NCBI RefSeq assembly: GCF_000803645.1
Contig: NZ_CP009122.1
Span: forward strand, 4,812,501-4,876,500
Direction: 5' to 3'
Length of the DNA stretch: 64,000 nt
Source: Sphingopyxis fribergensis
Lineage (GTDB): Bacteria; Pseudomonadota; Alphaproteobacteria; Sphingomonadales; Sphingomonadaceae
The notes below the pieces were generated by a model, which ran no database searches, was not told the origin of the DNA, and saw only the letters and a program-made list of their open reading frames with translations. Positions 1-64,000 of this stretch are shown piece by piece. How positions within the stretch are numbered: position 1 is the stretch's first letter; every line of letters starts with the position of its first letter. Made by a program: the position numbers and the translations under genes.

Positions 1-264
1 CCCTTGCGGGGGCATCCTTTGGTCGCCGGACATATTCTTCATGCAGTCCGCCGGACTCACCTTCATCATGTCGCAGTCGCAATGCGCCATCTGTCCCGGC
101 TTGTCCTTGACCCAGACGCGGACTCGCGAGGTGGTATTGGACTTGTTCGGCCCTGGCACCTGGCGGGTCTGCCATTCATGATGGCCGCCGGACGGTTCTT
201 GGGCGAGGACGGGAGCGGCAAGCGTTGCTGCCGCGAGCGCGGCAACGGCAAAAAACGGTTTCAT
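1..264 (-). CDS. Small secreted protein, 3' end outside window
   Basis: This reading frame starts with ATG at 264 and is still open at the left edge, so the C-terminus is missing. The first 22 residues form a clear Sec signal peptide (MKPFFAVAALAAATLAAPVLAQ-like, ending at an Ala-rich cleavage site). The mature part has a CDCD motif and several Met, His and Cys residues, which suits a periplasmic metal-cluster protein. A good Shine-Dalgarno (AAGGAA) lies 8 bases upstream. I do not recognise a family. Its place next to another small secreted protein and the copper genes is the only hint of a metal-related role. Confidence 0.6.
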   Translation of the reverse strand, partial: MKPFFAVAALAAATLAAPVLAQEPSGGHHEWQTRQVPGPNKSNTTSRVRVWVKDKPGQMAHCDCDMMKVSPADCMKNMSGDQRMPPQG

Positions 265-328
265 GTTGAATTCCTTGATTGAAAAGCGTGAAACCGCGCG
301 CCGGGACGAGCCGGTGCGCGTCGGCAAT

Positions 329-691
329 TCAGGCAAGAAATAGGGGCGGGTCGGGTTCGGGGCCGAATGTTCTTCCGGCGAGCCGCCGGACAGGAAGCGG
401 ATCGAAGGAGCCGGCGACAAATGTCTTTTCGGCAAGGGGGATAGCCGGAGAGACGACGGCGGGCGGGAGCGCGCAGCCCATCTTCGCGATGCAGTCGAGC
501 GTGAGGCCTTGGCACGGAGCGCTCTTCTGGGATTTTTCAATCCCCATCATCTCCGCGCATTCGTCGCTCATCGCCGCCGCGGACGCCGTCTCGGCCGACG
601 GGAGCGCGGGCGCAGCGGCAAATGCGGCCTCCTGCGCCAGAAGGCCGAGTACGGCTCCGACAAGAAGTAGAAAGGTGAGCCAGCGTTTCAC
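329..691 (-). CDS. Small secreted hypothetical protein of metal-resistance cluster
   Basis: A 120-residue protein with an N-terminal signal segment (charged MKRW, then a Leu/Val-rich core to about residue 25). The mature part has four cysteines, two of them in a short CIAKMGC motif, and a Met-containing DECAEMMG stretch, both compatible with metal or disulfide chemistry. It lies 64 bases upstream of the secreted gene at 1-264 on the same strand, so the two may be co-transcribed. Short secreted proteins of this sort accompany sphingomonad copper clusters, but I cannot assign a function. Confidence 0.6.
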   Translation of the reverse strand: MKRWLTFLLLVGAVLGLLAQEAAFAAAPALPSAETASAAAMSDECAEMMGIEKSQKSAPCQGLTLDCIAKMGCALPPAVVSPAIPLAEKTFVAGSFDPLPVRRLAGRTFGPEPDPPLFLA

Positions 692-793
692 GGTCGAAGC
701 ATGATCCTTGTCAAACTTGGCGTCAATCTAAACCGGGGTAGAGATACCGCTCACTTGTTCGCCGGCTATCCCCTCGCGGTTACGCCAGACCCG

Positions 794-1615
794 TTAAAAA
801 TGGCCCATCGTCATGGCGACGGGCGCGACCAGCATCCACAGCGCCATGGCGATCATCATCAGATTTTCGGTCAGTGAGATGAAACCCAGCGGCACATTGC
901 TGTCGCCGCCGACGCAGGCGCATTTGAGTTCGCGCTTGTCGATATACACCGCCTTGAACACCGACACGGCGCCGATGATCCCGATGAACAGCGCCACCGG
1001 AATCGAAATCCAGCTTAGCGCTCCCGAAATCATCAAAATGCCGGCCAGTGCTTCGGCAAAAGGATAGAGGGTGGCATAGGGCACCCAGCGTTTGGCGAGC
1101 AGGTCATAGTTCAGGAACATGCTCGAGAAGCTCTCGATGTCGCGGAGCTTGAGGAAGGCAAGCAACGCCATGCTGAACCCGATAAACCATTCGGCGGTAC
1201 GGATCGTGAAGGGCGTGCCCGACACCGCCTGGCTGACGGCCAGCGCCATCAGCGCGGTGATAGAGAAGAGCGCGATGACGGGCTTATAGGTTAGCGCCTT
1301 TGGATCGCGGACTTTCAGACCGAGATGGCGCCTCAGATCATCGTGACCGCCGATCCGCTCGCCTTCGATGAAGGTCTGCGGCGTCGTCGCGACGCTATGC
1401 TTCGCCTTGAAGGCGTCGGTTTCCTCGCGGGTCGTCAGCCAGACATCCTCGACGTCGTAGCCGCGGCTGCGCAACAGATGCAGCGCCTTCAGGCCATAGG
1501 GGCAGATATGCTGCTCCATCACCATGCGATAGATGGTCGCCCGCGGCTTGCCCGAAACCGCCGCACCAGTGTGCGCTGGCGCGCTTTCGTTCGCGCGCTG
1601 AACCTGCATATTCAT
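794..1615 (-). CDS. Glutaredoxin-MauE fusion membrane protein
   Basis: Residues 30-100 form a glutaredoxin-like domain with a CPYG active-site motif. The rest is a four-helix membrane domain of the MauE/DoxX redox family, with a conserved-looking CACVGG motif near the C-terminus. The family is thought to pass reducing equivalents across the membrane for thiol chemistry. I chose the ATG at 1615, which has AAGGCG upstream. The longer frame to 1669 starts inside the MerR operator and would put the start codon between the -35 and -10 boxes. The gene is divergent from the MerR regulator and is its likely target, so expression is probably metal or thiol-stress inducible. Confidence 0.75.
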   Translation of the reverse strand: MNMQVQRANESAPAHTGAAVSGKPRATIYRMVMEQHICPYGLKALHLLRSRGYDVEDVWLTTREETDAFKAKHSVATTPQTFIEGERIGGHDDLRRHLGLKVRDPKALTYKPVIALFSITALMALAVSQAVSGTPFTIRTAEWFIGFSMALLAFLKLRDIESFSSMFLNYDLLAKRWVPYATLYPFAEALAGILMISGALSWISIPVALFIGIIGAVSVFKAVYIDKRELKCACVGGDSNVPLGFISLTENLMMIAMALWMLVAPVAMTMGHF

Positions 1616-1651
1616 CGATTCGCCTTTCTTGATTCCCGATCGCTTCCCGCT

Positions 1652-1682
1652 ATATAGGCTCCGTACCATAGTACGGAGTCAA
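1652..1682 (-). promoter_or_regulatory. MerR-type promoter and operator for the glutaredoxin-MauE gene
   Basis: Read on the minus strand, the -35 box TTGACT (1682-1677) and a -10 box CTATAT (1657-1652) are separated by 19 bases, the over-long spacer typical of MerR-activated promoters. The spacer carries a perfect dyad, CTCCGTAC and GTACGGAG around four bases (1659-1678). From memory this closely resembles the mer operator of Tn501. It sits between the two divergent genes and overlaps the start of the regulator, so it probably autoregulates as well. Confidence 0.85.
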
Positions 1683-1686
1683 GGCC

Positions 1687-2094
1687 TTGCGTGACATGAC
1701 CATCGGCCAGCTTGCCCGGCAGGGCGGCGTCAATGTCGAGACGATCCGCTATTACCAACGCCGCGGCCTGTTGCCCGTTCCGCCTCAGTCGGCCAGCGCC
1801 CCGTCGGAAGGCCGAGTCCGGCGTTACGACGAGGCGGTTCTGCGCCGTCTGCGCTTCATCAAATCGGCACAGGCAGCGGGATTTACGCTCACCGAGATCG
1901 CCGAACTGCTCGAACTCGACGCGTCGAGCGATCGCGCGCGAGCGCGCGAACTGGCCGACGCGCGCATCGCGGCGATCGAAAAGACGATCGCCGAACTCGA
2001 TGTGGCGCGGCGCGCGCTCATGGGCCTGTCGCGCCAATGCGCTGCCGCCGACACGCTCCACTGCCCGATCATAGCGGCGTTCGAGCAGATCTAG
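1687..2094 (+). CDS. MerR-family metal-responsive regulator
   Basis: A 135-residue MerR protein. The N-terminal winged helix (TIGQLARQGGVNVETIRYYQRRGLL-type signature, first 30 residues) is followed by a dimerisation helix. The C-terminal metal loop has two cysteines, in RQC and HCPII, matching the two C-terminal cysteines of mercury MerR. The upstream cysteine that completes the mercury site in MerR is absent (the sequence there is LDASSD), so the metal specificity may differ. The start is TTG at 1687 or ATG at 1696; GGAG eight bases before the TTG favours 1687. It is divergent from the glutaredoxin-MauE gene, whose operator lies between them. Confidence 0.85.
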   Translation: MRDMTIGQLARQGGVNVETIRYYQRRGLLPVPPQSASAPSEGRVRRYDEAVLRRLRFIKSAQAAGFTLTEIAELLELDASSDRARARELADARIAAIEKTIAELDVARRALMGLSRQCAAADTLHCPIIAAFEQI

Positions 2095-2154
2095 CCCGAC
2101 TGGTCTTGGGGGCGGATGGTGCTGACGGCCCGTCTCACCTCCCTCAAACTGGTG

Positions 2155-2480
2155 TCAATCGGTCGCAAATGGTTCCAGCATCCCGGCTACAAGCGATGGG
2201 ATGGTAACTCCGGCTGCGACATCGAGCTGAAGGCTAGCGCGGATCGCAGCCGCAGTGTCTCGCCGCTGCCGCGTCCGGAGTTGCGACGGCCGTCCGAAGT
2301 GCCTGGGTCAGGCGCCATCGAATCTCCGCGGCTAGGACCGGCATCAGAGCGAACAAATAGGCTTCCACGGGGAAGACCTGACCATAGGGTCAAGCGAGCG
2401 ATTGCGTCACGTGCACGGCGCCGACCAAGGCTCCGACGAGGGGCAGAAGCGAAAAGCGCCGCTTCTGGATGAAGGTAGGA
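2155..2480 (-). pseudogene. Possible degenerate coding remnant in a 646-base gap
   Basis: The stretch 2095-2740 has no intact gene. On the minus strand three consecutive frames look protein-like: a hydrophobic FSLLPLVGALVGAVHV segment ending near 2390, then FPVEAYLFALMPVLAAEIRW, then AAGVTIPSLVAGMLEPF with a stop at 2155. They could be one gene broken by frameshifts. I cannot name the family, and chance open frames are common at this GC content. Confidence 0.25.
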
Positions 2481-2740
2481 GCCTTTGGGCGTTCCGGATC
2501 AACTTCATCCTGGCGATCTGAACAAATCGGGGAGCCCAATTCCGATGGTTTTACGTCGCCCGAACCATTTTTGAGGGATGAGTCGTTCTGGTGCGTAATC
2601 AATGTCAGTAGGGGATGTTGGGTGCTTGAACCCGGAAGCCGTAAGCAGCGGTTTCCGGGCATGCATGTTTTTGTCCTCGACTTCCCCGAAACTCATTTGG
2701 GCTGCGCGAAAGGGCAGTTCTTCGAAACAGGGGAAGCATA

Positions 2741-4855
2741 ATGAACAAATTATACTGTTATTCGTCGACGAAGCGCGCAATGCAGCGAAGCTCGATGGCG
2801 GCGATTGCGGTGGCGGTCGCGTTTCCCGCGCAGGCTCAGGAAGCCCAGTCGGACGGCCTCGCCGAGATCATCGTAACGGCGGAGAAGCGCGAGGAAAATC
2901 TGCAGTCCGTTCCCGTCTCGGTGACAGCGATGACCGGCGAGGCGCTTACGGCAACGGGCATATCAAACGTCGAAGACCTCCAATTTTTTGTGCCGGGCGT
3001 GTCGATCACCAACGATTCCATGGCGATCATCAATATTCGTGGAATTGGCACCTCGGCGTTCGGCGTTGCGACCGACCCCAGCACGACAGTCCATTATGAC
3101 GGCGTCTACATCTCGCGCCCGACCACAAGCTATCAGGATTTGTTCGACGTCGAACGCATCGAGGTGCTGCGCGGACCGCAAGGCGTTCTCTTCGGTCGCA
3201 ACTCCGCCGGCGGCACACTCAACATCATTTCCAAAATGCCTACGGAGGATTTGACTGGCGCGCTGGGACTCACCGTCGGAAATTACGAGAAGCGCTCGCT
3301 GAGCGGCACGATTTCTGGACCGCTTGGAGCGGGCGTCCGAGGCCGCCTCACCTTGCTTGCCAACCAGCGCGACGGCATCTACCGCGACGTCGTCTCGGGA
3401 CGGCGATACCAAAACGAAGATAATCTCGCTGGACGACTGACGCTTGCGATTGACGCGAGCGACCGTCTTGAGATCGTGTTGCGGGCGGATGCCAGCCGTG
3501 ATCGCGAGACCGGCGCGCGGTCTGTTCGGCCCTTTTATCCGCAAGGCTTCGTCGATGCGGGGGCGACGATCCCGGCCAATGACAAAGAGGCCGCACTCGA
3601 CCGCCTGCCGCGTTACGATGTCGATGCCTGGGGCGTGTCCTCGACCATGAACTGGGACGGCGGCCCGGTCACGCTCCGCTCGATTACGGCGCTGCGCAAG
3701 AGCAAGGTCGTCCAGGCGCTCGACGTTGACTCGACTGACCTCTTCCTCCGCGATATCGAATTTTACGAACGTTCCCGCAGTTTCACGCAAGAGTTCCAAC
3801 TTCTCAACAACGATGCGGACAAGCTGCGCTGGATCGTCGGAGCATTCTATCTGAATGAAAAGGGCAACGACGAAATACGGATCATCGAACCGGGTCGTCG
3901 GCTCGCGATCCCGGAAAACAATACGACGAATGCATTCGCGCTCTTCGGACAAGCAAGCTACGAACTCATCGACCGCCTGCGATTGACCGGAGGGCTTCGA
4001 TACTCATACGAAAAAAAGGATTTCGGATATCGTGTCCTGCTGAACGGAAATCAGGTCGATGCCGGTCAGCCCAAATCATCCTGGACCGCCTGGACTCCGA
4101 AAATTGGGATCGATTACGACCTTGCCGATGACGTCATGGCTTATGCGTCGGCAACCCGCGGGTTCAAATCGGGTGGATTCCAGCTGGGAGACGGGCGGCC
4201 TTTCCTCCCGGAGTATGTCTGGAGCTACGAAGTCGGCTTGAAGTCGACGCTCCTCGATCGCCGGCTTCGAGCTAATTTTTCGGCCTTCTATTATGATTAC
4301 ACCAATCTTCAGGTGGTCGAGTATAATAATGGCGTTGCCAGTACCACCAACGCCGGCAAGGCGACGATCAAGGGCGTTGAAGCGGAACTGATGGCACGGC
4401 CGTTCGATCGCCTGACGCTTACATCCACGATCGCTTATCTCGATGCGCGCTACGATGTCTATTTTGACGACGTCGGCGCAAGCCTCAAGGGCAAGCGGCT
4501 GCCGAACGCGCCGAAGTGGAACATCACTCTCGGCGGAGAATATAAGGCCTCCCTGGGCGGCGGAATGCTGACATTACGGACCGATATCTCCTGGCGCGAC
4601 AGCATCTTTTTCAAGCCCAGCAACAATCCGCTTTTTTCCGGAAACGCCACGACCCTTATAAATGGGCGTGTCGCATGGCAGCCGGCGAGCGAAGCGTGGG
4701 AAATTGCGCTTTATGGCCGAAATCTCACCAACGAGCGCTATGTGAGCTATAGTACGATCGGGACGGACGCGACGGGTGTCTCGAACCCTACTCTTCCGCT
4801 CTACATCTACGGCGAGCCGCGCCAGTACGGATTGCAGCTGCGCTACTTTTTCTGA
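2741..4855 (+). CDS. TonB-dependent outer-membrane receptor
   Basis: A 704-residue receptor with a signal peptide ending near AQAQ, a TonB box region (EIIVTAEKR, about residue 43), a plug domain with the RIEVLRGPQGVLFGRNSAGGTLN signature split around residue 140, and a 22-strand barrel ending in the typical C-terminal aromatic QLRYFF. These receptors import large or scarce ligands such as siderophores, glycans or cofactors using TonB energy. The ligand cannot be read from sequence. It stands alone between the MerR block and a nuclease-like gene, and no inner-membrane transporter adjoins it. Confidence 0.93.
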   Translation: MNKLYCYSSTKRAMQRSSMAAIAVAVAFPAQAQEAQSDGLAEIIVTAEKREENLQSVPVSVTAMTGEALTATGISNVEDLQFFVPGVSITNDSMAIINIRGIGTSAFGVATDPSTTVHYDGVYISRPTTSYQDLFDVERIEVLRGPQGVLFGRNSAGGTLNIISKMPTEDLTGALGLTVGNYEKRSLSGTISGPLGAGVRGRLTLLANQRDGIYRDVVSGRRYQNEDNLAGRLTLAIDASDRLEIVLRADASRDRETGARSVRPFYPQGFVDAGATIPANDKEAALDRLPRYDVDAWGVSSTMNWDGGPVTLRSITALRKSKVVQALDVDSTDLFLRDIEFYERSRSFTQEFQLLNNDADKLRWIVGAFYLNEKGNDEIRIIEPGRRLAIPENNTTNAFALFGQASYELIDRLRLTGGLRYSYEKKDFGYRVLLNGNQVDAGQPKSSWTAWTPKIGIDYDLADDVMAYASATRGFKSGGFQLGDGRPFLPEYVWSYEVGLKSTLLDRRLRANFSAFYYDYTNLQVVEYNNGVASTTNAGKATIKGVEAELMARPFDRLTLTSTIAYLDARYDVYFDDVGASLKGKRLPNAPKWNITLGGEYKASLGGGMLTLRTDISWRDSIFFKPSNNPLFSGNATTLINGRVAWQPASEAWEIALYGRNLTNERYVSYSTIGTDATGVSNPTLPLYIYGEPRQYGLQLRYFF

Positions 4856-4903
4856 GGTTCCTCGTCCTGCGAGGTCCCCCGGCGACTCCCCTACGGTCGT
4901 CGG

Positions 4904-4931
4904 TCCCCCTGGGCGCTTGCGCCCGGGGGGA
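4904..4931. terminator. Strong hairpin after the TonB receptor
   Basis: Arms TCCCCCTGGGCGC and GCGCCCGGGGGGA pair over 13 positions with one G-T wobble around a TT loop. There is no clean T-run on the plus strand, so it may be a terminator with weak tail or a 3'-end stabiliser. It lies 49 bases after the receptor stop, in a 307-base gap (4856-5162) in which I see nothing else. Confidence 0.5.
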
Positions 4932-5162
4932 ATACTTCCTCTGAACGCAGGACATGATATGTCCCTGTTCTCACCGGCGCCGTTACTTGAACGGCCCTGC
5001 TGATGGCACGATGAGCCGGACAGTAAGATGGCACGAACAGATACGGGCTAGTCCCATCCTGAACGTCGGTAGCGCGCGCGATTTCGATGCCCGGCTTTCC
5101 CTGTGACGCCGCGAGGATGCAAAGACCAACTGCTTTCGGAGGCCTACGCGTCGTCGGCTGCC

Positions 5163-6440
5163 TCACGGCAATGGATGGGAGATCGCCTTGATCGCCTTCA
5201 GGCCCGTACCGAAGCGGGCAATGGCGACCCTGTTCTGTTCGAGCTCGGCGTAGGGCAGGTAGGAAATGTCGAGATCACCGATCCGGCTGAAAGCCGGGCG
5301 TCGGAGCTGAGCGCGGACATCGGCTTCTCGCGCATCGGGTGCAACCAGGAAAAGTGGCGTCGACAAATGAAGATTCTCGCTGCTCAGCGCGAGATCAAGC
5401 ATGCGGACAATTCCGGAATAAATGGATGTCGAATGCTCGACTTCGAATGCCGCCGCGACCGTAGCCGTCGATTGCTCGAGCCATAAGATGTCGATCAGTC
5501 TTATGGCATCGCTTCCTTGAGCGGTTGCGATGGCATGCGGCAAGCTATCGAGGCATCGAGACCCGAGCGGTACACCCTCATGAAGGCGCCCCCGGTCATT
5601 TGCCGCTACCCAGACGTCATATCCAAGTGCAAGGCCGAGGTCCCGAAGCCAGGATTGGACTTCGCTATGCGTCCGGTCGCTCTCTTTCTGATTTGCAAGC
5701 CCCTTATCGAACTTGTCGGACTGTGAGCGCGTTTCATTCAGCAAGGCCATCCAATCGCGAGCATTTTCGCTCGAACCGCTGAGCGGTGGGGCTGGAAACC
5801 GTCCCGATCCGATATCGAACAGCAGCCCTCCTATCGCGCCCAAATCGTTGGAGAGAAGATCCCGGTAGCAATCGTTGAGATCCAGAATGCCCGCGCGCAT
5901 CGCGAGAAAATGCTCCCAGCTGCCAAGCTTCACATTCGCACCCGTCAGCGCGTTGTAGCCCTTTACGATTGCCGTATTGAACGGAGGCACAAGGGTGGGA
6001 TGCAGAAAATAGAGAATGTTGGCTACCGCAGGACCCAACCCCTTGATCTTCTGTCTGTCGATTGCGAGGATCCCGGCGACGACCTCCTCGGCGGTATCGC
6101 AACAGGAGCAATGGTGAAGAAGTCTGCCAAAAGCTCGTTGATTGTCGGCGTTCTCGTAGATGTCCGGGATTCGGAGTTTGGGCTTCCACAAGAAAGCATG
6201 ATCCGCACCTTTGAAAATCTGTCGTTGCTCGGCGATTGAATGAACAATGATCTCCAATGACGAGCCCCGATATGCCGCTCCGAAGGTGCCGGCCTCAATT
6301 TCGGCGACGACCTGCGAGATGCCTCTTCTGATCGACCGAAAATTCTTCAGTCGTTCCTCCCACAGGAACCAGCTTTGATAGGTCGAGCCGGAATCGCCGC
6401 GCCAGCGCTCGATCAGTTCGCGAACAAGATCGCGCTTCAT
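5163..6440 (-). CDS. Orphan nuclease-like protein with helix-hairpin-helix segment
   Basis: A 425-residue soluble protein I cannot match to a named family. The middle holds KIKGLGPAVANILYFLHP, a helix-hairpin-helix-like DNA-binding segment of the kind found in base-excision glycosylases. The C-terminal third has IDILWLE followed about 15 residues later by AAFEVEHSTS, the D...ExE spacing of a PD-(D/E)XK-like nuclease core. A restriction-like or repair-like role is therefore an inference. No methyltransferase partner is adjacent. The start is ATG at 6440 with a GGGGGC purine-rich site eight bases upstream; an in-frame ATG at 6464 has a poorer site. Confidence 0.6.
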   Translation of the reverse strand: MKRDLVRELIERWRGDSGSTYQSWFLWEERLKNFRSIRRGISQVVAEIEAGTFGAAYRGSSLEIIVHSIAEQRQIFKGADHAFLWKPKLRIPDIYENADNQRAFGRLLHHCSCCDTAEEVVAGILAIDRQKIKGLGPAVANILYFLHPTLVPPFNTAIVKGYNALTGANVKLGSWEHFLAMRAGILDLNDCYRDLLSNDLGAIGGLLFDIGSGRFPAPPLSGSSENARDWMALLNETRSQSDKFDKGLANQKESDRTHSEVQSWLRDLGLALGYDVWVAANDRGRLHEGVPLGSRCLDSLPHAIATAQGSDAIRLIDILWLEQSTATVAAAFEVEHSTSIYSGIVRMLDLALSSENLHLSTPLFLVAPDAREADVRAQLRRPAFSRIGDLDISYLPYAELEQNRVAIARFGTGLKAIKAISHPLP

Positions 6441-6625
6441 GTTTATAGCCCCCGCTTGATCCATTCCGAATTGCTGTTTTCCACCTGCGGCTTGCCGGCC
6501 AAGACAGTTCGCTCGATCCGGCCCTTAGCGAAAGGCGAAACCTTCCGTCCCACCGGCAAGGTGGGCGGGAATGGAAGGTCGAAACGAGCCCGTTCACGCC
6601 CGGCGCTGCATAATTGTCGACGACC

Positions 6626-7255
6626 TCAGTGCCCTGCGTGTTCGCCCGCTCCGCTTGGTTTCTGACTCGCGCCTTCCGCCTCTGTCATGCCCTTCATCAT
6701 CGCGTCATGGTCCATTGGCGCATTCTGCGTAATAGCCTGATATTGTGCCGGCGACAGGCCAGGGAGTTTTCGGACAAACGCGACCATATCCCAGATGAGA
6801 CGATCATCATGCGTTTTCCCCCAGGCCGGCATGGCGGTCATCTTGATGCCATGCTTGATGATCCAGAATTGCTCCGCAGCCGAACGTTCCGAACCTTTGA
6901 ACAAGACGGGCGCTTGCGGATACAGCCCTTGACTCATTTCGGTCTTTTCCATCCCGGGCGCGAGATGGCAGCCGCTGCACATCTCGGTATAGAGACCTGC
7001 GCCCGACGCGATCCGCGCCGGAGCCGCCAAATCTGCCGGCACCGCGATCGATCCGGATCGCGCTGCGATGGACTTCTCCCTGAATGTTTCGATGACGCTG
7101 TAAGTCAGCCGGTTATGGGGGGCATCGGCCGCTATATTATATAGGCCGAGATAGACGGTGATCGCACCCGCGCCCGCTATCAGGGCAACCGCCAGCAGCG
7201 TGAACGTCACGCTCGGCATATGCTTTCGGAAATCGAAAGTTCGAAATCGCTCCAT
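6626..7255 (-). CDS. Membrane-anchored cytochrome c
   Basis: A 209-residue protein with one N-terminal membrane anchor (residues 13-35) and a single c-type heme domain. CSGCH (about residue 94) binds heme, and the Met in MTAMPAWG is the likely sixth ligand. The tail is rich in His and Met (DHDAMMKGM, HAGH), compatible with copper exposure. It probably carries electrons at the periplasmic side. GGGAG lies upstream, and the stop of the small Cys-rich frame overlaps the start as TAATG, so translation is likely coupled. Confidence 0.85.
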   Translation of the reverse strand: MERFRTFDFRKHMPSVTFTLLAVALIAGAGAITVYLGLYNIAADAPHNRLTYSVIETFREKSIAARSGSIAVPADLAAPARIASGAGLYTEMCSGCHLAPGMEKTEMSQGLYPQAPVLFKGSERSAAEQFWIIKHGIKMTAMPAWGKTHDDRLIWDMVAFVRKLPGLSPAQYQAITQNAPMDHDAMMKGMTEAEGASQKPSGAGEHAGH

Positions 7256-7425
7256 TATCTATCTCCCGCATAACAGGCCTTGAGCTTTGCAGCCGAACGC
7301 AATGCGGCGGCTGTGCAACAGATGATACGCACCCCAACAGCTTTGCCCTTGTCACAGACGAGGCAGGCGTTTCCGTACTTGCCGCGACGAGCCATTTCAG
7401 GGTGCCCACACCCGCTCGGGCTCAT
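7255..7425 (-). CDS. Small cysteine-rich protein (tentative)
   Basis: A 56-residue frame starting MSPSGCGHPEM with six cysteines, including CLVC and ICC. The CxxC spacing suggests a zinc or redox knuckle. AGGACG precedes the ATG, and the stop overlaps the start of the cytochrome gene, the arrangement of a genuine operon member. No family is recognised, so it could also be a chance open frame. Confidence 0.35.
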   Translation of the reverse strand: MSPSGCGHPEMARRGKYGNACLVCDKGKAVGVRIICCTAAALRSAAKLKACYAGDR

Positions 7426-7483
7426 GCGTCCTGCTAGGTGTGGGTTCGGAGAGATCGTGAGGACTAGCCCCTTTTTTGCCCGC

Positions 7484-7960
7484 TCAGCTGCCACCCGCCG
7501 GTCGCACCTTCGGCTTGCGTGAGGAGCTGTGGAGATTGAAGATCTGCCACTTTCCGTTGTCCTGTTTGAGGACACTCGTAGCGACGCCATCCCGTTCGAT
7601 GGTCTCGCCGCTCGCGAGCACAATCGAGAAGCTGTAGGTCTCGGTTGCGATCGCGATATTTCCTTCGCCGCGAACCGAAATCTTGTAATTGCGGAAGGTG
7701 AAGGATTTGAATTCCTTGAGTTCGGGACCCAGGTGATGGTCGCGATAGTGGGCGAAATTCCCTTCAACGCCGCCGGATTCGAATATCTGGGCGTCTGGCG
7801 AAAAGAGGGCCTCGACGCCGGTCAGGTCCAGTTTCTCCATCGCCGATTTATACTGCGCGAGCGCTGCCGCCGCGCCCTGAAAATCCGCAGGCTCGGTCGC
7901 CTGAGCCGGGACGGCCACCAGCATGGCCAATGCGATTGCTGTAATCGTCAGTCGTCTCAT
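7484..7960 (-). CDS. Secreted SnoaL/NTF2-like protein
   Basis: A 158-residue protein with a signal peptide (about 21 residues, ending PAQA). The mature domain has the NTF2-like cone fold pattern: a first helix with AQYKSAMEKLDLTGVEALFSPD, then strands with YRDHHLGPE and a C-terminal WQIFNLHSSSRKP strand. It resembles the DUF4440/SnoaL-like proteins often seen in metal-resistance clusters. Several exposed His residues may bind metal or a small ligand; no catalytic role is evident. It lies 52 bases upstream of the region of the P-type ATPase stop on the same strand. Confidence 0.75.
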   Translation of the reverse strand: MRRLTITAIALAMLVAVPAQATEPADFQGAAAALAQYKSAMEKLDLTGVEALFSPDAQIFESGGVEGNFAHYRDHHLGPELKEFKSFTFRNYKISVRGEGNIAIATETYSFSIVLASGETIERDGVATSVLKQDNGKWQIFNLHSSSRKPKVRPAGGS

Positions 7961-8012
7961 ATCATTTCCCCTTGTTGTGCCGACACTTCACGAGTGCCTC
8001 CCGTGGTTTCGA

Positions 8013-10334
8013 TCAGATTCTGGCAAAGCGCAGCCGCAAAGAATTGGCAATGACGCTGACGGACGAGAGTGCCATTGCAGCGGCGGCAATGACCGGCGAG
8101 AGCAATAGTCCGAAAATCGGATAGAGCACGCCCGCAGCGACGGGAATCCCGGCGACATTATAGGCGAAAGCGAAGAAGAGATTCTGACGGATGTTCGCCA
8201 TCGTCGCATGGCTGAGATGCCGCGCCCGCACGATGCCCAGAAGGTCGCCGCGCAGTAGCGTCACACCCGCGCTTTCGATGGCGACATCGGTTCCCGAGCC
8301 CATCGCGATGCCGACGTCGGCGGCGGCGAGCGCGGGGGCGTCGTTGACCCCGTCGCCGGCCATGGCGACGATCCGGCCCTCTTCGCGCAGCCGCTGCACG
8401 ACCGCGCTCTTCTGGTCGGGGAGGACATCGGCCTCGACGTCGTCGATGCCGAGGCGCCGCGCGATCGCCTCGGCGGTGACGCGATTGTCGCCGGTTAGCA
8501 TGATGACCTTGATTCCGGCTTCGCGCAGCGCCGCGAGTGCGTCGCCCGTCGTCTCCTTGACCGGATCGGCGATGGCGATGACGCCGGCCGCCTTGCCGCT
8601 GACCGCGATGTAGATCGCCGTTGCACCGTCTGTACGAAGCCGGTCAGCCGCCTCGGCGAGTGCGCCCAGATCGACGTCATATTCTTCGAGAAAGTTCGCA
8701 TTGCCGAGGACGATCGCCTTGTCGTCGACGACCCCGACGATGCCCTTGCCGACCGGCTGGTCGACTCCCGATGGCTCGACGAGCGCGAGGGCGCGGTCTT
8801 CCGCCGCTTTGACGATTGCGGCGGCCAATGGATGTTCGCTGCTGCGCTCAAGGCTCGCGGCAATCCGGAGGAGGTCGTTTTCCTCGAACCCTTCGGCGAC
8901 TTCGATGGCGACGACCGAGGGTCTGCCTTCTGTCAGCGTCCCGGTCTTATCGACGACGAGCGTGTCGACCTTCTCCATCCGCTCAAGCGCCTCGGCATTT
9001 TTGATCAGCACGCCAACTTCGGCGCCGCGCCCCACGCCGACCATGATGGACATTGGCGTCGCGAGGCCGAGCGCGCAGGGACAGGCGATGATGAGCACCG
9101 AGACGGCGGCGATAAGGCCATAGGCCATGGCGGGCACGGGGCCCAGAAGCGACCAGACAACGAAAGCGGCAATGGCGACGACGATGACGCCGGGCACGAA
9201 CCAGCCCGAAACGGCATCGGCGAGACGCTGGATCGGCGCGCGGCTGCGCTGCGCATCGGCGACCATCTGTACGATTCGCGCGAGCATCGTGTCGCGCCCG
9301 ACCTTCTCGCTGCGCATGAGCAGGCCGCCCGTTTGATTGATCGTTCCGCCGACCAGCGCCGCCCCGGCCGCCTTGGTCACCGGCATCGATTCGCCCGTGA
9401 CCATCGATTCGTCGACCGTGCCGCGGCCTTCTACGACGATGCCATCGACGGGGACTTTTTCGCCCGGACGGATGCGTAGCATGTCACCGACCGCGACGTC
9501 CTCGAGCGCGACCTCCTCGTCGCTTCCATCGCTGCGGACGCGCCGGGCGAGCTTCGGTGTGAGGTCAAGGAGCGCGCGGATCGCGCCGCTCGTCGTTTCG
9601 CGGGCCCTGAGTTCGAGCACCTGCCCGAGTAGCACCAGCACCGTGATGACCGCCGCCGCCTCGAAATAGACCGCGACCGAGCCATCATCGGCGCGGAACG
9701 CAGCCGGAAAGATTTGGGGGACGATCGCCGCGATCATGCTGTAGCCCCACGCGACCCCGGTCCCCATCGCGATGAGGGTGAACATGTTGAGGCTTTTGTT
9801 GCGGATTGAGAGCCACGCGCGCTCGAAGAAGGGCCAGCCCGCCCATAGAACGACGGGAGTCGCGAGCAACATCTGGGTCCAGTTGTTCGTCTGGCGACCG
9901 ACAAATTGATGAAGGCCTGTCAGATGGCCGCCCATTTCGAGCGCAACCACCGGGAGTGCGAGAAGGAGCCCGATCCAGAAGCGCCGCCGCATATCGCGAT
10001 ATTCTTCGCTGGGGCCGCCCGATGCTGTCGGCATGACGGGCTCGAGTGCCATGCCGCAGATCGGGCAGCTTCCGGGGCCGGCGCGCTGGATCTCGGGATG
10101 CATCGGGCAGGTCCAGATGGCGCCTTCGGGTGCATCGGCTGCGGCCGGCTCGCGTTTTGCGGCATAAAGATCGGGATCGGCCTCGAATTTGGCGAGGCAG
10201 CCTGCGCTGCAGAAATAGTGATGCTTGCCGCTATGCGTCGCGATATGAGGTGTGGTGGCCGGATCGACCATCATGCCGCAGACCGGATCAGTCGTGCTCC
10301 CGCTGCCTTTTTCTGCGCCCTGATGATCGTGCAT
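8013..10334 (-). CDS. copA: Copper-exporting P1B-type ATPase
   Basis: A 773-residue heavy-metal ATPase. The N-terminus has a YHS domain (DPVCGMMVD...FCSAGC, residues 16-50) and a small CxMHP/CPICGM metal-binding zinc-ribbon (75-98) in place of the usual HMA domain. Eight membrane helices follow, with the CPC metal motif (418-420), the phosphorylation site DKTGT (462-466), SEHPLA in the nucleotide domain, and the Asn/Tyr and Met/Ser residues of the copper(I) class in the last helices. It should pump Cu(I) out of the cytoplasm. I chose ATG 10334 (GGGAG upstream) over an in-frame ATG at 10460. It carries the same symbol as the unrelated oxidase at 14941. Confidence 0.9.
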
Positions 10335-10500
10335 CGCCGCCGCTCCCGTATGTGTCGGATGCCCGCCTCGCGGCGGGGCGGTCCAAACGCCACCGGTCGA
10401 GTTCGCCGTTGGCGTCGTTCCTGGCGGTTCCAGAATGGAGCCGCTTCTATCGATACGCAAGAAGAGCGGTTATCCCTTGGATTTTCTTTGCCCCGTGCCG

Positions 10501-11178
10501 TCAGGTCCCGGGCTTTCGGGCCTCGATGATCCCGATCGCACCGGTTGGCGTGCGGAACGTCTCAAGCTCGCGAACATCGCAAAAGCCTGCCTCTCTCATC
10601 AGCACCGGGAGCAATCCATCGGCGTTGGGCTGGGTGTCCTGGACGCCGTCGAGCTGCTGGATCGTGAGGCGGAACAACAACCGCATGAGGCGGCTGCGCT
10701 GTTCCCCATAGTCGGCAACATAGAGTTTGCCGCCCGGCGCGAGCACCTGCCGGGCCTCGCGTAGCAGACGTGCCTTTTCCTCAAGCCCGACCTGATGAAG
10801 GACGAGGCAGATCGCAATCTTGGCAGGCGGGGGCCAGTCATCGATCGCCGAAGCCGCGAAAAAGCCAACTCGAAACTCCGGCGGTGGAACAATCTGCGCG
10901 GTCTTCGTTCGGGCAATTCGCGTCGCTGCCTCGTCGGGGTCGAAACCAAGATAGCGGACGTCCCGGCTATGGCGAGCGATCGCCAGCGCAAGATTTCCCG
11001 TACCCGAGCCGATATCGAGAATGACGTCACCCTCGCCGAGCGCCATATGGCGAACGAGACGGTCGCGCCACACGCGCTCGCGCGTTGTCACCGCGACGCC
11101 GAAATCATAAAAGGGCGTCAGGAAGTGATATCCTGCCGCTGGCGTGTAGGATCTTGCTACGGGTTTCGGGTCGGGCAT
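10501..11178 (-). CDS. Class I SAM-dependent methyltransferase
   Basis: A 225-residue methyltransferase. The SAM-binding motif I is VILDIGSGTGNLAL (about residue 52), motif II has YLGFDPD, and the C-terminal half has the PGGKLYVADYGE strand typical of UbiE-like enzymes. The substrate is unknown. An excellent AAAGGAGA site precedes ATG 11178, so the longer frame to 11226 is rejected. It sits between the copper ATPase and an AraC regulator, all on the minus strand. Such genes are common in heavy-metal clusters without a proven role. Confidence 0.8.
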   Translation of the reverse strand: MPDPKPVARSYTPAAGYHFLTPFYDFGVAVTTRERVWRDRLVRHMALGEGDVILDIGSGTGNLALAIARHSRDVRYLGFDPDEAATRIARTKTAQIVPPPEFRVGFFAASAIDDWPPPAKIAICLVLHQVGLEEKARLLREARQVLAPGGKLYVADYGEQRSRLMRLLFRLTIQQLDGVQDTQPNADGLLPVLMREAGFCDVRELETFRTPTGAIGIIEARKPGT

Positions 11179-11315
11179 GGCCGTCTCCTTTCGACGCTTT
11201 GGCTTGCCGCCGGATTGCGGCCGCAATCGCCGGTCTCGACGAGACGCTTAAGGGCAAACAGGCGCGGCAGTCTTGAATGTTTCGCCGGGGCGACGCGGTG
11301 CGAGGCGCATCCGGC

Positions 11316-12005
11316 TCAGGGCACGATTTCGAACGCGAAGGCACTAAGGCCGGCCGAAGGCGTCACGCCTAGCCATTGAGCGCAGCGGCGCGTGAAGTGC
11401 GATTGATCGGCGAAGCCTCCCGCCGCCGCGGCGTCGGCAAGACCTCCGCCGCCGACCAGCGTCCGCACGGCGCGTTGAAGCTGGAGCCATTGCAGCAATT
11501 TGGCCGGAGGCACGCCGAAGTCGCGGCTGACGATTTCGCGGAGGCGCGAGGGCGAAAGGCAGGCGACGTCGGCCAAGGCGCGCGCGGTCGACAAATCGTC
11601 AGGGGCCGCGAGCACTTCGGACAGGCGGGCATCCACCGGATGCGCCTGCGAGCGGTCGAGATAGTCGGACGCCCAGCGCTTCGCGTCCGCGCCGCTTGCG
11701 ATGTCACCTAGTCCGGCTGTCTCTATCGGCGTCAACAGGACAGGCGCCGATCCGGCGGACAGCCGGGTGCCGGCACGAAAAAGCGGGTCGAGATAAAATG
11801 ACCGCACGAGGGCGCCCGGCGGCCCGAGGCGGTGCCGGACATGCGACGCTATCGCAATGGCGTGTCCGGCGGGAACTATCAGGTCGGCATCACCGGAAAT
11901 TTCGAGGTCGCGTTCGATGGCGAGGCTGATCTGGTGCGCCACATGGTTATGGGGACGGCTGCTCCCGATGCGCGCGTCAATGAGCGCCCAGCCGGTCCCG
12001 AGCAT
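11316..12005 (-). CDS. AraC-family transcriptional regulator
   Basis: A 229-residue regulator. The N-terminal half is a cupin-like sensory domain (NHVAHQISLAIE and PAGHAIAIASHVRH). The C-terminal 100 residues carry the two AraC helix-turn-helix motifs, including ALADVACLSPSRLREIVSRDFG and ADAAAAGGFADQSHFTRRC. The start is placed at ATG 12005, 32 bases after the copD stop, because the frame further upstream is antisense to copD. The start is not certain, since the upstream ribosome site is weak. The position at the end of copC-copD suggests regulation within the copper cluster. Confidence 0.75.
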   Translation of the reverse strand: MLGTGWALIDARIGSSRPHNHVAHQISLAIERDLEISGDADLIVPAGHAIAIASHVRHRLGPPGALVRSFYLDPLFRAGTRLSAGSAPVLLTPIETAGLGDIASGADAKRWASDYLDRSQAHPVDARLSEVLAAPDDLSTARALADVACLSPSRLREIVSRDFGVPPAKLLQWLQLQRAVRTLVGGGGLADAAAAGGFADQSHFTRRCAQWLGVTPSAGLSAFAFEIVP

Positions 12006-12037
12006 GATCGAACCCGACCAAGAGGCGGTGCTTGGGG

Positions 12038-13006
12038 TCAAACCGGATCGGCGGTGACGAAGGGTTCGAGCGTACCGAACCAGGCAACCAGCGCGAGTAT
12101 GGCGAGCGCGGCCGACGCTTCGATGATGAGGCTTCTGCGCATGGCTGCAATCGCGAGGTCGGGGTCGGCGTCGACATTGTCGGTATCGGTCCCCGGGACG
12201 GCGGCCGCGAGCGCCGGGGTCAGCCGCCAGCGGTTCGCCGCCGCGAGCGCCAGCATCAGTCCGAACAGCGCAAGCTTGGCGAGAAGCAATTGTCCATAGG
12301 GCGAGCCGAGGGAACGGCCGAGATTCTCGGCGCCGACGATCATCTGGCTGTTGACGAGGCCGGTGGCGGCGATGACGAGGACGCAGATCGTACCGACGCG
12401 CGAGAATTGATCGAGGCTCCGCGCCGCAATTTGGAGTCCGCCCGGCCATTCGCGGACACGACGTGGTGAGATCAGGATCAGGAAGGCGCCGATCGCGCCG
12501 ATCCAGACCGCCGCTGCAATCAGGTGCAAGATGTCGCTGATCCGGTGCACGGTGCCTGCGGCGCCTTCGGTCGCGCCGGCGTGGCCGGACCAGACCAGAC
12601 TCGCGACGGCCACCGAGCCCGCGGCCGCGAGTACGGCGGCCGAAGTTGTCGGCCAGCGGACCATCCAGATCGCGACTCCCAGCGCGAGCAGCAGCGCTGC
12701 GCTCCGGTAGACCCAGGCTGTGCCGACCTCGGTCTCGCGAACAAGGTCCCAAAAAGGCTGGAGTTCCAGGGAGAGGAGCCCCACACCCTGCATCGAAGCC
12801 GCGAGCACGCCCATCCCCAAGATGGAGAGAAGCAGTCCGGCGGCGCAGAGCCATCGCTCTGCGCGCCAGATCGAGGCCATCATCGACTGCGGCGCAAGGC
12901 GTTCGCTCCGTGTCAGCGCAAAAAGCGGGAACGCAGCAAGGCCGGCGATGAGCATCAGGTCCGCATAAAGTGCGAACCTGATGCCGATCAGAACGGGGTC
13001 CCCCAC
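12038..13006 (-). CDS. copD: Copper resistance inner-membrane protein CopD
   Basis: A 322-residue membrane protein with about eight hydrophobic helices and the CopD pattern: HRISDILHLIAAAVWIGAIGAFL in the middle and SQMIVGAENL later, with His and Met residues in membrane segments. CopD takes part in copper passage across the inner membrane together with periplasmic CopC. It follows copC by six bases, as in most cop operons. The C-terminal tail carries an acidic loop (DTDNVDADPD) before the last helix. Confidence 0.9.
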   Translation of the reverse strand: MGDPVLIGIRFALYADLMLIAGLAAFPLFALTRSERLAPQSMMASIWRAERWLCAAGLLLSILGMGVLAASMQGVGLLSLELQPFWDLVRETEVGTAWVYRSAALLLALGVAIWMVRWPTTSAAVLAAAGSVAVASLVWSGHAGATEGAAGTVHRISDILHLIAAAVWIGAIGAFLILISPRRVREWPGGLQIAARSLDQFSRVGTICVLVIAATGLVNSQMIVGAENLGRSLGSPYGQLLLAKLALFGLMLALAAANRWRLTPALAAAVPGTDTDNVDADPDLAIAAMRRSLIIEASAALAILALVAWFGTLEPFVTADPV

Positions 13007-13012
13007 CGTCTT

Positions 13013-13396
13013 TTACTTTACGGTGAAGCTGAATTCGCTGCCCATGCGGTGGGTATCAGCGCCCGCCGCCGACCATGTGACCTTGTAGGTTCCGGCTGTC
13101 AGCGGCCGCTTGAGCATCAGCATCGCCGACTTGCCCTCTTTGCCCATCATCGACGAGTAAGGCACCTTCATCGGGGCATGATTGGCCATGCCGGGCATGC
13201 CGGTCATGACCAGCTCGGTCTTGAGGGTCGAGGCGACGATCTTTTCGTTGAACTGAAGATTGACCGACGTGACCTTCGAAACGGTCGAATTGGCGGCGGG
13301 CGTCGAGCTGACGAGCTTGGTGTGCGCGCTTGCCGTGGCCGGCATGAGAAGCAGAGCGAAAGCCGCCGCTGCAGAGGGGAGAAGAGACTTGAACAT
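13013..13396 (-). CDS. copC: Periplasmic copper-binding protein CopC
   Basis: A 127-residue secreted protein with a signal peptide ending TASA and the mature N-terminus starting with His (AHTKLVSS), the N-terminal His that binds Cu(II) in CopC. Other features are the core FNEKIVASTL, Met-rich GMPGMANHAPM, and the C-terminal DTHRMGSEFSFTV. It is a copper carrier for CopD. The start is ATG 13396 with GGAGGT seven bases upstream; the longer frame would translate the ribosome site itself. Confidence 0.92.
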   Translation of the reverse strand: MFKSLLPSAAAAFALLLMPATASAHTKLVSSTPAANSTVSKVTSVNLQFNEKIVASTLKTELVMTGMPGMANHAPMKVPYSSMMGKEGKSAMLMLKRPLTAGTYKVTWSAAGADTHRMGSEFSFTVK

Positions 13397-13456
13397 GAAC
13401 ACCTCCAAATGCGTGTCTGTCCTGCTAATACGCAGGATATCGGCATGGCCCTCAAA

Positions 13457-13468
13457 TATTCCGGAATA
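13457..13468. promoter_or_regulatory. Perfect 12-base dyad between copC and the cnrYXH-like operon
   Basis: TATTCCGGAATA reads the same on both strands. It lies in the 143-base divergent space between copC (minus) and the anti-sigma/sensor/ECF operon (plus). A further AATATT follows. It could be an operator for either direction; the binding protein is unknown. Confidence 0.45.
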
Positions 13469-13539
13469 ATATTCTGGTGTGAGGGGTGAGGCGCTTCGGC
13501 GCGTATGTACAATGATGGAAAGGTTTGAAGAGACGATCG

Positions 13540-13806
13540 ATGGATAAGGAGCTTCGCATTTTGAACAGGATCGATCTGCCCGCAGCGCTCGATGCGCTCG
13601 ATGATCGCATCATGGGCGCATTGGCGATCCGCCGGCGCGAAGCGGTAGCGATGCGCCGCCTGATGGCGCTCGCGGCCTTTGTCTCGCTCGGCGGCGGTGT
13701 CTTTGCGGGGAGTGCGATTTCCCAGCCGGCGGTCGCGGCAAGCCCCCTGACCCCATTCGGCCCGCCTAGCGCATTGGTGCCTTCCACCTTGCTGGATGTA
13801 CAGTAG
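13540..13806 (+). CDS. CnrY-like membrane anti-sigma factor
   Basis: An 88-residue protein with a cytoplasmic N-terminal segment of about 40 residues, one membrane helix (about 43-63) and a short Pro-rich periplasmic tail. Size and layout match CnrY of the CnrYXH nickel/cobalt system, which holds its ECF sigma factor inactive. The assignment rests on topology and on the two following genes, a CnrX-like sensor and an ECF sigma factor. The start is ATG 13540; the in-frame TTG at 13525 lacks a usable ribosome site. Confidence 0.6.
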   Translation: MDKELRILNRIDLPAALDALDDRIMGALAIRRREAVAMRRLMALAAFVSLGGGVFAGSAISQPAVAASPLTPFGPPSALVPSTLLDVQ

Positions 13807-13808
13807 CG

Positions 13809-14246
13809 ATGCCGTCGCGCCGTCTTCTTCTCTTGGGGCTCATTGCCTTCGCCGCGGCGATTGCCGGCGTGTTCATCGGCCGTCTGGTAGCCGATGCGCC
13901 CAAAGCCAGCGAAACCGAACTTCATGCGCTTCTCCACGGCCAACTCGACCTGACCCCGGAGCAGGAAAAGAAACTCGAGCGGATCGAAGCCGACTTCGCC
14001 GGTCGCCGCCAGGCGCTCGAACTCGAGATGCGCGCCGCCAATGTCCGGCTCGCGCAGGCGATCGAAGCCGAGCATGGCTATGGACCGCGCGTCACCGAGG
14101 CGATCGACGAGACGCATGAGGTGATGGGGACATTGCAGAAGGAAACGCTCCAGCATCTCTTCGCGATGCGCGGGGTTCTCAACCCCGATCAAGCGGAAAT
14201 GTTCGACAAAAGCGTGGTCAAGGCGCTGACCGCCGATGCGCGGTGA
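13809..14246 (+). CDS. CnrX-like periplasmic metal sensor
   Basis: A 145-residue protein with an N-terminal membrane anchor (residues 4-26) and a helical-hairpin periplasmic domain of the CpxP/CnrX type: LTPEQEKKLERIEADF, a long charged helix, then ETLQHLFAMRGVLNPDQAEMFD. His and Met residues in the last two helices are candidate metal ligands. It probably binds copper or another metal and relays this to the CnrY-like anti-sigma. It starts two bases after that gene, and its stop overlaps the sigma gene start. Confidence 0.8.
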   Translation: MPSRRLLLLGLIAFAAAIAGVFIGRLVADAPKASETELHALLHGQLDLTPEQEKKLERIEADFAGRRQALELEMRAANVRLAQAIEAEHGYGPRVTEAIDETHEVMGTLQKETLQHLFAMRGVLNPDQAEMFDKSVVKALTADAR

Positions 14247-14827
14247 GCGCCGACCTATCGCAATGTAGCGACCAGGATCTGGCGGCCTTTGCGCGCGCGC
14301 ACCGCGAAGACGCCTATCGCGAGTTGCTGCGCCGTTACAAAACGGGCGTCTACCGGCTCATCGTAAAGCAGATCGGCGATGCCGACGAGGCGATGGATTT
14401 GACGCAGGAGACGTTCGTCTCCGGCTTTTCGGCGCTCGATCGCTATGATGGCGAACGCCCCTTCCGCACATGGATCGCCCGTATCGCGCTCAACAAATGT
14501 CGCGACTGGGCACGACGGCGAAAGGTGCGCGCCTTTTTCTCCCGCGCGCTCCCGCTCGAAAATGCGCATCACGTAGCAAGCGATGGTCCTGGGCCCGATT
14601 CCGCGGCGACCGACAGGCGAGAGCTCGCCAGGGTTCGCGGGGCGATCGATCAGCTGCCGCAGAATTTGCGCGAAGTGTTGCTCCTCCGCGGTGTCGACGA
14701 GGTCAGCCAGGCCGAAACAGCGGTCATTTTGCGGGTCAGCGAGAAAACAGTCGAAACGCGCCTCTATCGAGCGCGGACCAGGCTCCGGGAATTGCTCGCG
14801 GGAACATCTGCGAGCGCCGAGGGTTGA
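14243..14827 (+). CDS. ECF RNA polymerase sigma factor, CnrH-like
   Basis: A 194-residue sigma-70 family protein with region 2 (DEAMDLTQETFVSGFSALDRYDGERPFRTWIARIALNKCRD-like) and region 4 (LPQNLREVLLLRGVDEVSQAETAVILRVSEKTVETRLYRARTRLRE-like). The GTG start at 14243 overlaps the stop of the sensor gene (GTGA), giving a tightly coupled three-gene unit. Released from its anti-sigma it probably drives the copper oxidase operon beginning 113 bases downstream and perhaps the divergent copC-copD genes. The promoter it reads is not identified. Confidence 0.85.
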   Translation: MSADLSQCSDQDLAAFARAHREDAYRELLRRYKTGVYRLIVKQIGDADEAMDLTQETFVSGFSALDRYDGERPFRTWIARIALNKCRDWARRRKVRAFFSRALPLENAHHVASDGPGPDSAATDRRELARVRGAIDQLPQNLREVLLLRGVDEVSQAETAVILRVSEKTVETRLYRARTRLRELLAGTSASAEG

Positions 14828-14940
14828 GGGTTCGACCGCTCGTTCAGGCGGCATCTCCTCATCGTCCGGCATTTTTATTGAGGGGCAGGCGTGCCGCCTG
14901 CGTATAGCTTTAGGAACAGTCAGTAACGGTCGGAAAGAAT

Positions 14941-16782
14941 ATGCAGATGGAAAGGCGTCGGTTCGTCAGTGGAGCTTTGGGTGGAGGGGCTGCTGCGGCG
15001 ATGGCCGCATGGTTCCCGGCCTGGGCCCAGCCGGTGTCGTCCGGCATCACCGCGCCGCTTCCGACCGTATCCGGCAATGACATAACGCTGCGCATCGCGC
15101 GCCAGACGATGCGCATCGACGGCAAGGTCAGTCGCGCGATCGGGATCAACGGCACCGTGCCCGCGCCGCTCGTCCGGCTGAAGGAGGGACAAAACGCGCG
15201 CCTCACCGTCGTCAACGATCTCGACGAGGACAGCTCGATTCACTGGCACGGCCTGATCCTGCCGTTCCAGATGGACGGCGTGCCCGGCGTCAGCTTCCCC
15301 GGGATCAAGCCGCGCTCGAAGTTTGTCTATGAATTCCCGGTCGTTCAATCGGGGACCTATTGGTATCACAGCCATTCGGGGCTTCAGGAACAGCTCGGCC
15401 ATTATGGCCCGATCGTCATCGATCCCGCGGGCGCCGACCCGATCGGCTACGACCGCGAGCATGTCGTCGTCCTGTCCGACCACAGTCAATTGTCGCCCGA
15501 GGCGATCTTCCGCAAGCTCAAGGTCAATCCCGGCCATTTCAACATGCAGCGCCAGACGCTGGCGGGCCTGCTTGCCGGCAAGGATCAACCGCTCAAGGAG
15601 CGGATCGATTGGGGCAAGATGCGGATGGACCCGACCGACGTCGCCGACGTCAATGGTTCGACCTACACCTTCCTCGTCAACGGCCATGGTCCGCGCGACA
15701 ACTGGACCGCGCTCTTCAGCCCCGGCGAGCGGGTACGCCTGCGCATCGTCAATGCGTCGGCGATGACGATCTTCAACGTCCGTATCCCGGGCCTCAGGAT
15801 GACCGTCGTCCAGGCTGATGGGCTCAATGTCGTGCCGACCGAAATCGACGAGTTCCAGATCGCGGTCGCCGAAACCTATGACGTCATCGTGACCCCGGTC
15901 GAGGACCGTGCTTATACGCTCGTTGCCGAGGCCAATGACCGCTCGGGCATGGGACGCGCGACGCTCGCACCGCGCGCTGGCATGGTCGCCGAGGTGCCGC
16001 CGCTCCGCGAACGGCCGCTCGCGACCATGAAGGACATGGGCATGGGCGACATGTCGGGCGGCGCGATGGCGGGTATGGACCATTCGGGCGGCGATATGGG
16101 CGCCATGCCCATGCCGGCGAGCGACCCTTCTTGTCCTCCCGAACATGCCAAGATGGGCCATTGTACGCCAGCGGGGGAAAGCGGCGCGATGGCGGGCATG
16201 GATCATGGATCTGGCGGAGGCATGCAGCACAGCATGCGCGACTTCAGTGTCGCGCCGCAGGTCAAGCGCGATCCCAGCGTTCAGACGATCTCGCCGATGC
16301 CGATGGATCGCATGGGCGAGCCGGGGCAGGGACTGGAGAATGTCGGGCACAAGGTGCTGACCTACCATGACCTTGTCGCGCTCGAGCGCAACCCCGATAC
16401 CCGCGCCGCCTCGCGCTCGCTCGACATCCATCTGACCGGCAATATGGAACGCTTCATGTGGTCGTTCGACGGCATCAAGATGTCCGACTATCACGAGCCC
16501 ATCCCCTTCATCGAGGGAGAGCGCGTGCGGATCAACCTCATCAACGATTCGATGATGAGCCACCCCATCCACCTCCACGGCCATTTTTTCGAACTGGTGA
16601 CGGGCAAGGGCGACCGGTCGCCGCGCAAGCATACGGTGCTTGTCCAGCCGGGCGGCATCGCGAGCTTCGATTTCACCGCCGACGCGCTCGGCGACTGGGC
16701 GTTCCATTGCCACCTTCTCTATCACATGCACGCGGGGATGATGCGCGTCGTCAGCGTCCGTCCGAAGGGAGACGGCGAATGA
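14941..16782 (+). CDS. copA: Periplasmic multicopper oxidase CopA
   Basis: A 613-residue oxidase of the CopA/PcoA copper-resistance family. The N-terminus is a twin-arginine signal (ERRRFVSGALGGG). Copper ligands are visible in HWHG (101-104), HSH (143-145), HPIHLHGHFF and the C-terminal HCHLLYHMHAGM cluster. A Met/His-rich insert between about residues 360 and 430 (repeats of GAMAGMDHSGG and a CPPEHAKMGHCTP motif) probably binds or oxidises extra Cu(I). It is secreted folded and makes periplasmic copper less toxic. GGAAAG precedes the ATG, and copB overlaps its stop. Confidence 0.93.
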   Translation: MQMERRRFVSGALGGGAAAAMAAWFPAWAQPVSSGITAPLPTVSGNDITLRIARQTMRIDGKVSRAIGINGTVPAPLVRLKEGQNARLTVVNDLDEDSSIHWHGLILPFQMDGVPGVSFPGIKPRSKFVYEFPVVQSGTYWYHSHSGLQEQLGHYGPIVIDPAGADPIGYDREHVVVLSDHSQLSPEAIFRKLKVNPGHFNMQRQTLAGLLAGKDQPLKERIDWGKMRMDPTDVADVNGSTYTFLVNGHGPRDNWTALFSPGERVRLRIVNASAMTIFNVRIPGLRMTVVQADGLNVVPTEIDEFQIAVAETYDVIVTPVEDRAYTLVAEANDRSGMGRATLAPRAGMVAEVPPLRERPLATMKDMGMGDMSGGAMAGMDHSGGDMGAMPMPASDPSCPPEHAKMGHCTPAGESGAMAGMDHGSGGGMQHSMRDFSVAPQVKRDPSVQTISPMPMDRMGEPGQGLENVGHKVLTYHDLVALERNPDTRAASRSLDIHLTGNMERFMWSFDGIKMSDYHEPIPFIEGERVRINLINDSMMSHPIHLHGHFFELVTGKGDRSPRKHTVLVQPGGIASFDFTADALGDWAFHCHLLYHMHAGMMRVVSVRPKGDGE

Positions 16783-17990
16783 CCCGGGTCGCGCTTCTCC
16801 TCGCGGGTATCGCCCCGCTGGCCTTTGCTGTGCCCGCCGCGGCGCAGTCGATGGATCATTCGATGCATGGTGCGGCGCCCGCGCCGACACCCGCTCCCTC
16901 GCCAACGCCAGCACCCGTAGCGCAGTCCGCGCCCGAAGCGCCCGCCGAAGGGTCGATGGAGCAGATGGACCATGGGAACATGCAGGGCATGGACATGGAA
17001 CCCGAGGCTTCAAGCTGCCCGCCCGAACATGCGGCGATGGGTCATTGTACGCCTGAGGCGGAAGCTCCAGGCAAGGGCGCTTCGGACATGGGTGCGATGG
17101 ATCATGGCGCACCGCAGCCGTCCGATCCCGATTGCCCGCCCGAACATGCCAAAATGGGCCATTGCACCCCGAAGGGCGGATCTGCGGACGCGATGGCGGG
17201 AATGGAAGGCATGGCGACCACGAGCAGCGCTAGCGGCACCGATTTGCCGCCGGGCGATGCTACCGCGCCTGCGCCTCCCGGCGACTGGTATGCCGATCGC
17301 ATTTATCCCCAAGCCGAAATGGAGCATTCGCGCCACGACATGATGAAAGAGAATGGTGCGCAGACCATCGCTTTCATCAGCTTCAACCTTGCCGAATATC
17401 AGGCGCGCAAGGGCCGCGACGGGTTCCGCTGGGACGGTGAGGCTTGGTACGGCGGCGACATTAACCGGCTGACGATCAAGAGCGAAGGCGAGGGCGTGTT
17501 CGGCGAAGGCATCGAGAGCGCCGAGGTACAGGCGCTCTACAGCCGGGCGATCGGACCCTATTTCAACGCGCAGGCGGGTATCAGGCAGGATCTTGGGCCC
17601 GGCCCCGACCGCACCTATGCGACGATCGGCTTCGAGGGGCTCGCCCCCTATTGGTTCGAAGTCGAGGGCGCGCTGTTTCTTTCGAACAAGGGTGATCTGC
17701 TCGCCCGGCTCGAAGGCTATTACGACCAGCGCATCACCCAGAAACTGATCCTCCAGCCGATGGCGGAGGTCAATTTTGCGCTCCAGGATGTCCCCGAGAC
17801 CGGCGTTGGTTCGGGGCTTTCGGATTTCGAGCTCGGGCTTCGCCTGCGTTACGAGGTCGTGAAGGAATTCGCGCCTTATGTCGGCGTCGAATGGGCGCGC
17901 AAGGTCGGCGATACCGCGCGTTTTGCCCGCGCCGCGGGCGAGGATGCGAGCGGCGTCAGCTTCGTGATGGGGGTGCGGGCCTGGTTCTAG
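16779..17990 (+). CDS. copB: Outer-membrane copper resistance protein CopB
   Basis: A 403-residue protein whose ATG overlaps the copA stop (ATGA). After a signal peptide comes a low-complexity Pro/Ala and Met/His region with two CPPEHA(A/K)MGHCTP motifs, then the conserved CopB domain from about residue 165 (WYADRIYPQAEMEHSRHDMM) through a beta-barrel-like C-terminus ending GVRAWF. CopB sits in the outer membrane and works with CopA in periplasmic copper binding or export. The upstream frame open from 16458 lies inside copA and is not used. Confidence 0.92.
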   Translation: MTRVALLLAGIAPLAFAVPAAAQSMDHSMHGAAPAPTPAPSPTPAPVAQSAPEAPAEGSMEQMDHGNMQGMDMEPEASSCPPEHAAMGHCTPEAEAPGKGASDMGAMDHGAPQPSDPDCPPEHAKMGHCTPKGGSADAMAGMEGMATTSSASGTDLPPGDATAPAPPGDWYADRIYPQAEMEHSRHDMMKENGAQTIAFISFNLAEYQARKGRDGFRWDGEAWYGGDINRLTIKSEGEGVFGEGIESAEVQALYSRAIGPYFNAQAGIRQDLGPGPDRTYATIGFEGLAPYWFEVEGALFLSNKGDLLARLEGYYDQRITQKLILQPMAEVNFALQDVPETGVGSGLSDFELGLRLRYEVVKEFAPYVGVEWARKVGDTARFARAAGEDASGVSFVMGVRAWF

Positions 17991-18028
17991 AAGTTTCGCG
18001 GGGTGGCGACACGTCGAGGAGAAATGCC

Positions 18029-18472
18029 GTGAAACCAGCCTATCGCAGCCTCGCGCTGCAGACGATCGTCAGCGGCGTCATCATGTATCTGGTGATGTTC
18101 GTCATGATCGACCGCCTCTCGAGCTTCTACAATAATCTCAACATGCTCTACATGACGCTGATGATGGTCTCGCCGATGGTCGTGCTGATGATCGTCGCAA
18201 TGCCGGGCATGTTCCCGTCGAAACGTCTCAATACGTTCCTGCTGCTGGGATCGGCAGTTGCCTTCTTCGGGAGCTTCGGGCTCATCCGGACACAGACGAC
18301 GATCGGCGACACGGCCTTCTTGCGTTCGATGATCCCGCATCACTCGGGCGCGATCCTCATGTGTGAACAGGCTTCTCTCAAAGATGCCGAGATACGCGAA
18401 CTCTGCCGCGGCATCATCGCGGGGCAGGCGGCCGAAATCGAACAGATGAAATCCATTCTCGCGAGGAAATGA
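18029..18472 (+). CDS. DUF305 membrane protein
   Basis: A 147-residue protein with three hydrophobic helices in the first 90 residues and a C-terminal DUF305 segment containing FLRSMIPHHSGAILMCEQA, whose HH and Met residues are conserved in the family. The start is GTG at 18029 with GAGGAG ten bases upstream; a nearby ATG is out of frame. Members of this family accompany copper genes and are presumed metal binders. It starts 38 bases after copB and one base ahead of the next gene cluster, so it is probably in the same transcript. Confidence 0.8.
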   Translation: MKPAYRSLALQTIVSGVIMYLVMFVMIDRLSSFYNNLNMLYMTLMMVSPMVVLMIVAMPGMFPSKRLNTFLLLGSAVAFFGSFGLIRTQTTIGDTAFLRSMIPHHSGAILMCEQASLKDAEIRELCRGIIAGQAAEIEQMKSILARK

Positions 18473-18473
18473 C

Positions 18474-18998
18474 ATGAAAAATCCGATGACGCGCCGTCAT
18501 CTTTTCGGCCTGATTGCGGTCGGATCGGGGATGGCGCTTGCGGCATGCAATTCTGCCTCGGGCCCGGCGGCGACCAGCGATAAGAATGGCGCGGCGCCCG
18601 CGCCGGGCGCCGAGACGTCCAGCCCCAAGCGAATGCTCGTTTATCGCGATCCCGAATGCGGCTGCTGCGAAGCTTGGGCGGATATCGCGCGCAAGGCGGG
18701 TTATGATGTGACTGTCGAGAACCGCTCTGACATGGCCGCCGTAAAGACGCGATATGGTGTGCCTGGCCAGCTGGCGTCGTGCCACACGGCAGTTATCGGC
18801 GGCTATGCCATTGAGGGTCATGTGCCGATGCAGCATGTCGCGAGGCTCCTTCACGACAAGCCACGCGACATTCGAGGGATCGCCGTGCCCGGCATGCCGC
18901 GCGGCTCACCAGGAATGGAAATGCCGGACGGAAGCGTGGACGCATTCGAAGTGATGGCGTTCGGCAGCGACGGCAAGGTTTCTGAATTCCGCGCATGA
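18474..18998 (+). CDS. DUF411 metal-binding lipoprotein
   Basis: A 174-residue protein with a twin-arginine-like start (TRRHLF), a lipobox (LAAC) at about residue 25, and the DUF411 core: YRDPECGCCEAWADIARKAG, then YGVPGQLASCHTAVIGGYAIEGHVP and the C-terminal GIAVPGMPRGSPGME. The cysteine cluster and CHT motif are probably Cu or other soft-metal ligands. The gene begins one base after the DUF305 stop. A truncated second copy of its 3' half follows at 19374. Confidence 0.85.
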   Translation: MKNPMTRRHLFGLIAVGSGMALAACNSASGPAATSDKNGAAPAPGAETSSPKRMLVYRDPECGCCEAWADIARKAGYDVTVENRSDMAAVKTRYGVPGQLASCHTAVIGGYAIEGHVPMQHVARLLHDKPRDIRGIAVPGMPRGSPGMEMPDGSVDAFEVMAFGSDGKVSEFRA

Positions 18999-19024
18999 CC
19001 TGCCGACACCAAGAGGAGACAGAT

Positions 19025-19372
19025 ATGACGAGATTCATTCCCCTGGCGAGCGCCGCCGCGCTGATATTTGCTCTGGCAGGATGCGGCACTGAGCCCGCGC
19101 AGCAGAGCGACGTCACACCGGAACAGAGTGAGGTCACTGCCGGTGAGCCGCCCGCAATGGTCGAGACCATGCCCGTAGCGGACGAGACGCCCGCCGCGTC
19201 TGCCCCGGCGGCGCCGACCAAAGAGGCAGTGCCTCCGGAGAAATCCCGCCCCAAGCAAGAACCTGCCGCGAAGGCCGCTGTGCCGCCACGGGCAAAGGCC
19301 GCGCCGGAAACGCCGAAACCTGTCGAACCCGAACCCGATCCTCATGCTGGGCACGATATGGACAAAAAATAA
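19025..19372 (+). CDS. Pro/Ala-rich lipoprotein with DPHAGHDM tail
   Basis: A 115-residue lipoprotein: signal and lipobox (LAGC) in the first 20 residues, then a low-complexity region of Pro, Ala, Glu and Lys, and a C-terminal PDPHAGHDMDKK that could bind a metal ion. GAGGAG lies eight bases upstream of ATG 19025. It has no recognisable domain. It is the last intact gene of the copper transcript. Confidence 0.65.
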   Translation: MTRFIPLASAAALIFALAGCGTEPAQQSDVTPEQSEVTAGEPPAMVETMPVADETPAASAPAAPTKEAVPPEKSRPKQEPAAKAAVPPRAKAAPETPKPVEPEPDPHAGHDMDKK

Positions 19373-19373
19373 G

Positions 19374-19562
19374 GGGCATGTGCCGACGCGGCATGTCGAC
19401 CGGGCGGTCGAGGACAAACTGCGCGATATGTCCGGCTTCGCCGTGCCCGGCATGCCGCGCGGCTCCCCGAACGGAAATGTCGAAGCATTCGAAGTCTTGA
19501 CCTTCGGCGCCGATAGAAAGGCCGTTGTGTTCCACACGGACCCCCGGGAAGGGATCGAGTAA
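19374..19562 (+). pseudogene. Truncated DUF411 copy (3' half only)
   Basis: Directly after the lipoprotein stop the sequence encodes a segment matching the C-terminal half of the DUF411 gene at 18474: GHVPTRHVDRAVEDKLRDM aligned to GHVPMQHVARLLHDKPRDI, then the shared VPGMPRGSP and AFEV(L/M)(T/A)FG(A/S)D. The Cys-containing N-terminal half is missing. It is open from an in-frame ATG at 19344 inside the lipoprotein gene, but that start has no clear ribosome site. It is best read as a deletion scar joining a lipoprotein gene to the tail of a second DUF411 gene. Confidence 0.7.
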
Positions 19563-19719
19563 CAGCGACCGGGCGCTGCTCGATGCCGCAGCGAGAGATA
19601 TAACCATATGGAATAACCATCTCGTTTGTAGCGATGAGTGGTGATTATTTCTGGTCATGCCAAGGCCGCGAAGATAGCTCGGTGGCGAAGCCGAGAGCTT
19701 TCGCAAATGGGAGGGGACC

Positions 19720-22191
19720 ATGAAGAAATTGCTTCGCACGAGTGGCTCGATTATCGCCGTCCTGGCAGGCATTTCGGCCGCCGCCGCCTTCGCGCAGGAT
19801 AACGCCAAAGAGGCGCCGCAGCCGGGCGCGTCGCAGGGCGAAATCGTTGTGACGGGCACGCGGCGGAACGATCTCAAGGCGGCCGATTCCGCCCAGCCAA
19901 TCGACATTATCACCGGCGCCGAACTGCTCGAAAAGGGCACGGCCGACATGAACGATCTTCTCCGCACCGAGGTCCCGTCGCTCAACGTCCAGCGCCTCGT
20001 CAGCAACGACGGCGCCGTTTTCACCCGGCCTTTCTCGCTGCGCGGCCTGCCGCCGGACCAGACGCTGGTGCTCGTGAACGGCAAACGGCGCCATCGCGGC
20101 GCGACGGTCCAGTTCACCAATGTTCCCTATATCCGGGGATCGCAGGGACCCGATCTTTCGGCGATTCCGTCGATCGCGATCGGCCAGCTGGAGGTTCTGC
20201 GTGACGGCGCGTCGGCGCTCTATGGATCGGATGCGATCGCCGGCGTTCTCAATTTCGGTCTGCGCCGCGATCGCGAAGGCGGATTGCTGATCGCCCGCTA
20301 TGGCCAATTCTACAAGGGCGACGGTGAGGATTTCCTCGTCCAGGGCAATGTCGGGCTTCCCTTCACCGACGCCGGTTTCGTCAACATCAGCGGCGAATAT
20401 GTGAACGCCAGCACGACGTCGCGCGGTATCCAGCGTCCCGACGCGCAGGCGCTCATCGATGCCGGCGTTCAGGATGTCCCGGTCCCGGCGCAGCGCTGGG
20501 GAAATCCCGAATCCGAGGCGGCGCGCATCTTCGTCAATGCCGGCATCGAACTGTCGGACGAGATGGAATTCTACACCTTCGGCAACTATAGCTGGAGCCG
20601 CGGCACGACGGCCTTCTTCTACCGCAACCCCAATGCCAGCTTCATTTCCACCTCGATTCCGCTCACCAATACGCCCGGAGGACAGCGCTTCAGCTTCCGC
20701 CAGCTCTTTCCCGGCGGCTTTACGCCGGATTTCGGCGCCACGGTGACCGACGCGGCGCTTGCGGCCGGCCTCAAGGGCGAATTCTCCTCGGGCCTGACCT
20801 ATGACCTCAGCGCTTCCTATGGTCAGAACCATGCTTCCTACCGGATCGAAAATACGGTCAATCCGTCGCTTGGCCTCGCGTCGCCAACATCCTTCAAGCC
20901 GGGGCAGCTCGAGCAGCGCGAACTCGCTTTCAATCTCGATCTCACTTACCCCATCGCGATCGGCACCTCCGATCCGCTGACGCTTGCCGGCGGTCTCGAG
21001 TATCGGCGCGAGACATATGAGATCACGGCCGGCGACATCGCATCATGGCAGGTTGGTCCTTTCGCGTCGGTCATCGATCCCGATACCGGAAACCGCGTCG
21101 GACTGCCGGTCGGCTCGAACGGCTTCCCGGGCTTCAGTCCCATCCAGGCGGGCGAGTTCGCGCGCAGCAACTGGGCCGCCTATACGTCGCTCGAAGGCAA
21201 TCTCACCGACGCGCTCCAGTTCGGCCTTGCCGGCCGCTACGAGAATTACTCGGACTTCGGCTCGAAATTCACCTGGAAGATCAACGGGCGATATGATTTC
21301 TCGGACGTCTTCGCGGTGCGCGGATCGGTCAACACCGGCTTTCGGGCGCCGACGCCGGGCCAGTCGAACGCCTCGCAAGTCCAGACCAACATCGACTCGA
21401 TAACCGGGGCGCCGCTGACCGCAGGCATTATCGCGCCCAACAATCCGGTGGCGCAATTCTTCGGCGCGACGCCGCTTCGGCCCGAGAATTCGTTCAACGT
21501 CGCCGGCGGCATCGTGGTGAAGCCCTCCAATCGCATCACCTTCACGCTCGACTATTTCAACATCAAGGTCGAAGACCGGATCGCCGTATCGGGCAATTTC
21601 AATCTCACCCCGGCGCAGCGCGCGCAGCTCGCGGCGCTTGGCATTCCCGGTGGGGATTCCTTCCAGCAGGTGAGCTTCTTCACCAACTCCTTCGACAGCC
21701 GCACCCAGGGCGTCGATGCGGTGCTCACCGTGGGCTTCGACCTCGGCGGCGGCAAGGCCACGCTCGGCCTCAACGGCAACTATACCAAAACCGATGTCAT
21801 CAAGGCTTCGCCGGTGATCACTGCGGACCGCGAGCGGCTGCTCGAACTCGAGGGCTTCGTTCCGAAGTGGAAGGGCAATGCGTCCTTCACTTATGCGGGC
21901 GAGCGCTTCGGCTTCGTCGCGCGCGCGAACTATTATGGCAAATGGACCGACTATGGCGCCGCACCGGCTGCCGACCAGACGGGCGGCGCCGAACTGCTGG
22001 TCGATCTCGAGCTGTCCTACAAGGTCAGCGACATGCTCAAGCTTGCGGTCGGCGGCGAGAATATCTTCGACAATTACCCCGACGTCGAGGCGCGGCAATC
22101 CCAGATCAACAACGGGATCCGATATCTCCGCTTCGCGCCGACGGGGTTCAACGGGGGCTTCTGGTACGTTCGCGCGACCGCCTCCTTCTGA
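19720..22191 (+). CDS. TonB-dependent outer-membrane receptor
   Basis: An 823-residue receptor with a signal peptide (ending AFAQ), the TonB box EIVVTGTRR (about residue 44), a plug with LRDGASALYGSDAIAGVLNF, and a large barrel ending VRATASF. GGGAGGGGACC precedes the ATG. It is followed by a minus-strand LysR regulator, and then an amino-acid ABC transporter with a PLP enzyme. Together they suggest the receptor brings in the substrate later handled by those genes, probably an amino-acid derivative. The ligand cannot be deduced from sequence. Confidence 0.93.
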   Translation: MKKLLRTSGSIIAVLAGISAAAAFAQDNAKEAPQPGASQGEIVVTGTRRNDLKAADSAQPIDIITGAELLEKGTADMNDLLRTEVPSLNVQRLVSNDGAVFTRPFSLRGLPPDQTLVLVNGKRRHRGATVQFTNVPYIRGSQGPDLSAIPSIAIGQLEVLRDGASALYGSDAIAGVLNFGLRRDREGGLLIARYGQFYKGDGEDFLVQGNVGLPFTDAGFVNISGEYVNASTTSRGIQRPDAQALIDAGVQDVPVPAQRWGNPESEAARIFVNAGIELSDEMEFYTFGNYSWSRGTTAFFYRNPNASFISTSIPLTNTPGGQRFSFRQLFPGGFTPDFGATVTDAALAAGLKGEFSSGLTYDLSASYGQNHASYRIENTVNPSLGLASPTSFKPGQLEQRELAFNLDLTYPIAIGTSDPLTLAGGLEYRRETYEITAGDIASWQVGPFASVIDPDTGNRVGLPVGSNGFPGFSPIQAGEFARSNWAAYTSLEGNLTDALQFGLAGRYENYSDFGSKFTWKINGRYDFSDVFAVRGSVNTGFRAPTPGQSNASQVQTNIDSITGAPLTAGIIAPNNPVAQFFGATPLRPENSFNVAGGIVVKPSNRITFTLDYFNIKVEDRIAVSGNFNLTPAQRAQLAALGIPGGDSFQQVSFFTNSFDSRTQGVDAVLTVGFDLGGGKATLGLNGNYTKTDVIKASPVITADRERLLELEGFVPKWKGNASFTYAGERFGFVARANYYGKWTDYGAAPAADQTGGAELLVDLELSYKVSDMLKLAVGGENIFDNYPDVEARQSQINNGIRYLRFAPTGFNGGFWYVRATASF

Positions 22192-22227
22192 TCGGTGGCC
22201 GTGAGGGCCGTGCGGCGTCTTGTGTCT

Positions 22228-23133
22228 TCAGCTGGCGTCGGAGCCGAACATCGCGTCGCGGTGGGATTCGAGCACCGCGATAAAGGCCGCAGCGACTTGG
22301 GACATCGGCCTCAACTTCGGCGTGAAGAGCATATATTCGAAATGGACCTCCGGCGCGAAATCACGGACCGTAAGGCCCCGCTCGGCATAATCCGCTGCGG
22401 TCACGGGGTTGAGGATCGAACATCCGACCCCCTGCATGACAAGCGCGCAGATGGTCATCGCATATTGGGTTTCGATGACCATCTCGCGGTGGACGCCCGC
22501 GTCCTCGAAAATGCGATCGATGCGGTGACGCACGCCGTCCTCGAGCGCGAGCGAAATGAAGGGCTCGCCCTCGAGATCGGCCGGCCGAATGACGTCCTTG
22601 ACGGCCAGCCGGTGACCGGCAGGGAGAACGCAGGCGCCGGGGCAGCGCAGGAAGCGCTCCATCCTTATGCCGGGCAATTCGCGCGCCGGCGTCGCGAGCC
22701 CGATGTCGAACTGCTGGTTCGCCATCCATTGCCGCACCGTCGAGGAACTGCGGGTCTGGAGCTGAACGGTGACGCCGGGATGCGTCTCGCGAAAGGCCGC
22801 GATCACGCGCGGCAGGAAACTGACCGCGAGCGCCGGGAGGGCGGCGATCCGGAGCGTGCCGGTCGCCATGTTGCGGATGTCTTCCGCTACCCGCTTCAGG
22901 GCCGCAATACCGGAGAAGCTCCGCTCGACTTCGTAGAAAAAGGCGTCGGCTTCGGGCGTCACGGTGAGCGCGCTGCCGCGCGAACGCAGGAAGAGCTGAA
23001 AGCCCAGCTGATGCTCGAGCTCGGCAAGCATCTTGCTCACCGCGGGTTGCGACAGGTTGAGCGACTGCGCGGCCTGGGTGACCGATCCCGAGAGCATCAC
23101 GGCCCTGAAGGCTTCGAGGTGACGCAGGTTCAT
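22228..23133 (-). CDS. LysR-family transcriptional regulator
   Basis: A 301-residue LysR protein: N-terminal helix-turn-helix (MNLRHLEAFRAVMLSGSVTQ, then LNLSQPAVSKMLAELE) and a periplasmic-binding-like effector domain with typical GTLRIAALPALA and DIGLATP motifs. The start is ATG 23133 with GGGAG nine bases upstream, which is much better than the long extension to 23352. It is divergent from the ABC transporter operon, with only 55 bases between start codons, so it very likely controls that operon and perhaps the TonB receptor that ends 36 bases from its stop. Confidence 0.9.
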   Translation of the reverse strand: MNLRHLEAFRAVMLSGSVTQAAQSLNLSQPAVSKMLAELEHQLGFQLFLRSRGSALTVTPEADAFFYEVERSFSGIAALKRVAEDIRNMATGTLRIAALPALAVSFLPRVIAAFRETHPGVTVQLQTRSSSTVRQWMANQQFDIGLATPARELPGIRMERFLRCPGACVLPAGHRLAVKDVIRPADLEGEPFISLALEDGVRHRIDRIFEDAGVHREMVIETQYAMTICALVMQGVGCSILNPVTAADYAERGLTVRDFAPEVHFEYMLFTPKLRPMSQVAAAFIAVLESHRDAMFGSDAS

Positions 23134-23188
23134 CGGACATCGCTCCCTATAGCTATTTCTTATGGCGCTAGCATTGAAAGCCTCGTTT

Positions 23189-24259
23189 ATGAATAGGTCG
23201 CACGCATCGCGCCGCTGGTTACCGGCGCTGCTCGCCGCAGGCGCCCTGTTACTCGGCGGCTGCGGCCGCGAGCCCGCCGGCACCGGTGGGCATGAAATCG
23301 CCGCGGCGAAGGGGTCGACGCTTGCGCGGATTCGCGCGCGCGGAACGCTCAATTGCGCAATTCATACGGGGCAGCTCGGCATGTCCTATCTCGACAAGCG
23401 CGGGCGCTGGCAGGGGTTCTTCGTCGACTACTGCCGGGCGCTCGCCGCTGCGGTCCTCGGCGATGCCCGCAAGGTCCGGTTCATGCCGGTCGCCTCGAAC
23501 AAGCGCTTCACGATCGTGCAGACGGGCGAGGCCGACGTCCTGTCGCGGACGACGACATGGACGCTGACGCGCGACACCGACCTCGGGGTGAATTTCGTCG
23601 GCACCATGTATTATGACGGGCAGAGCTTCCTGGTGCCCCGGCGATCGGGTGTGCGGCTTCCGACGGATCTCGATGGCGCATCGATCTGCATCACCAAGGG
23701 GACGACCTCCGAACTCAACACCGCCGAATATTTCGAGCGCAAGGGGCTGCGTTTCCAGTCGGTCGTGTTCGAGAATCCCGAGGAAGCCAAGCTCGCCTTC
23801 TTTGCCGGGCGGTGCGACGCGATGACCACCGATGCCTTCACGCTGACCGTGATCCGTCTCGCCGATACCGCGCATCCGGACGATTATGTTGTGCTGCCCG
23901 AACGACTCACCAAGGAGCCGGTAGGTCCCGTCGTGCGCAGCGACGACGAGCAATGGTATGAGATCAACAAATGGGTGCTGAACGCGCTCTTTGCTGCCGA
24001 GGAAATGGGGGTCACCCGCGCGAATGCAGCGCGCATGCGCATGGCCTCGCGTGACCCCGAAGTGCGCAAGATGCTCGGCGGCCTGCCCGGATTCGGCAAG
24101 TCGCTCGGCCTCGACGATGACTGGGCGTATCGCGCGATCGAGGCGACGGGCAATTATGGCGAAATCTTCGACCGGCACATTACGCCGCTCGGCGTCGAAC
24201 GCGGACAGAATAAGCTCTATCGGGACGGCGGGCTGATCTACCCGTTGCCGATGCGATGA
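23189..24259 (+). CDS. Amino-acid ABC transporter substrate-binding lipoprotein
   Basis: A 356-residue lipoprotein (signal MNRSHASRRWLP..., lipobox LLGGC) of the general amino-acid binding protein type (AapJ/BztA class): TLNCAIHTGQLGMSYLDKRGRWQGFFVDYCRALAAAV-like first lobe and RCDAMTTDAFTLTVIR in the second. It captures the substrate in the periplasm for the permease encoded next. The ATG at 23189 gives a clean lipoprotein signal; an in-frame ATG at 23162 is possible. Its stop overlaps the permease start. Confidence 0.85.
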   Translation: MNRSHASRRWLPALLAAGALLLGGCGREPAGTGGHEIAAAKGSTLARIRARGTLNCAIHTGQLGMSYLDKRGRWQGFFVDYCRALAAAVLGDARKVRFMPVASNKRFTIVQTGEADVLSRTTTWTLTRDTDLGVNFVGTMYYDGQSFLVPRRSGVRLPTDLDGASICITKGTTSELNTAEYFERKGLRFQSVVFENPEEAKLAFFAGRCDAMTTDAFTLTVIRLADTAHPDDYVVLPERLTKEPVGPVVRSDDEQWYEINKWVLNALFAAEEMGVTRANAARMRMASRDPEVRKMLGGLPGFGKSLGLDDDWAYRAIEATGNYGEIFDRHITPLGVERGQNKLYRDGGLIYPLPMR

Positions 24260-26448
24260 CTCATAAACACAGGCGGCTTGCCATCGCTGCGTTACCCTGG
24301 CTGCTGATCGCGGGCGGGCTTGTGGTCGCCTACGGCCTGTTTGCGACATTGGCGGACAATCTCGCGGACCGAAACATCCGGACGGGGTTCGGTTTCCTGT
24401 TCGACCGGGCGGGTTTCGCGATCGGTGAAACGCTGATTGCTTACGCGCCGGGCGATTCCTATGCCGCGGCGCTGGCGGTGGGTCTTCTCAACACGCTCCT
24501 GATATCGGCGCTCGGCATCATCTTCTCGACCTTGCTCGGCCTCGCGGTCTGCATGGCGCGCCTGTCGTCCAACTGGCTGCTTGCGAGGCTCTCCGGCCTT
24601 TATATCGAGCTGGTTCGCAATATTCCGCTGCTGCTCCAGATGTTCGTCTGGTACGCCGCGCTGCTGTTCGGTCTGCCCGGACCCGGCCCGGGCGCCGTCG
24701 GACCGTTCGACCTCGATAATCGGGGATTGCACCTCCCCGCGCTCTCCTTGGCCGATCCGGGACGGCCGGTCTTTCTCATCGCGATCGTCGCCTGTGCGAT
24801 CCTGCTGGGTGCCGTGCGGCGAGGAGCCGTTCGCACGCGCACTGCGCTGGCCTTCGCCGGCATCTCCCTGGTGCCGCTCTTGCTGTGGGGCGGGATCGAT
24901 CTGCCGCGGGCGGGGCGCTTCGGAACCGTCGGCGGATTGTCGCTCTCCACGGAGTTTCTGACGCTGGTCGCCAGCCTTTCGGTCTATGCCTCGGCCTATC
25001 TGGCCGAGATATTCCGCGGCGCGATCCTCGCCGTTCCCGCAGGGCAGAGCGAGGCCGCCAAAGCGCTCGGCCTGTCGCCCGCGCAAACAATGGGACGGAT
25101 CGTGATGCCGCAAGCGCTGCGCATCGCCATACCGCCGATGACGAGTTGGCATCTCAACACGATCAAGAACAGCTCTCTGGGGGTAGCGATCGGTTATCCC
25201 GAGTTTGTCTCGGTGGTCGACACCGTCATCAGCCAGACAGGCCAGGCGATCGAAGGCGTCGGCCTGATCGTCGCGACCTTTCTCCTGCTCTCGCTGTCCT
25301 TGTCGTTCGTTACCGACCGCTATGCCCGCCGGTTGGGCTGGAGCGCTGCCGGGCAGCCCGGCCGCAGCATCCAGTCGTCGCCCCTCGAACCCTTTCCGCT
25401 GCGCTCGGTGGCCGCGTGGCCGTCGTGGATGCGGCGCAATCTCTTCAAGGGATGGCGCCAGTCGATATTGACCATCGCGATCCTCGCTATGACCGCGGCT
25501 TTCGTCGGCAGGGGACTCTCGTGGCTGCTATTCGACGCGACCTTCGCCGGGGGCGCCGCCGATTGCCGGTTGGCCAGCGGTGCTTGCTGGCCGTTCCTCC
25601 GCGAAAATGCGAGGCTCATATTGTTTGGCACCTATCCCGAAGCCGAGCAATGGCGGTCCGCCGCAGCGGCGGCCGCGCTGCTTTCGTGCCTTGCGTTCTC
25701 CTTCGTTCCCCGATTTTGGCGCAGCCGCCTCGGGCTTGTCTGGCTCGGAGCAATCGCCGTGGCGGTACTGCTGTTACGAGGAGGGTTCGCGGGCCTTCCT
25801 TATGTCCCGATGGAGAAGTGGAGCGGCCTGCCGGTCACATTGCTGCTCGCGAGCCTTGCGGTGGTCGGCGCTTTTCCATTGGCTATACTCCTCGCGTTCG
25901 GCCGCAGGTCGATGCGGCGCGGGGTTCGCTGGCCGAGCATCGCTTTCATCGAGCTGGTTCGCGGAACACCCCTGATTGGGGTGCTCTTCCTCGCTGCGGT
26001 CCTGTTCCCGTTGTTCGTGCCCTCCTATCTCTCGATCGACAGCCTGCCACGCGTCCAGATCGCGCTCATTCTCTTCACTGCCGCCTATATGGCGGAGGTC
26101 ATCCGGGGCGGCCTGCTGGCCATTCCCGTCGGACAGGCCGAGGCGGCCCATGCCCTTGGCCTCACCAAATGGCAGACGCGGCGCCACATTCTGTTGCCGC
26201 AGGCCCTGAAAGTCAGCGTGCCCGGGCTGGTCAACACATCGATCAGCGAGGTCAAGAATACAACGCTCGTCCTCATCGTCGGCGTCTTCGATTTGTTGCA
26301 GACGACCCGCCTCTCCTACGTCGAGGCGCAATGGCGACCCTATTTCGCCGAAGCCTATCTTTTCACCGGGGCAATTTTCTTTTTCCTCTGCTTCTCCCTG
26401 TCCCGGCTCAGCATGAAGATCGAACGGAAACTAAACTATGCAGGATAA
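24256..26448 (+). CDS. Fused two-permease subunit of amino-acid ABC transporter
   Basis: A 730-residue membrane protein that joins two permeases usually encoded separately (AapQ and AapM type). The first half has the EAA loop EAAKALGLSPAQTMGRIVMPQAL; the second has EAAHALGLTKWQTRRHILLPQAL. Each half also carries its IELVRN(I/T)PL-type motif. Roughly twelve or more membrane helices are present, with a junction near residue 385-410. The ATG overlaps the stop of the binding protein. One chain providing both permeases would give a fixed 1:1 ratio. The fusion may be known in related strains; I cannot check. Confidence 0.88.
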   Translation: MTHKHRRLAIAALPWLLIAGGLVVAYGLFATLADNLADRNIRTGFGFLFDRAGFAIGETLIAYAPGDSYAAALAVGLLNTLLISALGIIFSTLLGLAVCMARLSSNWLLARLSGLYIELVRNIPLLLQMFVWYAALLFGLPGPGPGAVGPFDLDNRGLHLPALSLADPGRPVFLIAIVACAILLGAVRRGAVRTRTALAFAGISLVPLLLWGGIDLPRAGRFGTVGGLSLSTEFLTLVASLSVYASAYLAEIFRGAILAVPAGQSEAAKALGLSPAQTMGRIVMPQALRIAIPPMTSWHLNTIKNSSLGVAIGYPEFVSVVDTVISQTGQAIEGVGLIVATFLLLSLSLSFVTDRYARRLGWSAAGQPGRSIQSSPLEPFPLRSVAAWPSWMRRNLFKGWRQSILTIAILAMTAAFVGRGLSWLLFDATFAGGAADCRLASGACWPFLRENARLILFGTYPEAEQWRSAAAAAALLSCLAFSFVPRFWRSRLGLVWLGAIAVAVLLLRGGFAGLPYVPMEKWSGLPVTLLLASLAVVGAFPLAILLAFGRRSMRRGVRWPSIAFIELVRGTPLIGVLFLAAVLFPLFVPSYLSIDSLPRVQIALILFTAAYMAEVIRGGLLAIPVGQAEAAHALGLTKWQTRRHILLPQALKVSVPGLVNTSISEVKNTTLVLIVGVFDLLQTTRLSYVEAQWRPYFAEAYLFTGAIFFFLCFSLSRLSMKIERKLNYAG

Positions 26449-27685
26449 TCATGACGGAAAATGGCCCGAGGAGCCGGCGAGCCCGAAAGGAACCGCCTGG
26501 CAAGATCCGACGCGTGCCGTGCACGGCGGTCCCCGCCCGCGCGATCAGCGGGGCCTTATCAATCCGCCCGTCGATCGAGCTTCCACCATTATCTACGACA
26601 GCGTCGACGCCTATATGGACCGGCACCAAGGGCTCTACGACGAGGTCATCTATGGTCTGTACGGAACGCGAACGACCTTTGCGCTCGCCGAGGCTGTCAG
26701 CGAACTCGAAGGCGGCTGCGCGACCGTCATCACCTCGTCCGGAACCAGCGCAATCGCGCTAGCCCTCACGGCTTTCGTGGCCGGGAGCGACCATCTGCTC
26801 GTCGCGGACTGCGTCTATGGGCCGACCCGCAAGTTTCTGACCGACGTTCTCGCGCGTTTCGGGGTCGAGGTGGAATATTTCCGGCCCGATATCGGAGCGG
26901 AGATTGCCGGGCTGTGCCGCAGCAACACCCGGCTCATCTATATGGAGACCCCGGGCTCGCAGACATTCGATATGATCGACGTCCCCGCGATCACGGCGGT
27001 TGCGCGCAGCCGGGGCATATTGACCGCTCTCGACAACACCTGGGCGACGCCGCTCTTCTTCAAGCCCTTGGCCCATGGCGTCGACATCTCGCTTGCTTCG
27101 GCAACCAAATATCTCTCGGGGCACTCCGACTGTCTGCTCGGCACGATGACGGCGGCCAGCGATGCCGTCTACCGCCAGCTCAAGGACGCGGCGGCGCGCT
27201 GGGGCAACTGCGCGAGTCCCGACAATTGCTATCTGGTCCACCGGGGCATCAGGACGCTCGATGCGCGCCTTGAACGCCACCAGCGCACCGCAGCGACGCT
27301 GATCGAATGGTTCGCCCAGCAACCCGAAGTGGTTGCGGTCCGCTATCCGGCTCATCCCGCCGACCCCGGCCATGCAATCTGGAAGCGGGATTTCACCGGT
27401 GCTTCCGGATTGTTCGGTGTTCAGCTCGATGGCCTGACCCCGCCCGAAACCAGCGCCTTTTTCAACGAATTCTCGCTATTCCAGCTCGGTTCGAGCTGGG
27501 GCGGCTTCGAAAGTCTCGCGGTTCCGGCGTGGCCCGCTCCGATCCGCGATTTTCCCAATGGCGAGGCAGATGGGGCGCTGATCCGCATTCACGCCGGCCT
27601 CGAAGCGCCGCAGGATCTGATCGCCGACCTCGCCGCAGCCTTCGCGCGGGTACGAGCGCTCCGCGGCCGGGGGCAGGCGTCATGA
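26438..27685 (+). CDS. metC: Cystathionine beta-lyase-like PLP enzyme
   Basis: A 415-residue Cys/Met-metabolism PLP enzyme. Key signatures are [32 protein letters not shown], the aspartate in [15 protein letters not shown], and [11 protein letters not shown], where the lysine binds PLP. It breaks carbon-sulfur bonds of cystathionine or related S-substituted cysteines to give a thiol or homocysteine, pyruvate and ammonia. It overlaps the permease end by 11 bases and the ATPase start (ATGA), so it is embedded in the transporter operon, which suggests it acts on the imported substrate. Confidence 0.85.
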
Positions 27686-28434
27686 CCGACGCCTCGGGCC
27701 ACGCGGCCGTCAGCTTGCGGCAGGTCGACAAATATTATGGCGCCTATCATGCCCTCCGCTCGATCGACCTCGAAATCGCCCCGCGCGAGCGGATCGTGAT
27801 TTGCGGCCCTTCAGGCTCCGGCAAATCGACGCTCATTCGCTGCATGAACAGGCTCGAGGTGCCCGACTCCGGTGCCGTCCTGATCGAGGGAACCAGGATA
27901 ACCGACGCGTCGCGGGAGGCCGTTGCGGCGCTCCGCGCCGTCGGCATGGTCTTTCAACAGTTCAATCTGTTCCCGCACAAGACGGTGCTGGAGAATTGCA
28001 CCCTCGCGCCCGTCCTGCTCGGCGGCTTGTCTCTTCCGGAGGCGGAGGCGCGCGCCATATCCTATTTGGACAAGGTGAGGATTGGCGACCAGGCGGGCAA
28101 ATATCCGGGGCAGCTCTCGGGAGGGCAGCAACAGCGGGCCGCGATAGCCCGCGCTCTGGCGATGGAGCCCCGGATTCTTCTCTTCGACGAGCCGACATCG
28201 GCGCTCGATCCCGAGATGATCAAGGAGGTACTCGATGTGATGACGTCCCTTGCCGGCGAAGGACGGACGATGGTGTGCGTGACGCACGAAATGGGATTCG
28301 CGCGCGAGGCGGCCGATCGCATGCTTTTCATGGATCAGGGCCAGATCATCGAAGACGCAAGGCCGGCAGATTTTTTCGCCGCGCCGAAAAGCGAGCGCGC
28401 ACGGACCTTTCTCGAACAGATACTTTCGCATTGA
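27682..28434 (+). CDS. Amino-acid ABC transporter ATP-binding protein
   Basis: A 250-residue ABC ATPase: Walker [12 protein letters not shown]-loop [15 protein letters not shown], signature [15 protein letters not shown], Walker [15 protein letters not shown] and switch His in VTHEMGFA. This is the polar amino-acid (AapP/GlnQ) class. The start at 27682 overlaps the stop of the lyase gene. It energises the fused permease encoded two genes upstream. The operon ends here; a 285-base gap follows with no gene seen. Confidence 0.92.
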
Positions 28435-28719
28435 GCGGCTCAAGTCGGTCGCGCCCCCAAGCTGTGCCGACCCACTTAATCATGTCATTTCATAAGCAAG
28501 CCGAGGGAGGGGCCCGCCGGCTCCTTGCGCGAAAAGGCTCAGGCCGGAAAAAATTTCAAAATTGATGAGGGGTAGAGCTTTGGGGTGCGTATCTAGTAAG
28601 TATCGTGCGCCCGGAATTTACTTCATAACCAATTGATATGATTCAATAAATTCCTATTGACCTGTATATACATTTGATGCTCTCTGAGGGGAATCAGCCA
28701 ACCATCAGGGGGTTTCGCT

Positions 28720-31425
28720 ATGATGACCAGGACAATTTTGCTCGCCAGCGCCGCAGCGGTCGCGACCTTTGCAACGCCAGCGCTCGCGCAGAGCGATGCT
28801 GCGACGCAGTCACCCGCCGCGGAGGATGCTCCGAACGGATCGGACATCGTCGTGACCGGCTCGCGCATTCGTCGCCAGGATCTCGCGGGCGTCGGCCCCG
28901 CGACCGTCGTGTCGGCCGAGCAGATCGAGAACACCGGCGTCGTCAATATCGAGACGGTGCTGCAGCGCCTTCCCGCCAACGCCGGCTTCGCAGGCAACCA
29001 GACCTCCGCCTATTGGGCGAACAATGGATATGGCACGGCGCAGGTGAACCTGCGCGGTCTCGGCATCAAGCGCACGCTTGTTCTGCTCAACGGCCGCCGC
29101 CTCGTCGCGGGCGGCACCGGCGCGAACTCCTCGCCCGATCTTAACATGATCCCGGTCGCGGCGCTCGCGCGCACCGATGTGCTCAAGGACGGCGCCTCGG
29201 CGATCTATGGCGCCGACGCGATGGCGGGCGTGGTCAACCTCGTGACCCGCACTGACTATGAAGGCCTCGGCCTCAGCGTGCGCCAAGGCATCACCGAAAA
29301 GGGCGATGGCTCGGACTTCACCGCCGACCTCCTGTGGGGCGTCCGCAACGATCGCGGCGGTTTCATGGCGGCGGTCACCTATCAGAAGACGAGCGCGGTC
29401 AATATGGCAACGCGCGCGCCTTGCTCGCTTGCCGAAACCACGCCCGGCATGCTGAGCTGCGTGAACAGCGCCTCGACGATCGGCGGCCGCGCGGTGCTGC
29501 CGAACGGCCAGCAGATCAACTTCAATCAGGTGCTGGGCGGTAACGGCAACTTCTTCGAGCCGTACAGCGCTGCCAAGCACAACTTCAACTCGAACCCGTT
29601 CCTCAACGCGGTGAGCCCGGTCGAGCGCGTGAGCACGGCGTTTTTCGCCGACTATGACATCACTGACAATATCGAGGCGTTCGGCGAATTCCTTTACACC
29701 TTCCGCAAGTCGAATCAGATCGCGACGCCCGGAACGCTGCGCAACCTCTCGATCGCGGCGAGCAATCCCACCAATCCGACGGGGCAGAATATCGTCCTCA
29801 TCCAGCGCCGCCTCGCCGAGCCCGGCCCGCGCCAATTCTTCCAGGAAACCGATACCTGGCAGGGTACGTTTGGCCTCCGCGGCAAGCTCTCTAACGATTG
29901 GGGATGGGAAATCGCGGGCGCCTTCGGCCGCAACACCGCGGTCGATGGTTCGACCAACATCGCCAATCTCGAGCGAGTGGCGAATTCCCTCGATACGACC
30001 AAGTGCAGTCTTGCTGCCGGTGCCACGATCCCCTGCGCCGACTATCTCGGGTTCGGCGACCTGACCCCGGAGGTTCTCGACTATATCCTGTTCACGTCGC
30101 GCGACCGCGGCGGCAACGAGCTTGCGACGGTCACCGCCGATATCAACGGCGATCTCTTCAAGCTGCCCGCAGGCCCCGTCTCCTTCGCGGCGGGTGTCGT
30201 CTATCGCAAGGAAAAGGGTTGGCGCGATCCCGATCCGCTGACGGTGCTCGGTATTGCCAACACCAACCAGCAGGATCCGATCTCCGGAACGAGCACGGCG
30301 AAGGAAGCCTATCTCGAACTGTCGGTGCCCGTTCTGGCCGACACACCCTTCTTCCAGTCGCTTACCCTCGACGGCGCGGTTCGCTACTCGAACTACGACC
30401 TGTTCGGCAGCGACTGGAACTACAAGGGGAGCGTCGACTGGGTCATCAATGACAGCTTCCGCCTGCGCGGCACCTACGGCACCGGCTTTCGCATTCCGAA
30501 CGTCCCCGAATTGTTCGGCGGCGTCTCCGAGGGCAATCTGACGACCACCGACCCCTGCTCGCGCTATTCGACCAGCGGCAATGCGACACTGATCGCCAAT
30601 TGTCAGGCGTCGGGCGTGCCGGCCAATTATGTTCAGCTCGGTACAACGATCCTGACAACGGTCGGCGGCAACGAGAATCTGAAACCCGAAAGCTCGACGA
30701 CCTGGACCGTCGGGACGGTGATTTCACCGAAGGGACTGGTTCCGGGACTCTCGCTCACTGCCGACTGGTTCGACATCAAGATCAAGGATGCGATCCGTGC
30801 TATTCCGGGCTCGACAAAGCTCAGCATTTGTTATGCGAGCCAGAATCTTTCGCATCCCTTCTGCGAAGATTTTACCCGCAGCCCGTTGACCGGCGAGGTT
30901 ACCTTCCTCTCCGCGCAACCGATCAACACGGGCCGCGAAGAAATGAACGGCCTCGATCTGGGTCTCGTTTACAACAATGACATCGGCAGCGTGAACGTCT
31001 CGCTCGACGTCAACGTGACCTATCTCAACAAATATGTGGTCCTGCCTTTCCCCGGCGGCGCGCCGATCGACTTCGACGGCTTTATCGGCGGCGGCAATGG
31101 CGGCTATCCGAAATGGCGCGGCTATGGCGTGCTGACCGCTGAAAAGGACGGGGTCAGCGCGACCTGGTCGACCCAGTGGATCGGCAAGGCGACCGACTTC
31201 AATGCGGCCCCCGGCGACATCGGCTACAGCACGCCGAATGTCTTCTACCACAATCTCCAGGTCGCTTTCGAAATCGACGAGAAGACCCGGTTCCAGGTCG
31301 GTGTCGACAATCTTTTCGATCGCAAGGCGCCCTATATCCAGAGCTTCACCGATGCGAACACCGACACGATGACCTATGACCTGCTCGGACGGCGTTTCTA
31401 CGTCGGCTTCCGCACCGCGTTCTGA
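28720..31425 (+). CDS. TonB-dependent outer-membrane receptor
   Basis: A 901-residue receptor with a signal peptide ending ALAQ, a TonB box-like segment DIVVTGSRIRRQ (about residue 44), a plug with VLKDGASAIYGADAMAGVVNLVT, and a long barrel ending FYVGFRTAF. It contains several cysteines in extracellular-type loops (for example CSLAETTPGMLSC). It is followed 11 bases later by two PepSY membrane proteins, which are often linked to iron or metallophore receptors, so metal-complex uptake is a reasonable guess rather than a demonstration. Confidence 0.93.
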   Translation: MMTRTILLASAAAVATFATPALAQSDAATQSPAAEDAPNGSDIVVTGSRIRRQDLAGVGPATVVSAEQIENTGVVNIETVLQRLPANAGFAGNQTSAYWANNGYGTAQVNLRGLGIKRTLVLLNGRRLVAGGTGANSSPDLNMIPVAALARTDVLKDGASAIYGADAMAGVVNLVTRTDYEGLGLSVRQGITEKGDGSDFTADLLWGVRNDRGGFMAAVTYQKTSAVNMATRAPCSLAETTPGMLSCVNSASTIGGRAVLPNGQQINFNQVLGGNGNFFEPYSAAKHNFNSNPFLNAVSPVERVSTAFFADYDITDNIEAFGEFLYTFRKSNQIATPGTLRNLSIAASNPTNPTGQNIVLIQRRLAEPGPRQFFQETDTWQGTFGLRGKLSNDWGWEIAGAFGRNTAVDGSTNIANLERVANSLDTTKCSLAAGATIPCADYLGFGDLTPEVLDYILFTSRDRGGNELATVTADINGDLFKLPAGPVSFAAGVVYRKEKGWRDPDPLTVLGIANTNQQDPISGTSTAKEAYLELSVPVLADTPFFQSLTLDGAVRYSNYDLFGSDWNYKGSVDWVINDSFRLRGTYGTGFRIPNVPELFGGVSEGNLTTTDPCSRYSTSGNATLIANCQASGVPANYVQLGTTILTTVGGNENLKPESSTTWTVGTVISPKGLVPGLSLTADWFDIKIKDAIRAIPGSTKLSICYASQNLSHPFCEDFTRSPLTGEVTFLSAQPINTGREEMNGLDLGLVYNNDIGSVNVSLDVNVTYLNKYVVLPFPGGAPIDFDGFIGGGNGGYPKWRGYGVLTAEKDGVSATWSTQWIGKATDFNAAPGDIGYSTPNVFYHNLQVAFEIDEKTRFQVGVDNLFDRKAPYIQSFTDANTDTMTYDLLGRRFYVGFRTAF

Positions 31426-31436
31426 GGGTAATCGAT

Positions 31437-32141
31437 ATGGCGATCCGTTGGCCGCTGCTCGTCCGGCGAACGCATAAATGGCTGGCCTTGGTGGTCGCCG
31501 TCCAGGCGCTGCTCTGGACGCTGACCGGCTTCTACATGGTGGTCGTGCATATCGACACCATCCATGGCGACCATCTCGTGCGCGCGCCGATGGTTCAGCC
31601 CTTCGACCTCGCGGGCCTCGCGCCGCCGTCGCGGATCGTTGCGGCCGCGCCCGGTGCGTCCGAGGTTCGCTTGCAGCGGTTCTTCGATCGCCCCGTCTGG
31701 CGCGCTGAAACTCCCGAAGGGGCGCGGCTGTTCGATGCCCGCTCGGGTGCGCCGCTGCCTGCGCTTACCGAGTCCCAGGTCCGCGAGCAGGCGCGGCGCA
31801 TCTACACCGGCGACGGCAAGATCGTGTCGGTGCGGCTGTTGACCGAAGCGCCACAGGAAATGCAGTCGCGCAAGCCGCCCTATTGGCAGGTCGAGTTCGA
31901 GGGCTGGAACCGCCCGACGCTCTATCTGTCGCCGACGACCGGTGAGCTTATCTCGCGCCGGCACGCATTGTGGCGCGTGTTCGACTTCGCGTGGATGCTC
32001 CACATCATGGACTATGATGAGCGGACCGACGTCAACAACCCGTTGCTCCGCGTCGCGACCTGGAGCGTCTTCGCGATGGCGATCAGCGGGGCGTGGTTGC
32101 TGATCTGGTCCTTCAAACGCCGCAAGAGGAAGCAGGCATGA
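31437..32141 (+). CDS. PepSY-domain membrane protein
   Basis: A 234-residue protein with one membrane helix near the N-terminus (HKWLALVVAVQALLWTLTGFYM), a periplasmic PepSY-like region (residues 85-170, with PPYWQVEFEGWNRPTLYLSPTTGEL), and a second membrane helix (SVFAMAISGAWLLIWSF) before a basic tail. The RRTHKWLALVV and HIMDYDERTDVNNPLLRV motifs match the iron-uptake-associated PepSY family with conserved helix histidines. It is coupled with the next gene through an ATGA overlap and follows the TonB receptor. Confidence 0.8.
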   Translation: MAIRWPLLVRRTHKWLALVVAVQALLWTLTGFYMVVVHIDTIHGDHLVRAPMVQPFDLAGLAPPSRIVAAAPGASEVRLQRFFDRPVWRAETPEGARLFDARSGAPLPALTESQVREQARRIYTGDGKIVSVRLLTEAPQEMQSRKPPYWQVEFEGWNRPTLYLSPTTGELISRRHALWRVFDFAWMLHIMDYDERTDVNNPLLRVATWSVFAMAISGAWLLIWSFKRRKRKQA

Positions 32142-32872
32142 AACGCATCCGACTGACGCCGCTCTTCTTCCGGCGCATCCACAAATGGGTCGGGCTGATC
32201 CTGGGTCTCCAGTTCCTGCTCTGGGCGCTCAGCGGATCGGTGATGGCGCTGCTCGACAAGGATAAGGTCGGCGGGCACGGCGGCGGGATGTCGCATGCGC
32301 ATCCACTGCCACCGGGGGAATATTTCGACGTGGCGGCCCTGCCGCGCGGCGAACCTGTCACGGGCGTGATCCTTCGCGATCTCGGAACCCGGCCGGTCTA
32401 TGAAGTGCGCTCCGCAAAAGGCGTCCGTCTCGTCGACGCGACAAGCGGCGAGCACATCCGGGTCGACGAGGCCATGGCGCGCGAAGTCGCCTCCATGATG
32501 AACGAGGCGCCGATCCGAGAGGTGAGCGTAATCGCCAAGCCGAACCTCGAATCGCGCGATCATGAGGGGGCGATGTGGCGCGTCGATTTCGCGGACGACG
32601 AGAACAGCAGCGCCTATGTCTCGCTCGATACCGCCCGCTTTCTCGTGATGCGCGGCGATACCTGGCGCACATGGGACTTCTTCTGGATGCTCCACAATAT
32701 GGACTATATCAACCGGTCGAGCTTCAACCACCCGCTGATCATCTTCGTCGCCTTCGGTGTACTATGGCTGTCGGGAACCGGCTTCTACCTGCTGTTCAAA
32801 AGCTTCAGCAAAGCCGACTTCCGTTGGCTGCGCCGGCGCCGCAAGCCGGTCGTGGTCACCCGCACCGGCTGA
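32138..32872 (+). CDS. PepSY-domain membrane protein
   Basis: A 244-residue paralogue of the preceding protein, with the same layout: N-terminal helix (RRIHKWVGLILGLQFLLWALSG), periplasmic domain with MWRVDFADDENSSAYVSLDTARF, the HNMDYINRSSFNHPLIIF motif and a C-terminal helix plus basic tail. The two are adjacent and probably work as a pair in the inner membrane downstream of the TonB receptor. The ATG at 32138 overlaps the previous stop. A HutC-type regulator converges on it six bases further on. Confidence 0.8.
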   Translation: MKRIRLTPLFFRRIHKWVGLILGLQFLLWALSGSVMALLDKDKVGGHGGGMSHAHPLPPGEYFDVAALPRGEPVTGVILRDLGTRPVYEVRSAKGVRLVDATSGEHIRVDEAMAREVASMMNEAPIREVSVIAKPNLESRDHEGAMWRVDFADDENSSAYVSLDTARFLVMRGDTWRTWDFFWMLHNMDYINRSSFNHPLIIFVAFGVLWLSGTGFYLLFKSFSKADFRWLRRRRKPVVVTRTG

Positions 32873-32878
32873 CCGGCC

Positions 32879-33580
32879 TCAATCGTCGATCGAAAAGGCG
32901 GCTGACAGCTCGAAGCGTGTTCCGGGGTGTGTCAGCCAGGCATGCGACACAAGGCGCGAGCGGCTCCAAGTCCGGCGCGTCATCTGGAGCACCGGTTCGC
33001 CGTCGGACAATCCCAGCATGCCGCGCATCCGCTCGTCGGGCATCGTCGAGCAAACGCGATGCTCGACCCGTTCGAGCGGTGCAATGCGCGTCAGATATTC
33101 ATTTGGTGTCATCCGCGTGAAGTCGAGCGTGCCATAGTCGGGGGCGATCGACGCGAGAACGAACCTCTCTTCTATCTGTATCGGAAATTCGGCTTCGTGA
33201 TGGACGATGATCGAATGGAACAATTTCGTGCCCACGGACACCTCGAGCAGCGGCGCCGTCTCTACATTGGCGCGCTCTTCGCGGTTCTGGATCACGCGGG
33301 CGCGGTACGCATGACCGCGCTCCCGGATTTCCTCGGCGATGTTGCGGATTTCAATCATCTGGCCGATCGGCTTTGGCTCTGCGATGAACGATCCGCTGCC
33401 GGCGCGCCGCACGACGACGCCCGCCGCCTGCAACTCGCGTAGAGCGCGGTTCGCGGTCATCCGCGAAACGTCGAACTGCTGAACCAGCTCCGCTTCCGAC
33501 GGCACCCGGTCTCCTGGGTTGAGGCGGCCGTCCCGCACTGCATCGCAAATGCTTTGCTTGATGGCGACGTACCGGGGCAT
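32879..33580 (-). CDS. GntR-family regulator of the HutC subfamily
   Basis: A 233-residue regulator with an N-terminal winged helix (GDRVPSEAELVQQFDVSRMTANRALRELQ-type, residues 20-55) and a UTRA effector domain (LLEVSVGTKLFHSIIVHHEAEFPIQIEERF and beyond). HutC proteins repress histidine utilisation genes through urocanate, but no hut genes are adjacent here. Orientation and position make the TonB receptor and PepSY genes possible targets. The start is ATG 33580, with GAGGCGAGGTG upstream. The in-frame extension to 33685 is judged unlikely. Confidence 0.8.
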   Translation of the reverse strand: MPRYVAIKQSICDAVRDGRLNPGDRVPSEAELVQQFDVSRMTANRALRELQAAGVVVRRAGSGSFIAEPKPIGQMIEIRNIAEEIRERGHAYRARVIQNREERANVETAPLLEVSVGTKLFHSIIVHHEAEFPIQIEERFVLASIAPDYGTLDFTRMTPNEYLTRIAPLERVEHRVCSTMPDERMRGMLGLSDGEPVLQMTRRTWSRSRLVSHAWLTHPGTRFELSAAFSIDD

Positions 33581-33776
33581 CACCTCGCCTCCCGTCTCTT
33601 CGGGCGGCCGGGTTGCCTCGCGGGGCCGAGATTCTGAAGCGGGGGATTTTCGAGTGAGCGAAGGGTTCATAAGTCGTCTATACAACTTCGCCGACTCCCA
33701 GCTAGGTAAAACAGAATGTCACGCGCCGATTGCGCAAAAACTTGCGCGCCAAGCCACTCTCGGTGAGAGCGGGAGA

Positions 33777-34547
33777 CTAATTGTCTCGATTCCGCTTGCG
33801 ATCGGGAAAGTAGCGTGCCGGCGTTACACCGGTCAGTTCGCGAAACGAGCGGATAAAGTTACTCGCCGTCCCAAAACCGAGTTCGAGCGCGATCGATGTG
33901 ACCGCCTCGCCCTGCGCCAGCCGCAAGAGCGCGGCCTTGAGCCGAATCTGGTTCCGAAACGCGGTAAAGCCTGTTCCGGTATCGCGTTGGAACAGCCGCG
34001 CAAGGCTTCGGCTCGAGATATGGAGTTGCTCCGACCAGGCTTCGAGGCTCCTCCGGTCGCCGGGATTGCGATCGAGTGCCGCGGCGATTTGCGCGATACG
34101 GGGCGCTGTGACCGACGGGATCGTCAGGGCAGGCGATATTTTCAACGCCATCTCGTCGGCGAAGAGGAAGGCCAGATGCCGCTGACGCGCCCCTGCGCCC
34201 GTGCCTGCGGCCGCAAAAATGATCTCGCGCATCAAGGGGCTCACGGAAGTTAGCCCGGCTTCTTTCGGCAGCCTCCGTAGAATGCTGCCGAAACAATATA
34301 TGCTGTACATCTCGAAACCGCCCGAGGTCTCGACGCGATGCTCATGGTCCGCGGGCAGCCAAACGCCCTGCTGGGGCGGAACGACCCATTGTCCCTCACG
34401 GGTGTGCAATATCATGACCCCCCTGCTCGGGTATATCAGTTGGACTACTGGGTGCCGGTGCCACTCCCCGATGCTTCGTGCATGGAATGTGGCTCGTTCC
34501 ACCTCGATCGAGACCGAAGGAGCATTCTTGTCGGATAGTGAATTCAT
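33777..34547 (-). CDS. AraC-family regulator with N-terminal cupin domain
   Basis: A 256-residue regulator. An N-terminal cupin-like sensor (HRHPVVQLIYPSRGVMILHTREGQWVVPPQQGVWLP-like) is followed by the C-terminal AraC DNA-binding domain (LHISSRSLARLFQRDTG and EAVTSIALELGFGTASNFIRSFRELTGVTPARY). It is divergent from a methyltransferase gene, with 71 bases between start codons. A 7-base inverted repeat lies directly at its start. It probably regulates itself and the methyltransferase/hydrolase-like pair. Confidence 0.88.
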   Translation of the reverse strand: MNSLSDKNAPSVSIEVERATFHARSIGEWHRHPVVQLIYPSRGVMILHTREGQWVVPPQQGVWLPADHEHRVETSGGFEMYSIYCFGSILRRLPKEAGLTSVSPLMREIIFAAAGTGAGARQRHLAFLFADEMALKISPALTIPSVTAPRIAQIAAALDRNPGDRRSLEAWSEQLHISSRSLARLFQRDTGTGFTAFRNQIRLKAALLRLAQGEAVTSIALELGFGTASNFIRSFRELTGVTPARYFPDRKRNRDN

Positions 34548-34575
34548 TATGTCCTGATATCATCTATCGGACATA
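34548..34575. promoter_or_regulatory. Inverted repeat between AraC and methyltransferase genes
   Basis: Arms TATGTCC (34548-34554) and GGACATA (34569-34575) are perfectly complementary across 14 bases. The dyad abuts the AraC start codon and lies 43 bases before the methyltransferase. It fits an operator for a divergently acting regulator. Confidence 0.5.
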
Positions 34576-34618
34576 GTCTCCAACGCTCAGCATCGTCTTC
34601 GCAATCGACGGAGACCTT

Positions 34619-35365
34619 ATGCGCCTACCCATGATGATCCAGTCCACGAAGCGTTCGTCCGCCGCCCGTCCCCATGGGGAATATAAGCGCCAATTGCTCG
34701 ACGAAATTGTCGCTCTCAAGCCGGCAACCTTACTCGACGTCGGATGCGGCACGGGCGATCTTCTCGTCGCAGCGCGCGAAGCGGGCATCGCCCGCACTGT
34801 CGGGATCGAGCCGGAAACCCAAGCTTGCGTCCGCGCGCGATCCCGGGGTTTGGACGTCATTTCATGTCGTGCCGAAGCGCTGCCATTCGAAGACCGCAGT
34901 TTCGACGTCGTGACGCTCGATTATGTCGCACATCATACGGAGAATTTGCCGAGAGCATTGCGCGAGGCGTCGCGCGTCGCGCGCTGCGCCGTGCTCATCC
35001 TGGATTGCTGGTTCGACGACACCCTTGCTTCCCAGCGCGTCGCACGACGCTATGACAACTGGCTGAAGAGGCGCGACCGCAAGAGCGGATATGTGCACAA
35101 CGCCTGCCCCACGGCGATCGAACTAATCTCTATGTTTGCAGCCGAAGAATTTTCGATCGACTATTTTTGCCGCCTTATCCTTTCGCCGCTCGACGTCGCC
35201 GAAGTCGAACGATCGGCCCGCGGTCTCCTGGAAAATGACGACGACCCGATCGGGAGGCTGGAACTGGAGGGCATTCTAGACGATGCCCGCCGCGACGGAA
35301 TAAGCGATGATGGCTGCATCGTCGCTCGCTTTCTTCGCGACGGCGAAGCTGCAGACACCGCCTAG
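34619..35365 (+). CDS. SAM-dependent methyltransferase
   Basis: A 248-residue class I methyltransferase with motif I LLDVGCGTGDLLVAARE (residues 38-54), the acidic VGIEPE motif II and a DVVTLDYVAHHTE motif. The N-terminal HGEYKRQLLDEIVALKP places it near UbiE/MenG-like small-molecule methyltransferases. The substrate is unknown. It is divergent from an AraC regulator and followed 25 bases later by a hydrolase-fold gene, so the two may act together. Confidence 0.8.
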   Translation: MRLPMMIQSTKRSSAARPHGEYKRQLLDEIVALKPATLLDVGCGTGDLLVAAREAGIARTVGIEPETQACVRARSRGLDVISCRAEALPFEDRSFDVVTLDYVAHHTENLPRALREASRVARCAVLILDCWFDDTLASQRVARRYDNWLKRRDRKSGYVHNACPTAIELISMFAAEEFSIDYFCRLILSPLDVAEVERSARGLLENDDDPIGRLELEGILDDARRDGISDDGCIVARFLRDGEAADTA

Positions 35366-35390
35366 GCCCGAGAATGAAGGAGAGGCGATC

Positions 35391-36236
35391 ATGTCGAGGC
35401 AAGCGGCTCTGGCCGAGATCCGGTTTCTGGGCGATGATCGATGTGAGTTGTCTGCCTGGGTGTCGGCGGCGGCTCCAGGGATCGAGAATCCAACGCCGAT
35501 CCTGCTATGCCACGGTGGCGGACCCGATCACGCAATGTTCCTGCCCCTGATCGAGACAATCCCGGACGAATATGCGGTAATACTTCCCGATGTGCGCGGC
35601 TATGGCCGATCGCGATGTCGCGACACGGCGCGCCACACTTGGGCCCAATATGTATCCGATGCAGTCGCGTTGCTTGACGCCCTTGGTTTCTCGCGCGCCA
35701 TCATCGGAGGCGCCGGACTTGGATCGACGATAGCACTCCGCTTCGCGGTGGATCTTCCGACCTATGTTCTGGCTGTCATCGCGATCGGGATCGAGGATAT
35801 CGAGGACGATAAGGCAAAGGAGGCTGAAATCCGGATGATGGAGGCGTTCGCCTTGCGAGTACAGCGTGACGGCATTCTGGCCGGATGGGAGCCCCTCTTG
35901 CCGCATCTATCTCCGATCATCGGCGCGATGGTTTGCGAGGCGATCCCGCGTTCCGATGCGGAGAGCATTGCCGCGGCTGCGGCGATCGGTCGCGACCGAT
36001 CCTTTAAAGATCCCGAAGAGCTTGCCGTCATTTCCGTTCCGGTCATCTTGTTCGCGGGTGACGACGCGAGACACCCGCAGTCGCTGGCCGAAGAGCTTGC
36101 GAGCATCATTCCCCGTGGCCGATTGGCGGCGGCTTCGCTGTCATCGAACGTGAAAACAAGCCGCGATTTCGGTCGGTTCATCGCGCCCGCTCTTCTCGAC
36201 TTTATTGCCGAAGTTCGAGCCGCACCCACAGGATGA
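35391..36236 (+). CDS. Alpha/beta-hydrolase-fold protein lacking the nucleophile
   Basis: A 281-residue alpha/beta-hydrolase-fold protein: oxyanion-type LCHGGGPDHAMF, then YAVILPDVRGYGRS and the nucleophile-elbow segment AIIGGAGLGSTIALRFAVDLP. The normal elbow reads G-x-S-x-G with a catalytic Ser; here the position is Gly (GAGLG). The acid site FAGDDARHP is present, but the region where the catalytic His should stand (SSNVKTSRDFGRFIAP) has no His. It may be a non-hydrolytic binding protein. The start is ATG 35391 with AAGGAGAGG upstream. Confidence 0.8.
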   Translation: MSRQAALAEIRFLGDDRCELSAWVSAAAPGIENPTPILLCHGGGPDHAMFLPLIETIPDEYAVILPDVRGYGRSRCRDTARHTWAQYVSDAVALLDALGFSRAIIGGAGLGSTIALRFAVDLPTYVLAVIAIGIEDIEDDKAKEAEIRMMEAFALRVQRDGILAGWEPLLPHLSPIIGAMVCEAIPRSDAESIAAAAAIGRDRSFKDPEELAVISVPVILFAGDDARHPQSLAEELASIIPRGRLAAASLSSNVKTSRDFGRFIAPALLDFIAEVRAAPTG

Positions 36237-36420
36237 TCGCAGCCTCTACGATCTGACCGACGGATAACCGCCGAAGCAGGCCCATCCAGCCGGACCTGGC
36301 GCGCACCCGATTGCGATAGCAGCAAGCGGTCTCGGCCGGCACCTGCGTCGGTGGTGCGATGTCCCGCCGCGAAGCGCGGCCCCCTTCGGCGGCCGCAGAG
36401 GGAGAGGAGAGAGGGGCCAG

Positions 36421-36462
36421 GTGACGGGTTGAAACCGGGAGAGAGTCTTCCGGACCCGTCGC
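36421..36462 (+). ncRNA. Candidate structured leader RNA, copy 1
   Basis: Outer stem GTGACGGGT pairs with ACCCGTCGC, TGAAA bulges on the 5' side, inner stem CCGGGA pairs with TTCCGG (one wobble), and the loop is GAGAGTC. The ribosome site GGAG follows directly, and the DUF932 start lies 12 bases after the element. A second copy with the same architecture precedes the next gene, so it is probably a translational control element. I do not recognise a published family. Confidence 0.6.
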
Positions 36463-36473
36463 GGAGACACGCC

Positions 36474-37667
36474 ATGACACTTCTACCCAGCACCCTCGCC
36501 CGCGATTCGTCCCCGGGCTACAAGGTCGATATCTCGCGAGGCCGGCGCATCGGCCGCGTCTCGTCCGAATGGTTCTCCCGGCCCGACGACGAGCGCTACC
36601 TGTCGCTCTCCGACCTTTATGATGCAGTGCGCGCGCGGGCCGAGACCGCGACTGCGCGGACTGTCGAAACCCGCGCCATTCGCGTCATCGCCGCGCCCGA
36701 CGAACCCGAGCGACTGAGCCTGCTCCTTCCCGACCGCGAAGCGCCGGTTGCACCCACGCACTGGTCTTTCGGGCAAATGTGCAGTCTCGTCGGGGCGCCG
36801 TCGGCCTATCTGCGCCAGCTTCCCGCCGCATTGGCGGGCATCAACATGCAGCACGGTCTGCTCGCGCATCGCGGGGAATTGGTGAAGACGCTCGAGACCG
36901 GCGACGGGCGCACCGAGCTGCGTGCCGTGACCGGCCCCGATTATGGCCGCATCTGGGATCATGAGCTTGTCGCCGCGGTCATGAAGATCGCGGGCAATGG
37001 CACTGGCGACACGCGGTGGAAGGTGCCGGGGCTCCTCGACTGGTCGACGATGCGCCACAATCCCTTCGTCGAGGTCATGAAAGATACGACGACGCTCTAC
37101 GCCAGCGACCGCGACGTCTTCCTCTTCCTTGTCGACGACGCCAATCCGATCGAGGCCGGTCGTCTGCCCAACGGCGATCCCGACCTCTTCTTCCGCGGCT
37201 TCTACTGCTGGAACAGCGAGGTCGGGTCGAAAGCCCTCGGCATGGCGACCTTCTATCTTCGCGCCGTCTGCATGAACCGGAACATCTGGGGCGCCGAGGG
37301 CTTCGAAGAGATCAGCATCCGGCACAGCAAGTTCGCGGCCGGTCGCTTCGCGCAGCAAGCGGCGCCCGCGCTCGAACGCTTCGCCTCTTCCTCGCCGGTC
37401 TCCTTTATGAACGGCATCAAGGCCGCTCGGGCCGCGATCGTCGCGCGCGACGATGACGATCGGCAGACCTTCCTGCGCAAACGCGGCTTCTCGAAGGGCG
37501 AGAGCGAGCGGATCATCCGCAGCGTGCTGCAGGAAGAGGGGCACCCGCCCGCATCGATCTTCGACTTCGTGCAGGGGATCACCGCGCTGGCCCGCGAGCG
37601 TCCGCATCAGGATGGACGGCTCGAGCTGGAAGCCAAGGGTGCCAAGCTTCTGGCCTCGGTCCACTGA
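36474..37667 (+). CDS. DUF932 domain-containing protein
   Basis: A 397-residue protein of the DUF932 family, common on plasmids and islands. Landmarks are HWSFGQMCSLVGAPSAYLRQLP near residue 98, RAVTGPDYGRIWDHELVAAV, and VCMNRNIWGAEGFEEISIRHSK. The biochemical role is not known; the family is linked to mobile DNA and anti-restriction-like neighbourhoods. The start is ATG 36474 after GGAG. It is preceded by the structured leader and followed by a ParB-like gene after 121 bases. Confidence 0.85.
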   Translation: MTLLPSTLARDSSPGYKVDISRGRRIGRVSSEWFSRPDDERYLSLSDLYDAVRARAETATARTVETRAIRVIAAPDEPERLSLLLPDREAPVAPTHWSFGQMCSLVGAPSAYLRQLPAALAGINMQHGLLAHRGELVKTLETGDGRTELRAVTGPDYGRIWDHELVAAVMKIAGNGTGDTRWKVPGLLDWSTMRHNPFVEVMKDTTTLYASDRDVFLFLVDDANPIEAGRLPNGDPDLFFRGFYCWNSEVGSKALGMATFYLRAVCMNRNIWGAEGFEEISIRHSKFAAGRFAQQAAPALERFASSSPVSFMNGIKAARAAIVARDDDDRQTFLRKRGFSKGESERIIRSVLQEEGHPPASIFDFVQGITALARERPHQDGRLELEAKGAKLLASVH

Positions 37668-37731
37668 GCAAATCTCGCGTTCGCCGGCGGCGTGGTCCTT
37701 TCCCTTCAGAGGGAGAGGGCTGCGCCGGAGC

Positions 37732-37778
37732 CATGACGGGCTGAGAGCCGGGAGAGAGTCTCGCGGCGGCCTGTCATG
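37732..37778 (+). ncRNA. Candidate structured leader RNA, copy 2
   Basis: Outer stem CATGACGGGC pairs with GCCTGTCATG (one wobble), TGAGA bulges on the 5' side, inner stem GCCGGGA pairs with TCGCGGC (one mismatch), and the loop is GAGAGTC. Several stem positions differ from copy 1 but stay paired. The 3' base of the stem touches the GGAG ribosome site of the ParB-like gene, whose start lies ten bases on. Confidence 0.6.
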
Positions 37779-37788
37779 GAGAAGCATC

Positions 37789-39906
37789 ATGACGAAACAG
37801 GCAAAAATCACCCTCAGCGGCGCGCGGGAAATTCCCTTCAGCGCGCTCGTGCTGAGCCAGGCCAATGTGCGGCGCGTGAAGGCCGGGGTGTCGATCGACA
37901 GCCTTGCCGCGGACATCGCGCGGCGCGGCCTCCTCCAGAGCCTGACTGTTCGCGCCCAGCGCGACGAGGCGGGCCAGGAAACCGGTCGCTTCGAAGTCCC
38001 GGCCGGCGGTCGCCGCTTCCGCGCGCTCCAGATGCTGGTGAAACAGCGGCGCCTGGCGAAGACCGAGCCCGTGCCCTGCATCGTCCGCGAGGATGATGCC
38101 GTGTCGGCCGAAGAGGATTCGCTCGCCGAAAATGTCCATCGCGAACCGCTGCATCCGCTCGACCAGTTCCGGTCGATGCAGAAGCTCGTCGAACAGGGCA
38201 CCGACATCGAAACGATCGCGGCGACCTTCATGGTCACGCCCGCGGTCGTGAAACAGCGCCTCAAGCTCGCCGAGGTCTCGCCCAAGCTCCACGACATCTA
38301 CGCCGATGACGGCATGACGCTCGAACAGCTGATGTCCTTTTCGGTGTCGAGCGATCACGCGCGGCAGGAACAGGTCTGGGATATGCTCGCCTCGAGCCAC
38401 ACCCAGCAGCCCTGGTATATCCGCGCGCGGCTGACCGAGGACAAGGTTCGGGCATCGGACAAGCGCGTCCAGTTCGTCACCCTCGACGCCTATCGCGAGG
38501 CAGGCGGACATATTCTTCGCGATCTCTTCGAAAGCGATGACGGCGGCTGGCTCGAGGACGTCGCGCTGCTCGACCGGCTGCAGGCCGAGAAGTTCGAAGC
38601 CGAGGTTGCGCGTGTCGCGGCGGAAGGCTGGAAGTGGATCGAGACGGCGGTCGACTTCCCCTATGGCCACACCTTCGGCCACCGCCCGCTCGATGGCGTG
38701 GCGGCCGAGACGAGCGCCGACGATGAGGCGCGGATCGAAGCGCTGCGCGAGGAAGCCGACCGGCTCGAAGACGAATGGGCGGGCGCCGAGGACATCCCCG
38801 ATGAAATCAGTGCCCGGATCGATGCGATCGACGAGGAGATCGCGCCGCTCGTCTCGAAGCCGCTGATCTACGACCCGGAGGAAGTGGCGATCGCCGGCAC
38901 CTTCGTGAGCATCGATGTCGACGGGTCGCTGCATATCGAACGCGGCTTCGTTCGTCCCGAGGACGAGCCGCAAGAGCCCGTTGACGAGGAAGCTGCGGGC
39001 GGCGAGGAAGCGGCCGGCGGCGTGATCGGCGACGAAATGCAGGAAGATGCGGTCGGCGCGACATCTCCGGAAGAAGGCGGCACCGGCGAGGGCGAAGATC
39101 CGGATGATCTCGTCCGCCCGCTTCCGGACAAGCTCGTGACCGACCTCACCGCGCACCGCACCCTTGCGCTGCGCGACGCGCTGGCCGCAAGCCCGCTGGT
39201 GGCGTTTGCGGCGATGCTCCACGCCATCGTTCTCGAATGCTTCTACACCTATGCCTCCTCGGCGAGTTGCGTCGGCATCGCGCTGCGCAATCATTCGATG
39301 GTCGGCTATGATGCGGGGCTCAACGATACGCCGTCCGCGCGGGCCATTCGCGAACGGCACGAAGGCTGGTCCGAGCGGCTGCCCGATGCGACCGCCGATC
39401 TGTGGGACGTGCTTGCCGGTCTCGACGCTGATGACCAGGCAGCACTGTTCGCGCACTGCGTCTCCTTCGGCGTCAATGCGGTGTGGGAGCCGGCGACCCG
39501 CTATAATGAAGGCCGGGTGTCGGCCCGCGCGGTGGCGAGCCGGATCGACCATTCGCACATCCTCGCGCGGGCGTCGGGCCTCGACATGGTCCAGGCGGGC
39601 TGGGTTGCTACCACGGCCAATTACCTCGGACGGGTGACCAAGCCGGGGATCCTCGATGCCGTCGAAGAGGCTTGCGGGGCCGAAGCGGCGGCGCGGATTG
39701 CGGGACTGAAGAAGCCCGAGATGGCGAGCGCCGCCGAGGACCTGCTCAAAGGCACCGGCTGGCTTGCACATCCGCTGCGCACGCCCGTCATCGACGAGCC
39801 CGACGGTGATGGGGAGCTGGCTGCGGCCAATGACGATGGCCCTGCAATCGAAGCGGGCCATGACGAGCTGGGCGACGACGACATCGAAGCGATTGCCGCC
39901 GAATAA
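37789..39906 (+). CDS. Large ParB/RepB-like nuclease-partition domain protein
   Basis: A 705-residue protein. Residues 10-180 form a ParB domain with the box GRFEVPAGGRRFRALQML and the ENVHREPLHPLDQFRSM motif, followed by a helix-turn-helix (VTPAVVKQRLKLAEV). The long remainder has an acidic Glu/Asp-rich linker (about 390-450) and a C-terminal helical domain. This is the oversized ParB found on sphingomonad plasmids and islands, different from chromosomal ParB, and no ParA lies beside it. It may control DNA maintenance or transcription. A terminator follows the gene. Confidence 0.85.
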   Translation: MTKQAKITLSGAREIPFSALVLSQANVRRVKAGVSIDSLAADIARRGLLQSLTVRAQRDEAGQETGRFEVPAGGRRFRALQMLVKQRRLAKTEPVPCIVREDDAVSAEEDSLAENVHREPLHPLDQFRSMQKLVEQGTDIETIAATFMVTPAVVKQRLKLAEVSPKLHDIYADDGMTLEQLMSFSVSSDHARQEQVWDMLASSHTQQPWYIRARLTEDKVRASDKRVQFVTLDAYREAGGHILRDLFESDDGGWLEDVALLDRLQAEKFEAEVARVAAEGWKWIETAVDFPYGHTFGHRPLDGVAAETSADDEARIEALREEADRLEDEWAGAEDIPDEISARIDAIDEEIAPLVSKPLIYDPEEVAIAGTFVSIDVDGSLHIERGFVRPEDEPQEPVDEEAAGGEEAAGGVIGDEMQEDAVGATSPEEGGTGEGEDPDDLVRPLPDKLVTDLTAHRTLALRDALAASPLVAFAAMLHAIVLECFYTYASSASCVGIALRNHSMVGYDAGLNDTPSARAIRERHEGWSERLPDATADLWDVLAGLDADDQAALFAHCVSFGVNAVWEPATRYNEGRVSARAVASRIDHSHILARASGLDMVQAGWVATTANYLGRVTKPGILDAVEEACGAEAAARIAGLKKPEMASAAEDLLKGTGWLAHPLRTPVIDEPDGDGELAAANDDGPAIEAGHDELGDDDIEAIAAE

Positions 39907-39924
39907 CGCCACCGACTATCATTC

Positions 39925-39960
39925 GGGGAGTTCGGCGCTGTGCCGGGCTCCCCATTTTTT
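39925..39960 (+). terminator. Rho-independent terminator after the ParB-like gene
   Basis: GGGGAG and CTCCCC pair around an inner CGGC/GCCG stem, followed by ATTTTTT. This is a canonical intrinsic terminator 18 bases after the ParB-like stop. Confidence 0.85.
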
Positions 39961-40095
39961 CGCTGGCCCTTGAAATCAGGACGCTCCGCGCGAACATCGG
40001 AGGTGTCCGGCAGGGGCTGCCAGACCGCCGCATGCCTTCCTGACCCGCTCCACCGGGCGGGATCGCGCGCAGCCTGTCTTGTGAAGGAGGCCCCC

Positions 40096-41130
40096 ATGTC
40101 GAGTCCTGCAGCCGAGGTCGCGCGACGCCTCGCCGACGATGCCGAGGCGGTTTGCCGCCGATATCTCTCCCATGGACGCCGCGAGGGACATTATTGGATG
40201 GTCGGTGACGTCCGTAATTCGCCGGGCCGCAGCCTTTACGTTCGCCTTTCTGGCACCGCCGACGGTCTTCGGTCCGCTGGCAAATGGACCGATGCCGCCA
40301 GCGGCGATCATGGCGATCTTCTCGATGTCATCGCCGCGAGCTGCGGCCATACATCCTTCCGCGACACGCTCGACGAGGCGCGCCGCTTTCTGAGCCTGCC
40401 TGCCGTCATGCCCGGCGACCGAAATCCGGCTCCGCGTAAAGCACCGCGCGGCACCCCCGAGGCCGCCCGCAGGCTATGGGCCGGATCGAAGCCGCTCAGC
40501 GGCACCCTTGCCCGCGCCTATCTGTCTGCCCGCGCGATCGGCGACCTTCGCGATGCCGAATGGCTTCGTTTCCATCCCCATTGCTTCTATCATCCATCCG
40601 AGGACGACGCCCCCGATGTCCGCCGGGCATGGCCCGCCCTGATCGCGGCGATCACTGACGAGGCGGGCAATGTCACCGGAGTCCATCGCACCTGGCTCGA
40701 CTCGGCCGCCTGCGACAAGGCGCCGGTTGCCTATCCGCGGCGCGCCATGGGCCAATTGCTCGGTCATGGCGTTCGGTTCGGCACGTCGGCTGCGGTCATG
40801 GCGGCGGGCGAAGGCATCGAAACCATCCTGTCTTTGCGTCAGATCACACCAGCCCTGCCGATGATCGCCGCCCTTTCGGCGGCCCATCTGGGAGCGTTGA
40901 CCTTCCCGCGCGGACTGCAGCGACTGTATGTCGCGCGTGACGACGACCCGGCGGGTGCGGCCGCCTTCGGGACGCTTTGCGACCGAGCCCGGCCGCTCGG
41001 CATCGAGGTCATCGCGCTCGAAGCGGATCGCGGCGACTTCAATGCCGATCTCATGACACTCGGCCGACAGCGAATGATCGGCTCGCTTCGATCCCAGCTC
41101 CGGACTGCGGATCGTTCACTCCTGCTCTGA
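40096..41130 (+). CDS. Toprim/primase-like protein (DUF7146-type)
   Basis: A 344-residue protein with an N-terminal zinc-free primase-like segment (CRRYLSHGRREGHYWMVGDVRNSPGRSLYVRL-like) and a C-terminal Toprim fold: VMAAGEGIETILSLRQ (the glutamate motif) and RLYVARDDDPAGAAAF (the DxD motif). Such proteins prime DNA synthesis on plasmids and phages and also occur on integrative elements. AAGGAGG precedes ATG 40096. The upstream frame to 39940 is not used, since it would cross the terminator. Confidence 0.82.
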   Translation: MSSPAAEVARRLADDAEAVCRRYLSHGRREGHYWMVGDVRNSPGRSLYVRLSGTADGLRSAGKWTDAASGDHGDLLDVIAASCGHTSFRDTLDEARRFLSLPAVMPGDRNPAPRKAPRGTPEAARRLWAGSKPLSGTLARAYLSARAIGDLRDAEWLRFHPHCFYHPSEDDAPDVRRAWPALIAAITDEAGNVTGVHRTWLDSAACDKAPVAYPRRAMGQLLGHGVRFGTSAAVMAAGEGIETILSLRQITPALPMIAALSAAHLGALTFPRGLQRLYVARDDDPAGAAAFGTLCDRARPLGIEVIALEADRGDFNADLMTLGRQRMIGSLRSQLRTADRSLLL

Positions 41131-41253
41131 CGCCTCAGCATCGGCCGGAAGGAGGGCGGGCGAGGGATGGACCGGTGCTGATGCAGCACCACGGGGTGGC
41201 CGCGCTCCGGCCTTCGCAAGAGGGCGACTGCGGCGAACCGTACCGGGCCCGCA

Positions 41254-41333
41254 ATGGCGGGCGGGCGGCTATTTTCCGCCGGGGCGCGCGGCGCCCCTTT
41301 GCATCGCGAAACAAAATAGCCTTCGCCCGCCAT
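41254..41333. repeat. 80-base imperfect inverted repeat before the DUF2493 gene
   Basis: The 5' arm ATGGCGGGCG plus GGCTATTTT pairs with AAAATAGCC plus CGCCCGCCAT, broken only by a 3/2 internal loop. The apical part contains another hairpin, GGGGCGC with GCGCCCC. It occupies the 317-base gap 41131-41447, where no gene is seen. The element could be a structured RNA or a transfer or recombination site. Confidence 0.6.
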
Positions 41334-41447
41334 CCTCCGCCTTCGGCTTCGGCCGCGGCCGGGGCCGCGGTGCAGTTCGGTACGGCGCGCCGCGAGGGGT
41401 CGCCGCGAAGGCCGCGCGAGCGCGGCAAAACCCGACTGGAGACGATC

Positions 41448-42380
41448 ATGTTGAGCCCCACCGAACCCGCCGACGATCCTGCCGAAGCCGGCGCCACCCA
41501 TCTCCTCCTTCAGGAGATGCAACTCTTCGGACATCGCCCCTTCGAAGACGAACCCGACCCGCGCCCGCTGCCCGATGCCCGCCTGGCGGCCGGCGCTGTC
41601 GCCGACATATTCGATGCCCTTGTCGGCTGTCTCGACGATACGCGGATCGAGCCCGATCTCGAAGAGCTCCTCTGGAACGTCGTCAACCTCTTCCACCGCG
41701 CGGGGGAGCGGGTCGAACGCAGCCTCGACGACAATGAACAGGCGCAACGCCGAGCCCAGCGCGAACAGGACGGGAGCGAGATCCGGTCGGTCGAGCTCGA
41801 ACGCCTCGTGCAGCAGGGGATCAGCCTGATCGAACGGCGCGATGCGATGGAATTCTTCCGCGAAAGCGCCGCCGAACAATTTCGGACCCACTGCCGCAAG
41901 GCCTGGTCACCGCGCACCGGATCGCGCGCGCATCACCGGTCGATGACCGCGGCGATGATCGACAGCCGTGACTTTCTCGACGCGCGGTTGCGCCAGAAAG
42001 CGGCTGCACTTCTTCCCGAGGGCACGCGCATCCTGTTCACCGGCGGCGCTGATGTCGACGATCATAGGGCGATCTGGGATGCTCTCGATCGCGCACGCGA
42101 CCGCCATCCCGATATGATCCTGCTCCATGGGGCAACGCCGACGGGGGCCGAACGCATCGCCGCCTGCTGGGCCGAAACCCGCAAGGTGACGCAGGTGGCC
42201 TTCCGTCCCGACTGGAGCCGGCATGGCAAGTCCGCGCCGTTCAAGCGCAACGACCGGATGCTCGAAGCACTGCCGGTCGGGGTCATCATCTTCCCCGGCA
42301 CCGGCATCCAGGACAATCTCGCCGACAAGGCTGCGAAGATCGGCCTTCCGGTCTGGGATTTTCGCAAGCGGGGCCGATGA
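41448..42380 (+). CDS. DUF2493 (SLOG-fold) protein
   Basis: A 310-residue protein. The first 200 residues are helical and acidic (DIFDALVGCLDDTRIEPDLEELLWNVVNLFHRAGERV). The C-terminal 120 residues form the DUF2493 domain: RILFTGGADVDDHRAIWDALDR, LLHGATPTGAERIAACWAE and GVIIFPGTGIQDNLADKAAKIGLPVWDF, a Rossmann-like SLOG fold that probably binds a nucleotide-derived ligand. It is a standard companion of DUF932 and ParB-like genes on alphaproteobacterial islands. The start is ATG 41448 with CTGGAGA upstream. Confidence 0.85.
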   Translation: MLSPTEPADDPAEAGATHLLLQEMQLFGHRPFEDEPDPRPLPDARLAAGAVADIFDALVGCLDDTRIEPDLEELLWNVVNLFHRAGERVERSLDDNEQAQRRAQREQDGSEIRSVELERLVQQGISLIERRDAMEFFRESAAEQFRTHCRKAWSPRTGSRAHHRSMTAAMIDSRDFLDARLRQKAAALLPEGTRILFTGGADVDDHRAIWDALDRARDRHPDMILLHGATPTGAERIAACWAETRKVTQVAFRPDWSRHGKSAPFKRNDRMLEALPVGVIIFPGTGIQDNLADKAAKIGLPVWDFRKRGR

Positions 42381-42437
42381 CAGCCGTCGGGCATTCGGAC
42401 GCTTTCGGCAAAATGGCCCCAATCTGGTTCTATCTCC

Positions 42438-42460
42438 CGAATATAATTGAAATATATTCG
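42438..42460. promoter_or_regulatory. AT-rich dyad upstream of luxR
   Basis: CGAATATA and TATATTCG are perfect 8-base arms around seven bases, in the AT-rich 242-base space before the luxR gene. The half-site ATATTCG recurs in the space before the lasso precursors. It may be an operator or the 3' end of the DUF2493 transcript. Confidence 0.45.
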
Positions 42461-42622
42461 TAACATCCGCAAATTTACATCATTGTAGATCGCTATGACC
42501 AGCGGCGATCACCCGTCGCCGGCGGGACGGCCCATTGAGAGGGCACCGCTCGCAGGCCATGACGAGGAGCAGGGACGGTCGGCCGACTTGGCGACGACTG
42601 CCGTCCGCTGCCATGGGTCGCA

Positions 42623-43366
42623 ATGCCGACGATGGACGCTGCGCATGCTTTTGCGCTCGACGTCACGCGGGTGAAGGATGCGGCGGGTCTGGCCGATCTG
42701 CTGGCGGAGGCCTGCGCGCGCATGGGCTGTTCCTGGTTCGCGCTGAGCCACCATGTCGATTTCCTCGCGGCTCCCGACAGGGGTGTTCGCGTCCACAACT
42801 ATCCCGAGGATTGGGCCCGCTGGTTTGACGAGCGCGGCCTAGGGCTTACCGATCCGGTGCATCGCGCCAGTCACCGCAGTCTCGAGGGTTTCTTCTGGCG
42901 CAACATGAAGCCGCTTTCGGGCGAACGCCCCGAGGACGAACTGGTTCTCAGTGAGGCGCAGCGGCACGGAATAGGAGACGGGCTTACCATACCGGCGCAT
43001 ATTCCTGGCGAGGCGCATGGTTCGGTGTCCTTCGCCTGGACGCCGGGGATCGCCGCGAATGATATGGCGCTCCTCTTTGCCCGAATGATCGGTGGGCCAG
43101 CCTTCGAAGCCGCGCGGCTGCTCGCCAATCCCGAACTCGCGCAGGTCGGGCCGCGGCTGACGGACCGCCAGCGCGAATGTCTGATCTTGTCCGCCAAAGG
43201 CAACAGTGCCCCGAAGGTTGGACGCATCCTCGATCTCAGTCCCGACACGGTTCGCGAGCATCTTCGCAACGCGCGGCAGCGTTACGACGCGAATGGTGGG
43301 ATCACGCTGACGGTGCGCGCGCTTTATGCCGGCGACCTCAGCTACGAGGATATCGCCAAGCGCTGA
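42623..43366 (+). CDS. luxR: LuxR-family quorum-sensing regulator
   Basis: A 247-residue LuxR-type protein. The N-terminal autoinducer-binding domain shows the conserved pattern of aromatic and acidic residues (SWFALSHHVDF, YPEDWARWFDERGLGLTDPVHRAS, FFW). The C-terminal LuxR helix-turn-helix runs LTDRQRECLILSAKGNSAPKVGRILDLSPDTVREHLRNA. It should bind the acyl-homoserine lactone made by the LuxI homologue 91 bases downstream and act on nearby promoters. The start is ATG 42623 or 42632. Confidence 0.88.
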   Translation: MPTMDAAHAFALDVTRVKDAAGLADLLAEACARMGCSWFALSHHVDFLAAPDRGVRVHNYPEDWARWFDERGLGLTDPVHRASHRSLEGFFWRNMKPLSGERPEDELVLSEAQRHGIGDGLTIPAHIPGEAHGSVSFAWTPGIAANDMALLFARMIGGPAFEAARLLANPELAQVGPRLTDRQRECLILSAKGNSAPKVGRILDLSPDTVREHLRNARQRYDANGGITLTVRALYAGDLSYEDIAKR

Positions 43367-43457
43367 ACTTTTTTCGCCGACACCCCCCGATCGTGCTATG
43401 GTGGAGTGGCAAAAAGCCGTTCAATTGGATGGTCTCTTTCGAAAAGGAGACACATCC

Positions 43458-44075
43458 ATGCTTTCGGTAATCGACCATTCCAACCGCGCGCACGAGCATC
43501 AATTGCTCCGCGCGATGTTCGAGGCGCGTAAGCGCGTCTTCATCGATCTTCTGAAATGGGACCTGCCGGTGCTCGCCGACCGGTTCGAGATCGATCATTT
43601 CGACGATCCCCATGCGACCTATCTGATCGTCGGCGATCAGGAGGGCGGGCATCTCGCCTCGGCGCGCCTCCTTCCCACCACGCGCCCGGCTCTTCTCGAT
43701 GGTCTCTTCCCCGGCCTCGTCGACGGCATCCCGCCGTCCGGCCCCGACATCTTCGAGATCACGCGCTTCTGCCTGTCGCCGGGGATCGGTGCGCGCCAGC
43801 GCCGCACCGCGCGCGACACGCTTCTTGTCGGGCTGGTAGACTATGCGCTCGCCAACGGCATCCGCTCCTACACCGGCGTCGCAGAGCTCGACTGGTTCGC
43901 TCAGATCCGGACCTTTGGCTGGGACTGCAAGGCGCTCGGCGAAGCCGGCATTTACGACGGCCGCGCGCTGACCTCGCTGCGGATCGAGATCGACGCCGAC
44001 ACCCCCGCAAGGCTCAAGTCGGCGGGGATTGTTTCGGGCAGCGCTGCGACGCCGGTCGCGGCCAATGCAGCGTGA
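43458..44075 (+). CDS. luxI: Acyl-homoserine-lactone synthase
   Basis: A 205-residue LuxI-family enzyme. The conserved core is present: RKRVFIDLLKWDLP, the acidic EIDHFDD loop, SARLLPTTRP and EITRFCL, the residues that bind S-adenosylmethionine and the acyl chain. It makes the autoinducer sensed by the adjacent LuxR. GAAAAGGAG precedes ATG 43458. It is followed 13 bases later by a phytanoyl-CoA dioxygenase-family gene, a pairing I recall from other sphingomonads. Confidence 0.9.
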   Translation: MLSVIDHSNRAHEHQLLRAMFEARKRVFIDLLKWDLPVLADRFEIDHFDDPHATYLIVGDQEGGHLASARLLPTTRPALLDGLFPGLVDGIPPSGPDIFEITRFCLSPGIGARQRRTARDTLLVGLVDYALANGIRSYTGVAELDWFAQIRTFGWDCKALGEAGIYDGRALTSLRIEIDADTPARLKSAGIVSGSAATPVAANAA

Positions 44076-44088
44076 AAGGAGCGGGACC

Positions 44089-45000
44089 ATGATTACCGAT
44101 ATCGCTCCAGTCGATAGCCACCAGCCGCCCTCTGCTTCGATGCGGGCGCTCAAGGAAAACGGCTACGCGATCGTTCGCGAAGCCGTTCCCGCCGAGCTGA
44201 TCGCGGCGATCGATCGCGACCTCGATCCGCGATACGCCGCGACGCCCTTTTGCGAGGGCGGCTTCTATGGGACACGCACCAAGCGCTTCGGCCGCCTGCT
44301 CATCCGCTCGCCGCATGTTGGCGCATTGGTCATGAACCCGGCGATCCTCGCCCTCGCCGAGGCCGCGCTCGGCGACTGGTGTGAGCGCATCCAGCTCAAT
44401 CTCGCCCAAGCGATTGAGCTGCATCCGGGAGCGCTTCCGCAATTCCCGCACCGCGATCAAGATATGTGGCAGGGCACACTCGGTGAGGTCGAATATCTCG
44501 TGAATGTGATGTGGCCGCTGACGCCCTTCACCACCGAGAATGGCGCCACGATCATCTGGCCGAAAAGCCATGGGCTCGAGGCGCTCATCGAGGAACCGGC
44601 GGAGGAGCCGATCATTGCCGAGACCATGCCGGGCGATGCCATCGTCTTCCTGGGTTCGACGCTCCACGGAGCCGGCGGCAATTGCAGCGCGTCGGTGCGG
44701 CGCGGGATCATCATCAGCTACTGCCTTGGCTGGCTGAAACCATATGAGAACCAGTGGCTCGCCTATCCACCCGACGTCGCGAAGGACTTTCCGCCGGAGC
44801 TGGCGGCCTTGACCGGCTATGTACAGCATCGCCCAAACCTCGGCAACTTCGAGGGCCAGTGTCCCTCGATCCTGTTCCGCGGCTATCCCCCCGACCCGAT
44901 CGCAGCCGTTGATGCGCTCCGGCCCGACCAGCAGGCGCTTCTTGCCGACTATATCGGCGACCAAAGATCGGCGGGCGGAGACGGGACGCTCGCGGCATGA
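44089..45000 (+). CDS. Phytanoyl-CoA dioxygenase-family (Fe/2-oxoglutarate) protein
   Basis: A 303-residue PhyH-family protein. The iron-binding facial triad is visible: His and Asp in FPHRDQDMW (about residue 124) and the distal His in GSTLHGAGGN, with the 2-oxoglutarate-binding Arg in SVRRGIIIS. It hydroxylates a small substrate; which one is unknown. The close link to luxI suggests a signal-related substrate, while the lasso operon downstream raises the alternative of peptide tailoring. AAAGGAG precedes the ATG. It overlaps the next gene (ATGA). Confidence 0.85.
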   Translation: MITDIAPVDSHQPPSASMRALKENGYAIVREAVPAELIAAIDRDLDPRYAATPFCEGGFYGTRTKRFGRLLIRSPHVGALVMNPAILALAEAALGDWCERIQLNLAQAIELHPGALPQFPHRDQDMWQGTLGEVEYLVNVMWPLTPFTTENGATIIWPKSHGLEALIEEPAEEPIIAETMPGDAIVFLGSTLHGAGGNCSASVRRGIIISYCLGWLKPYENQWLAYPPDVAKDFPPELAALTGYVQHRPNLGNFEGQCPSILFRGYPPDPIAAVDALRPDQQALLADYIGDQRSAGGDGTLAA

Positions 45001-45635
45001 GCCCGGGCACCACGATGGAGCGGGTCTATCTGGACCTCAAGGCGCGTATCCTGTCGGGCACCTATCCGCCCGGTACGCGCCTCGAGGCGGCGCAGCTCGC
45101 AAAGTCGCTGGCGGCCAGCGCTACCCCCGTTCGCGATGCCCTGTATCGCCTGTCGGGCGAGCGGATCATCGAGAGCTGGCATCAGGAGGGGTTTCGGCAG
45201 CCCCTTCTTAATGAGGCGGATTTGGTCGAACTCTATTGGTGGACCGGCGCCCTTCTCTCGCTGGCGTTGAAGGGGAGGACGCCGAGGCCCGATTTGCCAG
45301 GCGGACTGATCTCGCTCGCGAATCACCAGGCCTATCCTGAGGGGCTCAATGGCCTCTTCCGGACCATCGCAATCGGCAGCAGCAACGGCGAACTTCGCGC
45401 TACCATCATCAATTGTGTCGAGCGAAGCATGACAATCCGCACATTGGAGGTTCGTGTCGATGGGTCTGTGGGCGACGCGCTCACGGCGATGGCGGACGAT
45501 TACCGGTTCGGTCGATGGAGCGCTTTACGCAGTAAAATCACGCGCTTCCATCGCCGCCGCGCGTCATATGCCGGCCGCGTCGCGGCCGAAATCCGGCGCC
45601 GGTCCGAGCCGCTGGATAATATTCGGAGAATATGA
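44997..45635 (+). CDS. GntR-family regulator at the head of the lasso operon
   Basis: A 212-residue protein with a GntR winged helix (ERVYLDLKARILSGTYPPGTRLEAAQLAKSLAASATPVRDALYRLSGERII-like, residues 8-58). The C-terminal half (about 150 residues) is helical and does not show the usual FCD metal or ligand motifs clearly. It is translationally coupled to the PhyH gene and ends 82 bases before the first lasso precursor. The position suggests it controls the lasso peptide genes; this is inference. Confidence 0.82.
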   Translation: MSPGTTMERVYLDLKARILSGTYPPGTRLEAAQLAKSLAASATPVRDALYRLSGERIIESWHQEGFRQPLLNEADLVELYWWTGALLSLALKGRTPRPDLPGGLISLANHQAYPEGLNGLFRTIAIGSSNGELRATIINCVERSMTIRTLEVRVDGSVGDALTAMADDYRFGRWSALRSKITRFHRRRASYAGRVAAEIRRRSEPLDNIRRI

Positions 45636-45656
45636 GTCGTATTAAATTCCTATACG
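45619..45656. promoter_or_regulatory. Two small dyads before the lasso precursors
   Basis: ATATTC-GGA-GAATAT (45619-45633) overlaps the end of the GntR gene, and CGTAT / ATACG (45638-45656) follows. Both lie in the 100 bases before the first precursor and may be operator sites for LuxR, GntR or the ECF sigma factor. Confidence 0.4.
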
Positions 45657-45717
45657 GCGCGGCCTCCCTAGCTTCGAGAGGGCCGCAATTCCGCGGCAAT
45701 CATGGAAGGAAGCGATC

Positions 45718-45840
45718 ATGGACCGCGAACTCAATGAGTTGATCGAACTCGGCAGCGTTACCGGCGACACCGCGGGCAGCGAAGACGTCGGCATCGAAAC
45801 GAACGGCAAGTTCAAGCCGCTCGGACTCAGCCAGGACTGA
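45718..45840 (+). CDS. Lasso peptide precursor 1
   Basis: A 40-residue precursor. The leader is 19 residues, MDRELNELIELGSVTGDTA, with the conserved leader signature LxELGxVxxxTxG and Thr at position -2. The predicted core is 21 residues: ring GSEDVGIE with Gly1 linked to Glu8, then tail TNGKFKPLGLSQD. No other acidic residue stands at position 7, 8 or 9, so an 8-residue ring is the only usual choice. GGAAGGAAG precedes the ATG. It is followed by a hairpin and a second precursor. I do not recall a published lasso peptide with this core. Confidence 0.88.
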   Translation: MDRELNELIELGSVTGDTAGSEDVGIETNGKFKPLGLSQD

Positions 45841-45848
45841 CCAGCGCT

Positions 45849-45877
45849 CCGGGGACCGGCCCGAGGCCGGCCCCCGG
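45849..45877 (+). terminator. Hairpin after lasso precursor 1
   Basis: Arms CCGGGGACCGGCC and GGCCGGCCCCCGG pair over 13 bases with one mismatch around CGA. There is no T-run. It probably stabilises the 3' end of a precursor-only transcript or causes partial termination. Confidence 0.6.
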
Positions 45878-45908
45878 TCGTTTCCTTGTGTCTGAGAAGG
45901 GAAGCAAC

Positions 45909-46031
45909 ATGGAACGCGATAACGACACGCTCGTCGAACTCGGCTCGGTCTCCGGTGACACCGCCGGCGACTGGGGCCTGTATGTCGAAGCCGGCGGCCG
46001 TATGCCGACGCCCGGTCTCGTCCAGGACTGA
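45909..46031 (+). CDS. Lasso peptide precursor 2
   Basis: A second 40-residue precursor, 69 bases after the first. Leader MERDNDTLVELGSVSGDTA shares the LxELGSVSGDTA block with precursor 1. The predicted core is again 21 residues: ring GDWGLYVE closed by Gly1-Glu8, then tail AGGRMPTPGLVQD. Cores 1 and 2 share the C-terminal pattern G-L-x-Q-D but differ in the loop and ring, so the operon should make two related peptides. GAAGGGAAG precedes the ATG. Confidence 0.88.
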   Translation: MERDNDTLVELGSVSGDTAGDWGLYVEAGGRMPTPGLVQD

Positions 46032-46040
46032 CTGGTGTAT

Positions 46041-46072
46041 CCGGGAGCCGTCCAGCATCGAGCGGCTCCCGG
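46041..46072 (+). terminator. Hairpin after lasso precursor 2
   Basis: CCGGGAGCCG and CGGCTCCCGG are perfect 10-base arms around 12 bases, ending 15 bases before the maturation-protein start. There is no T-run, so partial read-through into the biosynthetic genes is expected. Confidence 0.6.
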
Positions 46073-46087
46073 GTCTCGCGCGGCGCC

Positions 46088-46747
46088 ATGACGACCGGCT
46101 GGAAACTGGCAACCGGAACGGGCTATTGCGAAGTCGACGGAGATCTCGTCTTCCTCGACCTTGTCCGGGACAAATATTTCGCGCTGCGCGGGCAAGACCG
46201 CGCGGCCTTCGAGCGGCTTCGGGCAGGCGAGCCGAACGACAGCGAGGCGATGGGGCGTCTTGTGGCGACAGGATTCCTCGCACGGTCGAGCGAGCCGACG
46301 AAGCTCGATCCGGCCTCGCCTCACATTCCGGCCAACGATTTGTCGGCGGTCGCCGACGGACCGACATCGCTCCGCATGGGTTTCGCAGCGTCCCGCGCGC
46401 TGCGCTGGGCAAGACGTTCGATGCGGCCAAACCGGATCGCGTCAACGGTGGAAGCCATGCGGAACGCAAAGCTTCGGCTCGGCGTGCCGGGCGCCGAAGC
46501 GGCGGTTCGGGGCATCGCTTCATCCTATGCAGCATCGCGCTGGATGGCGCGGACCCCGCCACGATGTTTGATCGACGCGCTAGCGCTCGACCACATCCTC
46601 CTGTCGCACGGCCTAGGCGCGCGGCTGGTTTTTGGGGTGCGTCTCAGCCCCTTTGCCGCACATTGCTGGTTACAGAGTCCCGGCGCGGTGTTGACCGGAA
46701 CCTCGGCCGAGGCCCGCAACTTCACACCAATATTGGCGATCGGATGA
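46088..46747 (+). CDS. Lasso peptide B protein (recognition and leader protease, fused)
   Basis: A 219-residue fused B1-B2 protein. Residues 1-80 form the PqqD-like recognition element that binds the precursor leader (GYCEVDGDLVFLDLVRDKYFALRG). Residues 120-219 form the transglutaminase-like cysteine protease: Cys160 in PPRCLIDALAL and His192 in FAAHCW, which cut the leader after the conserved Thr-x site. It starts 15 bases after the second hairpin and its stop overlaps the start of the cyclase gene. Confidence 0.9.
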   Translation: MTTGWKLATGTGYCEVDGDLVFLDLVRDKYFALRGQDRAAFERLRAGEPNDSEAMGRLVATGFLARSSEPTKLDPASPHIPANDLSAVADGPTSLRMGFAASRALRWARRSMRPNRIASTVEAMRNAKLRLGVPGAEAAVRGIASSYAASRWMARTPPRCLIDALALDHILLSHGLGARLVFGVRLSPFAAHCWLQSPGAVLTGTSAEARNFTPILAIG

Positions 46748-48444
46748 AACGCGGCATTCTCGCACTTGTGGGAACCACGTCCGGGGGGCTGGCGCTTGCG
46801 GCAGCTGCCGAGCGCCACGCATTGCGATGCGTTCAGAATGCGGGCGCACTGACCGTCTATGCAGGCGCCGGCATTGCTGACCAAGTGATGGAAAGCGGTG
46901 CCCTATTGCTCGGGGACATTTATTCGCTTTCGGGCGCTACCTGCCACGCGCCCGGCGACGGCTGGGGAAGCTATCTGGCCTTCACCGTCGACGATGCATC
47001 GGTCGAGATCGCGCGCGCCGCGCTCACCGGCATGCCGATCTACTGGACCCGGTTTGAAGACGGCTTTCTGCTTTGGAACGATCTCGAGCTGGTCGCGCCA
47101 ATGCTTGGCATCGGGTCATTCGATTGGCAGTTCATCGCCGGGACTTTGGCGTACGCCAATCTGCGGACCGAACGGACCGGGCTTGAAGGTGTGAGCGAGC
47201 TATTGCCCGGCAGCTGTGCCAAGTTTTTGGCCGAGGAGTCAGCTGTCCAGACTTTGTGGACGCCTTGGAAGGCTGTCTCGCAGCCCGATCTTCGACCAGT
47301 CGCTGAACTTGCGCTAGACCTCGAACGTCGGTTCCTTGGGTGCTTGCGAGGCTGGTGTGGGAATCGGAGCGACATCCTGCTCGAGCTGTCGGGCGGACTC
47401 GACTCTTCGATCGTCGCGGCAGGCCTGTCATCGGCGCAAGCCAATTTCTCTGCCGTCACTTTCGTTTCGTCCGGTGCCGACGGCGACGAGCGTCCCTACG
47501 CGCGCGCCGTCGCGGCGCATTGCGGTGCTGAGCTTCTCGAAATGCCCCACGCGGATACCGGCATCGATCTGGTATCGCTACCGCCTGTCCTTCACGCGCG
47601 GCCCTCCGCCTATGGCGTGCTCGGCGGGATCGACGATGCCTTCGAATCGGCGTTCCCCGTTTCCGATGCCGCGATCTTCGGGGGCATCGGTGGGGACAAT
47701 ATCTTCGATTTCGACACGAGCGTCGCGCCGATCCTCGACGCCTTTCGTCATTTCGGGCCGCGGCGCCCTGCATTCGAGACGATGCGCGACGTCGCGCGCG
47801 CGGGCGATGCAACGGTCTGGCAGGCCGCTCGCTTGGCGTATCGGGCGGTGCGGGACGGCCCGAGCGGCTGGCGCCGTGAGACCGGCTTCTGCGTCGCGGA
47901 CCAGGTGCCGGCCTCGCCGCCGGCTCATCCCTGGGATGCGGGCGAGGAGGATGCGCCGCGCGGCAAGCGCAACCATGTGCGCGCGCTTCGGCGCATCCTC
48001 GACTTCGTCGACCGGCCGCGCCGCTGGCGGGACCGCGATGTCGTAGCGCCGCTGCTTTCACAGCCGGTGGTAGAATTTTGCCTTACTGTTCCGAGCTGGG
48101 CGTGGGTGAGGGGCGGTCGCGACCGCGCGGTTGCCCGCGCCGCATTCGCGTCGCGACTTCCGCCGGAGGTCGTTTGGAGGCGCGGCAAAGGGCGGCTCGA
48201 TTCCCTCTGTACCGCAAGCTATCTTCGCCAGCGCGGTGCGCTCGCCGACCTCCTGCTCGGCGGGCGGCTGGCGGAACGCGGGCTGCTGGACAAGCCTGCG
48301 ATCGAGACCTACCTCGCGCACGATCTCGTCGAGGGCGACTTCGCCTATTTCCGGCTGCTCGAAATCGCCGATGTCGAACGTTGGGTGCGGTCGGTAGAAG
48401 CCTCGCCCTTGATGGGGCCGAGCAGCCGCCAGCGACGATACTGA
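46744..48444 (+). CDS. Lasso cyclase (asparagine synthetase-like C protein)
   Basis: A 566-residue protein with an N-terminal glutaminase-like region without catalytic Cys2 (residues 1-190) and a C-terminal asparagine-synthetase domain with the ATP-pyrophosphatase loop LSGGLDSS (216-222). It adenylates the ring Glu8 side chain and forms the isopeptide bond with Gly1 around the threaded tail. The start overlaps the B gene stop (ATGA). The 3' end overlaps the convergent isopeptidase gene by 100 bases. Confidence 0.92.
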   Translation: MKRGILALVGTTSGGLALAAAAERHALRCVQNAGALTVYAGAGIADQVMESGALLLGDIYSLSGATCHAPGDGWGSYLAFTVDDASVEIARAALTGMPIYWTRFEDGFLLWNDLELVAPMLGIGSFDWQFIAGTLAYANLRTERTGLEGVSELLPGSCAKFLAEESAVQTLWTPWKAVSQPDLRPVAELALDLERRFLGCLRGWCGNRSDILLELSGGLDSSIVAAGLSSAQANFSAVTFVSSGADGDERPYARAVAAHCGAELLEMPHADTGIDLVSLPPVLHARPSAYGVLGGIDDAFESAFPVSDAAIFGGIGGDNIFDFDTSVAPILDAFRHFGPRRPAFETMRDVARAGDATVWQAARLAYRAVRDGPSGWRRETGFCVADQVPASPPAHPWDAGEEDAPRGKRNHVRALRRILDFVDRPRRWRDRDVVAPLLSQPVVEFCLTVPSWAWVRGGRDRAVARAAFASRLPPEVVWRRGKGRLDSLCTASYLRQRGALADLLLGGRLAERGLLDKPAIETYLAHDLVEGDFAYFRLLEIADVERWVRSVEASPLMGPSSRQRRY

Positions 48445-50318
48445 TCGGCCTTCGCTGGATCGGGGTCGATCTCGCCTTTGAGCCAGAAGCGGAACCAGTC
48501 GAGATTGCGCTCATAGGCCGCGAGCTTCTGGCGGGGTTCGACCTTCAGATGCGGGGCGAGGGGGAAGAGGTGGGTCTCGCCGAGACCGTTGGTAGCAAGC
48601 TTGCTCATCAGTTCGGCCGACTGGCGCGCTTCGCTCTCGGGAAGTTGCAGCAGCATCGGCGCCGTGATCATATCAATATTGAGCGCGGCCGAAAGCGCCT
48701 GCCACTCGGCAGGTTCGGTATCCGGCGGGCCGAGCTTCCAGTTCTGCCGGATATTGCGGGCGAATGTCTCGCGGCCCGGGCGAGCATTGTACCAGTAATA
48801 CGTGGGTTCGATCTGGACCGAGGCGATCGAAACCGCCTTGAGAAGATCGCTGTGCATGGCAGTCCATACCGCAACCTCGCTTCCGAAGCTGAGACCGCCC
48901 ATGCCGACGCGGCTGCGATCTATCGTTCCGCGCCGGTCGAGGGTGTCGATCGCGGCCCGCACGGCTTCCATGCCGATCTGGTAGCGATCCTGCGCGATCT
49001 CGCCGCCTGGGAGGACGTCGATGCAGAGCGATGCGATGCCGCCCGCGGCAAGCGCGCGCAGAGGCCATTCGTCGCCTGTTCCGCCGCGCAGATATCCATT
49101 GCAGCGATAGTAGGTGACGAAGAGCGGCAGCCGCCCGGGGATCTTCGGGCGGATGAGTATGCCCGACGCACGGCTGCCGCTCACCTGCCACGCGATCGTT
49201 TCGACAAGGAGCCCGTCGCGGCCAGGAAATGAATTTGGGGAATCGATGATCTTCTTGCGGCCAGAGGCCTCGATCCGGACGAGGCGGGGTGAGACCGACG
49301 CGGCCGCCTCGACGCAAAAGATTGCTTTTTCGCCTGCAGCGCAGGGCTTGCTGTCGCTCCGCCCACTCGAGAGCTGTCCTGCCGAGACCGCGATCATCTT
49401 GAACTTCGCCGACGCGGGCGTCCACACATGCAGGGTCGTTTGGCCCGATTGGGCGCGGAGTGCGATCAGGACGCGGCCGTCGGCAAGCCCGCTCCGCCAT
49501 GCGATACGCTCCGCATCGTTCGGGCAGCCGCTCGCCGCGACGCAGACGCCGCGCTGCCGAAGAATGCCGCGGAGGCTTTCGGGGATGTCCGGCCCGGGCG
49601 CCGGCTTGAGCAGGGCGCGTTCAGCGTCGTTCGCCGGGCGCTCGCTGGTGCCGGATGCGTCTCGGGCAACGACAGCGCGCGGTGTATCTTCGAGCAGCGG
49701 CACGCGGTCGAACCAGTCACCAGAGAAGCGCTGCGTCGAAGGACGTCCATTGATTGAGGCGCCGCGATAGAGGGGTTGGGCAAGATCGACGCGCGCGTCG
49801 AACAAGATACCGGTGTCGCGCTCGGCCTCCTCTGCCCGCGCGATCGCATCGCGCGGAGGTCCTTCGCGCGAGATGACGGTACCGTCAGCGGCGATGGCAA
49901 AGGCCTCGATTTCGCCTTCGCTTGGCCCGATCTCGTGGAATCCCGACCCGTCGATGGGACTCACCCACAGGCCGATTCGTCCGTCGACAAGGGCACGGAC
50001 AACGACTGCCTTGCCGTCGGGCATCCATGTGGCTTCGCCGGGCAGGACGCTCCCGGCGTCGTTCCACATCGCGGTGCCGAGTCGTCCGAGCGCGCGGGGA
50101 GGGGCGGTGGCGTCCGTGGGCGCTAGATACCAGTCGATATCGATCCGGTTGGTGACGGTGGATGGGCGCTCGACCCGATAGGCGATCCAATTTCCGTCAG
50201 GAGAGACCGCGAGCCCCGACAGGTCGGCAATCTCGGCGATTTCGCGCGGGGTCGTCTGGCTGGCCGCGGGCGATGCCGCGGCCAGGAGACAGCCGAGGAT
50301 CGCGGCTTTGCTCACCAT
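48345..50318 (-). CDS. Lasso peptide isopeptidase
   Basis: A 657-residue serine hydrolase of the AtxE type: signal peptide (to about residue 20), a beta-propeller-like region (to about 370), and a C-terminal alpha/beta hydrolase with GMGGLSFGSEVA (Ser477). A Glu at 561 and His590 (FPLAPHLKVEPRQKLAAYERNLDWFRFWLKGE-like) complete the likely triad, matching my memory of AtxE2 (Ser-Glu-His). It opens the isopeptide ring of imported lasso peptides. It is adjacent to the lasso operon on the opposite strand, and its start overlaps the receptor gene. Confidence 0.88.
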   Translation of the reverse strand: MVSKAAILGCLLAAASPAASQTTPREIAEIADLSGLAVSPDGNWIAYRVERPSTVTNRIDIDWYLAPTDATAPPRALGRLGTAMWNDAGSVLPGEATWMPDGKAVVVRALVDGRIGLWVSPIDGSGFHEIGPSEGEIEAFAIAADGTVISREGPPRDAIARAEEAERDTGILFDARVDLAQPLYRGASINGRPSTQRFSGDWFDRVPLLEDTPRAVVARDASGTSERPANDAERALLKPAPGPDIPESLRGILRQRGVCVAASGCPNDAERIAWRSGLADGRVLIALRAQSGQTTLHVWTPASAKFKMIAVSAGQLSSGRSDSKPCAAGEKAIFCVEAAASVSPRLVRIEASGRKKIIDSPNSFPGRDGLLVETIAWQVSGSRASGILIRPKIPGRLPLFVTYYRCNGYLRGGTGDEWPLRALAAGGIASLCIDVLPGGEIAQDRYQIGMEAVRAAIDTLDRRGTIDRSRVGMGGLSFGSEVAVWTAMHSDLLKAVSIASVQIEPTYYWYNARPGRETFARNIRQNWKLGPPDTEPAEWQALSAALNIDMITAPMLLQLPESEARQSAELMSKLATNGLGETHLFPLAPHLKVEPRQKLAAYERNLDWFRFWLKGEIDPDPAKADQYRRWRLLGPIKGEASTDRTQRSTSAISSSRK

Positions 50319-53248
50319 CGGATGGTGGCCTGGAGCGACATCATGCGGCCGAGCGGGCTCGCCTTCTCGGGGTCGTAGCCGAGCGCGGACGACACGCTGC
50401 GGTTGTTCACATAGGGCGGATCCTTGTCGAACAGGTTGGTGATTCCAAGGCTGAGCCGCAGGCCCCGCCCTTCCACGCCATCGCCGCCCCCGATGCGCTG
50501 CGAGATGCTGAGGTCGAACGTGGTCCAAGAACCGACCCGCTCCATCGGCGTCACGACCTGGTTGAGATAGCCGTCGATGTAGTTGACGAAGGCATTGGCC
50601 GAGAAGCCGCCCGTCGCCCAACCGAAGCGACCGCGAAGGCGCCATTTGACCGGCTTGGCATAGGTGCCGACGACATCGACCTGCGGCCCGCCCGGAGCCA
50701 GTTGCTGTTTTATCGAGAAGATATGCGTGCCCGCGATGCCGAGGTCGAGCGTTCCGCCCGCGAATGCGGGGGAATAGCCGACATCGAAATCGATCCCGCG
50801 CTGGCGTTCGGCGGCGAGGTTGCGGATGCGACCGTCCAGGATCGCGGCGACCTGGCCCGGCGCGATGTTTGCTGCGTTCACGAAGCTGGGACGTGCGAAA
50901 TATCCCTCTACCAGTGCCAGCGACGGATTGTCGGTGATCAGCCCGCCGAAGCGCGCCCGGTCGACAAGAAAGCGGGTGTAATCCTCGCTCGCCGTCCCGA
51001 TGCGGTCGCGATAGTCGACGTCATAATAGGTGACCGACGCCTTGAAACCGGCAAGCGACGAGGGGGCGACGTCGATGCCCGCGGTCCAGGTCGTCGCTCT
51101 TTCGGGACCTACGTCCGGTGCATAGCCGAACAGGCCGAGTATGTTGGTCGTGCCCGTCGGCGAAGCGGGGTCGGGGACCGCTTCGGTCTGAAACAGCGAA
51201 ATCGCCTCGCCGATGAGCTCGTCGAAGGCGGGCGCGCGGAAGGATTTTCCGTAGGACCCGCGCAGCGCAATGCCCTGGAACGGTTCCCATCGGACGCCGA
51301 CCTTGGGATTTTCGCTTCGGCCGACGTCGCTGTATTTCTCGGCGCGCCCGGCCAACGAAATGTCGAGCCTGCGGAAACCCGGCATCCCGTTATCCGGCCC
51401 GAAGACCGGCACGAGCAGTTCAGCATAGGCTGCGCGAACCTTCCGCACGCTCGGAATGATGTCGAATGGGTCGGTGAAGGGCGTCGCGAGGCTGAATCCG
51501 TTGACGGTGTAATAGTCGAAATTCTCGCGGCGATACTCCGCGCCGATCGCGAGCCGGACCTCGCCGCCGGGCAGGCGGAAGAGCGGGCCGTCACCGCGGA
51601 GCGCCGCCGACCAGCTTTCGAAATCATTGACCGACTGGAATGTGCCGCGAATGCTGTCGATGGTGACCGGATTGTTTGCGGTGCCGTTTCCGAAGACGTT
51701 GAATGCGGTTGCTCGGTTGGTGTCGGCAAGCGCCGCAGCAAGGCGCGGGCGATTGACGAGATTGGCCTTGTTCGCGATGCCGCGCTGATGGCCATAGGCG
51801 CCGCCGACCTGCACGCGCCAGCGGCCAATTTCCTGGTCGAAGCCCGCTGAGGCGGTGAGGCCGCGCGCCCGGCCGCTGTCGATCTGCGGTCCCAAGTCGT
51901 TCACGAAGCGATAGGCGACGCTGACCGGCTGGTTCGTGCCGATCGGATCAACGTAGAAAGGATTGGTAACCGGCACCCGCGCGGCCTGGATGAAGTCTCC
52001 GGTACTGACGCGGCTGTAGCGGCGCTGCGCCGCGAGCGCGCTTGCGCGAAAGGTCAACGTGTCGGTAAGGTCGAATTCGGCAGCGGCATAAAGGCTGTGA
52101 ATGCGCGTTCTCGGCAAAATGTCGCTGTTCACGCGACCGTCGTAGCGGTTCTGGACACCTGGAATCAGCTGAGCGGCAGTCAATGCGCGGCCGTCTTGTC
52201 CGGCCGGGATGCCAAACCGCTGTCCATTCGCGGCCGTAATCGTCCCGGGCACCGCGAAGTTGGTCCGATAGTCGGGGCCTCCGAAGGCCCGCAGATCCTC
52301 GCGCGCGAAATCGCGGGAGGCGCCCGCGAGCGCACCGCGCTGCGAGTATTGGTAAGCAAGCACCAGCCGTGCGCCGCCGAAGTCACGACCAAAGATTTGG
52401 CCGAACTGCAACTCGGTCGTATCGCCATCGGCGGTGCCCGCGCGCAGCATTGTCTCGGCTCCCTCGAAGCGACTCCGCATCCGCACGTTCACCACCCCGG
52501 CGACCGCGTCGGCGCCGTAGATCGCCGATGCGCCGTCGATCAGCACTTCGATCCGTTCGACCGCGCCTACCGGGATGAGCGAGATGTCGGCGAAGACGCC
52601 GCCGATCCCGCCAAGCGCTGGGCGCGCATTGTCGATGAGGACGAGGGTCGACGAGGTCCCGAGGCCGCGCAGGTTGATGCTCGAGCCGAAAGTCGAATCC
52701 GAACCCCCGCCGTTCCGGGTCGTGGTCGTCGAGACTGCCTCGTTGGGGCCGCCGCCAAATGCCTGTGGCAGTGATTGGAGCATCTGCTGAACAGTGCCAT
52801 AGCCGCTCTTTTCGATGGCTTCGCGGTCGATGGTGACGACCGGAGAACCGGTCGGTCCTGCACCGCGAATGCGCGAGCCTGTAACGATGATCGCTTCGCC
52901 GTTCGTCTCAGTCGATCCAGTCTCCCCGGCATCGACGTTTCCCGAGCGAAGGACCCATGCGCCTTCGACGAGTTCGATCGTCAGGCCCGTGCCGGTGAGG
53001 AGTCGGGAAAGGGCGGCGTCGGGAGAGAGTCGCCCGCGGACACGGTTGCTGCGTCGGCCTTCGAGCAGGCTCGAAGCCGCGATGACCTCGCGGCCGGAAA
53101 TGTCCGAATATTTGCGAAGTGCGTCGCTAAGGCGCTGACCCTCGATATTGTAGGTCTGCTCGCCCGTCTGCGCACACGCGCTGGGTGCATAGAGTGCGGT
53201 CGCCGAGACGCCCGAAGCCAGAACGGCCGCGAAAAATTTCATCGTCAT
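50312..53248 (-). CDS. FecA-type TonB receptor with STN signalling domain
   Basis: A 978-residue receptor. After the signal peptide comes an STN domain (residues 30-105, with LSDALRKYSDISGREVIAASSL), which couples ligand binding to the FecR/FecI pair. Then a TonB box region (IIVTGSRIRGAG), a plug with VLIDGASAIYGADAVAGVVNV, and the barrel to the terminal LQATIRW. Its stop overlaps the isopeptidase start, and FecR and the sigma factor follow on the same strand, so it is probably a lasso-peptide receptor that senses and imports the product. Confidence 0.93.
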   Translation of the reverse strand: MTMKFFAAVLASGVSATALYAPSACAQTGEQTYNIEGQRLSDALRKYSDISGREVIAASSLLEGRRSNRVRGRLSPDAALSRLLTGTGLTIELVEGAWVLRSGNVDAGETGSTETNGEAIIVTGSRIRGAGPTGSPVVTIDREAIEKSGYGTVQQMLQSLPQAFGGGPNEAVSTTTTRNGGGSDSTFGSSINLRGLGTSSTLVLIDNARPALGGIGGVFADISLIPVGAVERIEVLIDGASAIYGADAVAGVVNVRMRSRFEGAETMLRAGTADGDTTELQFGQIFGRDFGGARLVLAYQYSQRGALAGASRDFAREDLRAFGGPDYRTNFAVPGTITAANGQRFGIPAGQDGRALTAAQLIPGVQNRYDGRVNSDILPRTRIHSLYAAAEFDLTDTLTFRASALAAQRRYSRVSTGDFIQAARVPVTNPFYVDPIGTNQPVSVAYRFVNDLGPQIDSGRARGLTASAGFDQEIGRWRVQVGGAYGHQRGIANKANLVNRPRLAAALADTNRATAFNVFGNGTANNPVTIDSIRGTFQSVNDFESWSAALRGDGPLFRLPGGEVRLAIGAEYRRENFDYYTVNGFSLATPFTDPFDIIPSVRKVRAAYAELLVPVFGPDNGMPGFRRLDISLAGRAEKYSDVGRSENPKVGVRWEPFQGIALRGSYGKSFRAPAFDELIGEAISLFQTEAVPDPASPTGTTNILGLFGYAPDVGPERATTWTAGIDVAPSSLAGFKASVTYYDVDYRDRIGTASEDYTRFLVDRARFGGLITDNPSLALVEGYFARPSFVNAANIAPGQVAAILDGRIRNLAAERQRGIDFDVGYSPAFAGGTLDLGIAGTHIFSIKQQLAPGGPQVDVVGTYAKPVKWRLRGRFGWATGGFSANAFVNYIDGYLNQVVTPMERVGSWTTFDLSISQRIGGGDGVEGRGLRLSLGITNLFDKDPPYVNNRSVSSALGYDPEKASPLGRMMSLQATIRW

Positions 53249-53335
53249 TCATCCCTCCCGTGCGGCCGATTTTGGCCGTCTGAAGGGAAAAAATGACGGG
53301 GGCTCCGAACACCCTATGGGTTTTTCTTGGGTGTC

Positions 53336-54256
53336 CTACTCGGATTTCGCGCCGAGAATCGGTCCGTTCGCACCGAACTCGACCTTGAGATCGAGCGCGG
53401 CGCCGAGCTTCAGCGCAAGTTTCCGGGCATCGGTCATGTCGAAGCGTCCCGTCACCTGCAGCGATGCCAGCGCCGGATCGGCCAAGCTGATCTTGACGCC
53501 ATTCTCGCGGCCAGCGCGGTCGAGGATCGCGCCAAGCGGGAGATTGTCGGCCCACAGTGATTTGGCCGGGGCGTTCGCCTCCTCGCTCTTGATCGTCTGG
53601 GGGCCGGTCGACCTGACCTCGGCGCGTTCGCCGGGGCGGAGGCGAAGTGCCTTTCCGCCTTCGAGGCGCCGCACTTCGACCGAGCCTTCGACCAGCGCGA
53701 TGCGCGGAACATCCGCGCGGAGATCGACCTCGAAGATGGTGCCGAGCGCGCGCGTGACCGAATCTCCGGCCTCGACGAGAAAGGGACGCGACGCGTCGTG
53801 TGCGACCTCGAACCTGGCTCGGCCGTCATACAGAATGACGCGGCGTTCGCCGTCCGAGAAGCGCGTCTCGATGCGGGCGCCGTCCATCAGCGTCACGCGC
53901 GTCCCGTCGGCGAGCTGGCTCTCGCCTTGCGCCGAATTGGTGGCGATGATCGGCTGATCGCTGTCGCGGCCGACCAGATACCAGGCGAACCCGACCGCGA
54001 TCACCGCAGCGAGAATTGTGGCAAAAGCCCATCGCCGCCCGCCGGGTTCACGCTCCCGGGCATCGGCCCGAACATCGGCCTCGATCCGGGACGGCGACAT
54101 CGCCGCAGACCAGTTCCAATTGTCGCGCGCTTCGTCATAGGCCTTGGCGTTGTCCGGCTTGGCCAGCCATTCGTCGAACGCCGCCCGGTGCTGGTCGGCA
54201 TCGGGGCCCATCATCTTGTCGAGCCAGGCGGTGGCTTCGCTTTCGGCGCGGCTCAC
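53336..54256 (-). CDS. FecR-family anti-sigma regulator
   Basis: A 306-residue FecR: N-terminal DUF4880 (ATAWLDKMMGPDADQHRAAFDEWLAKPDNAKAYDE-like), one membrane helix (about 86-106), a FecR periplasmic domain (GTRVTLMDGARIETRFSDGERRVILYDGRARFEV-like) and a C-terminal receptor-contact domain. It passes the TonB receptor signal to the adjacent ECF sigma factor. The genes overlap by four bases. It is downstream of the sigma gene and upstream of the receptor, 87 bases before the receptor start. Confidence 0.9.
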   Translation of the reverse strand: MSRAESEATAWLDKMMGPDADQHRAAFDEWLAKPDNAKAYDEARDNWNWSAAMSPSRIEADVRADAREREPGGRRWAFATILAAVIAVGFAWYLVGRDSDQPIIATNSAQGESQLADGTRVTLMDGARIETRFSDGERRVILYDGRARFEVAHDASRPFLVEAGDSVTRALGTIFEVDLRADVPRIALVEGSVEVRRLEGGKALRLRPGERAEVRSTGPQTIKSEEANAPAKSLWADNLPLGAILDRAGRENGVKISLADPALASLQVTGRFDMTDARKLALKLGAALDLKVEFGANGPILGAKSE

Positions 54257-54831
54257 TGCTTACCCCGCGCGCGCTTGATGGCGGCAAGGGCTTTGGTCAT
54301 GTGGCTTTCGACCGTCTTCACGCTGATTCCCTTGATTCGAGCGATCTCGGGATAGCGTAGTCCTTCGAAGCGATGCATCAGGAAAATCTCGCGCGTGAGC
54401 GGAGATAGCCTCGAAATGGCTCTTTCTGCCCGGCGAAGGACGTCGCGCGCTTCGAGCGCGGCGTGCGGGTCGCTCGCTCCCTCATGCTCGTCACTGAAAC
54501 TGTCGTGCTGCGACCGGTGACGGCGCCCGTCGGCGCGACCATATTCGGCGAGGAGCATCCGGGCGCTCTTCACGAGATAGGCTCCGGGGCCTTCGACCAG
54601 CGCAGCGAGGCCGCCGCGCGCGCTCGCAAAGCGGCTGAAGACTTCCTGCACAAGGTCGCCGACATCTTGGGTCGGCGCGCGGCTCTTGAAGAAGCGGGTT
54701 ATTTGGGGGCGGTGTTCGGAGTAGATCGCCTCGATGCGCGCCGATCGGCCGAAGCGCTCCCAATCCTCTGGCGGCAAGGGGTCGCCGCCGGCAATACCCG
54801 GTCGCTCGCTGTCCTTGTCCTCGAAGTCCAT
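54253..54831 (-). CDS. FecI-type ECF sigma factor
   Basis: A 192-residue sigma factor: region 2 (QITRFFKSRAPTQDVGDLVQEVFSRFA) and region 4 (RLSPLTREIFLMHRFEGLRYPEIARIKGISVKTVESHMTKALAAIKRA-like). GGAAGG lies ahead of ATG 54831; the in-frame extension to 54897 has no better site. With FecR and the STN receptor it forms a cell-surface signalling module, expected to turn on the receptor and isopeptidase genes and perhaps the lasso operon when peptide is bound. Confidence 0.88.
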   Translation of the reverse strand: MDFEDKDSERPGIAGGDPLPPEDWERFGRSARIEAIYSEHRPQITRFFKSRAPTQDVGDLVQEVFSRFASARGGLAALVEGPGAYLVKSARMLLAEYGRADGRRHRSQHDSFSDEHEGASDPHAALEARDVLRRAERAISRLSPLTREIFLMHRFEGLRYPEIARIKGISVKTVESHMTKALAAIKRARGKQ

Positions 54832-55103
54832 ACCTGCCGCCTTCCCGTTCGGGACGAAGGCGGCAAGCCGGGCGTTGAGAACTTGCTTAGCGAACAAGCG
54901 CCGCCGCCTTTAGCCCGAGGGCTTGGACATGCGCAGCGGCCACCCGGCAGGATGGAATAGGAAAACTAAGCTAAGCAGGTTCTCACGCCTGGCACCGTGC
55001 GCCTTGCCCGATGCACCTCAAAGCATAGCTTTGCCCCTGTCGCTTGCAAGCCGGCTGTGCGGAGATAGGTCCAGATCGAGTCAAATTCCTGCGGACCGCG
55101 AGG

Positions 55104-56762
55104 CTATTTCGCGCCCTTTAGTTCGTCGTCGAGTGAGCATTCGGTGACCATCCCCGAAAGGTCGGGAAGGGCGGGCAGCCCCGAGGGGCCGGGTCCCGTG
55201 TCTGGCTTGAAAGCAGGCATCATGAACGACGGGAAATTGAACTCTGGAGGATTTTCGGCCGCGAGCGTCTTGCCGACCTCGGCGAACGGGTGTTTGAAAA
55301 AATGTTGGTTGAGCGCGTCGGCGATACCCTTTTCCTTTCCGGCACGCGCCAACGCAAGAACCGCATCCCCGTCCTTCCAGTCGATCGGCGCCTTGGACCG
55401 CTTGGCCTTTTCTTCCTTGAGAAGATAGAGAGCGTCGGCATCGATCGTTCCGCTCGTCCATATCTCGAAGCGATGTTCGGCTTCTCGTAGGGCGGCATGG
55501 TTCGCATAGTGCGCACGAAAGATCGGAATCTTTTTGAGCCAGATTTCGACCTCAGCGCGCGACAGTGATCCGCCGGGCTCTTTGCCTTTACATTCGATCG
55601 CTGTCACCGCGCTCGACTGCTGGGTGATGGCCTGAACGTCTATGTCCGCGGTCTGGCCGGTCGCAGGATTTCGCGCGGTAACCCCCATATCGATAGAGAT
55701 AGCGCTTCGCCGGGCGAGGTAGCCGACCACTAACTCGAATAGGATGCCGCGCAGGTTGAGGCTGCGTCCCTCGATGTCGAGCAAATTGTCGAGGAGGTAT
55801 GTGAGCCGCTCAGGACTGGACGATGCATATTTGGCGGCATTTTTTAGGACTTCGCATAGTGACGCAATCGCCACCCCAACCCGTTTGCCGAACAGATCTT
55901 TCGGCGTGGCGAGCATCACGCCCGCGGCATGGCCAGCCTTCATTGCTTCGCCGGTAAATTCTTCCGCGACAATGATCGACAACACCCCGATATTCTTGAG
56001 GGTCGCCTTGAGCATCCTCGCCTTGCGGATGAAGAACTGGATTTCGTCGGCGGTAAGCCGCCCCTCAGCGAACACGTCGGCGACAATGAAGCCGGGCTTG
56101 CCGCCGGGACCCTGGAGCGGAAGCAGGTAGCTCGGGCCGGCGAAATCGAAGGCGAAGGGGCCGATGGGCTGGAGTTCTTCGTCGCCGCGGATGCGGATCA
56201 GATTGTAGCTCGCAAATCCGATCTTCCTCGCCCATTCGCGCATTCCGTCGAGCAGAATCCCCTCTGTGAGGTCGCGGGCCCTTAGTCCGGCAGGCGTGCC
56301 GAAAGCCAGCGACGGCGCGAGCTCGAAACATCGGCCGTGGTCGATATTATGTATTTCCTTGATGAACCCTGCGGCGATCAGGCGTTGCGCGACCGTCTCG
56401 ACCGGCAGCTGTCCGCGCTGCGGGATGACCGTCGCGCCGCTGATCGACGCGAATTGGTCGGCACGGATGAGGCCGCCGCGTGCGATCATGCCATCGACCG
56501 ATGCAGCGAAGACCGAATTGGTCGCGCGCATGTCGCGAATGAAATTCTGCCAGAAGCGTTCGCTGTTCCGATCCTTGTCGAGATAGAGAAAGGCTTCGCG
56601 CTTGGGCAGCATCGGGACTGGAAAGCGGCGTATCGGTTTTGCGACCCGAGCGACGCGCTGGCGCGCTGCCTCTGGGCTCGCTCCGGCAGCGACGAGCGCC
56701 TCGACAATCAGCGACGAGCGCGATGGGCCATGCTCTGAAAGATATTGCGCGATGGTGGTCAT
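55104..56762 (-). CDS. Orphan protein with winged helix and PD-(D/E)XK-like nuclease core
   Basis: A 552-residue protein I cannot assign to a named family. The N-terminus (TIAQYLSEHGPSRSSLIVEALVAAGASPEAARQRVAR-like) looks like a winged helix. The middle is mixed alpha/beta (RIRGDEELQPIGPFAFDFAGPSYLLPL). Near residue 375 DIDVQAITQQSSAVTAIECKGK gives the D...ExK spacing of a restriction-type nuclease. The role, perhaps DNA defence, is inference. The start is ATG 56762; GTG at 56774 is possible. It is the first gene of the defence-like block. Confidence 0.6.
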   Translation of the reverse strand: MTTIAQYLSEHGPSRSSLIVEALVAAGASPEAARQRVARVAKPIRRFPVPMLPKREAFLYLDKDRNSERFWQNFIRDMRATNSVFAASVDGMIARGGLIRADQFASISGATVIPQRGQLPVETVAQRLIAAGFIKEIHNIDHGRCFELAPSLAFGTPAGLRARDLTEGILLDGMREWARKIGFASYNLIRIRGDEELQPIGPFAFDFAGPSYLLPLQGPGGKPGFIVADVFAEGRLTADEIQFFIRKARMLKATLKNIGVLSIIVAEEFTGEAMKAGHAAGVMLATPKDLFGKRVGVAIASLCEVLKNAAKYASSSPERLTYLLDNLLDIEGRSLNLRGILFELVVGYLARRSAISIDMGVTARNPATGQTADIDVQAITQQSSAVTAIECKGKEPGGSLSRAEVEIWLKKIPIFRAHYANHAALREAEHRFEIWTSGTIDADALYLLKEEKAKRSKAPIDWKDGDAVLALARAGKEKGIADALNQHFFKHPFAEVGKTLAAENPPEFNFPSFMMPAFKPDTGPGPSGLPALPDLSGMVTECSLDDELKGAK

Positions 56763-56965
56763 GGTCGATGTCACACTGCTTAATTTATTAATTTAACTAC
56801 CCTGTGCCTCCTCGTTTTTCAACCTTCGATATGAACTCAAATTTTTCAAATACTTAACGAGACGATTTTTGGACGTCCGCGCGGCGCGATGTCACAGAGC
56901 CATTTCGAACGACTGAAAATCGTCGCCGCACGCTGCAGCCGCAACTGCGCTGGGCCTTCGCTCGG

Positions 56966-57892
56966 TCAGTGATGGTAGAGCGGGAATTGCCGTGCGGTGG
57001 TCGGGCATTCGCACGGGGCGAGCACCGATATCGCTCGAGGCAAGACGCGGAAATGCGCAGGCGTCGCGGTGACGATCTCACCGTCGGTGTTCACCGGCAT
57101 CGGCCGCCGCGTCTCGATATCGAACTCGACGCATTTGGCGGTGCGCACTTCCTTCCACGCGCCATGCGTGCCGGACCGGAAGGCGCGAAGCATGAGGGCG
57201 AGCTTCCAGAGGTTTTTGACCTCGAGACTATAAAGATCGAGCGTGCCGTCGTCGATCGCGGCATTCTCTTCTACGACATTACCTCCCCCGTAGAGACGCC
57301 CGTTGCCGATCGCGACCTGATAGGTGCTGACGGTCCTCGACTCGCCCTTCTCCCTGATCCTCGCCCGGAACCGCTGGGCAGCCAGGATGACCCGCAGCGC
57401 GGCGACGGCATAGCCGAGGCGGCCGAACCTTTTCTTGATCGCCGGGTCGAGCTTCTGCGCAAGTTCGCTGCTGATCCCGATGCTCGCGACATTGAAGAAG
57501 GCATGGCCATTGACCATGCCGACATCGATCCGTCGGCTGTGACTCTCGACAATGACGTCGGCCGCCGCCGCGAAGTCGAGCGGGATCGACAGGGTGCGCG
57601 CCAAGTCATTCGCGGTTCCGGCGGGAATGATTCCCAGCGGCAGGCCGCTCTCGATCACCGCGGGCGCGGCGGATGAGATCGAACCGTCGCCGCCGCACAC
57701 GACAATGATATCGGCGGTCTGATGCAAGCGTGTCACGTCGCGTGCAATTTCGGGCAAGCTCTCGAACGGCTCGACCGTCACCAGAAGGCCGCCGGCAGCG
57801 AGGCGCTCGCGAACGGGAACGAGCGCCTGCTCGCCCTGCCGCGCCTTTGCATTGTGCAGCACGAGGGCGCGCGTACCTTTGGGCCACGGCAT
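56966..57892 (-). CDS. Diacylglycerol kinase-family lipid kinase
   Basis: A 308-residue DAGK/YegS-type kinase: the ATP-binding CGGDGSISSAAPAVI motif, GIIPAGTANDLARTLSIP, and the C-terminal YQVAIGNGRLYGGGNVV with DDGTLDLYSLE. It phosphorylates a lipid or lipid-like alcohol. It starts at ATG 57892 with AGGATC upstream (the in-frame GTG at 57898 is not used). It has no obvious partner among its neighbours. Confidence 0.85.
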   Translation of the reverse strand: MPWPKGTRALVLHNAKARQGEQALVPVRERLAAGGLLVTVEPFESLPEIARDVTRLHQTADIIVVCGGDGSISSAAPAVIESGLPLGIIPAGTANDLARTLSIPLDFAAAADVIVESHSRRIDVGMVNGHAFFNVASIGISSELAQKLDPAIKKRFGRLGYAVAALRVILAAQRFRARIREKGESRTVSTYQVAIGNGRLYGGGNVVEENAAIDDGTLDLYSLEVKNLWKLALMLRAFRSGTHGAWKEVRTAKCVEFDIETRRPMPVNTDGEIVTATPAHFRVLPRAISVLAPCECPTTARQFPLYHH

Positions 57893-57898
57893 CGACAC

Positions 57899-58222
57899 GA
57901 TCCTGTTCAGCAGAGTTACGACCGTCGAGCGCGTGCCTTCAGAAGAACCACGCCCGATAGAGCAGGCCTATATATCGCCGCGACGAGGCCGGGAAGCATC
58001 CGTATCGATGCAGCTCCCTTTTCGGCTTCGTCATATCCTTGGCGCGATCGCTCGCCCTGATCGCTCTTCCATTTTCGAAGTTCGACCGGTCCCACCCAAG
58101 AGCGCTCCGCCAATCTGGTCGGCGGCGGCGCCCGCGCAAGCGAGGCGTAGCCTCACTCCTCCGCTGCGCTTCGGCCCTTCGGGTGCGCAAGCGCCTCAAG
58201 CCGCCGACCCGCCCGGCTGCAC
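57899..58222. other. Gene-free stretch before the DUF736 gene
   Basis: I see no convincing gene in these 324 bases. Frames on the minus strand are Arg-rich and look like out-of-frame readings. The last third is a GC-rich, repetitive run (CGCTTCGGCCCTTCGG) that would form local stems, and a perfect hairpin follows at 58223. Confidence 0.4.
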
Positions 58223-58241
58223 GCCCGGGATGGTCCCGGGC
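58223..58241 (+). promoter_or_regulatory. Perfect hairpin upstream of DUF736 gene
   Basis: GCCCGGGA and TCCCGGGC are perfect 8-base arms around TGG, ending 21 bases before the DUF736 start. It could be a leader hairpin or terminator-like stem without T-run. Confidence 0.5.
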
Positions 58242-58261
58242 AAATCAGCAGGAGTATCGAC

Positions 58262-58585
58262 ATGGCGAGCATCGGCATCGTCAGCGGCAGCATCGAGAAG
58301 GGCTTTGTGGGCCAGCTCATCACGCTGTCGATCAAGGCACCGATCGAGATACGCCCCAACCGCGGCAAGGCGAGCGATGTGCAGCCCGACTATCGCGTTT
58401 GGTCCGATGGCGTCGAGATCGGAGCCGGCTGGATTCGCGTCGCCGAGCAATCGGGGCGTCCCTATGTCTCGCTCTCGCTCGCGACCCCCGAGTTCGGGCC
58501 GCGGCGCATCTACGCCAATCTCGGGCGGGCCGCGGGGCAGGATCGCGACGATGTTTTCGCGATCATCTGGACACCCGCCGACTGA
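58262..58585 (+). CDS. DUF736 protein
   Basis: A 107-residue protein of the DUF736 family: GFVGQLITLSIKAPIEIRPN at the N-terminus, YRVWSDGVEIGAGWIRV and the YVSLSLATPEFGPRRIYANLGRA motif. The family is small, soluble, of unknown function and a common marker of alphaproteobacterial plasmids and integrative elements. AGGAG precedes the ATG. It stands between a lipid kinase and a nucleotidyltransferase-HEPN gene. Confidence 0.88.
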   Translation: MASIGIVSGSIEKGFVGQLITLSIKAPIEIRPNRGKASDVQPDYRVWSDGVEIGAGWIRVAEQSGRPYVSLSLATPEFGPRRIYANLGRAAGQDRDDVFAIIWTPAD

Positions 58586-58668
58586 GCGGCGGCCATCTTG
58601 CGGCATCCTTGCGCATCGGAACAATCTTCCGGGTGCAAGGGTGCCGCCACCTTGTTAGGGTGACCCCA

Positions 58669-59598
58669 ATGCAGAGCAGCCTCGAACATCTTCCCCCGCA
58701 CAAGCAACGCGAGATCGAGCGCGTCGTCGAGATCATCTTCGAGGAATTCGAGGATGCGCTGGCGCTCGCGACGCAGGACTGGAAGCGCAAGGGCCGGATT
58801 TCCAAGATCATCCTCTACGGCAGCTATGCACGGGGTGGGTGGGTCGACGAGCCGCACACGGCGAAGGGCTATCAGTCGGACTATGACCTGCTGATCATCG
58901 TCAACGACAAGCGGCTGACCGATCGGGCGGACTATTGGTCGAAGCTCGACGACCGGCTCATTCGTGAGCTGTCGGTAACGAAGCGGCTCCGCACGCCGGT
59001 GAATTTCATCGTTCACAGTCTCGACGAGGTGAATGCCGGACTGACGCAGGGTCGCTATTTCTTCATCGACGTCGCTCGTGACGGGATCGCGCTGTACGAG
59101 GCCGACGGGAAGGAGCTCGCAGAACCCAAGCCGATGACGCCGCATGCGGCGCTCGAGATGGCGCGCGAGTATTTTGATGAGTGGTATCCTAGCGGAGCGC
59201 AGTTTCTTCATCACTATCGAAGCGCTGTCGCTGCAGGTTGGTTGAACAATGCGGCCTTTCAGCTTCATCAGGCGACGGAACGATATTACCACTGCATCTT
59301 ATTGGTATGCACTTTCCACACGCCGCACATCCATAATCTTGTTTTCCTGCGCACCCAAGCCGAGCGGATCGATGATCGATTGATCGAGGCATGGCCGCGA
59401 GAAGTTAAGGCCGACCGGTCGCGGTTCGAAAAGTTGAAGGAAGCGTACATCAAGGCGCGCTATTCGAAGCATTACGCGATCACCGCCGACGAACTGGAAT
59501 GGCTCGGCGCGCGGGTTCAGCATCTCGCCGGTATCGTCGAGACTATTTGCCGTGACCGCATCGCTGAGCTTGAGACAACAGCGCGTCAGGCAGGTTGA
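58669..59598 (+). CDS. Nucleotidyltransferase-HEPN fusion protein
   Basis: A 309-residue protein. The N-terminal minimal nucleotidyltransferase domain shows LYGSYARGGWVDEPHTAKGYQSDYDLLIIV, with the GS and DxD catalytic residues. The C-terminal half is a HEPN-type helical domain (LEMAREYFDEWYPSGAQFLHHYRSAVAAGWLNNAAFQLHQATERYY), with a RYSKH motif near residue 281 as a candidate RNase site. The two domains normally form a toxin-antitoxin pair (MNT antitoxin, HEPN toxin); here they are one chain. Function is inferred from the domains. Confidence 0.8.
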   Translation: MQSSLEHLPPHKQREIERVVEIIFEEFEDALALATQDWKRKGRISKIILYGSYARGGWVDEPHTAKGYQSDYDLLIIVNDKRLTDRADYWSKLDDRLIRELSVTKRLRTPVNFIVHSLDEVNAGLTQGRYFFIDVARDGIALYEADGKELAEPKPMTPHAALEMAREYFDEWYPSGAQFLHHYRSAVAAGWLNNAAFQLHQATERYYHCILLVCTFHTPHIHNLVFLRTQAERIDDRLIEAWPREVKADRSRFEKLKEAYIKARYSKHYAITADELEWLGARVQHLAGIVETICRDRIAELETTARQAG

Positions 59599-59604
59599 GA
59601 CCCG

Positions 59605-59835
59605 CTACTTTTTCCCGCGGAACCGCTCGAATTTGGCCTTTCCCTCGGCAGTCTCGACCGCGACATTGGCATTGCTGCATTCATCGCCGCGCTTGTCGCC
59701 CGCCGTGCAGCTTTGGACGACGTCGCGTGCCTCATCGAGATTGGCCTCGAAATATTGAACGCTGCGTGGCTCCGGCGGAGCACATGCTGTCAGGATCGTC
59801 AGGCTGGCGATCGCCAGCATCTTGAAAATGATCAT
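59605..59835 (-). CDS. EexN-type entry-exclusion lipoprotein
   Basis: A 76-residue lipoprotein: signal and lipobox (LTAC) in the first 18 residues, then the family pattern VQYFEANLDEARDVVQSCTAGD and CSNANVAVETAEGKAKFERFRGKK, with Cys pairs. EexN-type proteins block entry of related conjugative plasmids. It lies on the opposite strand, directly after the HEPN gene stop. GGAG lies 7 bases before the ATG. No conjugation genes are in view, so the element must be elsewhere or lost. Confidence 0.8.
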   Translation of the reverse strand: MIIFKMLAIASLTILTACAPPEPRSVQYFEANLDEARDVVQSCTAGDKRGDECSNANVAVETAEGKAKFERFRGKK

Positions 59836-60044
59836 CGTCACCTCCGACGATCAACTCTAGCGTCGGCGACCCGGTCCATGCAGTGGCGATTTGAGATTTA
59901 GAACCAAATTGAGGCTAGTTCTCCGTCCATCGGCCTATGTGAGCCAGTTTTGCGCCATTCTTAGCTCTCTCTCAAGCGTCGCATTGGGCGGCGAGGCTCA
60001 AGGGAACGATTGAGGAAATCCGTCGCAAAAGCTAGTTTGCAACG

Positions 60045-61121
60045 ATGAGCGAACCACCAGCACCGCGCGGACAGCGCCTCGTCACACCATATGCTTTCAT
60101 CGATACCGAGGCTTTTCGTGCGGCGGGTCTCGACTGGCAATCGCGAACTTGGTCCAGCCTGATCGATCTAGCGTCGAAGAGCACGCTCGAGCCGATCACG
60201 ACTTCCATCACCACGCGGGAGGTTGAAGCGAGACTTTCGGAAGCGCTGGCGGAGGCGGAAGCAGCAGCGAAGAAGCACGGCGCGATTTTTGGCCAGCTTG
60301 GAGAAAGCGGTCCCTTTGGTGATACCGATCCAGCCGATCGGAAGGCACTGCTTCACGCGCGCTTTCGAGAATTCCTAGCGACAGCAAAATTTACCGAAAT
60401 CCCCGTTGTTGCCGATCACAAAGCGATTTTTGACGATTATTTTGCTGGTGCTGCGCCCTTTGGGGAGGGCAAAAAAAAGAGCGAGTTTCCGGACGCCTTT
60501 GTGCTGTCGAGCCTCCTCGCCTGGATCCGGCCCGGTCGACCCAGAATATATGTGGTTGGCAAGGATCCGGACCTGGTGAAATTCTGCGAGGGACGGGACG
60601 ATCTGATCCAATTGGACTCCGTTGCCCAGCTTCTCTCGCTGGCTCTGGCGTCAGCCCAGTTGGTGAAGCGTCTTGAAGCGCATGTCCGTGGAGACGCGTC
60701 CCTGCTCGAAAGGCTGAGGGCACGCCTTAACTCCTATCGTCCGCGCCGTGTCGATATCGAGGTTGAAGATGTCGAGTTCTTCGATCTTGAGATTTCGAGC
60801 GTGTTTCTCGTCGACGAATCCGAGGAGGGACAGGATTTTGTCCTTGAGGTCGAAGTCTTGGCTGAGGTCGAAGCCGACGTTCGTGAGACGGGTCATGAGT
60901 ATGTCATCTCGCGGCGGGGAGAGCCTGATTTGGATATTCGGACTTACCATGCTCGTCCAACTTCCAGCGCGGCTATTTATGTTGAGGTGCTGGTGTCCGA
61001 GGACGATAGTGGCGAAGAGCCAGCCTTGGTGACGACCGATTGGGCTATCACATCGGGCGATATCGAGATCAAATTGCCATCTCAGTTCAGCAGGCGTGAA
61101 ATCACCCTCGAGGCGCGGTGA
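60045..61121 (+). CDS. PIN-like domain protein (DUF4935 type)
   Basis: A 358-residue protein. The N-terminal 180 residues show a PIN-like ribonuclease pattern: Asp in FIDTEAFRAAG, Glu in TTREVEARL, and SEFPDAFVLSSL. The remaining 180 residues are beta-rich and acidic (DIEVEDVEFFDLEISSVFLVDESEEGQDFVLEVEV) with no recognised family. It is likely an RNA-cleaving effector in this defence-like island. No obvious antitoxin neighbour was found. The start is ATG 60045; no strong ribosome site is visible. Confidence 0.7.
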   Translation: MSEPPAPRGQRLVTPYAFIDTEAFRAAGLDWQSRTWSSLIDLASKSTLEPITTSITTREVEARLSEALAEAEAAAKKHGAIFGQLGESGPFGDTDPADRKALLHARFREFLATAKFTEIPVVADHKAIFDDYFAGAAPFGEGKKKSEFPDAFVLSSLLAWIRPGRPRIYVVGKDPDLVKFCEGRDDLIQLDSVAQLLSLALASAQLVKRLEAHVRGDASLLERLRARLNSYRPRRVDIEVEDVEFFDLEISSVFLVDESEEGQDFVLEVEVLAEVEADVRETGHEYVISRRGEPDLDIRTYHARPTSSAAIYVEVLVSEDDSGEEPALVTTDWAITSGDIEIKLPSQFSRREITLEAR

Positions 61122-61212
61122 CGCCAAAATCCTTCGTTGACGCCACCGGAGCGTTGCCAGTTTCGACGCTTTCCAGATTTCAGATGAAATTTTTTCCATT
61201 TTTTTAATGCAA

Positions 61213-61284
61213 ATTTTCTGCGCAGCAAATATCAAGGTTTTTCCGAATATTCACTTTTAGGGTGATTTTTGCTGGGCACAAAAT
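61213..61284. promoter_or_regulatory. Candidate AbiEi operator: paired inverted repeats
   Basis: ATTTTCTGCGCAGCAAA (61213-61229) and, on the opposite strand, ATTTTGTGCCCAGCAAA (61284-61268) agree at 15 of 17 positions. They lie in the AT-rich leader directly before the AbiEi start codon. AbiEi antitoxins are known to bind inverted repeats before their own operon, so this is a likely autoregulatory site. Confidence 0.6.
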
Positions 61285-62382
61285 ATGGCCGAATTTGAAA
61301 ATTCTCAGCGCGAATTGCTCGATGCGCTTTTGGAGGCGCTTTTGGCGCTGCCGCAGTCGCACGCGCAAATCGAGCGATATGAGGTCGAAATCGGGCCTCG
61401 CGGCCGCGCCGACGCCCTGATCGGCGCATATATCGGCCGCCAGCCGCTCTTATTGCTTGTCGAAATCAAGGCGCAGCTTTTTCCGCGCGATGTGCGCGAA
61501 GCAATCTGGCAGCTTCGGAATAATCAGGCCCATCTCAGCAATTCCGGTGACGACCGGGAAATCATTCCTTTTTTTGTCGCCCGTGCGATCTCGCCGGGCG
61601 CTCGAGAGATTTTTCGGGAAGAGCGCGTCGGATATTACGACCTCGGAGGCTCGCTTTATATTCCGGGGAAAAAGGCATTCATATTTCTCGATAAACCGGC
61701 TCCGAAAAAAGGGACGAAGAAATTCGATTCCATTTTTCAGGGGCAAAAGGCGCGCGCACTCCATGAAATTTATGAGAGGCGGCAGGACTGGCTGGGCGTG
61801 AAGGATCTCGCCGATGCGAGCGGCGTATCGCCCGCTACGGCTTCCGAGACCCTCACGGAACTCGAACGGCGCGAGTGGGTGGATGTGCAGGGGGCGGGTC
61901 CGTCGAAACAGCGTCGATTGCGCGCCGCACGGCCCCTTCTCGAAGCTTGGACCAGCTATGCGAGCGATCAGAAGGCGCCGACAGTGCGGCGTTACTATGT
62001 CCCGAAAGGGAGTGACGCACTGGCGCTGGCGCTGCGCCTTGATCAGGCGTGCGACGAGGCGAAAGCCGCCTATGCGGTCACCGGCGAGGTAGCCGCTCAA
62101 ATCTATGCCCCCTATCTTTCTTCCATCTCGCAGCTTCGTTGCCGGATCGAGCCCGGGCAGAAGCTGATCGAGGCGCTGCTCAATCTCGACGCCCGGCCCG
62201 TGGCGGAGGGGTGGAATCTCGGTATCATCGAGGCGAAGAGCCGGCGCGATGTCGCGGTCGGCCAACGGATCGATGGCGTCTGCTATGCGCCGCCGCTGCA
62301 GGTCTATCTCGACCTGCTCCAGGCGTCCGGCCGTTCCCGTGAATTGGCGATGCACCTCCGTAGCGAATGTCTGGATAAATAA
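61285..62382 (+). CDS. AbiEi-like type IV antitoxin with nuclease-like N-terminus
   Basis: A 365-residue protein. Residues 30-70 resemble a restriction-like core (GPRGRADALIGAYI then LLLLVEIKAQ). The middle contains a winged helix (WLGVKDLADASGVSPATASETLTELERREWVDV), typical of the AbiEi transcriptional regulator. The C-terminus is alpha/beta. In type IV systems AbiEi represses the operon and neutralises the AbiEii nucleotidyltransferase without direct binding. It is coupled to the next gene through a TAATG overlap. Whether the N-terminus is a real nuclease is open. Confidence 0.75.
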   Translation: MAEFENSQRELLDALLEALLALPQSHAQIERYEVEIGPRGRADALIGAYIGRQPLLLLVEIKAQLFPRDVREAIWQLRNNQAHLSNSGDDREIIPFFVARAISPGAREIFREERVGYYDLGGSLYIPGKKAFIFLDKPAPKKGTKKFDSIFQGQKARALHEIYERRQDWLGVKDLADASGVSPATASETLTELERREWVDVQGAGPSKQRRLRAARPLLEAWTSYASDQKAPTVRRYYVPKGSDALALALRLDQACDEAKAAYAVTGEVAAQIYAPYLSSISQLRCRIEPGQKLIEALLNLDARPVAEGWNLGIIEAKSRRDVAVGQRIDGVCYAPPLQVYLDLLQASGRSRELAMHLRSECLDK

Positions 62383-63290
62383 TGCCCAAACCACAGACGA
62401 TCAGCGGCTATGAGGACATGGTCACCGACGCGTGCGAGCGCGTACTGGTCACGCTCCTGCGCGGGCTTGGACCATGGAAGGATTCGGTCTTTCTCGTCGG
62501 CGGACTCGCGCCGCGCTATCTCGTGACCGCCAGGCCGCCGAAAGTCCCGAAACATGCGGGCACGGGTGACGTCGATATCGTCGTCGACGTCGGAATCCTC
62601 ACGACGACCGAAGCCTACAGTACGCTAGAAGAAAATCTAAAGGCGATGAACTTCGAGCGCGCCGAGAATGAAAAGGGTGCGAAGCAATCCTGGCGGTGGC
62701 GCGCCGAGATCGAGGACGGCACGACGATGATCCTCGAGTTTCTGGCGGACTCGCCGGAACTTGGAGGCGGCAAGGTAAAGGAACTTCCTTCGGACGGAAA
62801 TGTCTCGGCGTTGAACATCCCCCACGCTTCCATGGTGTTCGACCATCACGGGACCGTCGAAATCACGGCGGACCTGCTGAACGGTAAGGGCCGTGCCACC
62901 GAGGTCGTGCGCTACGCTGATATCGTCACCTTCACCTGTCTCAAGGCCTTTGCTTTCGATCAGAGGTTCGAGCGCAAGGATGCGCACGACCTGATCTACT
63001 GCATCGAGAATCTGGAAGGTGGCGTCGGCGCGGCGCAATCCGCATTCGCGGCTGCACTGACCGGTCCGCATGCCGAGGCGATACGCGAGGCTCTTACTCG
63101 CATGGCGGCTCGCTTCCGCGATCCCAATCCCGACGAGAGCTATTTGCGCGACGGGCCCGTCGCCGTGGCAAGTTTCGAAGACGACGAAGCCGATGTCTCG
63201 GCCGACCCCGATCTGCTGAACGCCCGGATCTTGCGGCAGCGACATGCCGCGGAAATTATGGCCGACTTCCTCAAGGCATTCGAAATCTGA
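62382..63290 (+). CDS. AbiEii-like nucleotidyltransferase toxin
   Basis: A 302-residue protein of the AbiEii/AbiGii toxin-like nucleotidyltransferase group. It has FLVGGLAPRYL followed by GTGDVDIVVDVGIL, the acidic active-site pair, plus a later ETMILEFL-type strand (TMILEFLADS). The toxin probably transfers nucleotides onto tRNA or another target. It starts on the stop codon of the antitoxin gene. The two form a compact toxin-antitoxin operon at the end of the island. Confidence 0.75.
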   Translation: MPKPQTISGYEDMVTDACERVLVTLLRGLGPWKDSVFLVGGLAPRYLVTARPPKVPKHAGTGDVDIVVDVGILTTTEAYSTLEENLKAMNFERAENEKGAKQSWRWRAEIEDGTTMILEFLADSPELGGGKVKELPSDGNVSALNIPHASMVFDHHGTVEITADLLNGKGRATEVVRYADIVTFTCLKAFAFDQRFERKDAHDLIYCIENLEGGVGAAQSAFAAALTGPHAEAIREALTRMAARFRDPNPDESYLRDGPVAVASFEDDEADVSADPDLLNARILRQRHAAEIMADFLKAFEI

Positions 63291-63342
63291 TGACGAAGGC
63301 TGTGATCGCAGTTTCGTTCCGGCGCATTCCAAGAGCTTGCCC

Positions 63343-64000
63343 GTGAACAAAGCGATCATAGTCGGCGCGAGTTCAGGGATCGGCCGAGAGCTGGCGATGC
63401 TGCTCTCGCATCATGGCTATTCGGTTGGCGTCACCAGTCGGCGCCGCGACCTGCTCGCCAATCTCGCTGGCAATTCTTCCGGTTCGATAATCTACGAGGC
63501 GTTCGACGTGGCCGACACGACCGCGATGCAACGCGGACTCGCCGCCCTGATCGAGCGGCTTGGCGGGCTCGACTTGCTGGTGATCAGTGCCGGGGTCGGC
63601 CACATAAATGCCGATCTTGTCTGGGAGGCGGAACGCGAGACCATCGCGGTGAATGTCGAAGGTTTCGCGGCCGCGGCCAATATCGGCATGCAGCACTTCA
63701 TCGCCCAAGGCACGGGGCATCTGGTGGCCATTTCGTCGATCGCGGGATTGCGGGGAAGCGGCGACGCGCCTGCCTACAATGCGTCCAAGGCCTTCGTCTC
63801 CAACTATATGGAGGCGCTACGCCAGAACATGGCGCGCCGGGGCCTGCCGATTGCAACGACCGACGTGCGGCCCGGCTTCGTCGACACCGCGATGGCGAAG
63901 GGTGACGGACTCTTCTGGGTTGCTTCGCCTGAAAAGGCGGCGAAGCAGATCTACGGCGCCATCCGCGCCCGTAAGTCTCATGCCTATGTCACCAAACGCT
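63343..64000 (+). CDS. Short-chain dehydrogenase/reductase, 3' end outside window
   Basis: The frame opens at GTG 63343 and continues beyond the window (219 codons seen). The N-terminal Rossmann motif is VGASSGIG, the NAG-like region is LVISAGVGHIN, and the catalytic Ser and YNASK lie in ISSIAGLRGSGDAPAYNASKAF. It is an NAD(P)-dependent oxidoreductase of unknown substrate. AAGAG precedes the start. It begins 52 bases after the toxin gene and is probably outside the defence block. Confidence 0.85.
   Translation, partial: MNKAIIVGASSGIGRELAMLLSHHGYSVGVTSRRRDLLANLAGNSSGSIIYEAFDVADTTAMQRGLAALIERLGGLDLLVISAGVGHINADLVWEAERETIAVNVEGFAAAANIGMQHFIAQGTGHLVAISSIAGLRGSGDAPAYNASKAFVSNYMEALRQNMARRGLPIATTDVRPGFVDTAMAKGDGLFWVASPEKAAKQIYGAIRARKSHAYVTKR

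Follow-up and report, generated by a model that had tools for sequence, protein, structure and literature searches.

By its gene content, the locus studied here in Sphingopyxis fribergensis is a lasso peptide cluster of the isopeptidase type, an already-known kind when its A1-A2-B-C part is taken alone, and its peptides seem to add new members to that familiar class. What is unexpected is a lasting pair of precursors, a link to signalling genes, and a peptide-and-receptor part that is swapped between relatives. The window, i.e. the whole stretch of DNA that was analysed, comprises 64,000 nt (NZ_CP009122.1 of assembly GCF_000803645.1, positions 4,812,501-4,876,500, forward strand), of which the cluster spans approximately 42488-54897, and it is thus larger than its A1-A2-B-C part. 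LuxR, LuxI, PhyH, GntR, A1, A2, B and C follow one another on the + strand, and the isopeptidase E, a TonB-dependent receptor, FecR and an ECF sigma factor lie on the opposing strand. An earlier note on this DNA had read the genes as a lasso peptide operon that yields two related products; this is still the best reading, given B2 family and isopeptidase scores above cut-off, an Asn-synthase-type cyclase and a probable leader-binding domain. That note mentioned none of the upstream genes (LuxR, LuxI, PhyH, GntR) and none of those further downstream (isopeptidase, receptor, FecR, sigma factor); the genus-wide conservation of the pair, the quorum-sensing genes, and the membership of receptor and isopeptidase were likewise absent from it.

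We consider it rather likely that the cluster makes two lasso peptides that are timed by cell density, specific to the strain, and recaptured and opened by the producer or its kin, with exchange of the peptide unit between strains. Each peptide would have a Gly1-Glu8 ring of 8 residues and a 13-residue tail; B would bind the common leader and cut past Thr-Ala, and C would close the ring around the tail. Position and conservation suggest that LuxI and LuxR would provide the timing and that GntR would gate the precursor promoter. The lassos would exit the cell by some route and then enter through the cognate receptor, the STN domain of which, going by the domain types, would signal uptake to FecR and FecI, and the isopeptidase E would open the peptides taken up. 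The precursors, B, C, E, and the plug and barrel of the receptor would form an exchangeable unit within a regulatory shell that stays. The most likely job of the locus would be to provide a strain-specific peptide pair, density-timed and recaptured by the producer and its kin.

A1 (45718..45840, + strand; leader MDRELNELIELGSVTGDTA, core GSEDVGIETNGKFKPLGLSQD) and A2 (45909..46031, + strand; leader MERDNDTLVELGSVSGDTA, core GDWGLYVEAGGRMPTPGLVQD) stand in tandem, and their translations bear out the matched design described in the earlier note: 40 residues each, a 19-residue leader ending in Thr-Ala, a 21-residue core with Gly1 and Glu8, and a common leader block and G-L-x-Q-D end. B protease and C cyclase genes adjoin precursors with a penultimate leader Thr, Gly1, and an Asp/Glu at 7-9. 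A Shine-Dalgarno-like stretch, read by eye, precedes the ATG of each precursor. Both align over almost their whole length with the subterisin and benenodin families, but score below both curated cut-offs (A1 20.8 and A2 23.4 bits for PF24178, cut-off 27; 21.8 and 25.3 bits for NF033522, cut-off 33); four listed relatives carry the NCBI name 'benenodin family lasso peptide'. A text search of open-access papers for the N-terminal 13 residues of either core, and for three related strings, found none of them.

B (46088..46747, + strand) probably consists of a leader-binding domain fused to a Cys protease. The fused protein with Cys160 and His192 that had been reported is confirmed in both residues, and its match to the lasso B2 family NF033537 (69.2 bits, cut-off 33) is well above cut-off. 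Its N-terminal part is probably a lasso B1-like leader-binding domain, as suggested by a structure model (pLDDT 91.2) for which the five best Foldseek matches were TbiB1 chains (best E 0.08, none at or below 0.001); a PDB sequence search with B gave no match. The triad of B2 proteins is Cys-His-Asp, after the McjB literature. Here Cys and His are kept, but Gly204 occupies the third place; at this place, 12 residues past the His, the best 120 of 347 homologues have Gly in 118 cases and Cys in 2, and three further B proteins encoded in this genome carry Asp or Glu. By alignment, B lacks the customary third residue of the triad throughout its clade. We retained the gene as B, because its family score still exceeds the cut-off. 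The cyclase that had been placed after B is confirmed by PF00733 (82 bits): C (46744..48444, + strand) is of the Asn-synthase type, and it too found no match in a PDB sequence search.

The isopeptidase E (48345..50318, - strand; 657 aa from an ATG chosen by eye in an ORF opening at 50645) scores 476.4 bits against NF033523, the Atxe2 family (cut-off 400), and its best PDB sequence match is AtxE2 5txc (1.6e-32). The relevant residues are Ser586, Glu670 and His699 (ORF numbering): the Ser aligns with a position occupied by Ala in 5txe, the His is aligned too, and at what we take to be the place of the catalytic Asp there is Glu, in all of the 31 readable window-type loci (window included), while L063 and L064 have Asp. 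The catalytic Asp is no curated criterion of NF033523, the cut-off of which E exceeds. The active-site changes in B and E are, as far as the alignments go, clade-wide, and such constant changes offer a probe of triad flexibility.

The cluster has all the parts by which, in excerpts of PMC9266682, isopeptidase clusters are recognised: a GntR gene ahead of the precursor, a TonB-dependent receptor, and sigma/anti-sigma genes. The astexin-2/-3 (AtxE2) and benenodin-1 clusters of Alphaproteobacteria, according to the partial descriptions used here, likewise have a precursor, B, C, GntR, isopeptidase, receptor and sigma/anti-sigma genes, but the present cluster differs from them by LuxR-LuxI-PhyH in front, two lasting precursor classes, Gly at the third triad place of B and Glu for Asp in E. 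The sphingocin cluster of Sphingomonas BPH (excerpts of PMC11006600) has in common with it A, B, C, a divergent isopeptidase and receptor, and no ABC exporter, but its single precursor has a 22-residue core; the text of that paper contains neither 'quorum' nor 'LuxR'. Of the genes scanned at 42623-54897, none could be recognised as an exporter; a plasmid search gave no match, and neither did Rfam at gathering scores over 40000-56000.

Counting the window in, we found 32 loci of the same type, i.e. near full-length matches, two of them split (L061 and L062); a second copy in one genome (G014), places of at most 40% identity and short pieces were excluded. In 29 of the 32, A-B-C comes after the full set of LuxR, LuxI, PhyH and GntR. 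Matches to E exceed 400 aa in 31 loci and matches to the receptor exceed 600 aa in 30; L052 has E and receptor as end pieces only. Five near-identical loci (99.8-100% per gene across 17.7 kb) were counted as one, because they are near kin, with 96-100% identity in farther aligned stretches (several stretches are unaligned), and so do not constitute independent evidence.

Across loci, the distances of A1 and A2 correlate with those of E (r 0.54 and 0.53, respectively), the receptor (0.57, 0.54), C (0.42, 0.49) and B (0.29, 0.28), but not with those of LuxI (-0.26, -0.20) or GntR (-0.07, -0.10). Precursors, E and receptor diverge together, separately from LuxI and GntR. As neighbouring genes co-diverge by shared descent anyway, the evidence for modules is the contrast with LuxI and GntR alone. 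In two relatives (L062 and L054), the region from the A leader to the receptor plug is of another type, with flanking regulators that are 86-96% identical. Gene by gene, L062 is 93-96% identical to the window from LuxR through GntR; the value falls to 56-71% for B, C, E and receptor and returns to about 95% from the receptor STN domain through FecR/FecI. The edges in L054 are the same. The L062 cyclase reads in two frames, and that cluster may therefore be broken or misread; the L054 cyclase is open. The L061 cyclase had seemed a chimera of two parts of unlike identity, but the match is split over two frames, and in each of the ten relatives examined it is the C-terminal part of the cyclase that is better conserved.

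A bolder reading, which we advance tentatively and with a good deal of reserve, is that quorum sensing in Sphingopyxis is for the most part coupled to lasso peptides, the locus acting as a strain-identity switchboard. LuxR, LuxI, PhyH and GntR on one side and the receptor STN domain, FecR and FecI on the other would form a fixed shell, and the cassettes would comprise one or two cores, B, C, the isopeptidase, and the receptor plug and barrel, swapped through recombination within the leader and close to the junction of STN and plug. A two-peptide cassette would be a matched set with one peptide per class, and cells with alternative cassettes in a fixed shell would answer own-type peptides only.

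Exchange of a peptide-isopeptidase-receptor unit at a fixed place also resembles bacteriocin/immunity diversification, and one might speculate that the peptides act as antibacterial weapons with close relatives as their targets, released on quorum timing and entering via the matching receptor, and that the producer is saved by E, which would destroy whatever re-enters. Of the 88 isopeptidases that exceed the cut-off in the genus, ten are unaccompanied by a B gene within 6 kb, like immunity without production (some lie on short contigs), and in L053 and L061 there is a second isopeptidase and receptor next to the cluster. Capistruin, also a lasso peptide, hits close relatives of its producer (excerpts of PMC6963729). 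A receptor within the producer's own unit, however, fits recapture better than killing, and the function of isopeptidase-cluster peptides is termed enigmatic in the parts of the review PMC9266682 used here; we regard the weapon hypothesis as somewhat improbable, though a serious contender. The locus bears on what isopeptidase-type lasso peptides do for their producers.

LuxR (42623..43366, + strand) is an AHL-binding transcriptional regulator (PF03472 86.2 bits, PF00196 32.3 bits, above cut-off), adjoined by a LuxI-type AHL synthase (43458..44075, + strand; PF00765 70.1 bits; 205 aa from an ATG chosen by eye, ORF opening at 43326) with the R, F, W motif; such a LuxI next to a LuxR with autoinducer-binding and HTH domains makes up a predicted AHL quorum-sensing pair. 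A GATCGC...GCGATC dyad ahead of LuxR (42488..42510, + strand), which recurs by eye in many of 20 aligned loci, is a possible regulator site. A conserved stretch before luxI (43380..43401, + strand; ACACCCCCC...TGnTATGG), with ACCCCC, TG and TATGG columns invariant in all 22 aligned LuxR-LuxI gaps (window included), is a probable luxI promoter with an extended -10 box. There follow a PhyH-type Fe(II)/2-oxoglutarate dioxygenase (44089..45000, + strand; PF05721 76.7 bits; 303 aa from an ATG chosen by eye, ORF opening at 44029), with the HRD and distal His kept in 29/29 aligned loci (window included), and a GntR-family regulator (44997..45635, + strand; PF00392 55.2 bits). The gene order is that of the sphingomonad luxR-luxI-phyH loci in excerpts of PMC3704786, PMC4288048 and PMC5012321, among them one Novosphingobium locus with a GntR gene past phyH; 'lasso' is absent from the text of these papers, whereas here the lasso cluster comes next.

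The link between LuxI and the lasso genes is one of gene position only. In 71 genomes of the genus, LuxI lies within 15 kb of a lasso B gene in 93 of 121 cases, against about 2.4 expected at random places (the count includes both mirror copies on the G014 contig, and the genomes are related, not independent); many of the other 28 are on short contigs. Two arrangements predominate, LuxI approximately 3 kb upstream on the same strand (55) or 10 kb downstream on the other strand (24). Elsewhere in the family, 22 of 40 LuxI show linkage within 15 kb (about 0.5 expected), and outside the family just 3 of 51 do (0.14 expected); 10 LuxI entries of the genus, the 12 weakest LuxI entries (<30 bits), and, in a second set, the genus entries and one sub-cut-off entry were omitted from these non-genus counts. 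LuxI, LuxR and PhyH might also be mere neighbours, a common quorum-sensing locus with no control over the lasso cluster. Among 15 LuxI loci drawn from the 28 LuxI genes without a B gene within 20 kb, PhyH is present at 13, so PhyH travels with LuxI and not with the lasso genes (L110, one of the two lacking it, is cut by a contig end). Three of the 15 also carry GntR, one of them, L118, about 22 kb from a B gene; these may belong to lasso loci that a contig end truncates or that lie slightly past the limit. Chance neighbourhood is nevertheless unlikely in view of the 93 linked LuxI and their mostly fixed arrangements. The 13 loci also led us to reject PhyH as a lasso-tailoring hydroxylase, an idea prompted by CanE (excerpts of PMC9266682). 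The output of capistruin in Burkholderia thailandensis is tied to AHL levels, as proposed via the repressor ScmR in excerpts of PMC6963729, but that link is indirect and capABCD includes an ABC exporter, whereas here LuxI/LuxR lie inside the cluster, together with an isopeptidase and a receptor.

The other flank holds the receptor (50312..53248, - strand; STN, plug and barrel, with PF07660, PF07715 and PF00593 above cut-off), a FecR-type anti-sigma regulator (53336..54256, - strand; PF04773 56.6 bits, cut-off 24) and a FecI-type ECF sigma factor (54253..54897, - strand; PF08281 63.3 bits on the scanned 54253-54759), i.e. the genes of FecI/FecR-type surface signalling. By family resemblance, we infer uptake and FecR/FecI signalling at this locus. 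The STN-domain receptor and FecR/FecI would suit siderophore-like carriers of a metal or organic substrate, with the cargo freed by E, and a sphingomonad Tn5 mutant in a lasso B gene shows no growth on phenanthrene (excerpts of PMC11006600). The cores have no evident metal site by eye, however, and their loop and tail residues vary widely across loci; such a carrier role seems decidedly unlikely.

Both precursors occur in tandem in 20 of the 32 window-type loci, the other 12 having a single one. All 20 loci with a cyclase at least 51% identical over its length carry both, in 14 distinct pairs. Mean core identity is 52% between A1 cores and 60% between A2 cores, but 44% between A1 and A2 of one locus, a separation reached by none of 2000 label permutations. 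A1 and A2 are two lasting classes. (Of 120 precursors of relatives, 18 fell outside the parsing pattern and were left out of its counts, and one parsed 53-residue core is a misparse.) That only one precursor works, the other being a relic or redundant copy, is very improbable: one suffices in 12 loci, but both are intact in the remaining 20, and the class separation led us to discard either as a relic. Caulosegnins I-III, caulonodins, xanthomonins I-II and astexins-2 and -3 also come from clusters with several precursors (excerpts of PMC7549694); for the present cluster type, and for it alone, the count is 14 distinct loci in which the pair persists as two classes.

The conserved region ahead of A1 (45619..45697, + strand) contains two repeats, ATATTCGGAGAATAT (45619-45633) and GCCGCAATTCCGCGGC (45682-45697), each with one exact copy in the window; the second is exact in 15/20 aligned loci with its arms kept in 19/20, the first exact in just 6/20, and both are candidate operators. 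Beyond a C-tract, no operator common to the upstream regions of A1, LuxR and receptor was seen by eye. GC-rich hairpins follow A1 (45841..45908, + strand; -35.1 kcal/mol for 45836-45910, z -2.63) and lie between A2 and B (46032..46087, + strand; -32.6 kcal/mol for 46028-46092, z -2.12). The genus-wide AHL link, a receptor and isopeptidase diverging with the peptides, and close relatives that differ in the unit only provide an experimental entry, and the twin precursors offer two related cores for one enzyme set. The computed [M+2H]2+ of the predicted lassos are 1087.042 for A1 and 1100.528 for A2, and those of the linear forms 1096.047 and 1109.533.

The earlier note had placed between 45718 and 48444 a lasso operon in which two tandem 40-residue precursors are followed by a fused B protein and then a cyclase, and these genes are indeed there. 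Both precursors, A1 (45718-45840) and A2 (45909-46031), read as described, with a 19-residue leader ending in Thr-Ala and a 21-residue core carrying Gly1 and Glu8, from which we, like the note, predict an 8-residue ring and a 13-residue tail. The B protein scores 69.2 bits against the curated lasso B2 family (cut-off 33) and has the Cys160 and His192 that had been named; the C protein after it is an Asn-synthase-type cyclase. The predicted structure of B has a mean pLDDT of 91.2. A Foldseek search with the N-terminal part of this model gave no match at E 0.001 or better, its best matches, at weak E-values (0.08-0.48), being TbiB1 leader-binding domains, with another lasso B1 at rank 7. Judging from its genes, the cluster very probably makes two lasso peptides.

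By itself the operon is a further lasso cluster of an already described type. Multi-precursor lasso clusters are known (part of PMC7549694), and isopeptidase clusters that carry GntR, receptor and sigma/anti-sigma genes, as the present one does, have been described, their function being called enigmatic (part of PMC9266682). Taken with its neighbourhood and relatives, it reads as a quorum-sensing-linked lasso cluster with a conserved precursor pair and a putative movable specificity unit. Genes for LuxR, LuxI, a PhyH-type dioxygenase and a GntR regulator lie upstream of the precursors on the same strand; downstream, on the opposite strand, are an Atxe2-family lasso isopeptidase (E; 476.4 bits, cut-off 400), a TonB-dependent receptor with an STN domain, a FecR protein and a FecI-type sigma factor. 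The E and C frames share 100 bases at their ends, and E, from its probable start at 50318, shares 7 bases with the end of the receptor gene. A stretch like CACCCCCAGACGGCCAT lies just above 53248, upstream of the receptor gene, and recurs before the receptor in most of 20 aligned loci. The window is part of a 4.99-Mb contig, and an identical cyclase with the same genes occurs in Sphingopyxis sp. H053, LC363 and S. terrae, on which basis the genome was assigned to Sphingopyxis.

The active sites of B and E both depart from the usual pattern. B keeps its Cys and His, but the place 12 residues after the His, which we take to be the catalytic Asp position of McjB, holds Gly in 118 and Cys in 2 of the 120 homologues listed out of 347; three other B proteins of the same genome have Asp or Glu there. 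E keeps the Ser that 5txe, a structure of AtxE2, has as a substituted Ala, and its His aligns too, while the Asp of AtxE2, presumably catalytic, is replaced by Glu in all 31 readable loci of the window's type; two other isopeptidases of the genome keep the Asp. As both changes are clade-wide, we do not take them as decay.

Among 32 related loci, the window included, two precursors occur in 20 and a single one in 12. The split follows the cyclase, which over its length is at least 51% identical to the window's in the 20 and at most 47% identical, or a split match, in the 12. After collapsing identical pairs, 14 distinct pairs were left, whose 28 cores all have 21 residues, Gly1, Glu8 and Gly11. 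Core place 12 is Lys (12 of 14) or Leu (2 of 14) in A1 and always Arg (14 of 14) in A2. The leader has 19 residues in 25 of the 28 precursors, 18 in one and 21 in two, and its penultimate Thr is replaced by Ala once (A2 of locus L046). Mean core identity is 52% for A1-A1, 60% for A2-A2 and 44% for A1-A2 within a locus; in 2000 random label permutations no separation was as clear. Across 33 precursors, leaders are more conserved than cores (mean column identity 79% and 58%). A profile search from these 33 matched 142 proteins, 120 of them listed; 102 of those listed fit the parsing pattern and yielded 88 unique cores. Apart from one misparsed core, all (87) are 21 long with Gly11, followed by Arg (49), Lys (35) or Leu (3). 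On these comparisons the A1/A2 pair is a lasting feature.

The lasso genes are also linked to quorum-sensing genes. Of the 121 LuxI genes in 71 genomes of the genus, 93 have a lasso B gene no more than 15 kb away (about 2.4 expected at random places), and 90 of 145 lasso B genes have a LuxI gene within that distance, the genomes being related and the events not independent. Beyond the genus but within the family, 22 of 40 LuxI genes are linked (about 0.5 expected), and beyond the family but within the order, 3 of 51 (about 0.14 expected). Most commonly LuxI lies about 3 kb upstream of B on the same strand (n = 55), as in the window. In the second of the two main arrangements (n = 24) it is on the opposite strand, about 10 kb downstream; in the five such loci inspected LuxR-LuxI-PhyH-GntR lead to a same-strand receptor gene, so that the signalling module seems, from its position, to head the uptake side. 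PhyH stands beside LuxI in 13 of 15 loci without a nearby B gene, and was thus assigned to the signalling module; GntR is present in 3 of these 15 versus 5 of 5 B-linked loci. In the gap before luxI, a stretch with ACCCCC, TG and TATGG is invariant in 22 of 22 loci. Quorum control of the lasso genes is likely. The luxR-luxI-phyH order has been described for sphingomonads, once with GntR after it (parts of PMC3704786, PMC4288048 and PMC5012321); the word "lasso" is absent from the text of these papers and of the later PMC11674143 and PMC11024222. In the open-access papers searched we found no report of LuxI inside sphingomonad lasso clusters. A tie between lasso peptides and AHLs is not new in itself, given capistruin of Burkholderia thailandensis, thought to be repressed via ScmR, whose expression rises with AHLs (part of PMC6963729). 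The window's genome has six lasso B loci in all (its lasso loci, L025-L030 and L063-L067, are on contigs 1 and 2), and one of the others, L065, includes a LuxI gene that shares about 49% identity with the window's.

The cluster seems to divide into two modules. Across the 14 distinct loci with two precursors, A1 and A2 distances correlate with each other (r = 0.56; 0.45 with C removed, permutation share 0.002), with those of E (A1 0.54, A2 0.53) and the receptor (0.57, 0.54), and more weakly with those of C (0.42, 0.49) and B (0.29, 0.28); there is no such correlation for LuxI (-0.26, -0.20) or GntR (-0.07, -0.10). Two loci give a direct view of the exchange. In L062 (genome G055) LuxR, LuxI, PhyH and GntR are 93-96% identical to the window's; the A region then falls to 35%, with one precursor missing, B to 57%, C to 56%, E to 63% and the whole receptor to 71%. 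Identity is back at about 95% (averaged over twenty 100-base steps, 14300-16300 of locus L050) in the N-terminal STN part of the receptor and onwards through FecR/FecI; the receptor protein is of the window type for roughly its first hundred residues and of the other type in the plug. The edges are the same in L054 (genome G037), whose regulators are 86-95% identical to the window's in DNA and whose B, C, E and receptor proteins share 94-99% identity with those of L062. The L062 cyclase spans two frames and may thus be broken or misread; that of L054 is open. Fast divergence without recombination leaves the sharp edges and the changed precursor number unexplained. In L052 (genome G042), with the same precursor and with B and C at 93% and 96%, E and receptor are reduced to end pieces of 61 and 81 aa that directly follow, by deletion or assembly fault. 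L053 (14740-19692, oriented locus coordinates) and L061 (14880-17689) carry a second isopeptidase and receptor beside a one-precursor cluster, in L053 with part of a cyclase, resembling the remains of an older cassette. Genus-wide, a lasso B gene is missing from the 6 kb around 10 of the 88 isopeptidases above cut-off (for example at 4572457-4574340 of contig 1 in the window's genome); in genome G008 this holds for both isopeptidases, and no B gene was found. Some of the other such isopeptidases are on short contigs.

Precursors with conserved leaders, B, cyclase, isopeptidase, signalling-type receptor, FecR/FecI and the AHL pair occur together in most relatives. In the most likely reading, cell density would time expression, the leader would be removed and the ring closed, and the peptides would be exported; the receptor would recapture them, STN-FecR-FecI would signal their uptake, and E would open them. 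Recapture by the producer or its kin is, tentatively, our preferred main job for the peptides, at a little under even chances. That they are a weapon, with immunity built into the same set of genes, is rather unlikely, and a role in cargo uptake more doubtful still.

On contig C12 (142 kb) of genome G014 the cluster is present twice, in mirror image and equidistant from both ends, perhaps an assembly artefact. Just upstream of the window's cluster, ParB-like, DUF7146/Toprim and YspA-type SLOG genes (37453-42380), with a weak DUF932 match beside them (36351-37667), perhaps belong to a mobile or integrated element. A frame with nucleotidyltransferase (Polbeta) and HEPN domains (58039-59598) is possibly a defence or toxin-antitoxin type gene. 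A single run of two TonB-dependent receptors, a solute-binding protein, ABC transporter parts and a Cys/Met-metabolism PLP enzyme (19720-31425) is a possible sulfur-compound uptake locus, and metal-handling genes at 8013-17990 encode a CopB protein and a P-type metal ATPase that has YHS and heavy-metal-binding domains.
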